Assembly: GCA_040877935.1 (NCBI GenBank)
Contig: JBBDNB010000004.1
Span: 1-43,348 of the forward strand
Reading direction: 5' to 3'
DNA: 43,348 nucleotides
From: Chitinophagales bacterium
GTDB taxonomy: Bacteria > Bacteroidota > Bacteroidia > Chitinophagales > CAIOSU01
The notes under the pieces are model-generated. The model was not told where the DNA came from and ran no database searches. It saw only the letters and a program-made list of their open reading frames with translations. How positions within the stretch are numbered: the first letter of the stretch is position 1; every line of letters starts with the position of its first letter. The position numbers and the translations under genes were made by a program. Positions 1 to 43,348 of the stretch are shown one piece after another.

Positions 1-217
1 TTGAAAAATTAATGGAATCTTAGATTTATGGTGCTTTTCGACCAGACACTATTTAGAATGCATTTGAAGCTTGGGCATGCCTAAAGTTTAACTTAAGTGA
101 TTTATTTTAATTTATTAAATTCACAAAAAATTAAACTCTAAGACTATTTAGGTTTTGCCGACATGCATGTAGTTTTTTGAGGGGTGTAAATAAGTTGTGC
201 TTAATTAAAGAAATGAA

Positions 218-2434
218 ATGTCAGAAATCAAGATAAACAGAGATGCATTTAAATATGCCCTTTCCAATTTCGGAGAAGGAACCGTATTCGAAGAATTCGC
301 CCAATCCTTTCTTTCAAGGATTGTTGGTGATAAGTTTATTCCAGTTGGAGGAACAAAGGATATGGGTATTGACGGTAGTCTTAGATTATTCGAAAGAACC
401 ACTAAACCAACTTTTATTTATCAAATATCTACAGAATTAGATGTACGGGGAAAGGTTAAAGATTCAATCGAAAAACTTATAAATAATAGAATTACAGTTT
501 CACAATTTGTTTATGTAACAAGTAGAAAAGTCAATAATAAGAACGCCATAGAGGATGAGTTTTTAGAGCAAAGCAAAATACCATTGAAAATTTTCGATGT
601 TGAATGGTTTGCAAGTAATGTTGTAAACGATGAAAGGCTTGTTCTTTTGTACGAAACATATATTGAAAGTAATATTCATGAATTCCAGAAACCTGACAAA
701 GAATATGTCGTTGGAAATTTCATAAAAGACCCAAGGCTATATGTATTTATGCGCCAACAATTTAACTCATCTAGTAGTAATATAGCTATTGAAAATAAGT
801 TAGCGGACACTTTAATTCTATATGGTTTAGAAGGAACTGCTTCTGAAACCAGAACCCTTAGAAGTTCTAACGATATTAAAAATCGTATTAGTCAATTAGT
901 AAAATTTAATCCAAAACAGATTGGGAATACAATTGATGAAAGATTATTAGTGCTTTCTGAGAAACCAAGACAAATTAATTATCATTCACCTCAAAATGCT
1001 TATTGTTTGCCTTATTCGACTAGATTAATCTTAAGAGAAAGGGATATTGAAGAACGTGAAATATTCTCAAATTTTCAAAAGCGGACGGCAGCACAACTAA
1101 AGAATTACTTAAAAGATGTAGATGTCAAAGCAACTAAAGTTCTTGAGTTAATCGAACAAACTATACATAAAATATATTACAAACAAGGCATTGAATTTTC
1201 ATCATTTGTGATTGAAGGGAAAAGCAAAGATATTATCGAGGTAGCTTTACCAGACATTGTAGGAGATGTTGTAGACAACAGTCACATTGCAGTTAAAAAT
1301 AAAACAAAAGTCAAAAAAGCGTTATTAATGACAATTAGAAACATGTCATATAATGGTACTATTCATCAAAGAGAGTATTTAAGACGACTATCTCAGACAT
1401 ACAGTATGATGTTCTTATTAAGGTGGGATCCTCATTTAGCTGCTTCATTTCAAAAGATTGCTTCACAACTTAAGATTTATGTAGGCACCTCAATTTTAAT
1501 TCCTGCATTGTCTGAAATTTTCCTGGAATCTAAGAAACGTAGGTATTGGAATTTACTACTTGGAGCCCATCAGTCGGGCGTTAAAATATTTATTAATCAA
1601 ACAATTCTAGATGAACTTGTCAATCATTTTGGTATGATTCGACATAAATATAAAACTCAATTCAAGCCTGTTGAACAAGTATATCTAACAGACGAAATGA
1701 GCACTTACTATGTTGATGAGATAATGATAAGAGCTTATTTATATTCTAAACGTAGAGGCAAAGTAGATAGATTTAATGATTTTATTCAAGAGTTTGCACA
1801 TCCTAGCTTAAATGATGCTCACAGAGATTTGAGGAATTTTCTAGAGGAAGAATTCAATATTCAATTTGAAGACACTTCAGAAATTGAGAAAAAACTAAAT
1901 ACGGAAGACATCCAACTACTTACAAATGAATTAGCTGAATTCAAAGGCTCGAAAGAAAGAGCACATACAGATGCTAAATTAATGTTGATGATTTACAAGA
2001 TGAGAGAAATTAATGATGAGTCAGAAAGCAAGACAGTTTTTGGTTACAAAACATGGTGGTTATCGCAAGATATAAATACCTACAAAGCAATACAAACTGT
2101 TTTTGAGAATAGGTACAATGTGAATTGTTATATGAGAGCAGATTTTCTCTATAACTACATAGCACTTGCTCCAAAGAAAAATGAGATTGACAATATGTTC
2201 AAAGAAGTATTCCCAAGTATGATGGGGATCAATCTAAGCTTTCACATGCCTAAAGAAATTTGTACTCATATAAACAAATCTATTGTTCAGCATAAAGAAA
2301 GTTCTCCCACTAGAATTAAGCGTGCAATTCGAAATTATACCGAAAAATTAATGACTACGGATACAAAGAATTCTAAAAAACTGACATCGTATTTCGATGA
2401 AGAACTTAATAAAATATTGAAAGAAAATAACTAA
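218..2434 (+). CDS. Predicted dual nuclease: N-terminal PDDEXK-like domain and C-terminal PIN-like domain
   Basis: A 738-aa cytoplasmic protein without signal peptide or membrane segment. Residues about 20-155 resemble an Mrr-like restriction-endonuclease fold: a Glu-bearing helix (VFEEF, 23-27), GGTKDMGIDG at 44-53 with the likely metal-binding Asp52, and a beta strand ending in YQIS (68-71). The usual Q-x-K lysine is Ser71; Lys79 or Lys81 shortly after may replace it. Residues about 419-640 look PIN-like: YVGTSILIPAL (421-431, with Gly at the first catalytic Asp position), Glu466, Asp585 and Asp618 in LSQD. The middle, about 160-415, is not recognised. It stands alone in its strand run, followed by a Fic gene. 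Two nuclease modules in one large protein beside toxin-like genes suggest a defence or abortive-infection role. This is inferred from fold-like motifs, not proven. ATG 218 is preferred; an ATG 5 bp upstream is out of frame. Confidence 0.65.
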   Translation: MSEIKINRDAFKYALSNFGEGTVFEEFAQSFLSRIVGDKFIPVGGTKDMGIDGSLRLFERTTKPTFIYQISTELDVRGKVKDSIEKLINNRITVSQFVYVTSRKVNNKNAIEDEFLEQSKIPLKIFDVEWFASNVVNDERLVLLYETYIESNIHEFQKPDKEYVVGNFIKDPRLYVFMRQQFNSSSSNIAIENKLADTLILYGLEGTASETRTLRSSNDIKNRISQLVKFNPKQIGNTIDERLLVLSEKPRQINYHSPQNAYCLPYSTRLILRERDIEEREIFSNFQKRTAAQLKNYLKDVDVKATKVLELIEQTIHKIYYKQGIEFSSFVIEGKSKDIIEVALPDIVGDVVDNSHIAVKNKTKVKKALLMTIRNMSYNGTIHQREYLRRLSQTYSMMFLLRWDPHLAASFQKIASQLKIYVGTSILIPALSEIFLESKKRRYWNLLLGAHQSGVKIFINQTILDELVNHFGMIRHKYKTQFKPVEQVYLTDEMSTYYVDEIMIRAYLYSKRRGKVDRFNDFIQEFAHPSLNDAHRDLRNFLEEEFNIQFEDTSEIEKKLNTEDIQLLTNELAEFKGSKERAHTDAKLMLMIYKMREINDESESKTVFGYKTWWLSQDINTYKAIQTVFENRYNVNCYMRADFLYNYIALAPKKNEIDNMFKEVFPSMMGINLSFHMPKEICTHINKSIVQHKESSPTRIKRAIRNYTEKLMTTDTKNSKKLTSYFDEELNKILKENN

Positions 2435-2559
2435 GCCCTATCAACCTAAGAAAACATGGGAGGACAGGTAATCACCTCCTAATCCCGTACGACACCATAC
2501 CATAAACCTTTTCCAGCAAGCATTAAGAACTGCCGTACAACAAACAAACGGGTTAATTA

Positions 2560-2628
2560 TTGCAATAAATGCAACGATAAATTTTGAAATGCAACGATTA
2601 CAGTGTATTTTCATTGCAAATAATGCAA
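2560..2628. promoter_or_regulatory. Operator cluster upstream of the Fic gene (two TTGCA-N5-TGCAA palindromes)
   Basis: Two perfect inverted repeats of the form TTGCA-N5-TGCAA lie at 2560-2574 and 2614-2628. A third half-site, TGCAA, is at 2590-2594. All three are embedded in the longer direct repeat TGCAACGA (2570-2577, 2590-2597, 2624-2631). The second palindrome ends three bases before the preferred Fic start (ATG 2632). The Fic protein carries a C-terminal winged-helix segment, so autorepression through these sites is a reasonable inference. Confidence 0.6.
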
Positions 2629-2631
2629 CGA

Positions 2632-3735
2632 ATGAAGGTGTTCATACATCAACAGGATAATTGGCCAAACTTTGCCTGGAATGCGGAGAATATTGTCAAT
2701 TTGCTCAGTGAAGCAAGAAATCTTCAAGGCCGATTGATAGGTAAAATGGAATCATTGGGATTTGATTTGAGAAGTGAGGCATTGCTGGATACATTGACAT
2801 TGGATGTTTTAAAATCATCAGAAATCGAAGGGGAATATTTAAACCCAGACCAGGTTCGCTCATCAATTGCAAGGAGATTGGGAATGGAGATTGCCGGTTC
2901 TGTAGATTCTGACAGAAATGTTGACGGTGTTGTTGAAATGATGCTTGATGCCACACAAAATTGCTTTGAACCAATAACTTCGGATAGACTTTTTGATTGG
3001 CATGCGGCTCTTTTCCCAACTGGTAGAAGCGGGATGTATAAAATAACTGTTGCAGATTGGAGAAAAGATACAACAGGACCAATGCAGGTTGTATCAGGAG
3101 CTTTGGGAAAAGAAAAAATACATTTTCAAGCACCTGATTCCCAATTAGTAAAGCATGAGATGCTTATATTCCTGGACTGGTTCAATAATTACAATAAAAT
3201 CGATTTAGTAATAAAAGCAGCAATAGCCCATCTATGGTTTGTAACCATTCATCCATTTGAAGATGGCAATGGCAGAATAACAAGGGCATTGACCGATATG
3301 TTATTAGCTCAGGCTGATAAAACAAATCAACGCTTTTATAGTATGTCGGCTCAAATCAGACAAGAACGTAAAGGATATTATGAGATACTTGAAAAAACAC
3401 AAAAGGGTAATCTTGATATTACTGAATGGATAAAATGGTTCTTACAATGTTTGATAAATGCCTTAAAATCAACTGATTCAACTCTAACAGGGGTTCTGTT
3501 CAAGGCTGATTTTTGGAAAAGACATTCAAAGACAATTATAAATGAAAGACAGAAAAAGCTTTTAGATAAACTTTTAGATGGATTTGACGGTAAATTGACA
3601 TCTTCGAAATGGGCAAAAATTGCTAAATGTTCAAAGGATACAGCGATTAGAGACATTAACGATTTGATTGGCAAAAATATATTACAAAAAGAACCAGCAG
3701 GAGGGCGAAGTACAAATTATGAATTAAAGAAATGA
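2632..3735 (+). CDS. Fic family protein adenylyltransferase with winged-helix C-terminus
   Basis: A 367-aa Fic protein. Such enzymes transfer AMP (or another nucleotide moiety) to Ser, Thr or Tyr hydroxyls of target proteins. With the start at ATG 2632, the Fic signature HPFEDGNGRITR is at residues 207-218: catalytic His207, phosphate-binding DGNGR and a second Arg. The N-terminal part matches the DUF4172-type region and contains SSEIEGE (62-68), the S/TxxxE-G inhibitory-helix motif of class II Fic proteins, so the enzyme is probably self-inhibited. The last 70 residues (KLTSSKWAKIAKCSKDTAIR and on) look like a winged helix. An upstream in-frame ATG at 2623 would lie inside the palindrome at 2614-2628, so 2632 is preferred. 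No separate antitoxin gene is adjacent. Confidence 0.9.
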   Translation: MKVFIHQQDNWPNFAWNAENIVNLLSEARNLQGRLIGKMESLGFDLRSEALLDTLTLDVLKSSEIEGEYLNPDQVRSSIARRLGMEIAGSVDSDRNVDGVVEMMLDATQNCFEPITSDRLFDWHAALFPTGRSGMYKITVADWRKDTTGPMQVVSGALGKEKIHFQAPDSQLVKHEMLIFLDWFNNYNKIDLVIKAAIAHLWFVTIHPFEDGNGRITRALTDMLLAQADKTNQRFYSMSAQIRQERKGYYEILEKTQKGNLDITEWIKWFLQCLINALKSTDSTLTGVLFKADFWKRHSKTIINERQKKLLDKLLDGFDGKLTSSKWAKIAKCSKDTAIRDINDLIGKNILQKEPAGGRSTNYELKK

Positions 3736-3755
3736 AAAGTACCGGCAGGTAATCC

Positions 3756-3775
3756 GAGACAGCTAACGGTCAAAT
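3756..3775 (+). repeat. Intergenic repeat, copy 1
   Basis: A 20-bp stretch with consensus gagacRgctRacggtcaaat, 21 bp after the Fic stop codon. A second copy at 5037-5056 differs at only two purine positions. Both sit just downstream of a small gene in the accessory zone and are preceded by a G/C-rich stretch. The function is unknown; a cassette-boundary element is possible. Confidence 0.5.
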
Positions 3776-3956
3776 GACGCCAGTGCGCCCCCACCTGTCC
3801 GCCCACATAGTTGGAACATGGTCAAATAGGTATTCGGAGGGCATGAAGCATTCGGACAGCCCTCACATCCAAGAAGCTGGCATTTATCGTCAGCACCACC
3901 CTTTGGGGCGTTCACTTTAATAAACTTACATGAACTAAATTCATCCAAAAGTTATT

Positions 3957-3980
3957 TAATTTTGTATCCGAATAGATACA
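3957..3980 (+). promoter_or_regulatory. Promoter -7 box overlapping an 18-bp operator, upstream of the HigA-like gene
   Basis: TAATTTTG (3957-3964) matches the Bacteroidota -7 consensus TAnnTTTG. Immediately overlapping it is the perfect dyad TGTATC-N6-GATACA (3963-3980). The gene starts at 3997. No clear -33 TTG is seen. A dyad on the transcription start fits autorepression by the encoded helix-turn-helix protein (inference). Confidence 0.6.
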
Positions 3981-3996
3981 CTAATTATGTTCAACA

Positions 3997-4281
3997 ATGG
4001 GAACTTCAAAATTTGAAATAGCAGATTATTTGGACAGCAAAGAAATGATTGCAGAGTATCTAAACGCTGTGTTGGAAGAAGGGGACAATGCTGATGTTAT
4101 TAATGCAATTGGTCATATTGCAAAGGCTATCGGAATGACAAAAATCGCGGAGGAAACAGGTTTGAGCAGACCGAGTTTATACAAAGCTCTATCTGACGGA
4201 GCAAAACCTCAATTTGCAACAATAATGAAAGTATTAAAAGCCATTGGAGGACAAATACAAGTGAATCCAAGATCTGCGTGA
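3997..4281 (+). CDS. HigA-like addiction-module antidote protein (helix-turn-helix), no toxin partner
   Basis: A 94-aa protein of the family of putative addiction-module antidote / phage-like DNA-binding proteins (TIGR02684 type). Its N-terminus (FEIADYLDSKEMIAEYLNAV) is the conserved family opening. A helix-turn-helix lies at about 47-66 (MTKIAEETGLSRPSLYKALS). In intact modules a RelE/HigB-like toxin gene of about 100 codons lies directly upstream. Here the 261 bp upstream contain no such frame, so the antitoxin is an orphan. It probably binds the TGTATC-N6-GATACA dyad in its own promoter. Members without toxins may act as plain repressors or as anti-addiction factors; which applies cannot be told from sequence. 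Confidence 0.85.
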   Translation: MGTSKFEIADYLDSKEMIAEYLNAVLEEGDNADVINAIGHIAKAIGMTKIAEETGLSRPSLYKALSDGAKPQFATIMKVLKAIGGQIQVNPRSA

Positions 4282-4343
4282 AAAAAAGACAAATTCCGCA
4301 CTCGTTCGCTATGCGGCAAACGAGCGCGAGTGGGGCGCACAAT

Positions 4344-4512
4344 GGCTATAGTTAATACGAGTTTTGGTATTTAACTAAAAGTTTTAGAGCTTTAAACCAA
4401 GACTGCCAAATCTTTTTGATTTAGCTTTATAAATGAAAAGATAAAATAAAAAGTTTTGGCTAAGTGCTTAATCGAAAGTTCACTACTTTTAATTCCCGTA
4501 CTAACCATAGCC
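4344..4512. repeat. Long imperfect inverted repeat, attC-like cassette boundary candidate
   Basis: The arms at 4344-4361 and 4495-4512 are complementary at 15 of 18 positions; the three mismatches are all transitions, which leave G-T type pairs on one strand. About 130 bp of A/T-rich sequence lies between them. Just outside the right arm is GATACGTTAGGC (4513-4524), containing GTTAGGC, a match to the GTTRRRY core of integron attC sites. Just left is a second hairpin-forming stretch (CACTCG at about 4300 and CGAGTG at about 4326). The element fills the gap between the HigA-like gene and the lipoprotein gene, as an attC site does between cassettes. No integrase gene is in the window, so this remains a structural resemblance. 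Confidence 0.5.
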
Positions 4513-4561
4513 GATACGTTAGGCAAGTAAAATTTTTCATTCACCATAAAAAACAAACACA

Positions 4562-4972
4562 ATGAAAAACAGATTTTTAATTTCAATTGGAGCAGCAGTT
4601 TTTAGTTTAATCATCTTTTCTCAATGCAGTAAAGATGACGATAACAATAATAGCGACAATTGGGCGGCTGCGGTAGCTGGGACTTATACCGGAACAAGCC
4701 AAGTGGAATGCGGTCCAGGGGAGCCTGAATCTGGCAGTCTTACCTTTACGCGAACAGGTGATAAACAGCTTACAATGCAGGGAACTTTTGGGAGTGATAC
4801 TTATTGTTTGGACAGTTTGACGATGAATTCATCTACTACATTTACTATCGGTGAATATGATGGTTGTATAGCTGAACCTGCAACAGGAAGCGGGACTTTT
4901 ACAGGGAACAGCATTAGTTTTTTAGTAAACTATACTGGTTGGTGTTCATTTACAATTCAGGGAACAAAATAA
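4562..4972 (+). CDS. Small secreted lipoprotein, unknown function
   Basis: A 136-aa protein beginning with a lipoprotein signal peptide (MKNRFLISIGAAVFSLIIFS) and a lipobox Cys at residue 22 (FSQC). It is followed by SKDDDNNN, an acidic stretch like the surface-export signal of Bacteroidota lipoproteins. The mature part is rich in Thr, Ser and Gly (AAVAGTYTGTSQVECG, SGSLTFTRTGDKQLTMQGTF) with four further Cys, and resembles the small beta-rich lipocalin-like lipoproteins common in this phylum; no specific family is recognised. It is flanked on both sides by repeat-bearing gaps, consistent with a mobile single-gene cassette. Confidence 0.75.
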   Translation: MKNRFLISIGAAVFSLIIFSQCSKDDDNNNSDNWAAAVAGTYTGTSQVECGPGEPESGSLTFTRTGDKQLTMQGTFGSDTYCLDSLTMNSSTTFTIGEYDGCIAEPATGSGTFTGNSISFLVNYTGWCSFTIQGTK

Positions 4973-5036
4973 TTGGATTGTATAGCAGCAAGGTGGAAAA
5001 ATGTGAAAAACACGAGGGAGTAACCTGCCCCCAATC

Positions 5037-5056
5037 GAGACGGCTGACGGTCAAAT
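5037..5056 (+). repeat. Intergenic repeat, copy 2
   Basis: Second copy of the 20-bp repeat found at 3756-3775 (18 of 20 identical), again on the plus strand downstream of a small accessory gene (64 bp after the lipoprotein stop). Confidence 0.5.
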
Positions 5057-5098
5057 TGTTGCTACACATTAGGAGCATATCACTTTAAAAACCAACGC

Positions 5099-5326
5099 AT
5101 GATTATCGAGACAGAAGCCGCCAAAAAACTTGTAATTAAATATTTTAAAATCAAATAATATAGGACATATATCAGAACCAAAAAACGTTGACTTCATTAT
5201 AGAAGCCCTCCCCTTTCAGATAAAGAAAGACGGGAAATAAGTGAGTTCATTGAAGAGTTGAAGAGGAAAAAAAGCAGGAAATCAACGACAAAACGAAAAA
5301 AGCCAAGCTCACAACAGCGGCTATAA
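5099..5326 (+). pseudogene. Decayed small gene with two apparent frameshifts
   Basis: An ATG at 5099 opens MIIETEAAKKLVIKYF, which hits a stop at once in its own frame. If a shift is allowed near the AT-rich run at about 5142-5150, the reading continues as KSNNIGHISEPKNVDFIIEA. A second shift at the C-run near 5211 gives LSDKERREISEFIEELKRKK and a Lys-rich tail ending at the stop at 5324-5326. The joined product of about 75 aa has protein-like composition, and the EALPLSDKERREISEFI segment reads like a conserved helix. The family is not recognised. It could instead be an older, non-coding relic. Confidence 0.45.
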
Positions 5327-5347
5327 AAAATAGGACAATCCAAACAC

Positions 5348-5378
5348 AAAAAAAGCCCCGGCAAAACTGCCGAGGCTT
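5348..5378 (-). terminator. Rho-independent terminator of the initiator tRNA gene
   Basis: A hairpin with arms 5353-5363 and 5368-5378 (one internal mismatch, four-base loop) precedes, on the minus strand, a run of seven T. It begins 8 bp after the tRNA 3' end. Confidence 0.85.
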
Positions 5379-5385
5379 GTCGTAG

Positions 5386-5458
<73 letters not shown>

Positions 5459-5467
5459 ATGTGGGTG

Positions 5468-5497
5468 CAAATATACGCTTAGTTTATCAAAAGGCAA
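5468..5497 (-). promoter_or_regulatory. Promoter of the initiator tRNA gene
   Basis: On the minus strand TATATTTG (plus-strand 5468-5475) matches TAnnTTTG and ends 9 bp before the mature tRNA. A TTG (plus-strand CAA 5495-5497) lies 19 bp further upstream. Confidence 0.75.
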
Positions 5498-5507
5498 AAA
5501 TTTACCG

Positions 5508-5515
5508 TAATTTTG
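5508..5515 (+). promoter_or_regulatory. Promoter -7 box for era
   Basis: TAATTTTG matches TAnnTTTG 18 bp before the era start, predicting a very short leader. No good -33 TTG is visible. It lies back to back with the tRNA promoter. Confidence 0.6.
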
Positions 5516-5533
5516 CCCTTCTTTTAAAAAGCC

Positions 5534-6409
5534 ATGCACCAATCCGGATTTGTAAATATCATAGGCCGTCCCAATGTCGGGAAATCAACACTGATGAATG
5601 CATTGGTGGGTGAAAAACTGTCTATCATCACCCCCAAGGCACAGACCACAAGACATCGTATTTTCGGCATACTGAATGGGGAAGATTTTCAAATCGTGTT
5701 TAGCGACAGTCCGGGCATTATCATTAAGCCAGTTTCAGGATTGCACGAGGCCATGATGAAAACTGTGGAAAGTTCCTTCAAGGACGGGGACATCATCATG
5801 CTGATCACCGAGCCGGGCGAACCGATACAACAACTGGAAGAAGCGCTGAATAAGATCAAATCGCTCGAAATCCCTAAATATTTGGTGCTCAATAAAATTG
5901 ACAAATTAAAAAAGGAAGAACTGCTGCCTTTGCTGAAACACTGGGACGATCAGAAGATTTTCGATCATGTATTTCCCGTTTCCGCACTGAAAAAAAGAAA
6001 TACAGATGAGCTGCTGCGGCAAATTCTGAAAGACCTGCCCGAAAATCCGGCATGGTATCCGAAAGACCAGCTTACTGATAGGCCAGAGCGCTTTTTCGTT
6101 TCTGAAATCATCCGCGAAAAGATATTTATCCATTACAAACAGGAAATCCCCTATTCCTGTGAAATCGTAACTGAGGCTTTCGAGGAAGAAGAAAAAATCA
6201 TCCGTATCCACTCCATCATTTACACGGAGCGGGAATCGCAAAAAAATATTATAATAGGCAAGAAAGGAAGCGGAATAAAGCGCATTGGTACAGAAGCGCG
6301 AAAGGATATGGAACGCTTTTTTGAAAAGAAGATTTATTTGGAATTATTTGTGAAAGTCAAAGAGAAATGGCGGGACAATCCAAACCAACTCCGCCAGTTC
6401 GGATATTAA
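5534..6409 (+). CDS. era: GTPase Era
   Basis: A 291-aa GTPase that binds the 3' end of 16S rRNA and assists 30S subunit assembly. The P-loop GRPNVGKST is at residues 11-19, and the switch I Thr lies in KAQTTRHR (35-42). The G3 motif is DSPG (58-61), with Ser in place of the usual Thr. G4 is NKID (120-123), and the C-terminal KH domain contains IIGKKGSGI (240-248). Length is normal for the family (about 300 aa). The preceding ATG region is fixed by the TAnnTTTG box only 18 bp upstream. der follows 74 bp later on the same strand. Confidence 0.97.
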   Translation: MHQSGFVNIIGRPNVGKSTLMNALVGEKLSIITPKAQTTRHRIFGILNGEDFQIVFSDSPGIIIKPVSGLHEAMMKTVESSFKDGDIIMLITEPGEPIQQLEEALNKIKSLEIPKYLVLNKIDKLKKEELLPLLKHWDDQKIFDHVFPVSALKKRNTDELLRQILKDLPENPAWYPKDQLTDRPERFFVSEIIREKIFIHYKQEIPYSCEIVTEAFEEEEKIIRIHSIIYTERESQKNIIIGKKGSGIKRIGTEARKDMERFFEKKIYLELFVKVKEKWRDNPNQLRQFGY

Positions 6410-6450
6410 GAGGTGCTGTTATCATTAAATATAATGCCACAGTCAATAAG

Positions 6451-6480
6451 TAAATAACCAAATAGCTAAATAACCAAATA
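6451..6480 (+). repeat. Tandem 14-bp direct repeat just before der
   Basis: TAAATAACCAAATA occurs at 6451-6464 and again at 6467-6480, ending 3 bp before the der start codon. It lies in the leader or promoter of der; function unknown. Confidence 0.6.
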
Positions 6481-6483
6481 AGA

Positions 6484-7800
6484 ATGGGATATACAGTAGC
6501 CATAGTAGGAAGGCCAAATGTGGGCAAGTCCACCCTTTTCAACAGATTGATCGGGGGGCGGCAGGCTATTATCGACAACCAAAGTGGTGTGACCCGTGAC
6601 CGCCAATACGGTGTTTCAAATTGGAACGGCAAGGCTTTCAATGTGATTGACACCGGGGGGTTTGTAGATCATTCCAGCGATCTTTTTGAGAAAGAAATCA
6701 AAAAGCAAGTGAAAATTGCCATTACCGAGGCCTCGGCCATTCTGTTTGTCGTGGATGTGAGCACCGGTATCACCGATCTGGACATGCAACTGGCCGACTT
6801 GCTGCGTAGGGAATCCAAAAAAGTATATCTCGTAGTCAACAAGGTAGATAACACCAACCGCCTTTATCAGGCCAGCGAATTCTACAGCCTGGGCTTTGAA
6901 AAACTTTTTACCATTGCCTCCATCAGCGGAAGTGGCACCGGGGAATTGCTCGATGCGCTGTGCGAGGATATAAAACCCGAGGAAGTGGTTCAGGAAGATC
7001 AGGACGATGAACTGCCCAAAATTGCTATTGTAGGTCAACCCAATGTGGGAAAATCCTCTTTACTGAATGCATGGGTAGGCAAAGAGCAGAATATCGTGAC
7101 TGATATTGCTGGTACTACACGCGATGCCATCAATACCCATTACAAACTCTATAATAAAGATCTGCTATTAATTGATACTGCCGGAATCCGTAAGAAATCC
7201 AGCGTAATGGAAGACCTGGAGTTTTACTCTGTAATCCGCGCCATCAATTCCATCGATCAGGCAGATGTTTGTGTACTTATACTTGACGCTACATTGGGCA
7301 TCGAATCGCAGGATCTGGCCATTTTCAGACAAGCGGAAAAGAAAAAGAAAGGCATTGTAATAGCAGTGAACAAATGGGATTTGATTGAAGACAAATCCCA
7401 GGAAAGTGTAAAAGCTTTTCAGGAAACTTTGATTGAAAAATTCGCTCCTTTCAGGGATTTACCTATTGTCTTTATTTCTGCCCTGGAGAAAAAACGCATT
7501 TCAAAAGTACTGGATATTGCCCTGGAAGTAGCTAAAAATAGAAGGTTGCGAATTACTACTTCTGCATTAAATAAATTTCTGGAAAAAAGTATGGAAAAAT
7601 TCAGTCCGCCTGCTGTGAAAGGAAAATATGTGAAAATAAAGTACGTGACACAATTGCCCACCCACACGCCAACTTTTGCCTTTTTCTGCAATCATCCGAA
7701 ATACATTCGCCTGCCCTATAAAAACTACCTGGAAAACCAGTTGAGAAAATCCTTCTCATTGACCGGAGTGCCAATAAGGATGGTTTTTAGGGATAAGTAG
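6484..7800 (+). CDS. der: Ribosome-assembly GTPase Der (EngA)
   Basis: A 438-aa protein with two tandem GTPase domains and a C-terminal KH-like domain, the layout unique to Der, which acts in 50S subunit maturation. First P-loop GRPNVGKST at 9-17 with DTGG (56-59) and NKVD (119-122); second P-loop GQPNVGKSS at 184-192, followed by DTAG and NKWD. The KH-like domain starts near residue 350 and ends at RMVFRDK. The length is typical. Being next to era is consistent with a ribosome-biogenesis cluster. Nothing unusual is seen apart from the tandem 14-bp repeat at the start. Confidence 0.97.
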   Translation: MGYTVAIVGRPNVGKSTLFNRLIGGRQAIIDNQSGVTRDRQYGVSNWNGKAFNVIDTGGFVDHSSDLFEKEIKKQVKIAITEASAILFVVDVSTGITDLDMQLADLLRRESKKVYLVVNKVDNTNRLYQASEFYSLGFEKLFTIASISGSGTGELLDALCEDIKPEEVVQEDQDDELPKIAIVGQPNVGKSSLLNAWVGKEQNIVTDIAGTTRDAINTHYKLYNKDLLLIDTAGIRKKSSVMEDLEFYSVIRAINSIDQADVCVLILDATLGIESQDLAIFRQAEKKKKGIVIAVNKWDLIEDKSQESVKAFQETLIEKFAPFRDLPIVFISALEKKRISKVLDIALEVAKNRRLRITTSALNKFLEKSMEKFSPPAVKGKYVKIKYVTQLPTHTPTFAFFCNHPKYIRLPYKNYLENQLRKSFSLTGVPIRMVFRDK

Positions 7801-7872
7801 AAACTGATTATAGCTTAATTCTTCCTGTGATAATTGTTTAGTTTAGCAATATGTTTTCTAAATTGAATCTTT

Positions 7873-8352
7873 ATGGATAAGCACAAAGACATTCGTTGGG
7901 AGCAACGATTTTCAAATTTTAACAAGGCAATGTCCAAACTTGACAGAGCTGTAACACATATAAAATCCGAATATTATTCTGAAGGTTCTTTTAATGAAGA
8001 CCTTTTTGAAGAAGGGGATGATATTATTCGCGAAGGCCTGATTAAGCGCTTTGAGTACACCCATGAATTAGCCTGGAATGTTATGAAAGATTTCATAAAA
8101 GATCATGGTAATGCAGAGATTTTTGGTTCTAAAGATGCCACAAGAGAAGCTTTTTCTTTGGGCTTGATCAGCAACGGAAAAGTGTGGATGGAAATGATCA
8201 AAAGCAGAAATAAAACCTCTCACACATACAATGAAGAAATTGCCAATGAAATTTTTATTAATATACTTGATAAATACCACAAGGCTTTCCTTGATTTTCA
8301 AAAATTAATGGAAGATAAAAGAAGTGGTGAACAAGGTAAAATCTTTGAATAA
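7873..8352 (+). CDS. HepT-like HEPN ribonuclease toxin
   Basis: A 159-aa HEPN-domain protein (HI0074 / nucleotidyltransferase-substrate-binding type). Helical throughout, with RNKTSHTY at 112-119 giving the toxin motif R-x4-H-x-Y: Arg112, His117 and Tyr119. In characterised HepT/MntA modules this motif forms the RNase site and the Tyr is AMPylated by the partner antitoxin. The stop codon overlaps the start of the next gene by one base (TAATG), the usual coupling in these pairs. Both motifs are intact, so the module looks functional. It sits between der and a convergent lipid-metabolism gene, a typical insertion-like position for a toxin-antitoxin pair. Confidence 0.88.
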   Translation: MDKHKDIRWEQRFSNFNKAMSKLDRAVTHIKSEYYSEGSFNEDLFEEGDDIIREGLIKRFEYTHELAWNVMKDFIKDHGNAEIFGSKDATREAFSLGLISNGKVWMEMIKSRNKTSHTYNEEIANEIFINILDKYHKAFLDFQKLMEDKRSGEQGKIFE

Positions 8353-8678
8353 TGCTCTTTGGATTAGAAAGTGATGATATAAATAAGATACATAGCGTGT
8401 TTTCCCGATATCCTCAAATTGAAAAAGTCATAATATACGGGTCACGTGCAAAAGGCAATTACAGACCTGGTTCAGATATTGACTTGGTGTTGCTGGGTGA
8501 ATTCCTGAACCTTAGCATCCAATTAGAATTAGAAAATGAATTGGATGACCTGCTGTTGCCCTATAAAATAGACATAGCACTATTACATAAAATTGAAAAC
8601 AAAGATTTGCTGGATCATATTGACCGGATAGGTAAAGTCTTTTATGAAAAGAGTTTGAGCACCAGAACAGGTAGTTGA
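8352..8678 (+). CDS. MntA-like minimal nucleotidyltransferase antitoxin
   Basis: A 108-aa minimal nucleotidyltransferase. Residues 30-44 give the motif GS-x10-D-x-D (Gly30-Ser31, Asp42, Asp44), the catalytic signature of the MNT family. In the type VII toxin-antitoxin system MntA AMPylates a Tyr on HepT and so silences it; here HepT Tyr119 is the expected target. The start codon overlaps the HepT stop. The gene ends 4 bp before the stop of the convergent gene on the other strand. Confidence 0.88.
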   Translation: MLFGLESDDINKIHSVFSRYPQIEKVIIYGSRAKGNYRPGSDIDLVLLGEFLNLSIQLELENELDDLLLPYKIDIALLHKIENKDLLDHIDRIGKVFYEKSLSTRTGS

Positions 8679-8682
8679 TAAC

Positions 8683-9273
8683 TTAATTCAAAATTTTTTC
8701 TTTCCGCTGCTTCCACATATAAAGGTACATTTTCGGAAAGAACAAGATGTACAATACCGCAACAACAGCCATAAACCATACCTGCCACTGATCAACTGCT
8801 ATTCCATGCTGAGTGGCCCAGGCATAAAGAATCATCAATTCGCCCGTAACACCAATGGGATAAAGAAAGATGAAAAAAGTATAGCGGCACCAGGTCAAAA
8901 CAGCAATAGAAGTATTTCTTAAAAGTGTGAGATAGTATGCATAACGGATAATTTCAGTTAGCGACCAGGCAAATACAGCCAATTGCAAACCGCTGATGCC
9001 CATAAATTCAGGCCAGGGCCCTCCATGAAATATATTGATCAATATCAGAATAAAAATACGTGAGCTGACCTGAATGGCTGTAGTAAAGACCGGGGATTTT
9101 ACCCATTTTAAAGCTGCATGCAGAATTTCGAGCAATGCTGCACCTTGTGCAATATTCAAAAGCGTGAGACTCACAAAATCGAGCTTGCCGGAATCTGCTA
9201 CAAAAAGCACTAGCACAATCGCCCAAAGCAGGGATAGGGAAAAATTATAAAACTGGAGATAAATCTTAAGCAT
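8683..9273 (-). CDS. PTPLA/PHS1-like 3-hydroxyacyl-CoA dehydratase (HACD family) membrane protein
   Basis: A 196-aa integral membrane protein with about six hydrophobic segments. The central motif RYTFFIFLYPIGVTGE (130-145) matches the catalytic region of eukaryotic HACD/Phs1 enzymes: Tyr138 and Glu145 keep the seven-residue spacing of the yeast Phs1 catalytic pair. The reaction in the known family is dehydration of 3-hydroxyacyl-CoA in very-long-chain fatty-acid elongation. The C-terminus is Lys-rich (KQRKEKILN). The next upstream gene on the same strand ends 15 bp away, so the two probably share a transcript. In bacteria the substrate is unknown; a role in long acyl chains is inferred from the family. 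Confidence 0.85.
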   Translation of the reverse strand: MLKIYLQFYNFSLSLLWAIVLVLFVADSGKLDFVSLTLLNIAQGAALLEILHAALKWVKSPVFTTAIQVSSRIFILILINIFHGGPWPEFMGISGLQLAVFAWSLTEIIRYAYYLTLLRNTSIAVLTWCRYTFFIFLYPIGVTGELMILYAWATQHGIAVDQWQVWFMAVVAVLYILFFPKMYLYMWKQRKEKILN

Positions 9274-9287
9274 TGTTTAAGCGCAAC

Positions 9288-9848
9288 TTATAGATTTAGC
9301 ATAGCCTCTTTCAAGCCTGAATCTACTGGATTATCAGAAAGCCAGATGCCAATGAGTGCTTTTTTGAAATCCATACCACTTACAGTGCTGATATATTTAC
9401 CATTTTTATAGGACTTCACTCCTTCTCCGGGTACATAATAGAGGTCGAAAATATCATTCTCAGTAATTTCTTCACCTGAAAAATTAGCGATAAAGGCATC
9501 GATCTTATCTTGAATTGGCGCGGTGTTTCCATCGGTAGAAGCTATAAATCCTTCGCGGGTAGCTTCCGACATATTGTCGCTGCTCACCATACTTGATGTG
9601 ATGTGCAGGCGAATGGCCATAGGCTTATCTGCATTGATGATTTCCTTTGCATTTTTGCTTTTTTCAGGCAAGTACAAACCACCTACATAAATCTTGAAGA
9701 ACAGTTTTTTACGAATGCCGCCACCGTTTAGCACCAGCTTTGAACCTTCCTTGTCCAACACCGCAGGCAAGGTGATGTTATTGATTTCAGTTTGTGCGCT
9801 TAAAGTAAACACAGGGAAAATTAGGAGTAGTAAAATTAATTTGTTCAT
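9288..9848 (-). CDS. Secreted chalcone-isomerase-like protein
   Basis: A 186-aa protein. The start is set at ATG 9848, giving the signal peptide MNKLILLLLIFPVFTLSAQ, rather than at an upstream TTG. The mature part follows the chalcone-isomerase-like pattern (PF16036 type): LVLNGGGIRKKLFFKIYVGG, then FKKALIGIWLSDNPVDSGLK near the C-terminus. Proteins of this fold bind fatty acids, and bacterial members are generally not true chalcone isomerases. Lying directly upstream of the HACD-like gene (15 bp gap), it may work in the same fatty-acid-related pathway on the periplasmic side (inference). Confidence 0.85.
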   Translation of the reverse strand: MNKLILLLLIFPVFTLSAQTEINNITLPAVLDKEGSKLVLNGGGIRKKLFFKIYVGGLYLPEKSKNAKEIINADKPMAIRLHITSSMVSSDNMSEATREGFIASTDGNTAPIQDKIDAFIANFSGEEITENDIFDLYYVPGEGVKSYKNGKYISTVSGMDFKKALIGIWLSDNPVDSGLKEAMLNL

Positions 9849-9860
9849 GCTTTTTTGTTT

Positions 9861-9868
9861 CAAATATA
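9861..9868 (-). promoter_or_regulatory. Promoter -7 box for the chalcone-isomerase-like gene
   Basis: On the minus strand TATATTTG matches TAnnTTTG, 12 bp upstream of the ATG at 9848; transcription would start only a few bases before the codon. No clear -33 element. Confidence 0.5.
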
Positions 9869-9993
9869 AAGAAATGAAAGTGATTTATGGTTTATATTTA
9901 ATACATATCCATTAAATTTAAACGAACACTCAATTATCGTGTAAAAAAACTCAAAACGAAAATTATTTACTATATTATTATATGTTTTATATA

Positions 9994-12489
9994 TTAATTT
10001 GACTTAAGCATCTTCTTGGTTTCTATTGCTTCTCCATCTATTAATAAAGTATAACTATAAGTCCCCGCTGAAAGATTTGAAGCAAAAACTGTGACTATCC
10101 CGTAACCATTCTCTACATCTACTTCCTTTACAATTCTTCCAATTGCATCATAGAATATTATTCTAGATGAATTCACTTCATTTGGAATATAATAAGATAT
10201 TGTTGTCTGCTCTGCAAAAGGATTGGGGACATTTTGTTCCAATACCACCTGCAATGGATTTAAATCTACTGCAATTTGATTAATAAAAGTTTCATTTTCT
10301 GAAGTTGAATTGGTTTTCCGTTGATTGGCCCCGCAACAATCCATCATCCCCTGCTCTAAAGAAGTAAGTCTCTGATTAACAGAAGAAGATAATGAATCAA
10401 TAACTCTTTGTTGCCTAATTACACTACTTATAAGCAGTGGTATAAAACCACTATAGTCAACACCTTTATAGTGCACTTGAGGCACCAGCGTATTCCCATC
10501 ATTGTCTCTTTGCTCCGGGTGGATAATATCTTTCACAAGCTCTGGGAAAACATTCTCCACATCTTGTGCAATCAAACCGAAATGGTTATTACCTACAGGA
10601 AGATTAATAGAAGGAAAAGCTGAAGTCATATAATGATAGCTTTTAGGCTCTAATTGGAGTAATCTCTGCAATGCAGTATTAGGGTCAATATTAGTTATGT
10701 TATCCTTAAACTTGCGATCAGATACCCAAGTTAACCCCCCGGTTACATGTACATCTCCATCAAAATAACCAGCATAATGGTTAGGTGCTCCAAATGGTCC
10801 ATAAGCAGCTTCTGCAAAAATACCATAGTTAACTCCTGTTGTGCCATATGCGCTAAACCGACCACCCATATTTTCATGACTAGACTCCGCTGCCCTTCCT
10901 TGTACTCCTACATTAACTGCTGTAGTACTTGAATGCTCTGCTATACCACTTACTCCTTTATTTTCAGATTCAGAACCTGATGCTTGACCTGCAACTGCTA
11001 AATTTGTTGCTGAGGTAGATTCTTCAGCAAAGCCTGCAATACTTAAATTGACGTCTAGAGCACCCCTACTTTCACCTACAACACCGTATATTGCACTTTG
11101 ATTATTATTTGCTTCGCTAATCCCATATACTGCAGCCAAGTCTAATTCATTTTTTGATTCTAGTGTTGCTATTGAAGGAATTACATTTACACCAGCTCTT
11201 TGGCCATCATCATAGATAATACTTTCACAGATGGTATTTGTTCCACTGATCCATTTTGTCAAAAAATTAGCTGTTGAAGTGGTACAGGCTAATACATCTC
11301 CTCCGCCCGGATTATCAACCAAAATGACATCACCATCTGGGTTTACACTAAGTACTTTTCCATTAGCAGCTTGTGTTGAAGAACTCGATGTTAGTTGCGT
11401 AAACCTCAGCCCGCTATTGTCCGCTGTGCCCTGATCTATTTCAAGCTTATTGGCGGGTGTGGTAGTTCCTATGCCTACATTGACAGATGCCGTAGCACCA
11501 TTAAGCCCGTTAATGCTGCCTAAAATCAAGGTGTTATTTTCGGTAGCAGTAGCATATGCTCCTATAGCTGTGGCATTTATCAAATTACTTGAGCCGGGAG
11601 TTGCATATGCACCCAAAAATGTATTATTATGACCTGTAGTATTACTTTCTCCTGCTTGTTGTCCAACAAAGGTGTTTTCATAACCTGTTGTATTAAATGA
11701 GCCAGCTCCTGATCCTAGGAAAGCATTAAAACTACCAGTTGTATTTTCTAACCCAGAAAGATATCCAAAAAACGCATTTACTCTACCACTACTGTTTTTA
11801 AGACCTGAATGATATCCAAAAAATGAATTACAATCACCATCGAAATTTAAGTTGCCTGCATAACCACCAACAAATGTATTTTGATAACCTGTTTGATTTG
11901 TCGTACCTGATGAAATTCCCATAAAAACATTATCTGAACCTGTTGTGTTGCTCAATCCGGCAGCTGCCCCTATAAAGGTGTTCCATGCTCCGGTTGTATT
12001 ATTTGCTCCTGATATATTTCCGAAAAAGGAGTTGGCTGAGCCACTAGTATTAACGCTTCCAGAGCTGTAGCCAAAAAAAGAGTTATAATCTCCTGAGTTG
12101 TTATTGGTTCCAGCACCAGCTCCAAAAAAGGTTCCCTCCACACCTGTATTATTCTCCCCCGCTCCCTCGCCCACAAACATATTTCCCGTGCCGGTATTTT
12201 TCAATATACTCACCCCGCCTATCCTATAATCCCCACTCACATTGATATTGCCAAATACATCAAATTTTTCTGCGGGCGAAGAAGTGCCAATGCCTACATC
12301 GCCACCGGCTTTTATCATTATTCTTTCAAAACCAGATGTGTGAATTGGAAAATCTTCATTGTCCACAGTTCCAATAAAATTTCCTCCAGTAGATGAATTT
12401 CCACCTAAGTCCCAAGATTGGGCTTTAGCTGTTTGAATATTGCAAGCTACCAGCATTACAATGATTCCGATAAGATTTTGTGTTTTCAT
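9994..12489 (-). CDS. T9SS-exported surface protein with 17-residue repeats and S74 intramolecular chaperone domain
   Basis: An 831-aa exported protein. N-terminal signal peptide MKTQNLIGIIVMLVACNIQT. Residues about 108-290 hold around ten 17-residue repeats of the pattern N-T-T-G-x-x-N-x-F-x-G-x-x-(A/S)-G, reminiscent of YadA-like head repeats. A segment DRKFKDNITNIDPNTALQRL with LEPKSYHY and HFGLIAQDVENVFPELV is the chaperone-of-endosialidase (peptidase S74) domain, which trimerises and may self-cleave in phage fibres. The last 85 residues (LEQNVPNPFAEQTTISYYIP to the C-terminus) form a type A T9SS sorting domain. It is probably a trimeric, surface-attached fibre. The upstream T9SS gene ends 19 bp before it, so the two are likely co-transcribed. 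Confidence 0.9.
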   Translation of the reverse strand: MKTQNLIGIIVMLVACNIQTAKAQSWDLGGNSSTGGNFIGTVDNEDFPIHTSGFERIMIKAGGDVGIGTSSPAEKFDVFGNINVSGDYRIGGVSILKNTGTGNMFVGEGAGENNTGVEGTFFGAGAGTNNNSGDYNSFFGYSSGSVNTSGSANSFFGNISGANNTTGAWNTFIGAAAGLSNTTGSDNVFMGISSGTTNQTGYQNTFVGGYAGNLNFDGDCNSFFGYHSGLKNSSGRVNAFFGYLSGLENTTGSFNAFLGSGAGSFNTTGYENTFVGQQAGESNTTGHNNTFLGAYATPGSSNLINATAIGAYATATENNTLILGSINGLNGATASVNVGIGTTTPANKLEIDQGTADNSGLRFTQLTSSSSTQAANGKVLSVNPDGDVILVDNPGGGDVLACTTSTANFLTKWISGTNTICESIIYDDGQRAGVNVIPSIATLESKNELDLAAVYGISEANNNQSAIYGVVGESRGALDVNLSIAGFAEESTSATNLAVAGQASGSESENKGVSGIAEHSSTTAVNVGVQGRAAESSHENMGGRFSAYGTTGVNYGIFAEAAYGPFGAPNHYAGYFDGDVHVTGGLTWVSDRKFKDNITNIDPNTALQRLLQLEPKSYHYMTSAFPSINLPVGNNHFGLIAQDVENVFPELVKDIIHPEQRDNDGNTLVPQVHYKGVDYSGFIPLLISSVIRQQRVIDSLSSSVNQRLTSLEQGMMDCCGANQRKTNSTSENETFINQIAVDLNPLQVVLEQNVPNPFAEQTTISYYIPNEVNSSRIIFYDAIGRIVKEVDVENGYGIVTVFASNLSAGTYSYTLLIDGEAIETKKMLKSN
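11615..12165 (-). repeat. 51-bp tandem coding repeats (17 residues, about ten copies)
   Basis: Degenerate in-frame repeats inside the S74 surface protein. Each unit encodes a Gly-x-x-Asn-x-Phe-x-Gly core; units keep the 17-residue period but differ at most third codon positions. Confidence 0.8.
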
Positions 12490-12508
12490 AATGAGTGGTT
12501 TTTAAGGT

Positions 12509-13993
12509 TTAATTAATGGTTATGATTTTTGCGGTGTGCAGAAAATTTTCTCCCTGAATTTTCAGAATATATACTCCCTGTGGAATATTCTTTCTCATAA
12601 TTTCCATAGTGATTAGTATATTTCTGTTATCAATATAATATGCCCTTCCCTGTAAATCATGAATAGTTATCCGGCAGTTTTTTACCGGCTTATTTAATTC
12701 AATTGTTAGCTTGTCGTAAAAAGGATTGGGATATATCGCTACCGAATCATTATTTAACAATGTTAAATGCTGATTTTCCATACCGACAAAGCAGGGGTAT
12801 GCAGCAGGGTCTTCATTAAAATAGCTTTGAATTAAATTATTCAGTCCGGTTCCGCTTCTTCCGTATAACCTGATTGCATGAAGTTCAAAATTGCAGGATA
12901 ATCCCAATGCGTTGGGATTATGGATAACAGCTAATGAATCAATCAGGTTGGAGTTAGCATGTTTTCCTATGTATATTTTTCCATTGGGGGCTAAATGTAT
13001 TCCTTGTAAACTAAACCCGGGATTTATTAATGGAGTTTGCCCTATCAATGCTCTGCTGTTTACTATTGTTGCTGAATCACCTGAGGATACATCAAACTGG
13101 TGAATCATGGCAGGCAATCCGCCTCCCGATACAGAGCATATATACAATTTAGTTCCATCGGGTGAAAAAGTAAGGTTATTTTCGTTTAAACTACTGTCAG
13201 TTGGAAGTGTGATAGCATTAGATATTATACCATTAGAATTATCAAAATCAAATAGTTGAACGACCCCTAATAATTTTGCCACATATGCAATTTTCTTACC
13301 GTTAGGAGAAAGCTTCATGCCTCCAAAATATCCATTGGTATTATTTATTACATACCCTGCACTTGAAATAACAGGATTGGTAACTACACCCGTATCTGTA
13401 ACCAAATAGGCATAAAAATTATTGGAATTTCGCTGGTGAGAAACCACCCATACATCTCTGCAATTGCTGTGGTGCACGGCAGTTTGTTTCACAGTCGGGT
13501 CGGCATACAATGGATTGTTAATAGATATTATCGCGCCTAAGCCCCCTTCCATATTCATATCTACAATATGATATAAATAGGGAGGATAATTTCCTCCTCT
13601 TTCATAAGTGAATATATATATCAAACCATTGTTTGAAGGGTTAGGGACAAATAAATAATGTTGAGGTTGGCTGGTATATTGCGATGAGCCGCTCATTATT
13701 ACCTTACTATTTGCCATAGAGTCGTGCAATGCATTGGCAATAAACGGAAACTGAGTAGGATACATCTGTAAGTTACCGTCAGCATTGCTAATAGTGCAGG
13801 CAGTGCTGCCCACATTTACACCATTGGTAAGCACAACGGGCTGCCCGCTGCTAAAGTCAAGCCCCGGTGCGCCATACCCTGTATAGGCAGTTCCGAAATA
13901 CCAGATATTAGCTCTTTTTTTATCTAATGTGGGTAATTGTGCAAACACACTATAACAAAAAGAAATCAACAGTATGGAGAGAAAAGATTTCAT
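12509..13993 (-). CDS. T9SS-exported beta-propeller-like protein
   Basis: A 494-aa exported protein. Signal peptide MKSFLSILLISFCYSVFAQ, then about 390 residues of repeated beta-propeller-like blades: NIWYFGTAYTGYGAPGLDFS, YFGGMKLSPNGKKIAYVAKL, NLTFSPDGTKLYICSVSGG and GIHLAPNGKIYIGKHAN are WD40/PD40-type strand patterns. The C-terminal 80 residues (LLNNDSVAIYPNPFYDKLTI to the end) are a type A T9SS sorting domain, predicting surface anchoring or release. No catalytic motif is seen. It precedes the S74 protein gene by 19 bp. Confidence 0.88.
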   Translation of the reverse strand: MKSFLSILLISFCYSVFAQLPTLDKKRANIWYFGTAYTGYGAPGLDFSSGQPVVLTNGVNVGSTACTISNADGNLQMYPTQFPFIANALHDSMANSKVIMSGSSQYTSQPQHYLFVPNPSNNGLIYIFTYERGGNYPPYLYHIVDMNMEGGLGAIISINNPLYADPTVKQTAVHHSNCRDVWVVSHQRNSNNFYAYLVTDTGVVTNPVISSAGYVINNTNGYFGGMKLSPNGKKIAYVAKLLGVVQLFDFDNSNGIISNAITLPTDSSLNENNLTFSPDGTKLYICSVSGGGLPAMIHQFDVSSGDSATIVNSRALIGQTPLINPGFSLQGIHLAPNGKIYIGKHANSNLIDSLAVIHNPNALGLSCNFELHAIRLYGRSGTGLNNLIQSYFNEDPAAYPCFVGMENQHLTLLNNDSVAIYPNPFYDKLTIELNKPVKNCRITIHDLQGRAYYIDNRNILITMEIMRKNIPQGVYILKIQGENFLHTAKIITIN

Positions 13994-14033
13994 AATTCAG
14001 AGGGTTTTGTTTTCTAAATATATCGAATAAATC

Positions 14034-14249
14034 TTACTTCTCTGCTATCAGGTTCAGCTCTTTTTTGAGCATTTCAATTTCTTGTTTCAGTTGAAGGATG
14101 AGTGCAAGCAGGTCGTGGGTATCTGTGGCGGTGTTTACAAGATATTGCGAGGCGGCAACAGTGCCGGTTACATCTAAGGTATAGGACGGAGCATCGGTGC
14201 CGAAACCGATATCACCATTTTCGTCAACTGCTATTCTTTCCGTGTTTTT
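14034..14249 (-). pseudogene. 5'-truncated C-terminal relic of a surface/tail-fibre-like protein
   Basis: An open minus-strand frame of 71 codons without a usable start: an in-frame stop lies immediately upstream at 14250-14252. It reads ERIAVDENGDIGFGTDAPSY, then TLDVTGTVAASQYLVNTATD and a short coiled coil (LALILQLKQEIEMLKKELNL). The GFGTDAPSYTLDVTGTV segment is the same kind of linker (GIGTxxP) found in the intact S74-type gene at 9994-12489. It is most likely the stub of a related gene lost by deletion. Confidence 0.65.
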
Positions 14250-14329
14250 TTATTATAACAAAAATGGAATATGGTTCAGTTCTTCCAATATTTTATTGCA
14301 TAGAAAATTAAGCTCAATGCACAAAATTA

Positions 14330-16405
14330 TTATTGAACTTCCCCCGGCTTATAAACAGCCCTGGCATTTTCAAAAATCTGTTTTTTGTTCATAGTCACTT
14401 TCTTGGTGATCTGTTTGCTGAACAAATCCATCTGGTCTGTATAGTGCGGACTTTCGGGTTTTGCAGAAGCACCATAGGCCACCTGAGACTCCATTCTAAC
14501 CGGCCCTTTGGGGCCATATTCCACAATAAGCGTATAAGAATCACCAACATAAGCAACGTACTTTCCATCTTTGGCTTTTTTGGTATAATTGGCCGCCAAT
14601 ACATCGGGAAAACCAGGCAGGAAAACTTCCTTGTCGCCCCTTCTTAAAACATGAATATCGCGCAAAGGCACTTCATCGGATTTAAAGTGTTTTTCCAAAT
14701 GATCTATACTTGCTCCAAGTGCTTCTATAAACAAAGCCTCGTTCATTTCCAACCCCTGGTAAAAAATCTTATCGGTATAGTTTTTCTTTTGAAATACATA
14801 ATCTAAAGTAAGGAGAAAATAAGTCGCTGCAATGGAGTAAGGTTTTGCTTCTTTATTCCAGGCTTGCATCTTCTTGATATATTTTTCAAGTTCAGGATAT
14901 TTTGCAGCATCTATTTCGGAAATAATATTTAACGAATCGAGAAAAACCCCGCTTTCAGGGTATTTGTTGTCAAACTTTATATCCTTTACATCTTCATAAC
15001 TGACTTTATCATACAAATCAATCAATTCCATAAAACGCAAACTGCGATTGTTATTGGTGGATTTAAAGCCCATATGGCTGGGAAAGCATTTAAACGGCAT
15101 ATCTTTCTCCTCGCAAGTGGCATTGTAGGGTGTATTGTTTGTATTGAACACATAGCCACAGTCGGGATTTTTGATCTGCGGCAATTCCTCTATGGTATAG
15201 AATTCATCCCAAACCAAGTCTGAGGTATGGCCGGGCTGAACTTTTGTCCAGTCGCGTGCGCTGTCTCTTTTGGGCAGTTTTCCGTAATTGATATATAAAA
15301 TATTCCCTTCCCTGTCGGCATAAACGGTATTGAAACGGGGAATAGCCAACATATCAAATGTCTCATAAAACTCATCAAAATTTGTGGCTTTATTCATGTA
15401 GTACCACTGTTGCGATGCATTGATGTCCATATTACTGGCCCAGCGAATGGCATAAAAATCGCCTTGTTTGGACTGGATTACAAAACCAAGTTTGCTCCAG
15501 TAGGTTTTCTTCCCAACGGGAATACGTAAAAATGAAACTTTCACTTTCAATTTCACTTTGCGTTCTTCCAGCTCAAGCCATTCTCCATCGTATTCGTATT
15601 TGAGCTTTTCATCGGGATGCATTTTCAATTTATAGACATCCACCAAATCCAATTTATTGAAAGTATGTGTCCAGCCCAAATACTGATTGGTACCCACAAA
15701 AATGGAAGAAGCCCCCGGAAATGTAGCGCCATATACATCAAGCCCTTCTTCGCTCTGCAAATGTGCTTCATACCAACTTATAAAACCCTCAAATGGCAAA
15801 TGCGGATTGGCACAAAGAATGGGATTTCCTGATTCGGTTTTATCAGGCGCAAAAGCAAATGCATTGGAGCCGAATTTAATTTTTTCATCGTCATATTTCC
15901 CTTTCATAATTTTTTGAATAGGCACATGCGCATAGGAAATGAGCCCGGTAATTAGGTGAGAACCAACAAGAATATCCTGGGCTGTAATGGGGAATATTTT
16001 TTTGTGTAAAATCTCTTTTGGATTGGCATCGGCATAGTCATTTGCTCCTTTTGCATAAGCTTCTATATAAGCCCTGTATTCAGGCGTCAACTGCTTGTCA
16101 TACTGCTCCTCCACAACCTCCCTGGATCTAAAGGCATGCACCAGGTAGTCCATATTGGCCCCATCCTTGCCCAGGATACGTGCCTGAAGGCCTTTGGCAG
16201 CTGCTATAGTTTCCTGCATGGTATTAAAGTCGTCTTCTGCATTGGCCCAGGCCAGACCATAGGCAACATCCACATCTTTTTCACCAAAAATATGCGGCAC
16301 GCCAAACTTATCTCTTACGATTGTTACATGTTCTGCATAATTGCGCTGTGCTGATAATTGAAAAATAAATAGGAATGAGAATAGTAATGAAAGCAGTTTT
16401 TTCAT
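14330..16405 (-). CDS. Penicillin-acylase family Ntn hydrolase, secreted
   Basis: A 691-aa exported amidase of the penicillin G acylase / acyl-homoserine-lactone acylase superfamily. Signal peptide MKKLLSLLFSFLFIFQLSAQ. The alpha chain begins with VTIVRDKFGVPHIFGEKD. Autoproteolysis is expected at Gly179-Ser180 (KFGSNAFAF), exposing Ser180 as the N-terminal nucleophile of the beta chain; ANPHLPF and LGWTHTFNKLDLVDVY are further conserved beta-chain segments. The substrate is an N-acyl amide of unknown identity. The start codon overlaps the stop of the upstream 74-aa gene (ATGA), showing tight translational coupling. It is the last gene of the three-gene minus-strand operon. Confidence 0.9.
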   Translation of the reverse strand: MKKLLSLLFSFLFIFQLSAQRNYAEHVTIVRDKFGVPHIFGEKDVDVAYGLAWANAEDDFNTMQETIAAAKGLQARILGKDGANMDYLVHAFRSREVVEEQYDKQLTPEYRAYIEAYAKGANDYADANPKEILHKKIFPITAQDILVGSHLITGLISYAHVPIQKIMKGKYDDEKIKFGSNAFAFAPDKTESGNPILCANPHLPFEGFISWYEAHLQSEEGLDVYGATFPGASSIFVGTNQYLGWTHTFNKLDLVDVYKLKMHPDEKLKYEYDGEWLELEERKVKLKVKVSFLRIPVGKKTYWSKLGFVIQSKQGDFYAIRWASNMDINASQQWYYMNKATNFDEFYETFDMLAIPRFNTVYADREGNILYINYGKLPKRDSARDWTKVQPGHTSDLVWDEFYTIEELPQIKNPDCGYVFNTNNTPYNATCEEKDMPFKCFPSHMGFKSTNNNRSLRFMELIDLYDKVSYEDVKDIKFDNKYPESGVFLDSLNIISEIDAAKYPELEKYIKKMQAWNKEAKPYSIAATYFLLTLDYVFQKKNYTDKIFYQGLEMNEALFIEALGASIDHLEKHFKSDEVPLRDIHVLRRGDKEVFLPGFPDVLAANYTKKAKDGKYVAYVGDSYTLIVEYGPKGPVRMESQVAYGASAKPESPHYTDQMDLFSKQITKKVTMNKKQIFENARAVYKPGEVQ

Positions 16406-16626
16406 GGATAAAAAGTAAGTTTAGTTGAGTAAATAAATATTTTTTCTATTTGGCTTGAAGTCCAGGTTTTGGCGTTCAGTATATTAATTGCTTTGGGCAA
16501 AAAAAGACCGGGAATTAACTGTCTGAATTCAGAATGGAAAAAACTTCCCCCGGCATACAACATTGGCAAAAAGAAAATATAGTACAAGGATACAACAGCA
16601 ATAAAAAAGAGAAATCTTTGCTTCAT
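16402..16626 (-). CDS. Small membrane-anchored protein, unknown
   Basis: A 74-aa protein with one strong N-terminal hydrophobic segment (FLFFIAVVSLYYIFFLPMLY) and a short polar C-terminus. No family is recognised. Both ends overlap neighbours by four bases (ATGA): the stop of the serine hydrolase gene at its start, and the start of the penicillin-acylase gene at its stop. This double coupling is the main reason to accept it as a real gene. It may be a membrane partner of the two exported hydrolases (inference). Confidence 0.65.
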   Translation of the reverse strand: MKQRFLFFIAVVSLYYIFFLPMLYAGGSFFHSEFRQLIPGLFLPKAINILNAKTWTSSQIEKIFIYSTKLTFYP

Positions 16627-18068
16627 TGGACTACCGAGTCATTTTTAGCGAAGAAATATTCCTGGCCCGGTATTTCTATGGCCATTCCCAAAATATTTTG
16701 GTTTCGATAATCAAGCGTTGCCTTTACTTTTCCCGAGCTGGCTGAAAAACTGGCTCCTGAGATTCGGGTGAGCTTAAGCTGTTCATCATCACAATCATTA
16801 AAGCCAATAATACTAAGCTTGTTGTTTTCAAATTTAACAGAAAGTGATTTACCATTTTTACCCTGGTAATTCCCTTCCACAAATTGCAATTGACTTTCGC
16901 TTACTATTTCCTGATGCGCATCCCAAACCATTGCTAATTTCGATAAGCTTTTGCCCCAGCGGAAACCCCGTTCGCTTTTCCCCTGCCTTACAATAACTAT
17001 ATTCAATTCAGGATTGACATAAATGGCCTGTCCTCTGTAACCTCCGGCAAAAAAATCTTTTTTAGTGGTCATTGCTTTCTCCTGTGGATAAGTGTCCAGC
17101 CAGAAGCAATTGGAATAACGCCATGCAGAGCCCTCTGAAGTGTCGCGCATACTAGAACGCTCCACCCACCATTCGGGAAGAATTTGTTCTCCTCTCCATT
17201 TTCCTTTATTGGCATACAAAGTGCCAAATTTTGCCAAATCCCTGGCACAGGCAGCTATTCCACCATAGGCTTTTTGATTGCGTTCTTTATCCACCGTAAA
17301 ATAGCCATCGTATTCCATTCCGAGAGGTTCCCACAATTTTTCTTGAAGGTATTCGTAATAAGGTTTTCCCGTAGCTTTTTCAATGCATATTCCCAGTAAA
17401 AAAGTAGAATAAGATTTGTATTTAAATACAGTACCCGGCTCATAGCGCATGGGCACTTTTTCAATCATTGTTGTCTGGTCATTGGAATAATACAACTCCA
17501 TCAATTTGTAGAGCGTGCTGTAATCGTAAAAATCAAGCCCTGATGTCATTTGCAGCAAATGATTGATCGTGATTTCATTTTTTTTGCCCTGTTTAAATTC
17601 AGGAATAAAATCACTGATTGGCTGGTCCAGGCTGCTAAATTTTCCTTCTTCAAGAGCAATACCCGCAAGTGCCGAAGCAAAACTTTTACTCACTGAAAAA
17701 ACAATGGATTGCATGTCCTGATCAAAGTCATTAAAATAATTCTCATAACGAATGGTATCATTTTGAATGACAATCAATGCAGTTGTATTGGAGCGCTCAA
17801 GAAAATCTTCAGGAGAATCCCACCTTTTTACAACAGGTTGTTTTCTTGGAAAATACCCGATATTTTCAACTGCCCACAAGGCAGGGTCAGGAATATTTCC
17901 TACTTCTTTTCGTGGAAATACATAGGGATTAGTAGATTTTTTGAGTTCATGCCTTGGCATGCGATAAACATCAGCGATATCAGGAAGTTTATAGCGCCAT
18001 AAATTAATTAATGTAGTGCATCCCGAAAATAAAAACATCAGGAAAAACGCACTAAGAAAATACTTCAT
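16623..18068 (-). CDS. Beta-lactamase-fold serine hydrolase lipoprotein
   Basis: A 481-aa protein of the class C beta-lactamase / PBP-like serine hydrolase family. A lipoprotein signal ends at Cys17 (LFSGC). The nucleophile motif S-x-x-K is SVSK at 125-128 in SIVFSVSKSFASALAG. The second motif, normally Y-x-N, reads Tyr220-Ser-Thr here (YKSYSTFLLG), so the Asn is replaced. FAGGYRGQAIYVNP corresponds to the third-motif strand. The replacement suggests an esterase, peptidase or amidase rather than a true beta-lactamase. First gene of the ATGA-coupled operon. Confidence 0.88.
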   Translation of the reverse strand: MKYFLSAFFLMFLFSGCTTLINLWRYKLPDIADVYRMPRHELKKSTNPYVFPRKEVGNIPDPALWAVENIGYFPRKQPVVKRWDSPEDFLERSNTTALIVIQNDTIRYENYFNDFDQDMQSIVFSVSKSFASALAGIALEEGKFSSLDQPISDFIPEFKQGKKNEITINHLLQMTSGLDFYDYSTLYKLMELYYSNDQTTMIEKVPMRYEPGTVFKYKSYSTFLLGICIEKATGKPYYEYLQEKLWEPLGMEYDGYFTVDKERNQKAYGGIAACARDLAKFGTLYANKGKWRGEQILPEWWVERSSMRDTSEGSAWRYSNCFWLDTYPQEKAMTTKKDFFAGGYRGQAIYVNPELNIVIVRQGKSERGFRWGKSLSKLAMVWDAHQEIVSESQLQFVEGNYQGKNGKSLSVKFENNKLSIIGFNDCDDEQLKLTRISGASFSASSGKVKATLDYRNQNILGMAIEIPGQEYFFAKNDSVVQ

Positions 18069-18248
18069 TTGTAAAGAGAAACTTTGGAGATTAGAAACAC
18101 TACTACTAAGACAAATCTAAGCTACAAATCGTTGCAGGTAAAGTCAATTTTATTGAAAAAATGTTTTCATCCAAATCTTTATATTTACTCTAATGTTAAA
18201 ATGAGTTTCAGGATTTTATTTCAATGCTCCTTTTCTTTAATTTACTCA

Positions 18249-18914
18249 ATGAATAATGACTTTAAAATTTATTTGATCCCCGGGCAGGGTGCCGACTCAA
18301 GGCTGTTTGACAATTTTGAGCTAAATCCTGAATTTGAGCACAAGCACATTGAATTTGAACTTCCTGAAAAAAATTGCTCGATGAAGCAATATGCAATGCA
18401 GCTTAGCAAACAGTTTGACAATCATCCGCGAAAAGTGATCATAGGAACTTCCATTGGAGGAATGATTGCTGTTGAGCTTCAGGAAATTCTAAAACCAGAA
18501 ATGCTTATTGTTATTTCCAGCGCAAAAAGCAATAGAGAATTGCCCGGAAAATATAAGCTGTTTAAGGCATTGCCTTTTTATAGATTATTATCAGGAAGCT
18601 TTCTTAAAGCTATTTCAAAACTGATAATCCCGATAGTTGAGCCCGATCAAAAAAAAGAAAAAGAAAAATTCGAAAAAATGCTCGGTGAAAAAGATCCTAA
18701 ATTTCTAAAGCGAACTTTAGATATGATTATCAATTGGGACAGAAGGGAGTATTCAAACACAATCATTCATATTCACGGCAATAAAGACAATGTTATCCCC
18801 GTGAAAAATGTAAATTACCATTATCTGATTGAGGGTGGTTCACATATGATGACACTTACAAGAGGTAAAGAAATCAGTAACCTGATTAACAAATTGTTGA
18901 CAGAAAAAAAATAA
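18249..18914 (+). CDS. Alpha/beta hydrolase
   Basis: A 221-aa cytoplasmic hydrolase from ATG 18249 (MNNDFKIYLIPGQGADSRLF). An in-frame ATG at 18201 would add 16 residues; it is not favoured, because the conserved first strand begins just after 18249. The nucleophile elbow is GTSIGG with Ser68, the acid is probably the Asp in HGNKDNVIP, and the base is the His in EGGSHMM near residue 199. The oxyanion-side motif is PGQGADSR. The substrate is unknown. DoxX follows after 7 bp, so the two likely form an operon. Confidence 0.85.
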   Translation: MNNDFKIYLIPGQGADSRLFDNFELNPEFEHKHIEFELPEKNCSMKQYAMQLSKQFDNHPRKVIIGTSIGGMIAVELQEILKPEMLIVISSAKSNRELPGKYKLFKALPFYRLLSGSFLKAISKLIIPIVEPDQKKEKEKFEKMLGEKDPKFLKRTLDMIINWDRREYSNTIIHIHGNKDNVIPVKNVNYHYLIEGGSHMMTLTRGKEISNLINKLLTEKK

Positions 18915-18921
18915 ATTAATT

Positions 18922-19350
18922 ATGCTAAAAAAATTATTCAATCCCGGAACATACAATAATAATATTGATCTTTCACTGCTTATTCTTCGCCTGGTTTTTG
19001 GAGCCTTGATGATCACTCACGGCTGGGGAAAATGGTTAAAATTAATCGGTGATGATCCTATTAAGTTTTCCGATCCATTGGGAGTAGGCGTATTTGCTTC
19101 ATTGGCTTTAGCAGTTTTTGCAGAGGTGTTTTGTTCAATGCTTTTAATCTTTGGGGCAGCTACACGGTTGGCCTCAATACCGCTAATAATCACTTTGGCT
19201 GTAGCAGCTTTTATAGTTCATGCAGAGGATGCACTTCAAGATAAAGAAATGGCATTATTGTATCTCACTGTTTACCTGGTAATTGCCATAAGTGGTTCGG
19301 GCAAGTATGCGCTTGACAAATTTATTTATGACAAAATAAGTAAACAGTGA
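18922..19350 (+). CDS. DoxX family membrane protein
   Basis: A 142-aa membrane protein with four predicted transmembrane helices. The N-terminal pattern LSLLILRLVFGALMITHGWG followed by KWLKLIGD is the DoxX/DUF4870-like family opening; the middle GVGVFASLALAVFAEVFCSM and LLIFGAATRLASIPLIITLA are the second and third helices. Family members are linked to redox and thiol stress handling but have no fixed reaction. It starts 7 bp after the alpha/beta hydrolase stop. Confidence 0.9.
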   Translation: MLKKLFNPGTYNNNIDLSLLILRLVFGALMITHGWGKWLKLIGDDPIKFSDPLGVGVFASLALAVFAEVFCSMLLIFGAATRLASIPLIITLAVAAFIVHAEDALQDKEMALLYLTVYLVIAISGSGKYALDKFIYDKISKQ

Positions 19351-19473
19351 ATCAAGTTATGAAGATCAAAGTTTTAGCTCAATAGTTTTAGGCATTGTAA
19401 ACTTTAATTTGATAAAGAACTGGGTGGACTGTACATAAAAAATTAAGCCTTCAATATTTCGGGCAATATCTCC

Positions 19474-20550
19474 TTACTCATCATAAGTATAAATCACTTT
19501 TGGTGTAAGCGGCTTTGATTGGCAGGTCAAAACATAGCCCTCATCAATTTCCTCATCTGACAGCGATTCGCGATCGGCCATTACCACTTTCCCCTCAAAT
19601 ACCTTGGCACGACAAGTACAGCAAGCACCAACCTGGCAGGCATAGGGCGCGTCAATGTCATTGTCTAATGCTGCTTCTAACAATGAATCTTCCCCTTTGT
19701 ATTCAAAGTCATAATCTTCGCCATCAACTGTAAGGTGAATTTCTGCACTGTCCAAAGGGCTGTCAGAAACTTCCCGCTCTTCTTTCTTTTCTTCGGTTTT
19801 CAATTTAGCGGTGAAAAACTCTTTGTGTATTTGCTTTTCAGGAATTTGTAAAGCTTCTAGCGCTTCATCAATAATTGACATCAAAGGAGTTGGCCCACAG
19901 ATATAATAATCAAAATCCTGAGGCGCAGCAGGTAATTTGTTTTTAAGCAATGTCTGCAAAATATCACGGGTCAGGTAGCCCTTGTTGATTACCCAGTCGA
20001 CAGTGGTTCGGTCAAGGGAATGGAAAATTTCCAGCCGCTCGGGATATTTATTTTCCAGTTCATCCAATACACTTTTGAACATAATGGATTCCTCATCGCG
20101 ATTGGCGTAAAAAAGTGTCACCCTGCTATTGGGCTCTTGCACTAAAACTGTTCTGATAATAGACATCAAGGGTGTAATTCCGCTTCCACCGCCTAAAAGC
20201 ACATAATGTTTTTTTCTTGTAGAGTCAGTATTTACTGTGAAATTACCCATGGGTGGCATCACACGAATGCTTTCTCCTTCTTTGGCCTCATCATTTATAT
20301 AGCCCGAAACCTTACCCATTTCCACTTTCTTCACCCCCACAGAAAGATCATCATCCATTACAGGGCTACTGCACAGAGAATATGCCCTGCGCTCTTTTTT
20401 GCCATCCACCTCTACTTCTACAGTAATATATTGACCAGGTATGTACTTGAAATCAGATTTTAAATCCTCTGGTATATCAAATGTAACAACCTTTGCATAA
20501 GGTGTTTCAGACTTTATTTTCTTGATTTTTAACTCGTGTAATCTCGACAT
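19474..20550 (-). CDS. PaaE-type ferredoxin-NAD(P)H reductase with C-terminal [2Fe-2S] domain
   Basis: A 358-aa flavin/iron-sulfur electron-transfer protein, the reductase layout of phenylacetyl-CoA epoxidase PaaE and related oxygenases. FAD-binding RAYS is at 55-58, the NAD(P)-binding GGGSGITPLMS at 120-130, and YICGPTPLMSIIDEAL follows. The plant-type ferredoxin domain holds Cys305, Cys310, Cys313 and Cys343 (CQVGACCTC), with an additional Cys311. No oxygenase subunit lies nearby, so its partner must be encoded elsewhere. It faces away from the acyl-CoA synthetase gene; the promoter pair lies in the 106-bp gap. Confidence 0.9.
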   Translation of the reverse strand: MSRLHELKIKKIKSETPYAKVVTFDIPEDLKSDFKYIPGQYITVEVEVDGKKERRAYSLCSSPVMDDDLSVGVKKVEMGKVSGYINDEAKEGESIRVMPPMGNFTVNTDSTRKKHYVLLGGGSGITPLMSIIRTVLVQEPNSRVTLFYANRDEESIMFKSVLDELENKYPERLEIFHSLDRTTVDWVINKGYLTRDILQTLLKNKLPAAPQDFDYYICGPTPLMSIIDEALEALQIPEKQIHKEFFTAKLKTEEKKEEREVSDSPLDSAEIHLTVDGEDYDFEYKGEDSLLEAALDNDIDAPYACQVGACCTCRAKVFEGKVVMADRESLSDEEIDEGYVLTCQSKPLTPKVIYTYDE

Positions 20551-20570
20551 CTATTCTTTTTTTAAGCATG

Positions 20571-20602
20571 CAAATATACATTATCCTTAAACCACTTAAC
20601 AA
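20571..20602 (-). promoter_or_regulatory. Promoter for the PaaE-type reductase
   Basis: Minus strand: TATATTTG (plus-strand 20571-20578) matches TAnnTTTG, 20 bp upstream of the start codon, and TTG (plus-strand CAA 20600-20602) lies 21 bp further upstream. Confidence 0.7.
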
Positions 20603-20656
20603 GTATGTGGTTTTCAAATTCATGATTTTTATTCATAATTTCCTGACAAAAAAACA

Positions 20657-22402
20657 ATGCAATACCAAAACCTAAGTGAAATACTCCTTAATAATCTTGA
20701 AACATTAAAAAATCATCCGGCAGTTGTTTACAAAAACGAAGCGGGTTTTAAAGAAATGTCCTACAAGCAGCTTAAGGACAAAACCTTCCAACTTGCAGGC
20801 GCTTTAATAGAGGTAGGTATTCATAAAGGCGATAGAGCCGTAATAATGAGCCAAACCCGAAAGGAATGGATTTTTTCAGATTTATCCATTTTGCTCAGCG
20901 GAGGCATTGTTTCGGCCGTTTACCCAACTACCGTAGCAGATGAAATGGTATTCATTCTCAAAGATTTACAAGCAAAGTTTCTTTTTTTGGAGAATCAGGA
21001 GCAGGTGGATAAAGTACATTCAAGAAAATCTGATTTGCCTTTTGTAAAAAAAGCCTGGGTATTTGAAGATTTTGAAAATCCAGATCCTGATTTTTTTGAG
21101 GCCTTTAATAAAATGCAGGGCATAGAAAACCATAAAGAAGAAATAAAAAGAAGGGTGAAGACAACCAAGGGAGATGACACACTCACTATTATTTATACCA
21201 GCGGAACTACCGGAAATCCAAAGGGAGTGGTTTTGAGCCATTTTAATTACCTCACCACTTTGGAACAGATGAAAGCACACAGTCCCGAAGCTTTTGAAAA
21301 TATGGAGCGCAACCTCAGCTTTTTGCCATTGGCACATGCACTGGAAAGAATTGGCGGTTATTATTTACCGCTATACAATGGAAAAACCATTGCCTATGCC
21401 GGAGGTATCGAGACCTTGCTGGAAGATTTCAAAGCACTGAAACCGGAGTTTATTGCTGCCGTGCCACGTGTTTTCGAAAAGATTTATTCCAAAATTCAAA
21501 TTGGGCTGGAGACCGCTGGAGGATTGAAAAAGAAACTCTTTAACTGGGCAGTTGAGGTGGGGCACAAAACAGCTCCATATCGCATGAAAAAACAGAATAT
21601 CCCTTTTCCATTAAGCCTGCAACATGCGCTGGCCAATAAATTGATTTATTCCAAAGTGAAAGAGATGTTTGGCGGGAACATCAAATTTTTTATTTCCGGA
21701 GGTGCTCCACTCAACCCTGAAATTGCAAATTTTTTTTACGCTATAAATTTGAGTATTTACGAAGGTTATGGAGCAACAGAAGGAACTGCTCCCTATACTG
21801 TAAACAAACCTGAAGCTTTTAAATTTGGCACTGTAGGACAGGCCATTCCAAAAGTGGATATCAAAATAGCCGATGATGGGGAAATTCTGGTGAAAGGCCC
21901 TAATATATTCAAAGAATACTACAATAATCCCGAAGCGACAAAAGCCAGTTTTACGGATGATGGCTATTTCAAAACAGGGGATATTGGCGAAATAGATGAT
22001 GAAGGGTTTGTGAAAATCACAGACCGAAAAAAACAATTGATTATTACTTCGGGCGGAAAAAATATTCCTCCGGCAATCATTCAAAAACTCCTGATGAATG
22101 GTGGAATTGTTGAATCTGCCTTTATTTACGGAGATCAAAAAAAATACATCGTTGCACTGCTCTGTATAGATAAATTAATGGCAGAAAACAGAGGCTGGGA
22201 CAAAACCAGAGTGGAAAAAGAAGTGAATAATGCAGTAAATAAAGCCAATGAACAATTGGCAATATACATGCAAATCAAGTACTATAAAATATTGGATGAA
22301 AATTTCACACCGGAGAACGGCCTGCTTACCCCAACTTTGAAAATCAAGAGCAAAAAAGTGGTCAATAAATACAAAAGCCTCCTGGAGAGCATGTACAATT
22401 AA
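20657..22402 (+). CDS. Long-chain acyl-CoA synthetase (AMP-forming)
   Basis: A 581-aa adenylate-forming enzyme that activates fatty acids to acyl-CoA with ATP. The P-loop-like motif IIYTSGTTGNPKGV is at about 174-187, the second AMP-binding motif is YEGYGATEGT, and the hinge region reads FKTGDIGEIDDEGF with ITDRKKQLIITSGGKNI. The C-terminal subdomain is complete (TPTLKIKSKKVVNKYKSLLE). The length and the SGGKNIPP motif match the FadD15-like long-chain group. It is alone on its strand; the HACD-like dehydratase and this enzyme both point to active long-chain fatty-acid metabolism. Confidence 0.92.
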   Translation: MQYQNLSEILLNNLETLKNHPAVVYKNEAGFKEMSYKQLKDKTFQLAGALIEVGIHKGDRAVIMSQTRKEWIFSDLSILLSGGIVSAVYPTTVADEMVFILKDLQAKFLFLENQEQVDKVHSRKSDLPFVKKAWVFEDFENPDPDFFEAFNKMQGIENHKEEIKRRVKTTKGDDTLTIIYTSGTTGNPKGVVLSHFNYLTTLEQMKAHSPEAFENMERNLSFLPLAHALERIGGYYLPLYNGKTIAYAGGIETLLEDFKALKPEFIAAVPRVFEKIYSKIQIGLETAGGLKKKLFNWAVEVGHKTAPYRMKKQNIPFPLSLQHALANKLIYSKVKEMFGGNIKFFISGGAPLNPEIANFFYAINLSIYEGYGATEGTAPYTVNKPEAFKFGTVGQAIPKVDIKIADDGEILVKGPNIFKEYYNNPEATKASFTDDGYFKTGDIGEIDDEGFVKITDRKKQLIITSGGKNIPPAIIQKLLMNGGIVESAFIYGDQKKYIVALLCIDKLMAENRGWDKTRVEKEVNNAVNKANEQLAIYMQIKYYKILDENFTPENGLLTPTLKIKSKKVVNKYKSLLESMYN

Positions 22403-22416
22403 GTGATGTACCTTGT

Positions 22417-22476
22417 AACCTGAGTTCAATCAAGACGACAAGTGTCTTGACAGATAATTATTTAAGAGCTCAGGTT
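22417..22476. repeat. Sixty-bp nested-hairpin element, copy A
   Basis: Outer arms AACCTGAG (22417-22424) and CTCAGGTT (22469-22476) are perfect; inside lies a second hairpin, TCAAGAC (22430-22436) with GTCTTGA (22444-22450). A related element with the same AACCTGAGTTC start and internal AATTAT sits at 28931-28990. It may serve as the terminator of the acyl-CoA synthetase gene, but there is no T-run. Confidence 0.6.
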
Positions 22477-22531
22477 TGTAATCTCAAATGCTATTTAACC
22501 AGAATTATGCAATAGTTTTCCTATTGTATAA

Positions 22532-22552
22532 TACTGACACTTTAGGTCAGTA
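22532..22552. repeat. Small perfect hairpin in the gap before the glycine-rich gene
   Basis: Arms TACTGAC (22532-22538) and GTCAGTA (22546-22552) with a 7-base loop, about 100 bp before the promoter at 22646. The rest of the 22403-22645 gap shows nothing further. Confidence 0.45.
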
Positions 22553-22645
22553 CAAGTCAGACGATTTGAAAATCAACAACTTATCATGTTATAAAGGAAA
22601 CCTCTTTGGTGATTTTTAAATGTCAGGGTTTAACAATACCAAAGC

Positions 22646-22677
22646 TTGAACTCAATACACATTTTTACCTATATTTG
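22646..22677 (+). promoter_or_regulatory. Promoter for the glycine-rich gene block
   Basis: TTG at 22646-22648 and TATATTTG at 22670-22677, spaced 21 bp, match the Bacteroidota consensus. The ATG follows 31 bp after the -7 box. This also rules out the longer reading that would begin with the TTG at 22646. Confidence 0.75.
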
Positions 22678-22708
22678 TAGGATATTGCTCGTAAAAAAAC
22701 ATCGTCAA

Positions 22709-24241
22709 ATGAAGTATTGCTTCCTCAATCTCAAGGTTGGATTGCTCTTTTTATTTACACTGCTTTTATCCCCTGAATTATTCAGTCAAATTAACAGAGG
22801 TAATGTAGGTATAGGAACTTTAACACCAGATTCTTCAGCAATTTTAGATTTAGAATCGACCGAAAAAGGTTTTTTACAGCCACGCATGAGTACGGCTGAG
22901 CGAGATTTAATCAATGATCCGGCAACAGGCCTGGCAATTTTCAATGTGGACGACAGCACACACCAATACTACAATGGCACTTGCTGGATCAATGTCTTCC
23001 AAAGAAACTGTGACGATTGTTTTTTCACTATTACGCCCAGCAGCATTGCCGATACCATTGACCGAACGCAAACCGATTCGATTACTATTACCCTCGATAT
23101 TGTGCAAAATACAGGAGCAGCTCAAAATATTGCACTTAACATTGTAAATGTATTGCCGCAGGGCATGTCAGCAAATTTTAGCCAAAACCCGGTTTTTTCT
23201 ACCGGATCCAGCGACCTGACCATTAAAGTAACTCCATTTACTCCCGATGGTTCCCACGCCATTATTATCCAGGCGCTTTGCGGCTCCAGCATCTATAATA
23301 TTGTTTACTCGCTATACTTGGAACCCTGCTATTACTTAGATGTGAATAACAACCAGTCAAATTATATAATGAGTGTGGACTTGTATACCACCTATCCGCA
23401 ATTGCTTTTGTCACCAAATGACCCGGTATGTGTGGTCAATGAAGTGCTTGCAGGCGTTTCCTTAGAAGGAACCAGCATTCCTGCCATACCATTTGTCCCT
23501 CCTGTTCCTCCAATACCCGCTTATTCTATGGGCCCAATTCCTACAGGCTCACGTGTAGCTATTGTAAACAATGGTCAAATTATAGGCGCAGGTGGAGATG
23601 GAGGAACAGCTACTGATCCCAATTTCGGCTATACAGGAGAAGGCTTTGATGGTGGCGATGCCATTCGAATTTCTGCCAATACATCCGTGCTGAACAATGG
23701 CTATATTTTTGGCGGTGGCGGTGGCGGTGGTGCCGTAGCATTTCAAATTGGCATTCCGCTCGGCCCTATCTTTTTCGGATTTTTGATCGGCTCCGGTGGC
23801 GGTGGTGGTGCCGGTGGCGGTGATGGCGGAAATATCCCCACGCTTGTCGGTATCCAGTTTTACTCTCAGGGATTGGATGGTTCTGATGGTATATTTGGTA
23901 CGCCTGGACAAGGTGGTATTTTGCAATTGCCCATTAATATTCAACAGGGGCCTGTTTCCATTACTATCAACCCCAATGTAAGAGGTGGAAATGGTGGTGC
24001 TTATGGATTTCCCGGAACTGCAGGACTATTCCAGGTTTCACTTTCAGCATCTATTGTTGTAAACATTCCGTTTATAGGCCCTATTACCATTCCGATAGTT
24101 ACCAATCTTAACATACCAATACCTCTTCCAATTCCCGCTGCAGGTGATGGTGGATATGCTGTTAAAAGAAACGGAAACCCGCTTAATCTAACCGATCAGG
24201 TGTATAATACTACTTTCCTGAAGGGTAGAGTGGGCAATTAA
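22709..24241 (+). CDS. Secreted glycine-rich surface protein
   Basis: A 510-aa exported protein. Signal peptide MKYCFLNLKVGLLFLFTLLL and on to FSQ. The N-terminal NVGIGTLTPDSSAILDLEST matches the GIGTxxP module common at the start of Bacteroidota surface and fibre-like proteins. The middle part (about 110-230) resembles a beta-sandwich repeat (FFTITPSSIADTIDRTQTDS). The C-terminal half is rich in Gly (several GGGGGGG runs, for instance FGGGGGGGAV) and in VGI/IPIPLPIPA stretches, like glycine-rich fibre tips. No T9SS tail is seen. The start is set at ATG 22709 because of the promoter directly upstream. A signal-less longer start is rejected. Confidence 0.75.
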   Translation: MKYCFLNLKVGLLFLFTLLLSPELFSQINRGNVGIGTLTPDSSAILDLESTEKGFLQPRMSTAERDLINDPATGLAIFNVDDSTHQYYNGTCWINVFQRNCDDCFFTITPSSIADTIDRTQTDSITITLDIVQNTGAAQNIALNIVNVLPQGMSANFSQNPVFSTGSSDLTIKVTPFTPDGSHAIIIQALCGSSIYNIVYSLYLEPCYYLDVNNNQSNYIMSVDLYTTYPQLLLSPNDPVCVVNEVLAGVSLEGTSIPAIPFVPPVPPIPAYSMGPIPTGSRVAIVNNGQIIGAGGDGGTATDPNFGYTGEGFDGGDAIRISANTSVLNNGYIFGGGGGGGAVAFQIGIPLGPIFFGFLIGSGGGGGAGGGDGGNIPTLVGIQFYSQGLDGSDGIFGTPGQGGILQLPINIQQGPVSITINPNVRGGNGGAYGFPGTAGLFQVSLSASIVVNIPFIGPITIPIVTNLNIPIPLPIPAAGDGGYAVKRNGNPLNLTDQVYNTTFLKGRVGN

Positions 24242-24261
24242 CCATTTAAAACAAATACACA

Positions 24262-24966
24262 ATGACACGATCAATATTAATTTTATGCGCCTTGTTTTTT
24301 GCTGGCATTTCGATTGCTCAAAAACCTTTTGAGGGCATTATTGACATGACTACTGTGAATAACGAAATTCAGGAAAAAGCCGATATCAAATGGTATATCA
24401 AAAATGGCAATCACCGCCTGGAATACTCAGGAACTAAAGCCGGAGAAAGCTACAGCTATATCTTTTTGATAGCTGCGGGCAACAACCTGATGCAGATGTT
24501 ATCTGATGCCGATGGAAAGAAAGTGGTTTATGAAATTCCACAAGATGCCATAACAAATAGCATTAAGCCCGGCTATGGTTCTGAAATCCAGAAGACAGAC
24601 GATACCAAACTGGTATCCGGTTATTCTGCCATAAAAATGAAAGTGGAATCCCCCGATAAAATTTCTACTGTATGGGTAAGTGATAAAACACCTATTAATA
24701 TGCATGATATGCCAGCTATTTTACTTTCCAGCAGTGTTTTGAAAAATTTAAAAGAAAAAGGCATCAATGCAATTCCCCTGGAAATCAACTCTGCAAACAC
24801 GGGCGGTAACTTGCTTTACTCGCAAAAAATCACTTCCATTAAAAAACAATCCGTTAGTGATGATAAATTTAAAGTACCTGCTGAGTACCAACCTTTGAAT
24901 AAAAATATGCAGGTACAGCCTGCTGATCCCAATCAAATGCAAAACAGCAATCCAAAAGGCAACTAA
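24262..24966 (+). CDS. Secreted DUF4412-like protein
   Basis: A 234-aa protein with signal peptide MTRSILILCALFFAGISIAQ. The mature region follows the DUF4412-like pattern (FEGIIDMTTVNNEIQEKADI, IKWYIKNGNHRLEYSG, PQDAITNSIKPGYGSEIQ), predicted as a beta-barrel-like periplasmic or outer-membrane-associated protein of unknown function. The C-terminus is a Gln/Asn-rich tail (PADPNQMQNSNPKGN). It starts 20 bp after the glycine-rich gene and ends 6 bp before the next, so an operon is likely. Confidence 0.75.
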   Translation: MTRSILILCALFFAGISIAQKPFEGIIDMTTVNNEIQEKADIKWYIKNGNHRLEYSGTKAGESYSYIFLIAAGNNLMQMLSDADGKKVVYEIPQDAITNSIKPGYGSEIQKTDDTKLVSGYSAIKMKVESPDKISTVWVSDKTPINMHDMPAILLSSSVLKNLKEKGINAIPLEINSANTGGNLLYSQKITSIKKQSVSDDKFKVPAEYQPLNKNMQVQPADPNQMQNSNPKGN

Positions 24967-24972
24967 ATTAGT

Positions 24973-26043
24973 ATGAAAAAACATTCAGTTCAAAGGGCTA
25001 CTCAAATTAGAATAGCCCTTTTTTTATTGCCAATACTATTGATTTTTGCGCAGTGCAGCAGAAAAATCCAGGACAAAAGCATCATACACCAAGGTGGGGA
25101 ATTGCGGATTTCAAAAAAGGAAAACAAACCTCCTCTAAACATCCATTTTTTTGGCGTAACCAATTTCTTTATAGAGCTGGAAGGCAAGGCTTTATTGACC
25201 GATCCATTTATTTCCAATCCCGTGAGCAAAAAAGTTGTTTTTGGAAAAATAGCTACGGACACGAGTATTGTCGATTCGTTTATAGCGGCTGTTGATTTGA
25301 AAAAAACGAGAATGGTCAGCATTGGACATGCGCATTACGATCACCTGATGGATTGGCCCTACATGAGCAACTTTGTGGAGCCCGATAAAGTGGTTTTTGC
25401 TGGAAGCGAAACGGCCGTAAATACCGTAGCGGCTTACAATCAGAAATTGGCAAAAGTGCAAAAGGTGAATGATTTGATGGGCAATATCGAGCAACCCGGG
25501 CAGTGGATTTACAGCATTGATAGCAGTATGCGCCTGATGGCTTTTGAGGCAGAACACCCCAGTCATTTTATGGGCATTACGCTCTACAGCGGACATTATC
25601 ACGAGGCATTGGAGGAAGCTCCCGTAAAAGCCAAACGCTGGAAAATGGGACAGCCTTTGAGTTATTTGGTAGATTTTTTGGATGAAGGAAAAATACAGTA
25701 CCGCATATTTATACAAACTTCCAATGGTGAAAAACCTGCTGGATATTTCCCCAAAGAAATGCTGATAAATCATCCCGTGGACATTGCATTTTTGTCAATA
25801 GCCCTAAAGGGTAAAAAGATCAGGGAATTGGAAGAAATGGTCAATTATATTGAGCCGCAATTGGTTTTTCTTGGTCATTGGGAAAATTTCATGCAGGAAA
25901 AAACCGCTCCCGTTCGGGCAGTAGCCAAATCCAATATTTCGAAGCACTGGATTTACATCAAGGAAAAATTCCCAGAACATCCTGAATTTGTGCTGCCCAT
26001 GCCGGGATCTGCTTATGTGGTAAACGGCTTAACCAAGGATTAA
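24973..26043 (+). CDS. Metallo-beta-lactamase-fold lipoprotein hydrolase
   Basis: A 356-aa protein with a lipoprotein signal ending at Cys28 (IFAQC). The metal-binding motif H-x-H-x-D-H is HAHYDH at residues 119-124, preceded by the beta strand MVSIGHA and ligand-like Asp77 in LLTDPF. Later ligands may be His185 region (AEHPSHFMG) and His in FLGHWENF. The pattern (NFFIELEGKALLTDPF) resembles UlaG/RomA-type phosphodiesterases or lactonases. It is anchored in a membrane facing the periplasm or surface. It lies 6 bp after the DUF4412-like gene and 79 bp before the alkaline phosphatase. Confidence 0.85.
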   Translation: MKKHSVQRATQIRIALFLLPILLIFAQCSRKIQDKSIIHQGGELRISKKENKPPLNIHFFGVTNFFIELEGKALLTDPFISNPVSKKVVFGKIATDTSIVDSFIAAVDLKKTRMVSIGHAHYDHLMDWPYMSNFVEPDKVVFAGSETAVNTVAAYNQKLAKVQKVNDLMGNIEQPGQWIYSIDSSMRLMAFEAEHPSHFMGITLYSGHYHEALEEAPVKAKRWKMGQPLSYLVDFLDEGKIQYRIFIQTSNGEKPAGYFPKEMLINHPVDIAFLSIALKGKKIRELEEMVNYIEPQLVFLGHWENFMQEKTAPVRAVAKSNISKHWIYIKEKFPEHPEFVLPMPGSAYVVNGLTKD

Positions 26044-26122
26044 CACGCAATTATTAAAAAATGCGCTGAGAATTACTTAAAATCGCAGTAGCGTTAACCA
26101 ATTCCCCATTTAAATCAATATT

Positions 26123-27550
26123 ATGAAAAGAAGAAGTTTTTTTAGGCAAGGTGCAGTGGCCACCGTTGGCGCAGGTTTAATTCTGCCAGGATGTGTCAAT
26201 TTAGAGGAATCAAAAGAGAAACAATCCGTTGATGCGGGCAAAAAAGCCAAAAACATCATCTTTCTGGTGAGCGATGGAATGAGCACCGGCACACTCACTA
26301 TGGCCGACCACATGCTTCAGCGAATGAAAGGAAAGGGCAGCGTTTGGGTTGATTTGATTAAGCAAGGTCGTGTAAAGCGCAGCCTGATGGATACTGCTTC
26401 TTCCGATTCCTTGGTAACTGATTCTGCAGCCGCTGGAGCTGCCTGGGGCGGTGGTGTTCGTATTCCGAATGGAATGTTAAACATGAGTGCCGATGGCGAA
26501 AAATACAAACCTATTTTGCAAAAATTCAAGGAAAAAGGCAAAGCGGTAGGATGCGTGACAACAGTCCCCATTACCCATGCCACGCCCGCTTCGTTTTGTA
26601 TAAATCACCATACAAGGAAAGAGCAAGACGTGATTGCCGAAAAATACCTGCCCCTAAAATTTGATGTATTGATGGGCGGTGGAGATAAATATTTCAATGC
26701 TGAAAAAAGAGAGGATGGTTTAGACCTGTATCAAAAATTCAGGGACAATGGTTTTAAAGTAGCTTTGAATAAAAAAAGCATGACAGCCGAGCTGCAATCC
26801 GATGCTCCGCTACTGGGGGGTTTTGATGACAATGCCCTGCCCTATACCGTAGATCACAATTCCGACAAGGAAAAACTAAATACCGTGCCAACGCTGGCCG
26901 AAATGACCCAATTTGCCATTGACAAAATGAAGCGGAATCCCAATGGCTTTGTAATGCAAGTAGAGGGCGGCAAAGTGGATTGGGCTGCCCACGGAAATGA
27001 TGTAGGTGGATTGATATTCGATCAAATTGCTTTTGACGATGCGGTGAAAGTAGCTTTGGATTTTGCGGAAAAAGACAAAGAAACCTTGGTAATTATCACA
27101 ACAGATCACGGCAATGCCAACCCAGGATTGTATTATGGCAGCAAAGCCAATGATAATTTTGACAATATCCAGAAATTCAAGCACAGCAATGAATGGATTT
27201 TGGTTCAGAACGATGCACCTGCAAATGCAGCTCAGTTAATCGAGCGGATTGAATTTGCTCATGGTTATGCCATCGGAAAAGATGCTGCTGGTGAACTGGT
27301 AAAACACATTCAAAGCCTTAGCAAAAAAGATCAAAAAGACCCTTACAAACTGCCTTTTGAAAAACTGGCAATGGTTCAAAGAGAGCACACTTCAGTACAT
27401 TTTGGAGGAGATCACCACACTTCGGATTTTGTGGAAGTTTCCGCATTGGGCCCGGGCAGCGAATTGCTCAATCCTTTTGTATTGAACACCGAACTGCACA
27501 ATTTGATGTTGGAAGCTTGTGGCGTTGGGGAGAAGGTGAAGGTTTCTTAA
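26123..27550 (+). CDS. Alkaline phosphatase, Tat-type lipoprotein
   Basis: A 475-aa PhoA-family phosphomonoesterase. The N-terminus MKRRSFFRQGAVATVGAGLI has a twin-arginine motif and is followed by a lipobox Cys (LPGC), so Tat export with lipid anchoring is likely. Active-site features: Asp51 in FLVSDGM, the phosphorylated Ser in SLVTDSAAAGAA, THATPASF, EGGKVDWAAHGND, ITTDHGN and HFGGDHHTSDF, which together supply the two-zinc and magnesium ligands. Function: release of phosphate from organic esters outside the cytoplasm. No Pho-box-like motif was recognised in the 79-bp upstream gap. The last gene of the exported-protein run. Confidence 0.93.
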   Translation: MKRRSFFRQGAVATVGAGLILPGCVNLEESKEKQSVDAGKKAKNIIFLVSDGMSTGTLTMADHMLQRMKGKGSVWVDLIKQGRVKRSLMDTASSDSLVTDSAAAGAAWGGGVRIPNGMLNMSADGEKYKPILQKFKEKGKAVGCVTTVPITHATPASFCINHHTRKEQDVIAEKYLPLKFDVLMGGGDKYFNAEKREDGLDLYQKFRDNGFKVALNKKSMTAELQSDAPLLGGFDDNALPYTVDHNSDKEKLNTVPTLAEMTQFAIDKMKRNPNGFVMQVEGGKVDWAAHGNDVGGLIFDQIAFDDAVKVALDFAEKDKETLVIITTDHGNANPGLYYGSKANDNFDNIQKFKHSNEWILVQNDAPANAAQLIERIEFAHGYAIGKDAAGELVKHIQSLSKKDQKDPYKLPFEKLAMVQREHTSVHFGGDHHTSDFVEVSALGPGSELLNPFVLNTELHNLMLEACGVGEKVKVS

Positions 27551-27585
27551 GTGCCTAAAGTTGCTTTTGGTTTCCTATGCTATCA

Positions 27586-27616
27586 GACTTCCCAAGTCTT
27601 TGAGACTTTGGAAGTC
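27586..27616. terminator. Strong hairpin downstream of alkaline phosphatase
   Basis: Arms 27586-27599 and 27603-27616 are complementary at 13 of 14 positions with a three-base loop. It starts 36 bp after the stop. No T-run follows on either strand, so it may instead be a dispersed palindromic repeat. Confidence 0.5.
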
Positions 27617-27753
27617 TTGGCAAACGTAAATTTTGTTCAAAATATATAAGCGCTCAGTGAATTATCCCTATTCAAATCCGTTATTTTATTGTTACGCTTT
27701 GATTTATCCGTAAATTAGACAATGTTTAATCTCTTTAGAAAACGCTAATAATC

Positions 27754-27975
27754 ATGGGCCATCAAACACTAACCATTCAAGTAAATAGTGAAAAAGCCTT
27801 AAAGTTGATAGAGCAATTAGAAGCACTAAATTTAATTAAGGTGATAAAGCATTCCCCCAAAAAAAATAAAACAAAGCTTTCAAAAGATTTAGAAGGCAGT
27901 ATTACTACTGAAGAATCAGACCTAATGCATCAAGAATTGGATCAAATGCGCAAAGAATGGGAAAGAAATTCTTAA
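27754..27975 (+). CDS. Small antitoxin-like protein of a broken PIN toxin-antitoxin pair
   Basis: A 73-aa protein (MGHQTLTIQVNSEKALKLIE and so on), with an N-terminal beta strand and helix followed by a charged C-terminal part ending LMHQELDQMRKEWERNS. This build is typical of antitoxins that precede PIN-domain toxins in Bacteroidota. Overlapping its end by 19 bp, in another frame, begins a PIN-toxin start that is cut short (see 27957-28025). The antitoxin itself looks intact. It is probably a VapB-like partner, inferred mainly from the toxin remnant. Confidence 0.7.
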   Translation: MGHQTLTIQVNSEKALKLIEQLEALNLIKVIKHSPKKNKTKLSKDLEGSITTEESDLMHQELDQMRKEWERNS

Positions 27976-28025
27976 TCGATACAAATGTCGTAACCGATCT
28001 TAAAAAAAACCTTTCTACAGATTAA
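27957..28025 (+). pseudogene. Truncated PIN-domain toxin (first 22 codons only)
   Basis: ATG 27957 opens MGKKFLIDTNVVTDLKKNL and stops at 28023-28025. FLIDTNVV is the classical first strand and catalytic Asp of a PIN-domain ribonuclease (VapC type), and the overlap with the antitoxin frame is the usual arrangement. All other catalytic acids are missing, so the toxin is dead. The frame ends next to the palindrome at 28030-28076, which may mark the deletion or insertion point. Confidence 0.75.
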
Positions 28026-28029
28026 CACA

Positions 28030-28076
28030 AACGGTCAGACGGCATTATGCAGCCATATAATAGCCGTCAGACCGTT
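28030..28076. repeat. Palindrome at the break of the PIN toxin
   Basis: Arms 28030-28043 (AACGGTCAGACGGC) and 28063-28076 pair at 13 of 14 positions around a 19-base centre. It begins 5 bp after the truncated toxin's stop. Confidence 0.6.
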
Positions 28077-28101
28077 AATTGCCTAAATTATAGGATAAAC
28101 T

Positions 28102-28141
28102 TTTTCCAATTCCGATGGCTATCGGAATAAACTTTGGAAAA
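28102..28141. terminator. Bidirectional-looking hairpin between convergent genes
   Basis: Outer arms TTTTCCAA (28102-28109) and TTGGAAAA (28134-28141) enclose a perfect inner hairpin TTCCGAT (28110-28116) / ATCGGAA (28121-28127). It lies between the antitoxin/toxin remnant and the minus-strand gene ending at 28158. It may stop transcription from both sides. Confidence 0.5.
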
Positions 28142-28157
28142 GCCAATACACAAAAAA

Positions 28158-28511
28158 CTATTTCACCAATACATAATCATGGACTATAGCTTGGGAAGTT
28201 CCACCGCCATTAAAACTAACAGAAGTTGCGCTTTCTATACTATAACCCTTTTTAATGTATTCCTCAATAACTTTCGATAATGTCCTGAAATTTTCAGAAT
28301 CTCTAATATCATACCTCTCTAAATCGACAATTCTGGACTCACCGCCTTCAACAACATAAATAGCTGATGACTTTTTTATAATGTGATCGTTTATTCTAAT
28401 AGTTACAACATCTTTCTCTTGACTTTGAGGAGCAGCCACATAGGCCGAAAACAAGCTTGCAATTGCAATAACGGAAACCAATACGCTTACTGTAAAAATT
28501 CTTTTGTTCAT
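28158..28511 (-). CDS. Small secreted hypothetical protein
   Basis: A 117-aa protein from ATG 28511 (MNKRIFTVSVLVSVIAIASL), with a signal peptide that ends near AAP. The longer reading upstream of this ATG is low-complexity and is not favoured. The mature part contains VVTIRINDHIIKKSSAIYVV and SVSFNGGGTSQAIVHDYVLV, beta-rich segments; no family is recognised. It stands alone between palindromes. Confidence 0.6.
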   Translation of the reverse strand: MNKRIFTVSVLVSVIAIASLFSAYVAAPQSQEKDVVTIRINDHIIKKSSAIYVVEGGESRIVDLERYDIRDSENFRTLSKVIEEYIKKGYSIESATSVSFNGGGTSQAIVHDYVLVK

Positions 28512-28659
28512 GATTTTTGATTTTAATACTTTATGAAATAATGCTTTTAAATATAGAAATATATTTTGCGTTTTTAAAATCTTAATCCTGAAAAACCAAC
28601 TGATCATTATTTTTTAAGTATTTAGTTGTTTTATCAAAATAATTTGTAAATTAGGTAGC

Positions 28660-28869
28660 ATGAAGGTGAAAGCAAATATCGGCTTTGGACAATTGCTAAG
28701 AATTGTAACCGCACTCCCCCCAGATCAGCTTGAAAGACTAAGGAGCGAAATAGATCGAACAAGTGTCACATATAAAAACCTTCAAGTAAACAGGAAACTC
28801 CCTAAAGATTTGATAGATTCAGAACAAAAGACAAAAAGAATGAATAATCAAACCACATCCTTCAAATAG
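28660..28869 (+). CDS. Small hypothetical protein, antitoxin-like N-terminus
   Basis: A 69-aa protein. MKVKANIGFGQLLRIVTALP with PDQLERLRSEID resembles the short helical N-terminal region of antitoxins in PIN-type modules (a 'xFxQLLxIVxxLPxxQLExLxxEI' pattern), but the C-terminal half (NLQVNRKLPKDLIDSEQKTK) is not the usual toxin-binding tail. No toxin frame follows; within 60 bp lies the repeat at 28931. It may be a degenerate antitoxin or a small independent gene. Confidence 0.5.
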   Translation: MKVKANIGFGQLLRIVTALPPDQLERLRSEIDRTSVTYKNLQVNRKLPKDLIDSEQKTKRMNNQTTSFK

Positions 28870-28930
28870 AGAAAATGATTTTCTCATCCCCATAAATTTA
28901 ATTGCCTGAATACTTGCCTTTCTAATATAT

Positions 28931-28990
28931 TAACCTGAGTTCGGGAATTCTTTAGTGCTCAGCTTTTAAATAATTATCGAACTCAAGTTA
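28931..28990. repeat. Sixty-bp inverted-repeat element, copy B
   Basis: Arms TAACCTGAGTTCG (28931-28943) and 28978-28990 are complementary at 12 of 13 positions. The element shares its first eleven bases (AACCTGAGTTC), its length and an internal AATAATTAT with copy A at 22417-22476. Confidence 0.6.
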
Positions 28991-29051
28991 TTAAGGCAAA
29001 ACGCTCCAACGCACTTTGAAAACCCTCTAAAAAATCAGCAACTTTACAGGC

Positions 29052-29711
29052 ATGGGCATTCTTATTCTTTCTATCCTTCTTCTCTTTTCCACTCCTCAAG
29101 ATCAGCAGTATAACTTCACGTCTGCTGAAAAAGAACAATTGCATAATGGTGAAGTGGTAGTTCGTGAAGAAAAAATAGAGGGCATGCCCTGGCCGAAAAC
29201 CACTTCTTATACTTTTGTGGAAATTTCGCCACTAGATGGTCTGGCCATTTTCTCTGATTTTAAGGCGCAGCAGAACTATATTCCCCGCGTTATGGAATCG
29301 GGCGTAAAAGAGTACAAAAAGCCCTGGGAAATCTACGCCTCCATAAAAGCAGAAGTACCCTGGCCGGTGAATGAAAGCAATTACACCACTGGGAATATTT
29401 TGGAACACCCCAATGAAAACCACTACCGCCTGATCTGGTATTTTGTTGAGGCCGAACACTTTAACGATACCTATGGCTATATATCATTCCACCCATTTAA
29501 AGGCAAAACACTTATGGTGTACAATAGCTTTGTGGAACCCATGACACCTTTCCTGGCAAAATTATTTCAGGGAAAAGTAAGAAGCGAAAACCTGGAAGTA
29601 GTAAAGGCTATCAGAGATCACCTCAATTCATTTGAAGGCAAATCCAGTGATTACCTAAACACCCGCAGGGAAAAAGTGAAAGCTGCCCTTAGGGAGAAAG
29701 AGAAAAATTAA
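29052..29711 (+). CDS. START/SRPBCC-like lipid-binding protein, exported
   Basis: A 219-aa protein with a short N-terminal hydrophobic segment (MGILILSILLLFSTPQDQQY). The remainder follows the START/polyketide-cyclase (SRPBCC) pattern: EEKIEGMPWPKTTSYTFVEI, DGLAIFSDFKAQQNYIPRVM, IYASIKAEVPWPVNESNYTT and YGYISFHPFKGKTLMVYNSF form the helix-grip strands that enclose a hydrophobic ligand. The final helix is PFLAKLFQGKVRSENLEVVK. Ligand unknown, plausibly a lipid. It stands alone and converges on a TonB receptor gene. Confidence 0.75.
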   Translation: MGILILSILLLFSTPQDQQYNFTSAEKEQLHNGEVVVREEKIEGMPWPKTTSYTFVEISPLDGLAIFSDFKAQQNYIPRVMESGVKEYKKPWEIYASIKAEVPWPVNESNYTTGNILEHPNENHYRLIWYFVEAEHFNDTYGYISFHPFKGKTLMVYNSFVEPMTPFLAKLFQGKVRSENLEVVKAIRDHLNSFEGKSSDYLNTRREKVKAALREKEKN

Positions 29712-29969
29712 ATTACAACCGATATAAAGCAAAAACGCAAAAAAGCCATCTATTTGCTTTATCAACTTTTTTCGGCACCATACCAAATAAGCTTATTACG
29801 CCCTTTTATAGTTGTGGTAAAATCCGCAAAATATTCCAATATACTGACCATCCAGAGGCTGACCAATACCCCACTCGTGGAGCCTGTCCCGCCTGCCTAC
29901 CGGCACAGGCAGGCACTTCAAGTCGGGAACGCGAGCGGTGGCCATGAGTTCAGACTTTTACTCTGTTTT

Positions 29970-29993
29970 TCCAATGGGTCATGACCCATTGGA
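29970..29993. repeat. Perfect 24-bp palindrome
   Basis: The 24 bases are self-complementary with no spacer (half-site TCCAATGGGTCA). It lies 10 bp before the terminator hairpin at 30004. Confidence 0.7.
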
Positions 29994-30003
29994 TTTTAAA
30001 TTA

Positions 30004-30039
30004 AGAGCTGTCATCTTTGAAAAAAAAGATGACAGCTCT
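30004..30039. terminator. Perfect 15-bp-stem terminator between convergent genes
   Basis: Arms 30004-30018 (AGAGCTGTCATCTTT) and 30025-30039 are perfectly complementary with a six-base loop. It lies between the stops of the START-like gene (plus strand) and the TonB receptor (minus strand), and can serve either or both. Confidence 0.7.
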
Positions 30040-30076
30040 CTTCCTTAGAGGGAATTCGCTCTTTTCAGGGCTATGA

Positions 30077-32887
30077 TTACTTGATAAAATAAGTAAAGCC
30101 CAGACTGAATGTACGGCCAATATTGTAGGATTGGTAGGCGTATTCAGTGTCTTTGAAAGTGTAAACCAGTGCATAGTCCGGATCGATCAAATTATTGGCA
30201 TTTAAGCTGAGCGCAAAATGCTTTCCGATATTTTGACTGATGCTGAAATTAAGCGATGGCCTTGGTTTTTCGTACACATTGGGCGTTGCGCTAGGGATAA
30301 CAACTGCCAGGCGCGGACCGAAAATATTGAATGCCATATTCACATTGGTGCCTGTTTTGTCATTGTCGTAATTGATAAATGCATTGATGATATAAGGCGA
30401 TTGGCCAAACATGGGGCGAGTGGATTCAGCTTCGGGATTTAGGTTTCTAATATTGGCCAACTCGTCCTCTGCAATATCAACACGGGAATAGACATAGGTG
30501 AAGTTTCCACCTAGCGACAAATCTTGAAGTGCCTCGGAAATGAAGTTTAGGTTTTTGCGAAATTCAAGTTCAACACCAATCAACTGCGCACGATCTACAT
30601 TTCTGTAGTTCAACTCATCTGAATTGGGTGCCAATGGATTAAAGGCGCGCTCAATGGGGTTTTTGAAATCCTTGTAAAATACGGAGGCCGAAAATATTTC
30701 TCCGGGATTGGGATACATCTCCCAGCGCAAATCCACATTGTCGATCAAGGTACGCTGCAAATCTGCATTCCCCAGCAAGATGAAATCGCCAATAAAGGAG
30801 AAAGAGGCAAATGGTGCCAACTCCCTAAAAGTAGGTCGGGCCAAAGTTCTGTTGTAGGATGCGCGCAGGTTCATTTTCTCGCTCAATCCATAATTGAAAT
30901 TGGCCGATGGCAAGAAATCGGTATTGTTCAATTCGCCATTTTCTACATCCTCATCAAAGCTTTCGAGAAGAATATCGGTATGTTCCATGCGAACGCCCCC
31001 GCTGAATTTCAGGGTAGAAACCAAGGGCATGTCCACCATTACATAAGCCCCTGCTGTTTTTTCATAGGCATCGTAATTGTTTTTTGCCTCAAAAGCAGTT
31101 TGTGCATAAACACCCTTGTCGTTTTCTGGGCCAAACAATGAATCTGCTGCCAAATGGGTATCGGGATCTCCTGAATACGCATTGGTTTGACGAGCAAATC
31201 TGTATTGGTCTTCCCTAAAATCCCTGTTTTTATAAACATATGATCCGCCAAACTTAAATTTGGATTTTTGTCCGCCCCATTGATTGAAAGGCACTGTGAT
31301 ATTGAGCTTATTGTCCACATTCATTTCCTGCATTTCCCTGTAATAGCGCGTGGGCAATTGACTAACGGAAGGCTCTATACTGTGGAGCGTATCGCCATTG
31401 TTTACCCTAAATCCGCTGGTAAAAAAGCGCATATCGGGCTCATCCTGTGAGGAAACGGTGTAAGAGGATACCCAATCTACCGTAGTATTGTTTAGGTTTT
31501 TGAGCAAATGCTCGCCTTTTAACTGTGCGGCAAAAATGGATCGCTCCAAGAAGGTCAAAGAACGGGTTTGGTAGCGCAACCTAGGGTCGTCAATCAGCTT
31601 ACGGCCTTGCTGAAAACGAGCGGTTTTATCGGCACTTTGATTGTATAATACAGTGGCGCCAATTTTATTGTTGGAGTTGATTTTATAGTTGGTATTGAAC
31701 ATTCCGCCCCACAGAACGGATTCGGTAGAGGCTTCATCCGAAAGACTTAAATCGGCATTCAACCTGCGGGTTCTGTCGTAATCATCTATCAATACATATC
31801 TGCCGGATTCGCCATTGTCGTAGTAATCAAAGCTTCTTTTATAGGAAAGGGAAATATTGTATCCAATTGGGCGGTTGAACAATCTGGATTGATTTCCCAG
31901 GGCTAAGGAATGGCTGTGGTCCATAAAAGAACGCTGACGGCTGAAATCCATATTATTGTCAAAGGATTCTGTAGCTGCCCTCAATCGGTTGGCTTCCTCT
32001 TCACTCATACCTATACCATATGCTTGCAAATCGTTTAGCGCGGCTTCGGGTACATCCCTGCTGCCATCATCAATTCCCAAGGCATCTAAACTGCCGCCTT
32101 CGTAAGTCATAAAGTTTTTATTAAAAGAGGAATTGGTATTGTAGCCAAGCGAAGTGCTGAATTGTAAATTGAATTTTTCGGGAAAATCCTTGGTAACCAC
32201 ATTCAAGAGTCCGCCTGTAAAACTTGCGGGCAAATCGGGTGAAAAGGTTTTGTACACCAATAAATTATCCAGCGTATTGGATGGAAACAAATCCATTTGT
32301 ACCGAATTTCTATTGGGATCCAAGCCGGGCAGTTCGGCACCATTGAGCAGGGTTTTTGAATAGCGATCTCCCAAGCCGCGTATGTAAACATATTTTCCTT
32401 GTTCAACACTTACGCCCGTAACTCTACTTACGGCTGCTGCTGCATCGCTGTCTCCGTTTTTGGCAATTTGAGCAGATGATATTCCATCTAAAATAGAAGA
32501 GGATTTTCTTTGCAAGGTAATTACGGCAGATTCTGTATTGCGTACTTTTTTGGCCTCTACTACTACTTCTGAAACTTCAAGGGAGGCTTCGCCTAAATTG
32601 AAATCAATGACCGTTACTTCCCCATCTTTTACCTCTACTCCTGTTATGGTTTTTTTCTCATAGGAAATGAAGGAAGCTTCCAAATCATAAGTGCCAGTCT
32701 CTACATTTGAGATAGTAAAATTCCCATCTAAATCGGTAGTGGTACCCGTTGAAGTTCCTTTTATCAGCACATTGGTGCCAATCATTTCCTCGCCTGTTTC
32801 GGCATCGGTAACCCGCCCCCGTATAGTACCTTGGGCAAATACGAACTGCGTGTACAAAATGGCGAAAGCGAACAGAAGAATTTTCAT
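30077..32887 (-). CDS. TonB-dependent receptor with carboxypeptidase-regulatory-like domain
   Basis: A 936-aa outer-membrane receptor. Signal peptide MKILLFAFAILYTQFVFAQ; then GTIRGRVTDAETGEEMIGTN with IKGTSTGTTTDLDGNFTISN, the CarboxypepD_reg-like beta-sandwich (about 20-105). The plug domain reads ISSAQIAKNGDSDAAAAVSR, then YVYIRGLGDRYSKTLLNGAE, and the beta-barrel fills the rest, ending in RTFSLGFTYFIK with an aromatic C-terminus. The upstream lipoprotein gene on the same strand ends 166 bp away with a terminator between them. A receptor-plus-beta-helix-lipoprotein pair suggests import of one shared ligand; the ligand is not evident. Confidence 0.92.
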   Translation of the reverse strand: MKILLFAFAILYTQFVFAQGTIRGRVTDAETGEEMIGTNVLIKGTSTGTTTDLDGNFTISNVETGTYDLEASFISYEKKTITGVEVKDGEVTVIDFNLGEASLEVSEVVVEAKKVRNTESAVITLQRKSSSILDGISSAQIAKNGDSDAAAAVSRVTGVSVEQGKYVYIRGLGDRYSKTLLNGAELPGLDPNRNSVQMDLFPSNTLDNLLVYKTFSPDLPASFTGGLLNVVTKDFPEKFNLQFSTSLGYNTNSSFNKNFMTYEGGSLDALGIDDGSRDVPEAALNDLQAYGIGMSEEEANRLRAATESFDNNMDFSRQRSFMDHSHSLALGNQSRLFNRPIGYNISLSYKRSFDYYDNGESGRYVLIDDYDRTRRLNADLSLSDEASTESVLWGGMFNTNYKINSNNKIGATVLYNQSADKTARFQQGRKLIDDPRLRYQTRSLTFLERSIFAAQLKGEHLLKNLNNTTVDWVSSYTVSSQDEPDMRFFTSGFRVNNGDTLHSIEPSVSQLPTRYYREMQEMNVDNKLNITVPFNQWGGQKSKFKFGGSYVYKNRDFREDQYRFARQTNAYSGDPDTHLAADSLFGPENDKGVYAQTAFEAKNNYDAYEKTAGAYVMVDMPLVSTLKFSGGVRMEHTDILLESFDEDVENGELNNTDFLPSANFNYGLSEKMNLRASYNRTLARPTFRELAPFASFSFIGDFILLGNADLQRTLIDNVDLRWEMYPNPGEIFSASVFYKDFKNPIERAFNPLAPNSDELNYRNVDRAQLIGVELEFRKNLNFISEALQDLSLGGNFTYVYSRVDIAEDELANIRNLNPEAESTRPMFGQSPYIINAFINYDNDKTGTNVNMAFNIFGPRLAVVIPSATPNVYEKPRPSLNFSISQNIGKHFALSLNANNLIDPDYALVYTFKDTEYAYQSYNIGRTFSLGFTYFIK

Positions 32888-32988
32888 GAGTGATTAATTT
32901 TACTGCAAAAGTCCGCTCTAGTTCTTAAGGTATTTTAAAGCCAATATTAAGCTTGTGTTAAGGGGTGATGTGTGCACATTTTATTAAC

Positions 32989-33023
32989 AAAAAAAAAGAA
33001 AAGCAGTCCTTTTACAGACTGCT
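32989..33023 (-). terminator. Rho-independent terminator after the beta-helix lipoprotein gene
   Basis: On the minus strand, a hairpin with arms 33017-33023 and 33002-33008 (AGCAGTC/GACTGCT) is followed by a T-rich tract (plus-strand A-run 32989-32998). It begins about 30 bp after the lipoprotein stop. Transcription into the receptor would therefore need read-through or a second promoter. Confidence 0.7.
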
Positions 33024-33053
33024 CCTCCAAAACATGTTGAACTTAATACTTAC

Positions 33054-34466
33054 TTATTGATAACACTCATTATCTACTGATATGGTAAACAAATCAGCGG
33101 GTTGATCTCCAGCTCCGATATTGTGGAATACATTGTTTTCCAATTTCAAGCTTCCGTCTACAAATTGCTTGTAAGAATCTTGATCGCTGTCTTTCAACTC
33201 AATATCAATTCCCCTGCCATAGTTTACAAAAATGGAATTGTGGTATTCACCCCCTGCATTGTCCCTAAAGGTAATGGTTCTTGATCCAGAGTTTCCTACA
33301 GAAGTTACGTTGTAGAATTTAGGCGTAGAATATGGTTCTCCTGTTTCAGGATCGGTACCACCATCATGTTCACCACCTCTATCTGCATTTTCAGCAGATG
33401 GATCTTGGTAATTGATTACAAATTGAGTTTCACCTCTAAAACCTTCGTCATAATCCAAGGCATCATCGCCATTGTAGAGAGAGATCAAATATTTGGCATT
33501 TACAGTACCACCAAACCATTCGTAGCCATCATCATTACTACCTAAGCTTTCAATATATTCTATGGTGGTTCCGCTTCCAACTCCACCCATGGTCAAACCT
33601 TGGATTTCGTTTCCTGCACCAATATCAGTACCCGTGTGGCGAATAGAGACATAGCGCATGGTTCCAGAGCTGTGTCCATCGTCATTTCCACCATAAATAG
33701 CATCTGTTTCATTGGTGGGGATACCTTCAATGGCTGTTTCACCTGCACCGGAGTTCAATCTTGCTTTTCCTAGCAAAAGCACACCGCCCCAAAGTCCTCT
33801 TGTATCAGCAGTAGCTGATCCTTTTAAATTATCGTCTACTGAAGTGAAAATAATAGGCTCAGTAGCTGTTCCCTCAGCCATGATTTTTCCATTCCTTGAT
33901 ACAATCAAAGCAGTAGCACTAGAACCCTGACCTTTTTTCGCTTTTACAACTGTACCTGCCTCAATAGTTAAAGTAGCATTATTGGTTACGTAAATTCTAC
34001 CATCCAGTATATATACGTTGTCATTTGTGAAAGTATCATTGCTGGTAATATTGCTAGAAATAGTCATTTCTGGTTTTCCATCTACCATTGCAGAACGATT
34101 TTTATCTGTAGTACCTCCGGCAAGAATTTGCTCGAAAAATGACCAGCCTTCGTACCATTTGCTTCCGTTGGGATCAATAGCTCCGTAATAGTTTGTACTA
34201 ACAATAGAGCCCGTGCCCGAAGAAAAATTGCCTCCCGAGAGGCTAGGTGTAATGGAAGTAGGGGTAAAACCGGGGTCTTCCACTTTGTTTCCAGCAGAAG
34301 TAAAGTAATCGGCAAAATCCGCTTCGCCTTCAGCAAGTACGGGATCCAAACGCTCTTGAACTTCTTCGCATTCGGTTAAGTCCGGACCTTCGTCTTTTTT
34401 ACAAGCAGAGAAAAAAGCTGCAATGGCAAAAAAGACCAAAATAAATTGAATTGACAATGATTTCAT
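33054..34466 (-). CDS. Surface lipoprotein with right-handed beta-helix-like repeats
   Basis: A 470-aa lipoprotein; start at ATG 34466. Signal peptide MKSLSIQFILVFFAIAAFFS with lipobox Cys22, followed by KKDEGPD. Residues from about 130 form parallel-beta-helix-like coils (NVYILDGRIYVTNNATLTIE, AGTVVKAKKGQG, LWGGVLLLGKARLNSG, FYNVTSVGNSG). Asp- and Gly-rich loops (GGNDDGHSSG, YNGDDALDYDEG, DRGGEHDGGTDPETG) may bind calcium or another ion. No catalytic motif is recognised. It is encoded upstream of the receptor at 30077 and is probably its extracellular partner (inference from co-orientation). Confidence 0.8.
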   Translation of the reverse strand: MKSLSIQFILVFFAIAAFFSACKKDEGPDLTECEEVQERLDPVLAEGEADFADYFTSAGNKVEDPGFTPTSITPSLSGGNFSSGTGSIVSTNYYGAIDPNGSKWYEGWSFFEQILAGGTTDKNRSAMVDGKPEMTISSNITSNDTFTNDNVYILDGRIYVTNNATLTIEAGTVVKAKKGQGSSATALIVSRNGKIMAEGTATEPIIFTSVDDNLKGSATADTRGLWGGVLLLGKARLNSGAGETAIEGIPTNETDAIYGGNDDGHSSGTMRYVSIRHTGTDIGAGNEIQGLTMGGVGSGTTIEYIESLGSNDDGYEWFGGTVNAKYLISLYNGDDALDYDEGFRGETQFVINYQDPSAENADRGGEHDGGTDPETGEPYSTPKFYNVTSVGNSGSRTITFRDNAGGEYHNSIFVNYGRGIDIELKDSDQDSYKQFVDGSLKLENNVFHNIGAGDQPADLFTISVDNECYQ

Positions 34467-34505
34467 GTTGTGTAATTTTGGTTTTGAATTAAAATGATGG
34501 TGCAA

Positions 34506-34881
34506 AGCAACGGAAGTGCTATTAAGTGCTTGTGAATTTCACTTTAAGAAAGTATTACCAAATGGATTGGAAGTGCCTGAAATTTGGAGTGCCTTAAGTT
34601 TGGAGTGAGCTAAAGTGCCTAAAGTTAAAGAGTCAAGAATGGAAAAACAGACGGACAGACACTAAATAACTACAAAATGCCGCCTATTAGATTGCATAGA
34701 ATTTGTATTGTGAGGATTTTCCAAAAAGCAACCTTTGTTTCTTGGGGCAAATTCAGATTTTAAAGCGAAAATGTAGGTGCGCACGGCCTTGCGCACCTAC
34801 ATTTTCGCTCTACAGAATACCTTTAATCATCTAAGCTATGAGGTATTTTATCGAGCAAAAGTTAAAGGCGATTTTATATCC
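34506..34881. other. Gap between divergent genes with degenerate short repeats
   Basis: A gap of about 460 bp between the lipoprotein gene and the first tandem receptor. At 34571-34626 there are degenerate repeats of AGTGCCTxAAGTT (AGTGCCTGAAATT, AGTGCCTTAAGTT, AGTGCCTAAAGTT). Similar words occur at 27550-27561 and, partly, at 75-90. The long hairpin at 34764-34809 is listed separately. No protein-coding frame was found. Confidence 0.55.
34764..34809. repeat. Perfect 20-bp inverted repeat between divergent genes
   Basis: Arms 34764-34783 (AGCGAAAATGTAGGTGCGCA) and 34790-34809 are perfectly complementary with a six-base loop. Both neighbours start outward from this gap, so it cannot be a normal terminator. 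It is likely a dispersed REP-like palindrome or a regulatory structure; the G/C-rich centre is unlike the AT-rich flanks. Confidence 0.75.
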
Positions 34882-34911
34882 TTGTTAGTTTTTTAAAAAA
34901 AATTAACTTTG
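34882..34911 (+). promoter_or_regulatory. Promoter for the first tandem TonB receptor
   Basis: TTG at 34882-34884 and TAACTTTG at 34904-34911 with a 19-bp spacer match the Bacteroidota consensus. The start codon follows 54 bp after the -7 box. Confidence 0.75.
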
Positions 34912-34965
34912 CCGAATCCTGAAAACAGGTTCTTGAATCAAAATTAATCACCACAAACAAGACAG

Positions 34966-37524
34966 ATGAAAAGCTTGATGAGTTTTATTGGAATTGTTTT
35001 ATACATTTCCATCTTAAGTGCCTACGCACAAAATGGTACAATTAAGGGAACTGTAACTGATGCAGCATCAGATGAGCCCATTCCATTTTTAAATGTTTAT
35101 TTAGAATCTGACAACACTTTGGGTGCCACTACGGATTTCAGCGGAGAATATTCCCTGTCCGTTCCTGCCGGTACACATGAGGTTGTTTATTCTTCTTTGG
35201 AATACGGAAAAATTAAAAGAACAGTAAGTGTAGAAGCAGGTGAAACCACTGTCGAAAATGTCAATATAGGAAAGAAAGATGTTGAAGTACAAACCATTAC
35301 CGTAAAAACAGACAAGTTTGAAAAACCTATTGAAGACATCATCACCTCACTGGAAGTAATTAAGCCCAATGTATTGGAGAACAAAGGTTCAACTGATGTT
35401 ACTTCTGCCCTGGAGCAAGCGCCCGGACTCACCATTGTAGATGGCGAAGCCCAGTTGAGAGGCGGAAGTGGCTATAGCTTTGGTGCCGGTAGTCGTGTAA
35501 TGATCCTGGTGGATGATATGCCTTTGCTTTCAGGAGATGCAGGAAGACCGAGTTGGAGTTATATCCCCATTGAAAACATAGAACAAATTGAGGTGACTAA
35601 AGGTGCTTCTTCTGTACTTTACGGTTCTGCGGCATTAAATGGCGCCATCAACATCCGGACGGCTTATCCTGAAAACGAGCCCAAAACACGTATCAATTTC
35701 ATCAGTGGAATGTATGATTCTCCTCAGAAAAAAGAAGCCAAATGGTGGGAAGGGAATACCCCTTTTTATACAGGCCTTAGTTTTTTACACAGTAGAAAAG
35801 TAAATAAAGCTTTTAGTTTTGTTGTGAGTGGTAATCTTTATAGAGAGAATGGTTTTATTGGCCCTACTCCAACAGAACTTTATGAAGACAGCCTTGCCTT
35901 TACTACACAAAAAGATATGTATTTTACTGAAAGTGGAGATACGGTAGGTTTTATGCCCCGTGGGACTGAAGTCGTGAATACAGATAGTATTGACAAAAAT
36001 GAGGTGAACCCTAGTAATTATGAAAAAAGATTTAGGGTAAATTTCAATACAACCTATAAAAATCAGAAAATAAAAGGATTGTCCTATGGCATGAACGGTA
36101 GCTTACAATATTCAAAATCTACCAGCACACTGCTGTGGTTAAACAATGAAGAAGGTTTATACCGCGCATTTCCCGGTGCTTTTACCACTACAGTGCAAAC
36201 TCAATTCAACTTTGACCCCTATATTCACTATTACGATAGCAAAGGCAACAAACACACATTAAACACCCGTGTATATTATCTGGACAATAATAATGACAAT
36301 AATCAGGCGAATAAGAATACGGTTTTATATGGTGAGTACCGCTACATGAAACGATTTAAAAACATTCCTGACTTTAGAATATCTACTGGTCTTGTTTCTA
36401 CTTATGTCTATAGTGAATCTGAGCTGTTTAGGGGTATTACTGATGATCCAAGCACCAATAGAACCTCACTGAATGTAGGTGCTTATGTACAGCTTGAGAA
36501 GAAATTATTTGGTCGATTGAATTTATTGGGAGGAGCTCGTTGGGAATACTTCAAAATTGGAGATACAGAAGACAATCAACCCGTATTTCGAGCCGGCATG
36601 AATTACAAACTTGGAAAAGCTACTATTTTCAGAACTTCTTTTGGACAGGGATTCCGTTTCCCAACTATGGCTGAACGATACATCAACACAACTGTAGGTG
36701 GTATTCCAATTATTCCAAATCCTGAACTGGAAGCAGAAAAAAGCTGGAACTTTGAGCTGGCTGTAAAACAAGGCGTAAAAATCGGGAAATTCATGGGGTA
36801 TGTTGATTTAGCCGGTTTCCTGTCTCAGTATAATAATTATGTAGAGTTTATTGCCGCTCAATGGACAAGTTTTGACCCCAGTAAATCCAATTTGATTGAA
36901 GCATCGGGATTAGGGTTTAAATCCGTAAATACCGGTGATGCCCGAGTAAGCGGTATCGATTTCTCTATACTTGGTGGAGGAGAGTTTACTGAAAACTTTG
37001 GTATGAACATACTTGCAGGTTATACTTATTCCAGACCAATCTCCCTCACACCAAATTATGTATTTGGTCAGGAAAGAGAAGGACAGGGAAAGGATCTTAG
37101 CTACAACAATACCAGTCTTAAAGCTTTAGATGAATTCAGTGATGATTTCACCAATCCGGGAGGAGGCGATTACAATCTTTTGAAATATCGCTATGAGCAT
37201 TTGATAAAAGCTGATATTGAATTCAATATTCATGCTTTTTCAATTGGTGGAAGTTTCAGGTTTTACAGCTATATGAAAAATGTGGATGAATTCTTTTACC
37301 GCCCTATTCTTAAGGATTTTGTTGGCTTAGATGCACGAGGATACAGAGAAGCTAATCGCGGCCCTGAATATGTATTTGATTTCCGTGTTGCTTATACTAT
37401 TAAGGAAGCTAGCAGAGTTTCATTTATTGTAAACAACGCTTTTAACAGAGAATATGCACTAAGACCGCTCTCAATAAATGCACCGAGAAGTTTTGCATTG
37501 CAATACACATTGACATTACAATAA
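34966..37524 (+). CDS. TonB-dependent receptor (tandem copy 1)
   Basis: An 852-aa outer-membrane receptor. Signal peptide MKSLMSFIGIVLYISILSAY; CarboxypepD_reg-like domain (NGTIKGTVTDAASDEPIPFL, about 22-105); plug with TSALEQAPGLTIVDGEAQLR, GSGYSFGAGSRVMILVDDMP and IEQIEVTKGASSVLYGSAAL; and a barrel ending in PRSFALQYTLTLQ. It is paralogous to the receptor at 37695: both plug and distal barrel align (GQGFRFPTMAERYIN here, GMGYRYPSIAERFVR there). It has its own promoter and terminator. Substrate unknown; its position next to the ceramidase-type operon suggests a lipid-like or amide ligand (inference). Confidence 0.92.
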   Translation: MKSLMSFIGIVLYISILSAYAQNGTIKGTVTDAASDEPIPFLNVYLESDNTLGATTDFSGEYSLSVPAGTHEVVYSSLEYGKIKRTVSVEAGETTVENVNIGKKDVEVQTITVKTDKFEKPIEDIITSLEVIKPNVLENKGSTDVTSALEQAPGLTIVDGEAQLRGGSGYSFGAGSRVMILVDDMPLLSGDAGRPSWSYIPIENIEQIEVTKGASSVLYGSAALNGAINIRTAYPENEPKTRINFISGMYDSPQKKEAKWWEGNTPFYTGLSFLHSRKVNKAFSFVVSGNLYRENGFIGPTPTELYEDSLAFTTQKDMYFTESGDTVGFMPRGTEVVNTDSIDKNEVNPSNYEKRFRVNFNTTYKNQKIKGLSYGMNGSLQYSKSTSTLLWLNNEEGLYRAFPGAFTTTVQTQFNFDPYIHYYDSKGNKHTLNTRVYYLDNNNDNNQANKNTVLYGEYRYMKRFKNIPDFRISTGLVSTYVYSESELFRGITDDPSTNRTSLNVGAYVQLEKKLFGRLNLLGGARWEYFKIGDTEDNQPVFRAGMNYKLGKATIFRTSFGQGFRFPTMAERYINTTVGGIPIIPNPELEAEKSWNFELAVKQGVKIGKFMGYVDLAGFLSQYNNYVEFIAAQWTSFDPSKSNLIEASGLGFKSVNTGDARVSGIDFSILGGGEFTENFGMNILAGYTYSRPISLTPNYVFGQEREGQGKDLSYNNTSLKALDEFSDDFTNPGGGDYNLLKYRYEHLIKADIEFNIHAFSIGGSFRFYSYMKNVDEFFYRPILKDFVGLDARGYREANRGPEYVFDFRVAYTIKEASRVSFIVNNAFNREYALRPLSINAPRSFALQYTLTLQ

Positions 37525-37550
37525 AACAAGAAAATAAAAATCAGATTAAA

Positions 37551-37580
37551 AAGGGTGTTGAGCATGTAATCAACACCCTT
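37551..37580 (+). terminator. Terminator of the first tandem receptor
   Basis: Perfect 11-bp stem, arms 37551-37561 (AAGGGTGTTGA) and 37570-37580, eight-base loop, followed by a T-rich stretch. It begins 27 bp after the stop codon. Confidence 0.75.
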
Positions 37581-37607
37581 TGTTATTAAAAATAAGTTTT
37601 TTTGAAC

Positions 37608-37636
37608 TTGTGATTCAGTAAAATAAGGTAATTTTG
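37608..37636 (+). promoter_or_regulatory. Promoter of the second receptor / ceramidase-type operon
   Basis: TTG at 37608-37610 and TAATTTTG (TAnnTTTG) at 37629-37636, spaced 18 bp. The receptor start codon is 58 bp downstream. With the terminator at 37551-37580 this makes the second receptor and its two enzymes a separate transcription unit. Confidence 0.7.
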
Positions 37637-37694
37637 ACCTTAAAATAAGATTGCCTTAGCACAATACTTAATAAGCAATCTAAAACAGCTTTTT

Positions 37695-40025
37695 ATGAAA
37701 ATATTGAGTATCCTGTTAATCTTAATCCTTTCCTGCAATATATTGTTTGCCCAAAATGCAGTTGTAAAAGGCACTGTAAAAGACCGCGAAAGCAGTGAAA
37801 TGTTGTTTGGGGTAAATATCATTAGCAATACAGGAACTGGCACCACAACCGATATGGATGGAAACTATGAGCTCGAGTTGGAACCCGGAGATTACACCTT
37901 AACCTGGAAATTTCTGGGTTATGAATCAGTAAAAAGAAAAGTAAGCTTAGATGCCGGTGAAAGCAAATCGATCAACATTCAATTGAGCGTAAAAGCAGAA
38001 GATCTGGGACTTGTAACTGTAACAGGCAGTAAATACGAGAAAAAATTTGGCGAAGAGTCTGTTTCAATGGAAGTATTGACCCCGCAATTTATAGAAAATA
38101 CCAACTCGGTAACCTTAGATGAAGCATTGGACAAAGTCCCCGGAGTAAATATGGTGGGCGAAAACATCAATATCCGGGGTGGAGCAGGCTATTCTTCAGG
38201 AGCGGGAAGTCGCGTACTTATGTTGCTTGACGGGATGCCCTACCTGACCCCACATGATGGTTCTGTAGAATTCAATTCACTACCCATAGAAAACATCAAA
38301 CAAGTAGAAGTGATCAAAGGAGCATCTTCAGCACTTTATGGTTCTTCTGCCCTCAATGGAATTGTAAATGTGATTACCAAAAACCCGGGCAATGAACCGG
38401 AAACGGAGATCACTACTTTTGGTGGAATTTATGAAAATCCATTCAAAGGCGATAATAAACAATATTACTGGTCAGATAAAAGCCGCTTTTTTGGCGGTTT
38501 TTCTTTTGTGCACAGAAGAAAAATAAAAAAGAGATTTGACCTGACAGTGAGTGGCGGGATGAACAAAGACCAAAGCTACCTGTACAAAGATGAGAAAAAC
38601 CGCATGCGTCTCAACCTCAAAACAAGATTCAGACCAAAGAAAATCGAAAGATTAACTGTTGGTTTAAATGCGGGTATCTCCAGAAGCTGGGGCGATTTCT
38701 TTTTCCTTTGGGCCGGTTATGATACGATCAAAGGTCCATCAGGAAATCGCGTGAAAATTGCCCATAAAGATTCATTGCTCTATACCCAACCAGAACAAAA
38801 TGCCGCCAGGCAAAATATCATCCCAATCTATATAGATCCATTTATTACTTATTTCGATAAAAAAGACAATAAACACAGCCTAAAAGGCAGACATTATTAT
38901 CAGGATACACAAAACGGCACAACAGAAAAAACCAATGCCCACCTGCTCTTTGGAGAATACACATTCCACAGTACATTAAATGCTTTTGGCAAACTCAAAG
39001 TAGATTTCGTTACCGGAGTCAATGCTTCGTATTCCACTATTGAAAGTGAAATATTCGGTGCACGGAAATCGAAAAACGGGGCTGCATTTCTACAAATAGA
39101 TACAAAACTGTTCGACAAGCTCACCATTACAGGCGGGGTAAGAACCGAACTCTTTAAACTCGATACACTTGAACTTGTGTTTAAACCAATTAGCCGCTTT
39201 GGAATGAACTATCAAATTGCTGAAGCTACCTATTTAAGAAGCTCCTATGGAATGGGTTACCGCTACCCAAGTATAGCCGAACGCTTTGTAAGAGTTCAAC
39301 GGGCCGGGCAATATGTTGTGCCCAACGAAAACCTTTTACCGGAAAGCAGTTGGTCATTTGAAATGGGCTTAAAACAAGGTTTTAAAATCTCAAACTGGTT
39401 TGGCTATTTAGACTTTGCCGGATTTGTAACACAGTACAAAAACATGATGGAATTCAGGCAGGCACCACAAGATGTAGTGAATGAATATTGGCCAAGAGAC
39501 GAATATCCCGGAGTAGCTTTTGCTTTCTGGTCGGATAATGTAACTAATGCTCGTATCTCTGGTATTGAGTTATCCGCATTGGGGCAGGGAAAAATATTTG
39601 GTATTCCCACAAACTTCCTGGTAGGTTACACCTACATGGTACCTATTAACCTCGATAAAAGAGATCAGATAGAAGGCTCTGTATTTTCAGACAATTCAGC
39701 CGACCTAAACTTTAGATTCAGACATACTGCCAAAGCAGATATAGAATCCACTTACAAAAAAGTAACGCTTGGCTTTACAGGTTATGTCAACAGCTTTATG
39801 GAAAACATAGACCCGCTGATACAATTGGCCCAGGACATTAATAAATTCCGCAGGGAAAATGAAGGCCCTACTTACAGAGTAGATGTCCGCATAGGCTATA
39901 ATTTTACCGATGATGCTAAAGTGGCATTAATTGCAAAAAACGTAACTGCCAATCAATATTCCATTCGCCCCGGATATATCGAGGCACCAAGAAATTATAC
40001 ATTACAGGTATCTTATCAATTTTAA
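37695..40025 (+). CDS. TonB-dependent receptor (tandem copy 2), first gene of the ceramidase-type operon
   Basis: A 776-aa outer-membrane receptor. Signal peptide MKILSILLILILSCNILFAQ; CarboxypepD_reg-like domain (AVVKGTVKDRESSEMLFGVN); plug with LDEALDKVPGVNMVGENINI, GAGYSSGAGSRVLMLLDGMP and IKQVEVIKGASSALYGSSAL; barrel ending in PRNYTLQVSYQF with a terminal Phe. It is shorter than copy 1 by about 76 residues, the difference lying mainly in the barrel loops. The ceramidase-type gene starts 3 bp after its stop, so translation is coupled. The receptor probably imports the substrate, or a precursor, of the downstream enzymes (inference). Confidence 0.93.
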   Translation: MKILSILLILILSCNILFAQNAVVKGTVKDRESSEMLFGVNIISNTGTGTTTDMDGNYELELEPGDYTLTWKFLGYESVKRKVSLDAGESKSINIQLSVKAEDLGLVTVTGSKYEKKFGEESVSMEVLTPQFIENTNSVTLDEALDKVPGVNMVGENINIRGGAGYSSGAGSRVLMLLDGMPYLTPHDGSVEFNSLPIENIKQVEVIKGASSALYGSSALNGIVNVITKNPGNEPETEITTFGGIYENPFKGDNKQYYWSDKSRFFGGFSFVHRRKIKKRFDLTVSGGMNKDQSYLYKDEKNRMRLNLKTRFRPKKIERLTVGLNAGISRSWGDFFFLWAGYDTIKGPSGNRVKIAHKDSLLYTQPEQNAARQNIIPIYIDPFITYFDKKDNKHSLKGRHYYQDTQNGTTEKTNAHLLFGEYTFHSTLNAFGKLKVDFVTGVNASYSTIESEIFGARKSKNGAAFLQIDTKLFDKLTITGGVRTELFKLDTLELVFKPISRFGMNYQIAEATYLRSSYGMGYRYPSIAERFVRVQRAGQYVVPNENLLPESSWSFEMGLKQGFKISNWFGYLDFAGFVTQYKNMMEFRQAPQDVVNEYWPRDEYPGVAFAFWSDNVTNARISGIELSALGQGKIFGIPTNFLVGYTYMVPINLDKRDQIEGSVFSDNSADLNFRFRHTAKADIESTYKKVTLGFTGYVNSFMENIDPLIQLAQDINKFRRENEGPTYRVDVRIGYNFTDDAKVALIAKNVTANQYSIRPGYIEAPRNYTLQVSYQF

Positions 40026-40028
40026 AAA

Positions 40029-41765
40029 ATGTATCAGGTAGGCACAGCTAAAGTCAACATCACGCCCAATATCAAAGATGTGGGTATGATGGGCTATGGC
40101 ATGTGGTTCAATATTGTAGAAGATACTGCTACTCCCCTGTTTGCAAGGGCTTATGTAGTAGAAGATAGCACAAGCAAGAAAAAATTCGCCTTTGTATGTG
40201 CTGAATTTGCTTTTATTACAACCTCAATTAAAAGAGGAGTGATGAAAATCCTTAATACCAAGCACGAGCGATTAAATTTTACCAATGAAAATGTGCTGCT
40301 CACCGCACAGCACACGCACAGTGCTCCGGGCGGATTTTCCCATTATGGACTTTATAATATGAGTATTCCCGGTTTCGTACCTGAAGTTTACGATTGCTAT
40401 GTTGAGGGAATAGCAAAAGCCATAGTTGAGGCCTCTGAAAAGATGAAACCCGCTAGAATTAAACTCAAAAAAGGAAGCTTTGCCGAAGATGTAAATATTG
40501 CCTTCAACCGCTCCATCAATGCCTACAATCGCAATCCTGAAGTAAAGACACCACTTGGAAAGCATGAAACACACAAAGCGGTAAACAGGGAAATGACCTT
40601 ATTGCAATTTAAAGACGAGCAAGGCCAAGCCATTGGCAGTATCAACTGGTTTGGACTGCATTGCACCAGTATTTCAAATGATAACAAAAAAATATGCAGC
40701 GACAATAAAGGCTATGCTGCACAATACACTGAAGACGCATTTGCCAAAGACAATCCCGATTACAATGCCATTTTTGCACAGAATTATTGTGGTGACATAA
40801 GTCCCAATTATATCTGGGACAGAAAAAAAGGCTGGACGCGCGGCTCTTTTGAAGATGATTATAAAAGCGCTCAATACAGCGGAAAACTCCAATCTGACAA
40901 AGCGCTGGAAATCATTCGTTCTGAAAAAAGTGAAAAATTGATCAAGGGTGAAATTGACAGCGCAATGATCTATGTCAATTTTGCTGAAGTCTATCCCTAC
41001 CCCGAATTTACAGGAGGTAAAACAGATGTTCGTACAGGCCCCTCCTGCCATGGCGTGGCATTTTTAAAAGGAACAGCAGAAGGTCCCGGAATGCCTGTTC
41101 CTTTAGCTTTTGCCGCAAACAGGATTGTAGATGTCATAAAAGTTTATGAAATGCTGCGACAAGCATTTGTAGATGAAAAAGAGCGAGAAAGAATCCGGCT
41201 TAAATACAAAGTACAGGGTGTTAAAAAAGTAATGATAGAATCCGGGGAAAGAAAAATGCTGGGAACCTGGAATATCAAAAGACTGGTAATTCCCGATATA
41301 GCAGACCCGAGCATAAGAATCTTTAAAGAACATCACAGAAAAGGCGCATTGGAAGAAAAACCCTGGACTCCACAGGTACTGCCCTTGCAAATTATTATTC
41401 TGGGAAATATTGCCTTGGTCTCCATTCCCGGGGAAATTACTACCATTGCCGCACAGCGACTGGAAAAGACCATTCTTGATGTACTGAAACAAAGAGGTGT
41501 TGAGGAAATCATCTTAAATTCCTACGCCAATTCCTACTGTGGCTATATTACTACACAGGAAGAATACCAGGAACAATGCTATGAAGGTGGGCACACCGTT
41601 TTTGGAGAATATACTTTGGCCGCTTTTCAAAGCAAATACCAGGATCTTGCCAAAGAAATGATTAAAAAACCTGAACTTAGAAAAACCAAACACACAATAA
41701 AGCCGGTGAAATTCACTCCCGAAGAATTGGCACTGCGCAGCTACGAGAAGAAACTGATTTCATGA
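40029..41765 (+). CDS. Neutral/alkaline ceramidase-type N-acyl amidase, lacking signal peptide and C-terminal domain
   Basis: A 578-aa zinc amidase of the neutral ceramidase N-terminal-domain family, which cleaves the amide bond of ceramide to a long-chain base and a fatty acid. Conserved features: HTHS with His95/His97 (AQHTHSAPGG), NRSINAYNRNP at 160-170, His211 (WFGLHCTSI), the nucleophile hexapeptide GDISPN with Ser258, the Glu in VSIPGEITTIAA and the Tyr in NSYCGYITTQEEY. Known enzymes are secreted and have a C-terminal Ig-like domain. This one starts straight at the catalytic fold (MYQVGTAKVNITPNIKDVGM), with only 3 bp to the upstream gene, and ends soon after the catalytic domain. A cytoplasmic enzyme is therefore predicted. 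It overlaps the next gene by ATGA. Confidence 0.88.
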   Translation: MYQVGTAKVNITPNIKDVGMMGYGMWFNIVEDTATPLFARAYVVEDSTSKKKFAFVCAEFAFITTSIKRGVMKILNTKHERLNFTNENVLLTAQHTHSAPGGFSHYGLYNMSIPGFVPEVYDCYVEGIAKAIVEASEKMKPARIKLKKGSFAEDVNIAFNRSINAYNRNPEVKTPLGKHETHKAVNREMTLLQFKDEQGQAIGSINWFGLHCTSISNDNKKICSDNKGYAAQYTEDAFAKDNPDYNAIFAQNYCGDISPNYIWDRKKGWTRGSFEDDYKSAQYSGKLQSDKALEIIRSEKSEKLIKGEIDSAMIYVNFAEVYPYPEFTGGKTDVRTGPSCHGVAFLKGTAEGPGMPVPLAFAANRIVDVIKVYEMLRQAFVDEKERERIRLKYKVQGVKKVMIESGERKMLGTWNIKRLVIPDIADPSIRIFKEHHRKGALEEKPWTPQVLPLQIIILGNIALVSIPGEITTIAAQRLEKTILDVLKQRGVEEIILNSYANSYCGYITTQEEYQEQCYEGGHTVFGEYTLAAFQSKYQDLAKEMIKKPELRKTKHTIKPVKFTPEELALRSYEKKLIS

Positions 41766-42961
41766 GCTCCTTAAACAGAGATTACAATTATTACCAAAAA
41801 ATACTTGAAAGCGAAACCCTGCCCCTTGCTTTCGTTGATTTAGATCTTCTGGAAGCCAATCTTTCAGATTTGAAAAAGAGAGCAGGCAATAAGCAAATTC
41901 GCATTGCTTCTAAATCTGTACGCATATTCGAGGTCATTAAAAAAGCACTGGATTTTGATCCCATATACCAGGGCATTATGTGCTTTTCCAATGCCGAGGC
42001 CGTATGGCTGAGCCAAAAAGGCATGGACGATTTACTGGTCGGCTATCCCGGTTTGCAAGAGGAATATGTTCGCGCAGTTTGCGGTGAATTGAAAAAAGGC
42101 AAGAAGATTTACCTGATGATAGATTTGCCGGAGCACATTGAATATTTCAATAAAATTGGCAAAGAAGAGGGCGTTCAGATTCCGCTTTGTATAGATGTGG
42201 ACATGAGCTCGGTTTATCCCGGACTGCGCTTTGGGGTTTGGCGCTCATCTGTTAATGATCAATCGGGCGTGGAAAACCTTTTGAGCATGTTGGACAAAAA
42301 CCCCAATGTAGCCATCAAGGGGCTGATGGGTTATGAAGCTGCCATAGCTGGCATGGGCGATAATTTCAAAGGGAAATTGGCGCAAAATTTAATCGTACGC
42401 TTTTTAAAAAACCGCTCTGCAAAAGAAATTGCCGAAAGGCGCGGCAATTGTGTGAAAGCCCTTAAAGATTTCGGTTGCCAACTGGATTTTGTAAATGGAG
42501 GCGGAACGGGCAGCATGGAATGGACCAGAGCCGAAGATGCTGTTACGGAAATTACGGTTGGTTCAGGACTTTTCAATTCTACCTTGTTTGACAATTATAG
42601 CAATTTCAAGCACCATCCCGCAGCAGCTTATGCCATGGAAATAGTGCGCAAACCGGGCAAGGATATTTTTACGGCACATGGTGGAGGATATACCGCCTCG
42701 GGAGCCATTGGCAAGGACAAGGAAGCGCAAATCTATTTACCAAAAGAAGCGGCACTTATTCCACAGGAAGGAGCCGGAGAGGTACAAACGCCTTTTAAAT
42801 ATTCGGGAAACCTACAGCTCAAATTAGGCCAGCCTGTATTTATGCGCCACAGCAAAGCCGGAGAATTGTTCGAGCGATTTAAGGAAGTCGCATTGATCAA
42901 GGATGGGAAAATTATTGGCAAAATACTAAGTTATAGAGGTGAGGGGCAGTGTTTTGTTTAG
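41762..42961 (+). CDS. PLP-dependent amino-acid deaminase/aldolase (alanine-racemase-fold type III)
   Basis: A 399-aa PLP enzyme of the D-threonine-aldolase / D-serine-dehydratase-like group with an alanine-racemase N-terminal barrel. Lys51 in RIASKSVR is the likely Schiff-base lysine. LPLAFVDLDLLEANL is the conserved first strand and helix, PLCIDVDMSSVYPGLRFGVW and LDFVNGGGTGSMEW follow in the barrel (the GGGTGS loop binds phosphate), and the C-terminal beta domain carries the metal-type residues of this group (FTAHGGGYTASG; FMRHSKAGELFERF). Its start overlaps the ceramidase stop by ATGA, so the two products are made in step. It might act on the amine released by the upstream amidase (inference). 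Confidence 0.85.
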   Translation: MSSLNRDYNYYQKILESETLPLAFVDLDLLEANLSDLKKRAGNKQIRIASKSVRIFEVIKKALDFDPIYQGIMCFSNAEAVWLSQKGMDDLLVGYPGLQEEYVRAVCGELKKGKKIYLMIDLPEHIEYFNKIGKEEGVQIPLCIDVDMSSVYPGLRFGVWRSSVNDQSGVENLLSMLDKNPNVAIKGLMGYEAAIAGMGDNFKGKLAQNLIVRFLKNRSAKEIAERRGNCVKALKDFGCQLDFVNGGGTGSMEWTRAEDAVTEITVGSGLFNSTLFDNYSNFKHHPAAAYAMEIVRKPGKDIFTAHGGGYTASGAIGKDKEAQIYLPKEAALIPQEGAGEVQTPFKYSGNLQLKLGQPVFMRHSKAGELFERFKEVALIKDGKIIGKILSYRGEGQCFV

Positions 42962-43078
42962 TGGAATTCGCTATGGAACGAGCTAAAAGCTTGTACCAGC
43001 ATGGGTAATAATTTGAAGTTTTAAGCTTTATTTATATTACTTTCAACCCAGTGTTCAAGAATCTCAATTCTCAGTAGT

Positions 43079-43275
43079 TTATTCATATGCTTGGTTTCTT
43101 ACGTGTTTATCATCTAATTTTCCTTTCAAGTTCAAGGATCTGATTTTGGATTTTTTTTGTTTAACTTTTTCAGTGAGCTCAAGAACTTATCCAGTTTTTT
43201 TAATTCAGCTTCTGAAAGTAAGTCTATCTTTTCTTTTATTGTTTCCCTTATGAGCATATCAATGTAATTTTGCAC
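43079..43275 (-). pseudogene. Frameshifted antitoxin-like relic near the right edge
   Basis: On the minus strand an ATG at 43257 (or GTG 43275) opens MLIRETIKEKIDLLSEAELK and KLDKFLSSLKKLNKKN, stopping at 43132. Allowing a one-base shift in the eight-base A-run (plus-strand T-run 43151-43158) extends the reading through IRSLNLKGKLDDKHVRNQAY to a stop at 43079-43081. The joined reading of about 65 aa resembles the two halves of a small antitoxin that precedes PIN toxins (helical N-terminus, LKGKxDDKxVRxxAYE tail). A 21-codon frame starting MNKLLRIEILEHWVE at 43086 overlaps its end, like a toxin start, but has no PIN motif. The remaining bases 42962-43078 and 43276-43348 show nothing further. 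Confidence 0.5.
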
Positions 43276-43348
43276 TGTTAATTTACATAATTTATTATTA
43301 ATGCGAATCAAGGGTTAAAAAATGAGAGAAACAAAAGCTGCTGCTAAT

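Follow-up and report, generated by a model that had tools for sequence, protein, structure and literature searches.

What is the task of a locus in which two TonB-dependent receptor genes are followed by genes for a neutral-ceramidase-family amidase and a fold-type III PLP enzyme? We studied such a locus in a Chitinophagales bacterium, within a 43,348-nucleotide stretch of contig JBBDNB010000004.1 (assembly GCA_040877935.1) that we call the window. A sequence-only reading had proposed that an N-acyl lipid is taken up and hydrolyzed in the cytosol and that the PLP enzyme then acts on the amine. That proposal fits most of our comparative tests, its weak point being that the two enzyme genes are rarely adjacent outside the window's family. 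We favor, with modest confidence, a more specific version: the locus would take up and degrade a 2-amino-1,3-diol lipid that is N-acylated, with ceramide or dihydroceramide as the likeliest substrate, via C1 oxidation and D-3-hydroxy amino acid cleavage.

Organization of the locus

The features of the locus are as follows.

34904..34911, + strand: putative Bacteroidota-type -7 box TAACTTTG upstream of receptor 1 (consensus match)
34966..37524, + strand: TonB-dependent receptor 1, ORF of 852 aa with a hydrophobic N-terminus and CarboxypepD_reg, plug and barrel domains (Pfam)
37550..37581, + strand: inverted repeat with a 12-bp stem between the receptors, read by eye; possible weak terminator
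37629..37636, + strand: putative Bacteroidota-type -7 box TAATTTTG upstream of receptor 2 (consensus match)
37695..40025, + strand: TonB-dependent receptor 2, ORF of 776 aa with CarboxypepD_reg, Plug and barrel domains; presumed first gene of the operon
40029..41765, + strand: Zn amidase of the neutral ceramidase family (PF04734), 578 aa, lacking a signal peptide and a C-terminal domain
41762..41765, + strand: ATGA stop/start overlap of the amidase and PLP genes, kept in six of seven genomes of the window's family
41762..42961, + strand: fold-type III PLP enzyme (D-threonine aldolase/D-3-hydroxyaspartate aldolase superfamily), 399 aa; proposed D-3-hydroxy-amino-acid aldolase

Open reading frames and Pfam matches bear out the earlier placement of these four genes; the plug and barrel domains of both receptors score above the Pfam cut-offs. 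The 3-bp gap between receptor 2 and the amidase and the ATGA overlap between the amidase and PLP genes are both seen in the sequence, and conservation of the overlap within the family held on inspection, with G002 as the exception. Receptor 1 had also been credited with its own promoter and terminator. Taking TAnnTTTG to be the Bacteroidota-type -7 consensus, we found one box upstream of each receptor; the whole window has 26 on its + strand. The inverted repeat downstream of receptor 1 is absent from the list returned by a terminator scan. The sequence thus bears out that claim in part. The gene 3' of the PLP gene in five family relatives (249 to 286 aa), like the genes beyond it, does not recur beside PLP genes outside the window's family. 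An MBL-fold gene adjoins the amidase gene in G027, and its homologue lies at 24973-26043 of the window (one case).

The amidase has a neutral ceramidase fold and starts at its catalytic domain

The amidase matches PF04734 (Ceramidase_alk) with 369.8 bits against a Pfam cut-off of 32.1; it stays below the NCBIfam equivalog cut-off for neutral ceramidase (255.6 versus 1200 bits). Sequence comparison found two solved relatives, both neutral ceramidases, at 28-31% identity. The structural model of the amidase aligns to the Pseudomonas aeruginosa ceramidase (2zws; PaCD, also CerN) with Z 47.0 and to the human enzyme (4wgk) with Z 45.2, and the fold search returned nothing above Z 3.8 beyond the neutral ceramidases. 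Residues H95, H211, E469 and Y506 are invariant in all 27 amidases compared and align to H97, H204, E411 and Y448 of PaCD, the His, His, Glu and Tyr that we take to be the zinc ligands of neutral ceramidases. The catalytic-serine position is kept in the window amidase and is held by Ser in 13 and Thr in 14 of the 27.

The amidase differs from these ceramidases at both ends. Its residues 1-575 align to residues 4-511 of the 630-residue PaCD chain, so that the C-terminal domain is missing and the first residues are already the start of the catalytic domain. In all 27 amidase frames examined, out of 76 genomes with the amidase, a Met lies 3-5 residues ahead of a conserved glycine; if this Met is the start, there is no room for a signal peptide, and none was found in any of the 27. 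The earlier description of the amidase as cytosolic is thus upheld, given that start.

The PLP enzyme is a probable, divergent member of the D-3-hydroxy-amino-acid aldolase group

The PLP enzyme matches Ala_racemase_N with 33.5 bits (Pfam cut-off 24.1) and falls short of the NCBIfam BhcC equivalog cut-off (44.7 versus 690 bits). Its best folds are D-3-hydroxyaspartate and D-threonine aldolases (6qkb [BhcC], 7yqa, 7dib and 4v15; Z 36.6-37.4), and the nine best of ten matches in a profile search belong to the type III, D-3-hydroxy-amino-acid/D-serine group; the tenth, 7pl2 (E 0.007), is unrelated. The enzyme shares with the four aldolases the fold and the PLP lysine, K51, which is invariant in all 28 sequences compared, but its identity to them is only 15-18%, and the metal pair is replaced. 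In type III aldolases and dehydratases such as BhcC and DSD1 proteins this pair is H-x-[C/D]. The C-terminal domain of the window enzyme has RHSKAGE at the site, where one BhcC has GHCDPT, one DSD1 protein PHCDPT and SphD RPTQSE; the chemistry of window-type enzymes may therefore differ. The enzyme has no leader. Burkholderia relatives (46-48% identity) lie in unannotated stretches.

Amidase and PLP genes often share a genome and seldom adjoin outside the family

At E <= 1e-20 the PLP enzyme was found in 2 of 395 genomes across the phylum, the window's own included. Because it is too rare at this level for neighborhood statistics, we used 348 genomes of the window's order. Among these, 48 have the PLP enzyme, 76 the amidase and 38 both (raw counts that ignore kinship, like all genome counts below), and 47 of the 48 PLP-positive genomes have the amidase or a close ALO-family oxidase. 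Within the window's family the amidase-PLP block is kept. Of the 41 PLP-positive genomes outside it, many of them with fragmented assemblies, four have the two genes together: they are directly adjacent in G018, G659 and G677 (amidase-PLP-ALO in the last), and an ALO gene lies between them in G027 (PLP-ALO-amidase). Rare adjacency, which the sequence-only reading had named as an outcome that would refute it, is thus what we see outside the family, where the two genes are seldom neighbors and often in the same genome; the pairing holds as a conserved block in the family and as strong co-occurrence in the order. Of the 76 amidase genomes, 38 have no window-type PLP enzyme, and a search of 17 of these found no close GMC oxidoreductase; the amidase therefore also functions where this pathway is absent.

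TonB-dependent receptors recur beside the enzymes

We read hand-picked neighborhoods of 27 amidase and 37 window-type PLP loci, some of them cut by contig ends; eight PLP loci came from named contigs. Two such receptors precede the amidase in all five family relatives with enough flank. A receptor of the receptor 2 cluster stands directly 5' of the amidase at 11 of the 27 amidase loci (window included) and directly 5' of a PLP gene without amidase at 4 of the 37 PLP loci. The presence of two TonB receptors does not prove a lipid cargo. Receptors of this cluster do, however, stand next to one or other of the two enzyme genes in several families, which argues against turnover of the cell's own lipids, in which the two enzymes would recycle an endogenous sphingolipid or sulfonolipid and the receptors would be neighbors with another task. 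Such turnover would agree with the lack of leaders on both enzymes and with a cysteate-synthase-like gene beside an alpha-oxoamine synthase gene in the window genome, as for sulfonolipid synthesis (both below NCBIfam cut-offs). Yet that synthase (E <= 1e-90), counted by eye and with serine palmitoyltransferase outside the scope of the count, is present in 240 of the 348 genomes and in only 12 of the 76 amidase-positive and 14 of the 48 PLP-positive ones; it was not found in five of the seven genomes of the window's family, which keep the block. We consider endogenous turnover unlikely and prefer import of a ceramide-like lipid.

Two oxidases replace each other in PLP-positive genomes

The sequence-only reading had missed an oxidase and an aldehyde dehydrogenase that accompany the PLP enzyme. 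A close ALO-family FAD oxidase is present in 30 of the 348 genomes, 25 of them PLP positive; the limit for close ALO, 350 bits, was set after seeing the data, in a gap between 387.7 and 274.7 bits, with a split match in G462 counted once. GMC oxidoreductases were searched for in 80 chosen genomes: the 48 with the PLP enzyme, 5 with ALO and no PLP enzyme, 17 of the 38 amidase-only genomes and 10 with none of these. A close GMC was found in 20 of the 23 PLP-positive genomes lacking close ALO, the window genome included, and in none of the 25 with both PLP enzyme and ALO, the 5 with ALO only, the 17 with amidase only or the 10 others. The close set consists of the G448 protein and 19 others that share 50-76% identity with it; six further genomes reach only 25-28%. 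Thus, 45 of the 48 PLP genomes have one of the two close oxidases and none has both; G020, G481 and G494 have neither.

This mutual exclusion is confined to the close ALO subfamily. At E <= 1e-20, ALO matches extend to 79 genomes, and nine of the 20 genomes with a close GMC are then among them. The window genome is one of these nine; it has no close (SphC-like) ALO, only one of 30% identity on a different contig. In G501 a close GMC coexists with an ALO whose score (274.7 bits, 36% identity) lies just under the gap and whose gene is next to that of an SphD relative (43%). Two species of one genus differ, with ALO in G677 and GMC in G659. On a quick PLP tree of 42 of the 48 genomes and three actinobacteria (18 of its 42 inner branches are open, and two rows without a close oxidase were left uncounted), the oxidase was exchanged at minimum three times. 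The GMC gene is linked to the PLP gene as receptor-PLP-ALDH-GMC-subunit in G448 and PLP-ALDH-GMC-subunit in G471; the window genome has ALDH-GMC-subunit at a separate site:

G000:C43:96183-97619: GMC oxidoreductase of the window genome, with its small subunit alongside and a neighboring aldehyde dehydrogenase

Inspection by eye showed no leader on the related ALO and GMC oxidases. The PLP partner varies as well: of the 30 close-ALO genomes, 24 have only the window-type enzyme, 5 only the SphD type and 1 both. SphD relatives in the order, in a search that omitted 10 amidase-only genomes, number seven at 43-48% and five at 32-35% (G457, G481, G486, G493 and G507).

The oxidases bear on another possible substrate, N-acyl capnine, a sulfonolipid from which the amidase would free capnine for direct cleavage by the PLP enzyme to taurine and a fatty aldehyde, in the manner of sphingosine-1-phosphate lyase. 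Capnine carries a sulfonate at C1 and would leave a linked alcohol oxidase without a task, yet 45 of 48 PLP genomes have a close one. Even though the window organism may make capnine, judging from its cysteate-synthase-like and oxoamine synthase genes, and capnine is described as a sphingosine-1-phosphate analogue (PMC9304779), we hold this route to be very improbable.

Comparison with known systems

The sequence-only reading knew of no described pathway with exactly this arrangement. The arrangement does differ, but the statement is only partly right because of a parallel, which that reading missed, with cerN-sphA-sphBCD of P. aeruginosa. There, cerN (ceramidase), sphA (predicted porin) and sphBCD form one sphingosine-responsive SphR regulon, according to PMC3900636; sphB, sphC and sphD encode a cytochrome c, an ALO oxidase and a DSD1-family type III PLP enzyme. 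Four kinds of protein are common to the two systems: an amidase of the ceramidase family, a protein for passage through the outer membrane, a flavin oxidase and a PLP enzyme of type III. The proposed order of steps is alike. The Pseudomonas ceramidase is secreted, and SphC is TAT exported and thought to be served by SphB (PMC3900636, PMC5150637, PMC11893366), whereas the window amidase and the related ALO and GMC oxidases are leaderless; TonB receptors stand in for the predicted porin SphA and, in the window genome, GMC with aldehyde dehydrogenase for the close ALO. SphD belongs to a distant subfamily (21% identity to the window PLP enzyme), and the window genome has no SphD orthologue, its sole SphD match being the window PLP gene. 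PMC11893366 describes the Pseudomonas sphingosine product as still unknown and direct action of SphB and SphC on sphingosine as open. The logic of the window locus thus looks related to that of the Pseudomonas sphingosine genes, import oriented and with parts swapped.

Actinobacteria pair a PLP enzyme of the window subfamily (35-39%; "amino acid deaminase/aldolase") with an ALO (D-arabinono-1,4-lactone oxidase) adjoining or one gene off. These pairs lie near NCS2/SLC23 permeases (Tsukamurella and Arthrobacter) or with an M28-family hydrolase (Mycobacterium riyadhense) and thus do not go with a ceramidase everywhere; the 13-15 kb stretches read contain none, and a Tsukamurella plasmid has one ~147 kb away. 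The actinobacterial pair may serve a different substrate, and the window locus could handle other N-acylated cargo (an N-acyl D-3-hydroxy amino acid, a signal or a peptide-like compound) that the PLP enzyme would use with no oxidation beforehand; our searches found no amidase-group member with a tested substrate. A free amino acid, however, needs no alcohol oxidase, and the solved amidase relatives found are ceramidases only, leaving such cargo about as unlikely as endogenous turnover.

In the open literature we found no paper joining ceramidase, TonB-dependent and Bacteroidota, and none joining sphingosine degradation, alditol oxidase and aldolase in bacteria; D-threonine aldolase is absent among the matches listed for sphingosine/ceramidase.

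A proposed route from ceramide to glycine and fatty acids

The protein families and their linkage are observations, from which we infer the substrate and chemistry of ceramide degradation. TonB receptors would carry the lipid across the outer membrane, as their family and linkage suggest. The cytosolic Zn amidase, whose family, fold and active-site residues we have described, would cut the amide to release a fatty acid and a sphingoid base. An oxidase encoded elsewhere, GMC with its small subunit and neighboring aldehyde dehydrogenase in the window organism and an ALO-type FAD oxidase in related genomes, could then convert the C1 alcohol to a carboxylate; its linkage and mutual exclusion point to this step. 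The base would thereby become a (2R,3R)-2-amino-3-hydroxy fatty acid. As a D-amino acid this is of the kind that type III aldolases use, and the PLP enzyme would cleave it to glycine and a fatty aldehyde. An aldehyde dehydrogenase would presumably oxidize the latter to a fatty acid.

More tentatively, and short of what we would call probable, some Bacteroidota may eat other organisms' sphingolipids by TonB import of the intact ceramide-like lipid, cytosolic deacylation and conversion of the base to glycine and fatty acid, with C1 oxidized by either of two interchangeable modules that are unrelated to each other (an ALO oxidase, or a GMC together with an aldehyde dehydrogenase) and the PLP step taken by either of two distant subfamilies. 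The exchange patterns, which come from independent genomes, point to the same two steps, C1 oxidation and then D-3-hydroxy amino acid cleavage, and lead to specific product predictions for the purified enzymes. If true, this would give a role in carbon-source use to TonB receptors and leaderless ceramidase-family proteins without an assigned function.

Conserved gene order at the locus

The window is identical with contig C4 of the assembly, and four genes lie at its end:

34966-37524, + strand: TonB-dependent receptor 1
37695-40025, + strand: TonB-dependent receptor 2
40029-41765, + strand: ceramidase-family amidase (578 aa)
41762-42961, + strand: fold-type III PLP enzyme (399 aa)

The ORF coordinates confirm the arrangement proposed in the sequence-only reading, with 3 bp between receptor 2 and the amidase gene and an ATGA overlap between the amidase and PLP genes. 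PF04734 occurs once in the genome, whose contig C48 also encodes a third receptor of the locus type (39% identity). In all six other searched genomes of the window's family, the PLP enzyme is present (57 to 62% identity) with the amidase directly upstream of its gene; two receptors precede the amidase in 5/5 family relatives with enough flanking sequence, and the second receptor frame is short in the relative G002. Conservation of the amidase-PLP pair, the overlap, and a linked receptor, a check set by the sequence-only reading, is partial. The pair is kept in seven family genomes and is adjacent elsewhere in just three genomes of the order, G018, G659, and G677; the ATGA overlap is found in the window and five of the six relatives and is absent from one; a same-cluster receptor immediately precedes the amidase in 11 of the 27 amidase loci read, window counted, and the remaining loci have none next door.

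Immediately upstream of the locus, the opposite strand of the window encodes one more TonB receptor and a 483-aa protein that begins like a lipoprotein (30077-34505). At 14330-16405, the window also has a penicillin-amidase family gene (PF01804, 409.7 bits), a second possible N-acyl amidase. An MBL-fold protein is encoded at 24973-26043, with an alkaline phosphatase gene after it, and has a homologue just downstream of the amidase of genome G027 (locus L040). The window's 531-aa and DUF4412 proteins (22646-24966) have homologues encoded next to each other in a Saprospiraceae contig (L022), on the other strand from the PLP gene and two genes away.

Co-occurrence across the order

Searches at E ≤ 1e-20 in 348 genomes of the order found the PLP enzyme in 48, the amidase in 76, and both in 38 (Fisher p ∼1e-20, kinship ignored). 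In 11 genomes, the two genes lie ≤1.4 kb apart on the same contig: the seven of the family, G018, G659, G677, and G027, in which an oxidase gene separates them. Four of the 11 receptor-amidase loci have no adjoining PLP gene (L152, L154, L162, and L163); conversely, in 4 of the 37 window-type PLP loci read (L037, L143, L144, and L145), the PLP gene directly follows a same-cluster receptor and there is no amidase. The receptors would import a ceramide-like lipid. Half of the amidase genomes (38/76) are without the window-type PLP enzyme, showing that the amidase can also be used apart from the other components.

A leaderless ceramidase fold

The solved relatives found for the amidase are neutral ceramidases. 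Its structure model (pLDDT 89.7) matches the Pseudomonas aeruginosa enzyme (2zws; Z 47.0, rmsd 2.2 over 475 residues, 31% identity) and the human one (4wgk; Z 45.2), and the next fold scores only Z 3.8; the amidase falls below the NCBIfam neutral ceramidase equivalog cut-off. All four Zn ligands are invariant in the 27 frames read, and the catalytic-serine position holds Ser in 13, window included, and Thr in 14. These amidases are leaderless: no signal peptide was found in any of the 27 frames, provided that the Met adjoining the domain is the translation start. In the 630-residue P. aeruginosa enzyme, which is secreted, the alignment reaches no further than residue 511. The likely substrate is an imported ceramide-like lipid, which would be deacylated inside the cell.

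A PLP enzyme with a D-threonine aldolase-type fold

The PLP enzyme model (pLDDT 91.7) is closest to the D-3-hydroxyaspartate aldolase BhcC and three D-threonine aldolases (Z 36.6 to 37.4), followed by D-3-hydroxyaspartate dehydratase (Z 34.5 to 34.7) and D-serine dehydratase (Z 31 to 32); a sequence profile search ranks the same families. All 28 sequences compared keep the PLP lysine. Where one BhcC and one DSD1 protein have an H-x-[C/D] pair, the window enzyme reads RHSKAGE and P. aeruginosa SphD reads RPTQSE. Natural sphinganine is 2S,3R; oxidation of C1 to a carboxylate would alter the priority order at C2, making the product a (2R,3R) D-amino acid, for which an enzyme of the D-threonine aldolase group, and not an L-threonine aldolase, would be expected. 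We infer aldol cleavage of this D-3-hydroxy amino acid to glycine and a fatty aldehyde.

Alternative oxidase partners

In several related genomes, an FAD oxidase of the ALO family (PF04030) adjoins the PLP gene. Of the 30 genomes with a close ALO protein (≥350 bits), 25 also have the PLP enzyme; the genes for both are ≤400 bp apart in seven (G677, G462, G033, G027, G536, G691, and G545) and ≤2 kb in two more. In family f19, an aldehyde dehydrogenase gene follows the PLP gene, directly or one gene on, at L037, L143, L144, and L145, joined at L143 (genome G448) by a GMC oxidoreductase and its small subunit; a fifth f19 PLP locus, L038, is without the aldehyde dehydrogenase arrangement. Among 80 chosen genomes, close matches to the G448 GMC were found in 20 of 23 PLP genomes lacking a close ALO and in none of the 25 with both PLP enzyme and close ALO, the 5 with ALO and no window-type PLP enzyme, the 17 with the amidase alone, or the 10 with none of these; six further genomes match at only 25 to 28% identity. 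G020 (57% complete), G481, and G494 have the PLP enzyme and neither close oxidase. The mutual exclusion of GMC and ALO holds for the close ALO subfamily only; a laxer limit gives ALO matches in 79 genomes, including 9 of the 20 GMC genomes. A quick PLP tree requires at least three partner changes, and G659 and G677, of one genus, have different partners.

The window's own genome has the GMC (61%), small subunit, and aldehyde dehydrogenase (65%) genes clustered on contig C43. The aldehyde dehydrogenase lies beside the GMC in 7 of 11 GMC regions fetched and, in G024, G457, and G466, no more than one gene away from the PLP gene, at another site in the genome; in G002 it was seen in neither place. 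Either oxidase would oxidize C1 of the deacylated lipid. N-acyl capnine and N-acyl amino acids offer no C1 alcohol to oxidize, so the linked alcohol oxidases argue against either as the main substrate. In the window's genome, an alpha-oxoamine synthase gene (C48:222330-223583; L054, L165) lies beside a cysteate-synthase-like gene, a sulfonolipid-type pair with both members below cut-off. Counted by eye, the oxoamine synthase occurs in 240/348 genomes of the order but in only 12/76 with the amidase; makers of this lipid type seldom have the amidase.

In Tsukamurella and Arthrobacter (L173, L174), the PLP gene shares 4 bp with the ALO gene, and NCS2/SLC23 permease genes are nearby; their substrate may differ.

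Parallel with the Pseudomonas sph genes

The P. aeruginosa sph record contains genes for a cytochrome c5, a D-arabinono-1,4-lactone oxidase, a DSD1-family PLP enzyme, and a transporter, then sphR and argB. The order sphB, sphC, sphD, sphA, sphR, as described in PMC3900636, agrees with this record, making SphC the ALO-family oxidase and SphD the type III PLP enzyme. Ruegeria pomeroyi has cytochrome c, ALO, and DSD1 genes in the same order. According to PMC11893366, sphC and sphB are needed, sphD is dispensable, and the product is unknown. The P. aeruginosa record, which is 93 kb long and listed as a plasmid (L177; NZ_CP070468.1), carries sphR-sphA-sphBCD amid the housekeeping genes argB, pyrE, rph, and gmk and is probably a piece of chromosome.

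All five close-ALO genomes without the window-type PLP enzyme have an SphD relative (43 to 48% identity). In G007 and G463 it adjoins the ALO gene, and in G533, G548, and G617 it lies at another site. G717 carries both PLP types, and its ALO gene has the SphD relative as a neighbour. Thus, 30/30 close-ALO genomes carry at least one of the two PLP types. With an identity of just 21% between these types, this amounts to an exchange of distant relatives at one step. This exchange is the best argument that the window-type enzyme does what SphD does. The window system would work like CerN-SphA-SphBCD, yet by the tests made it is not a member: it has apparent import instead of secretion and TonB receptors where Pseudomonas has a porin, and its oxidase and PLP subfamilies have been exchanged.
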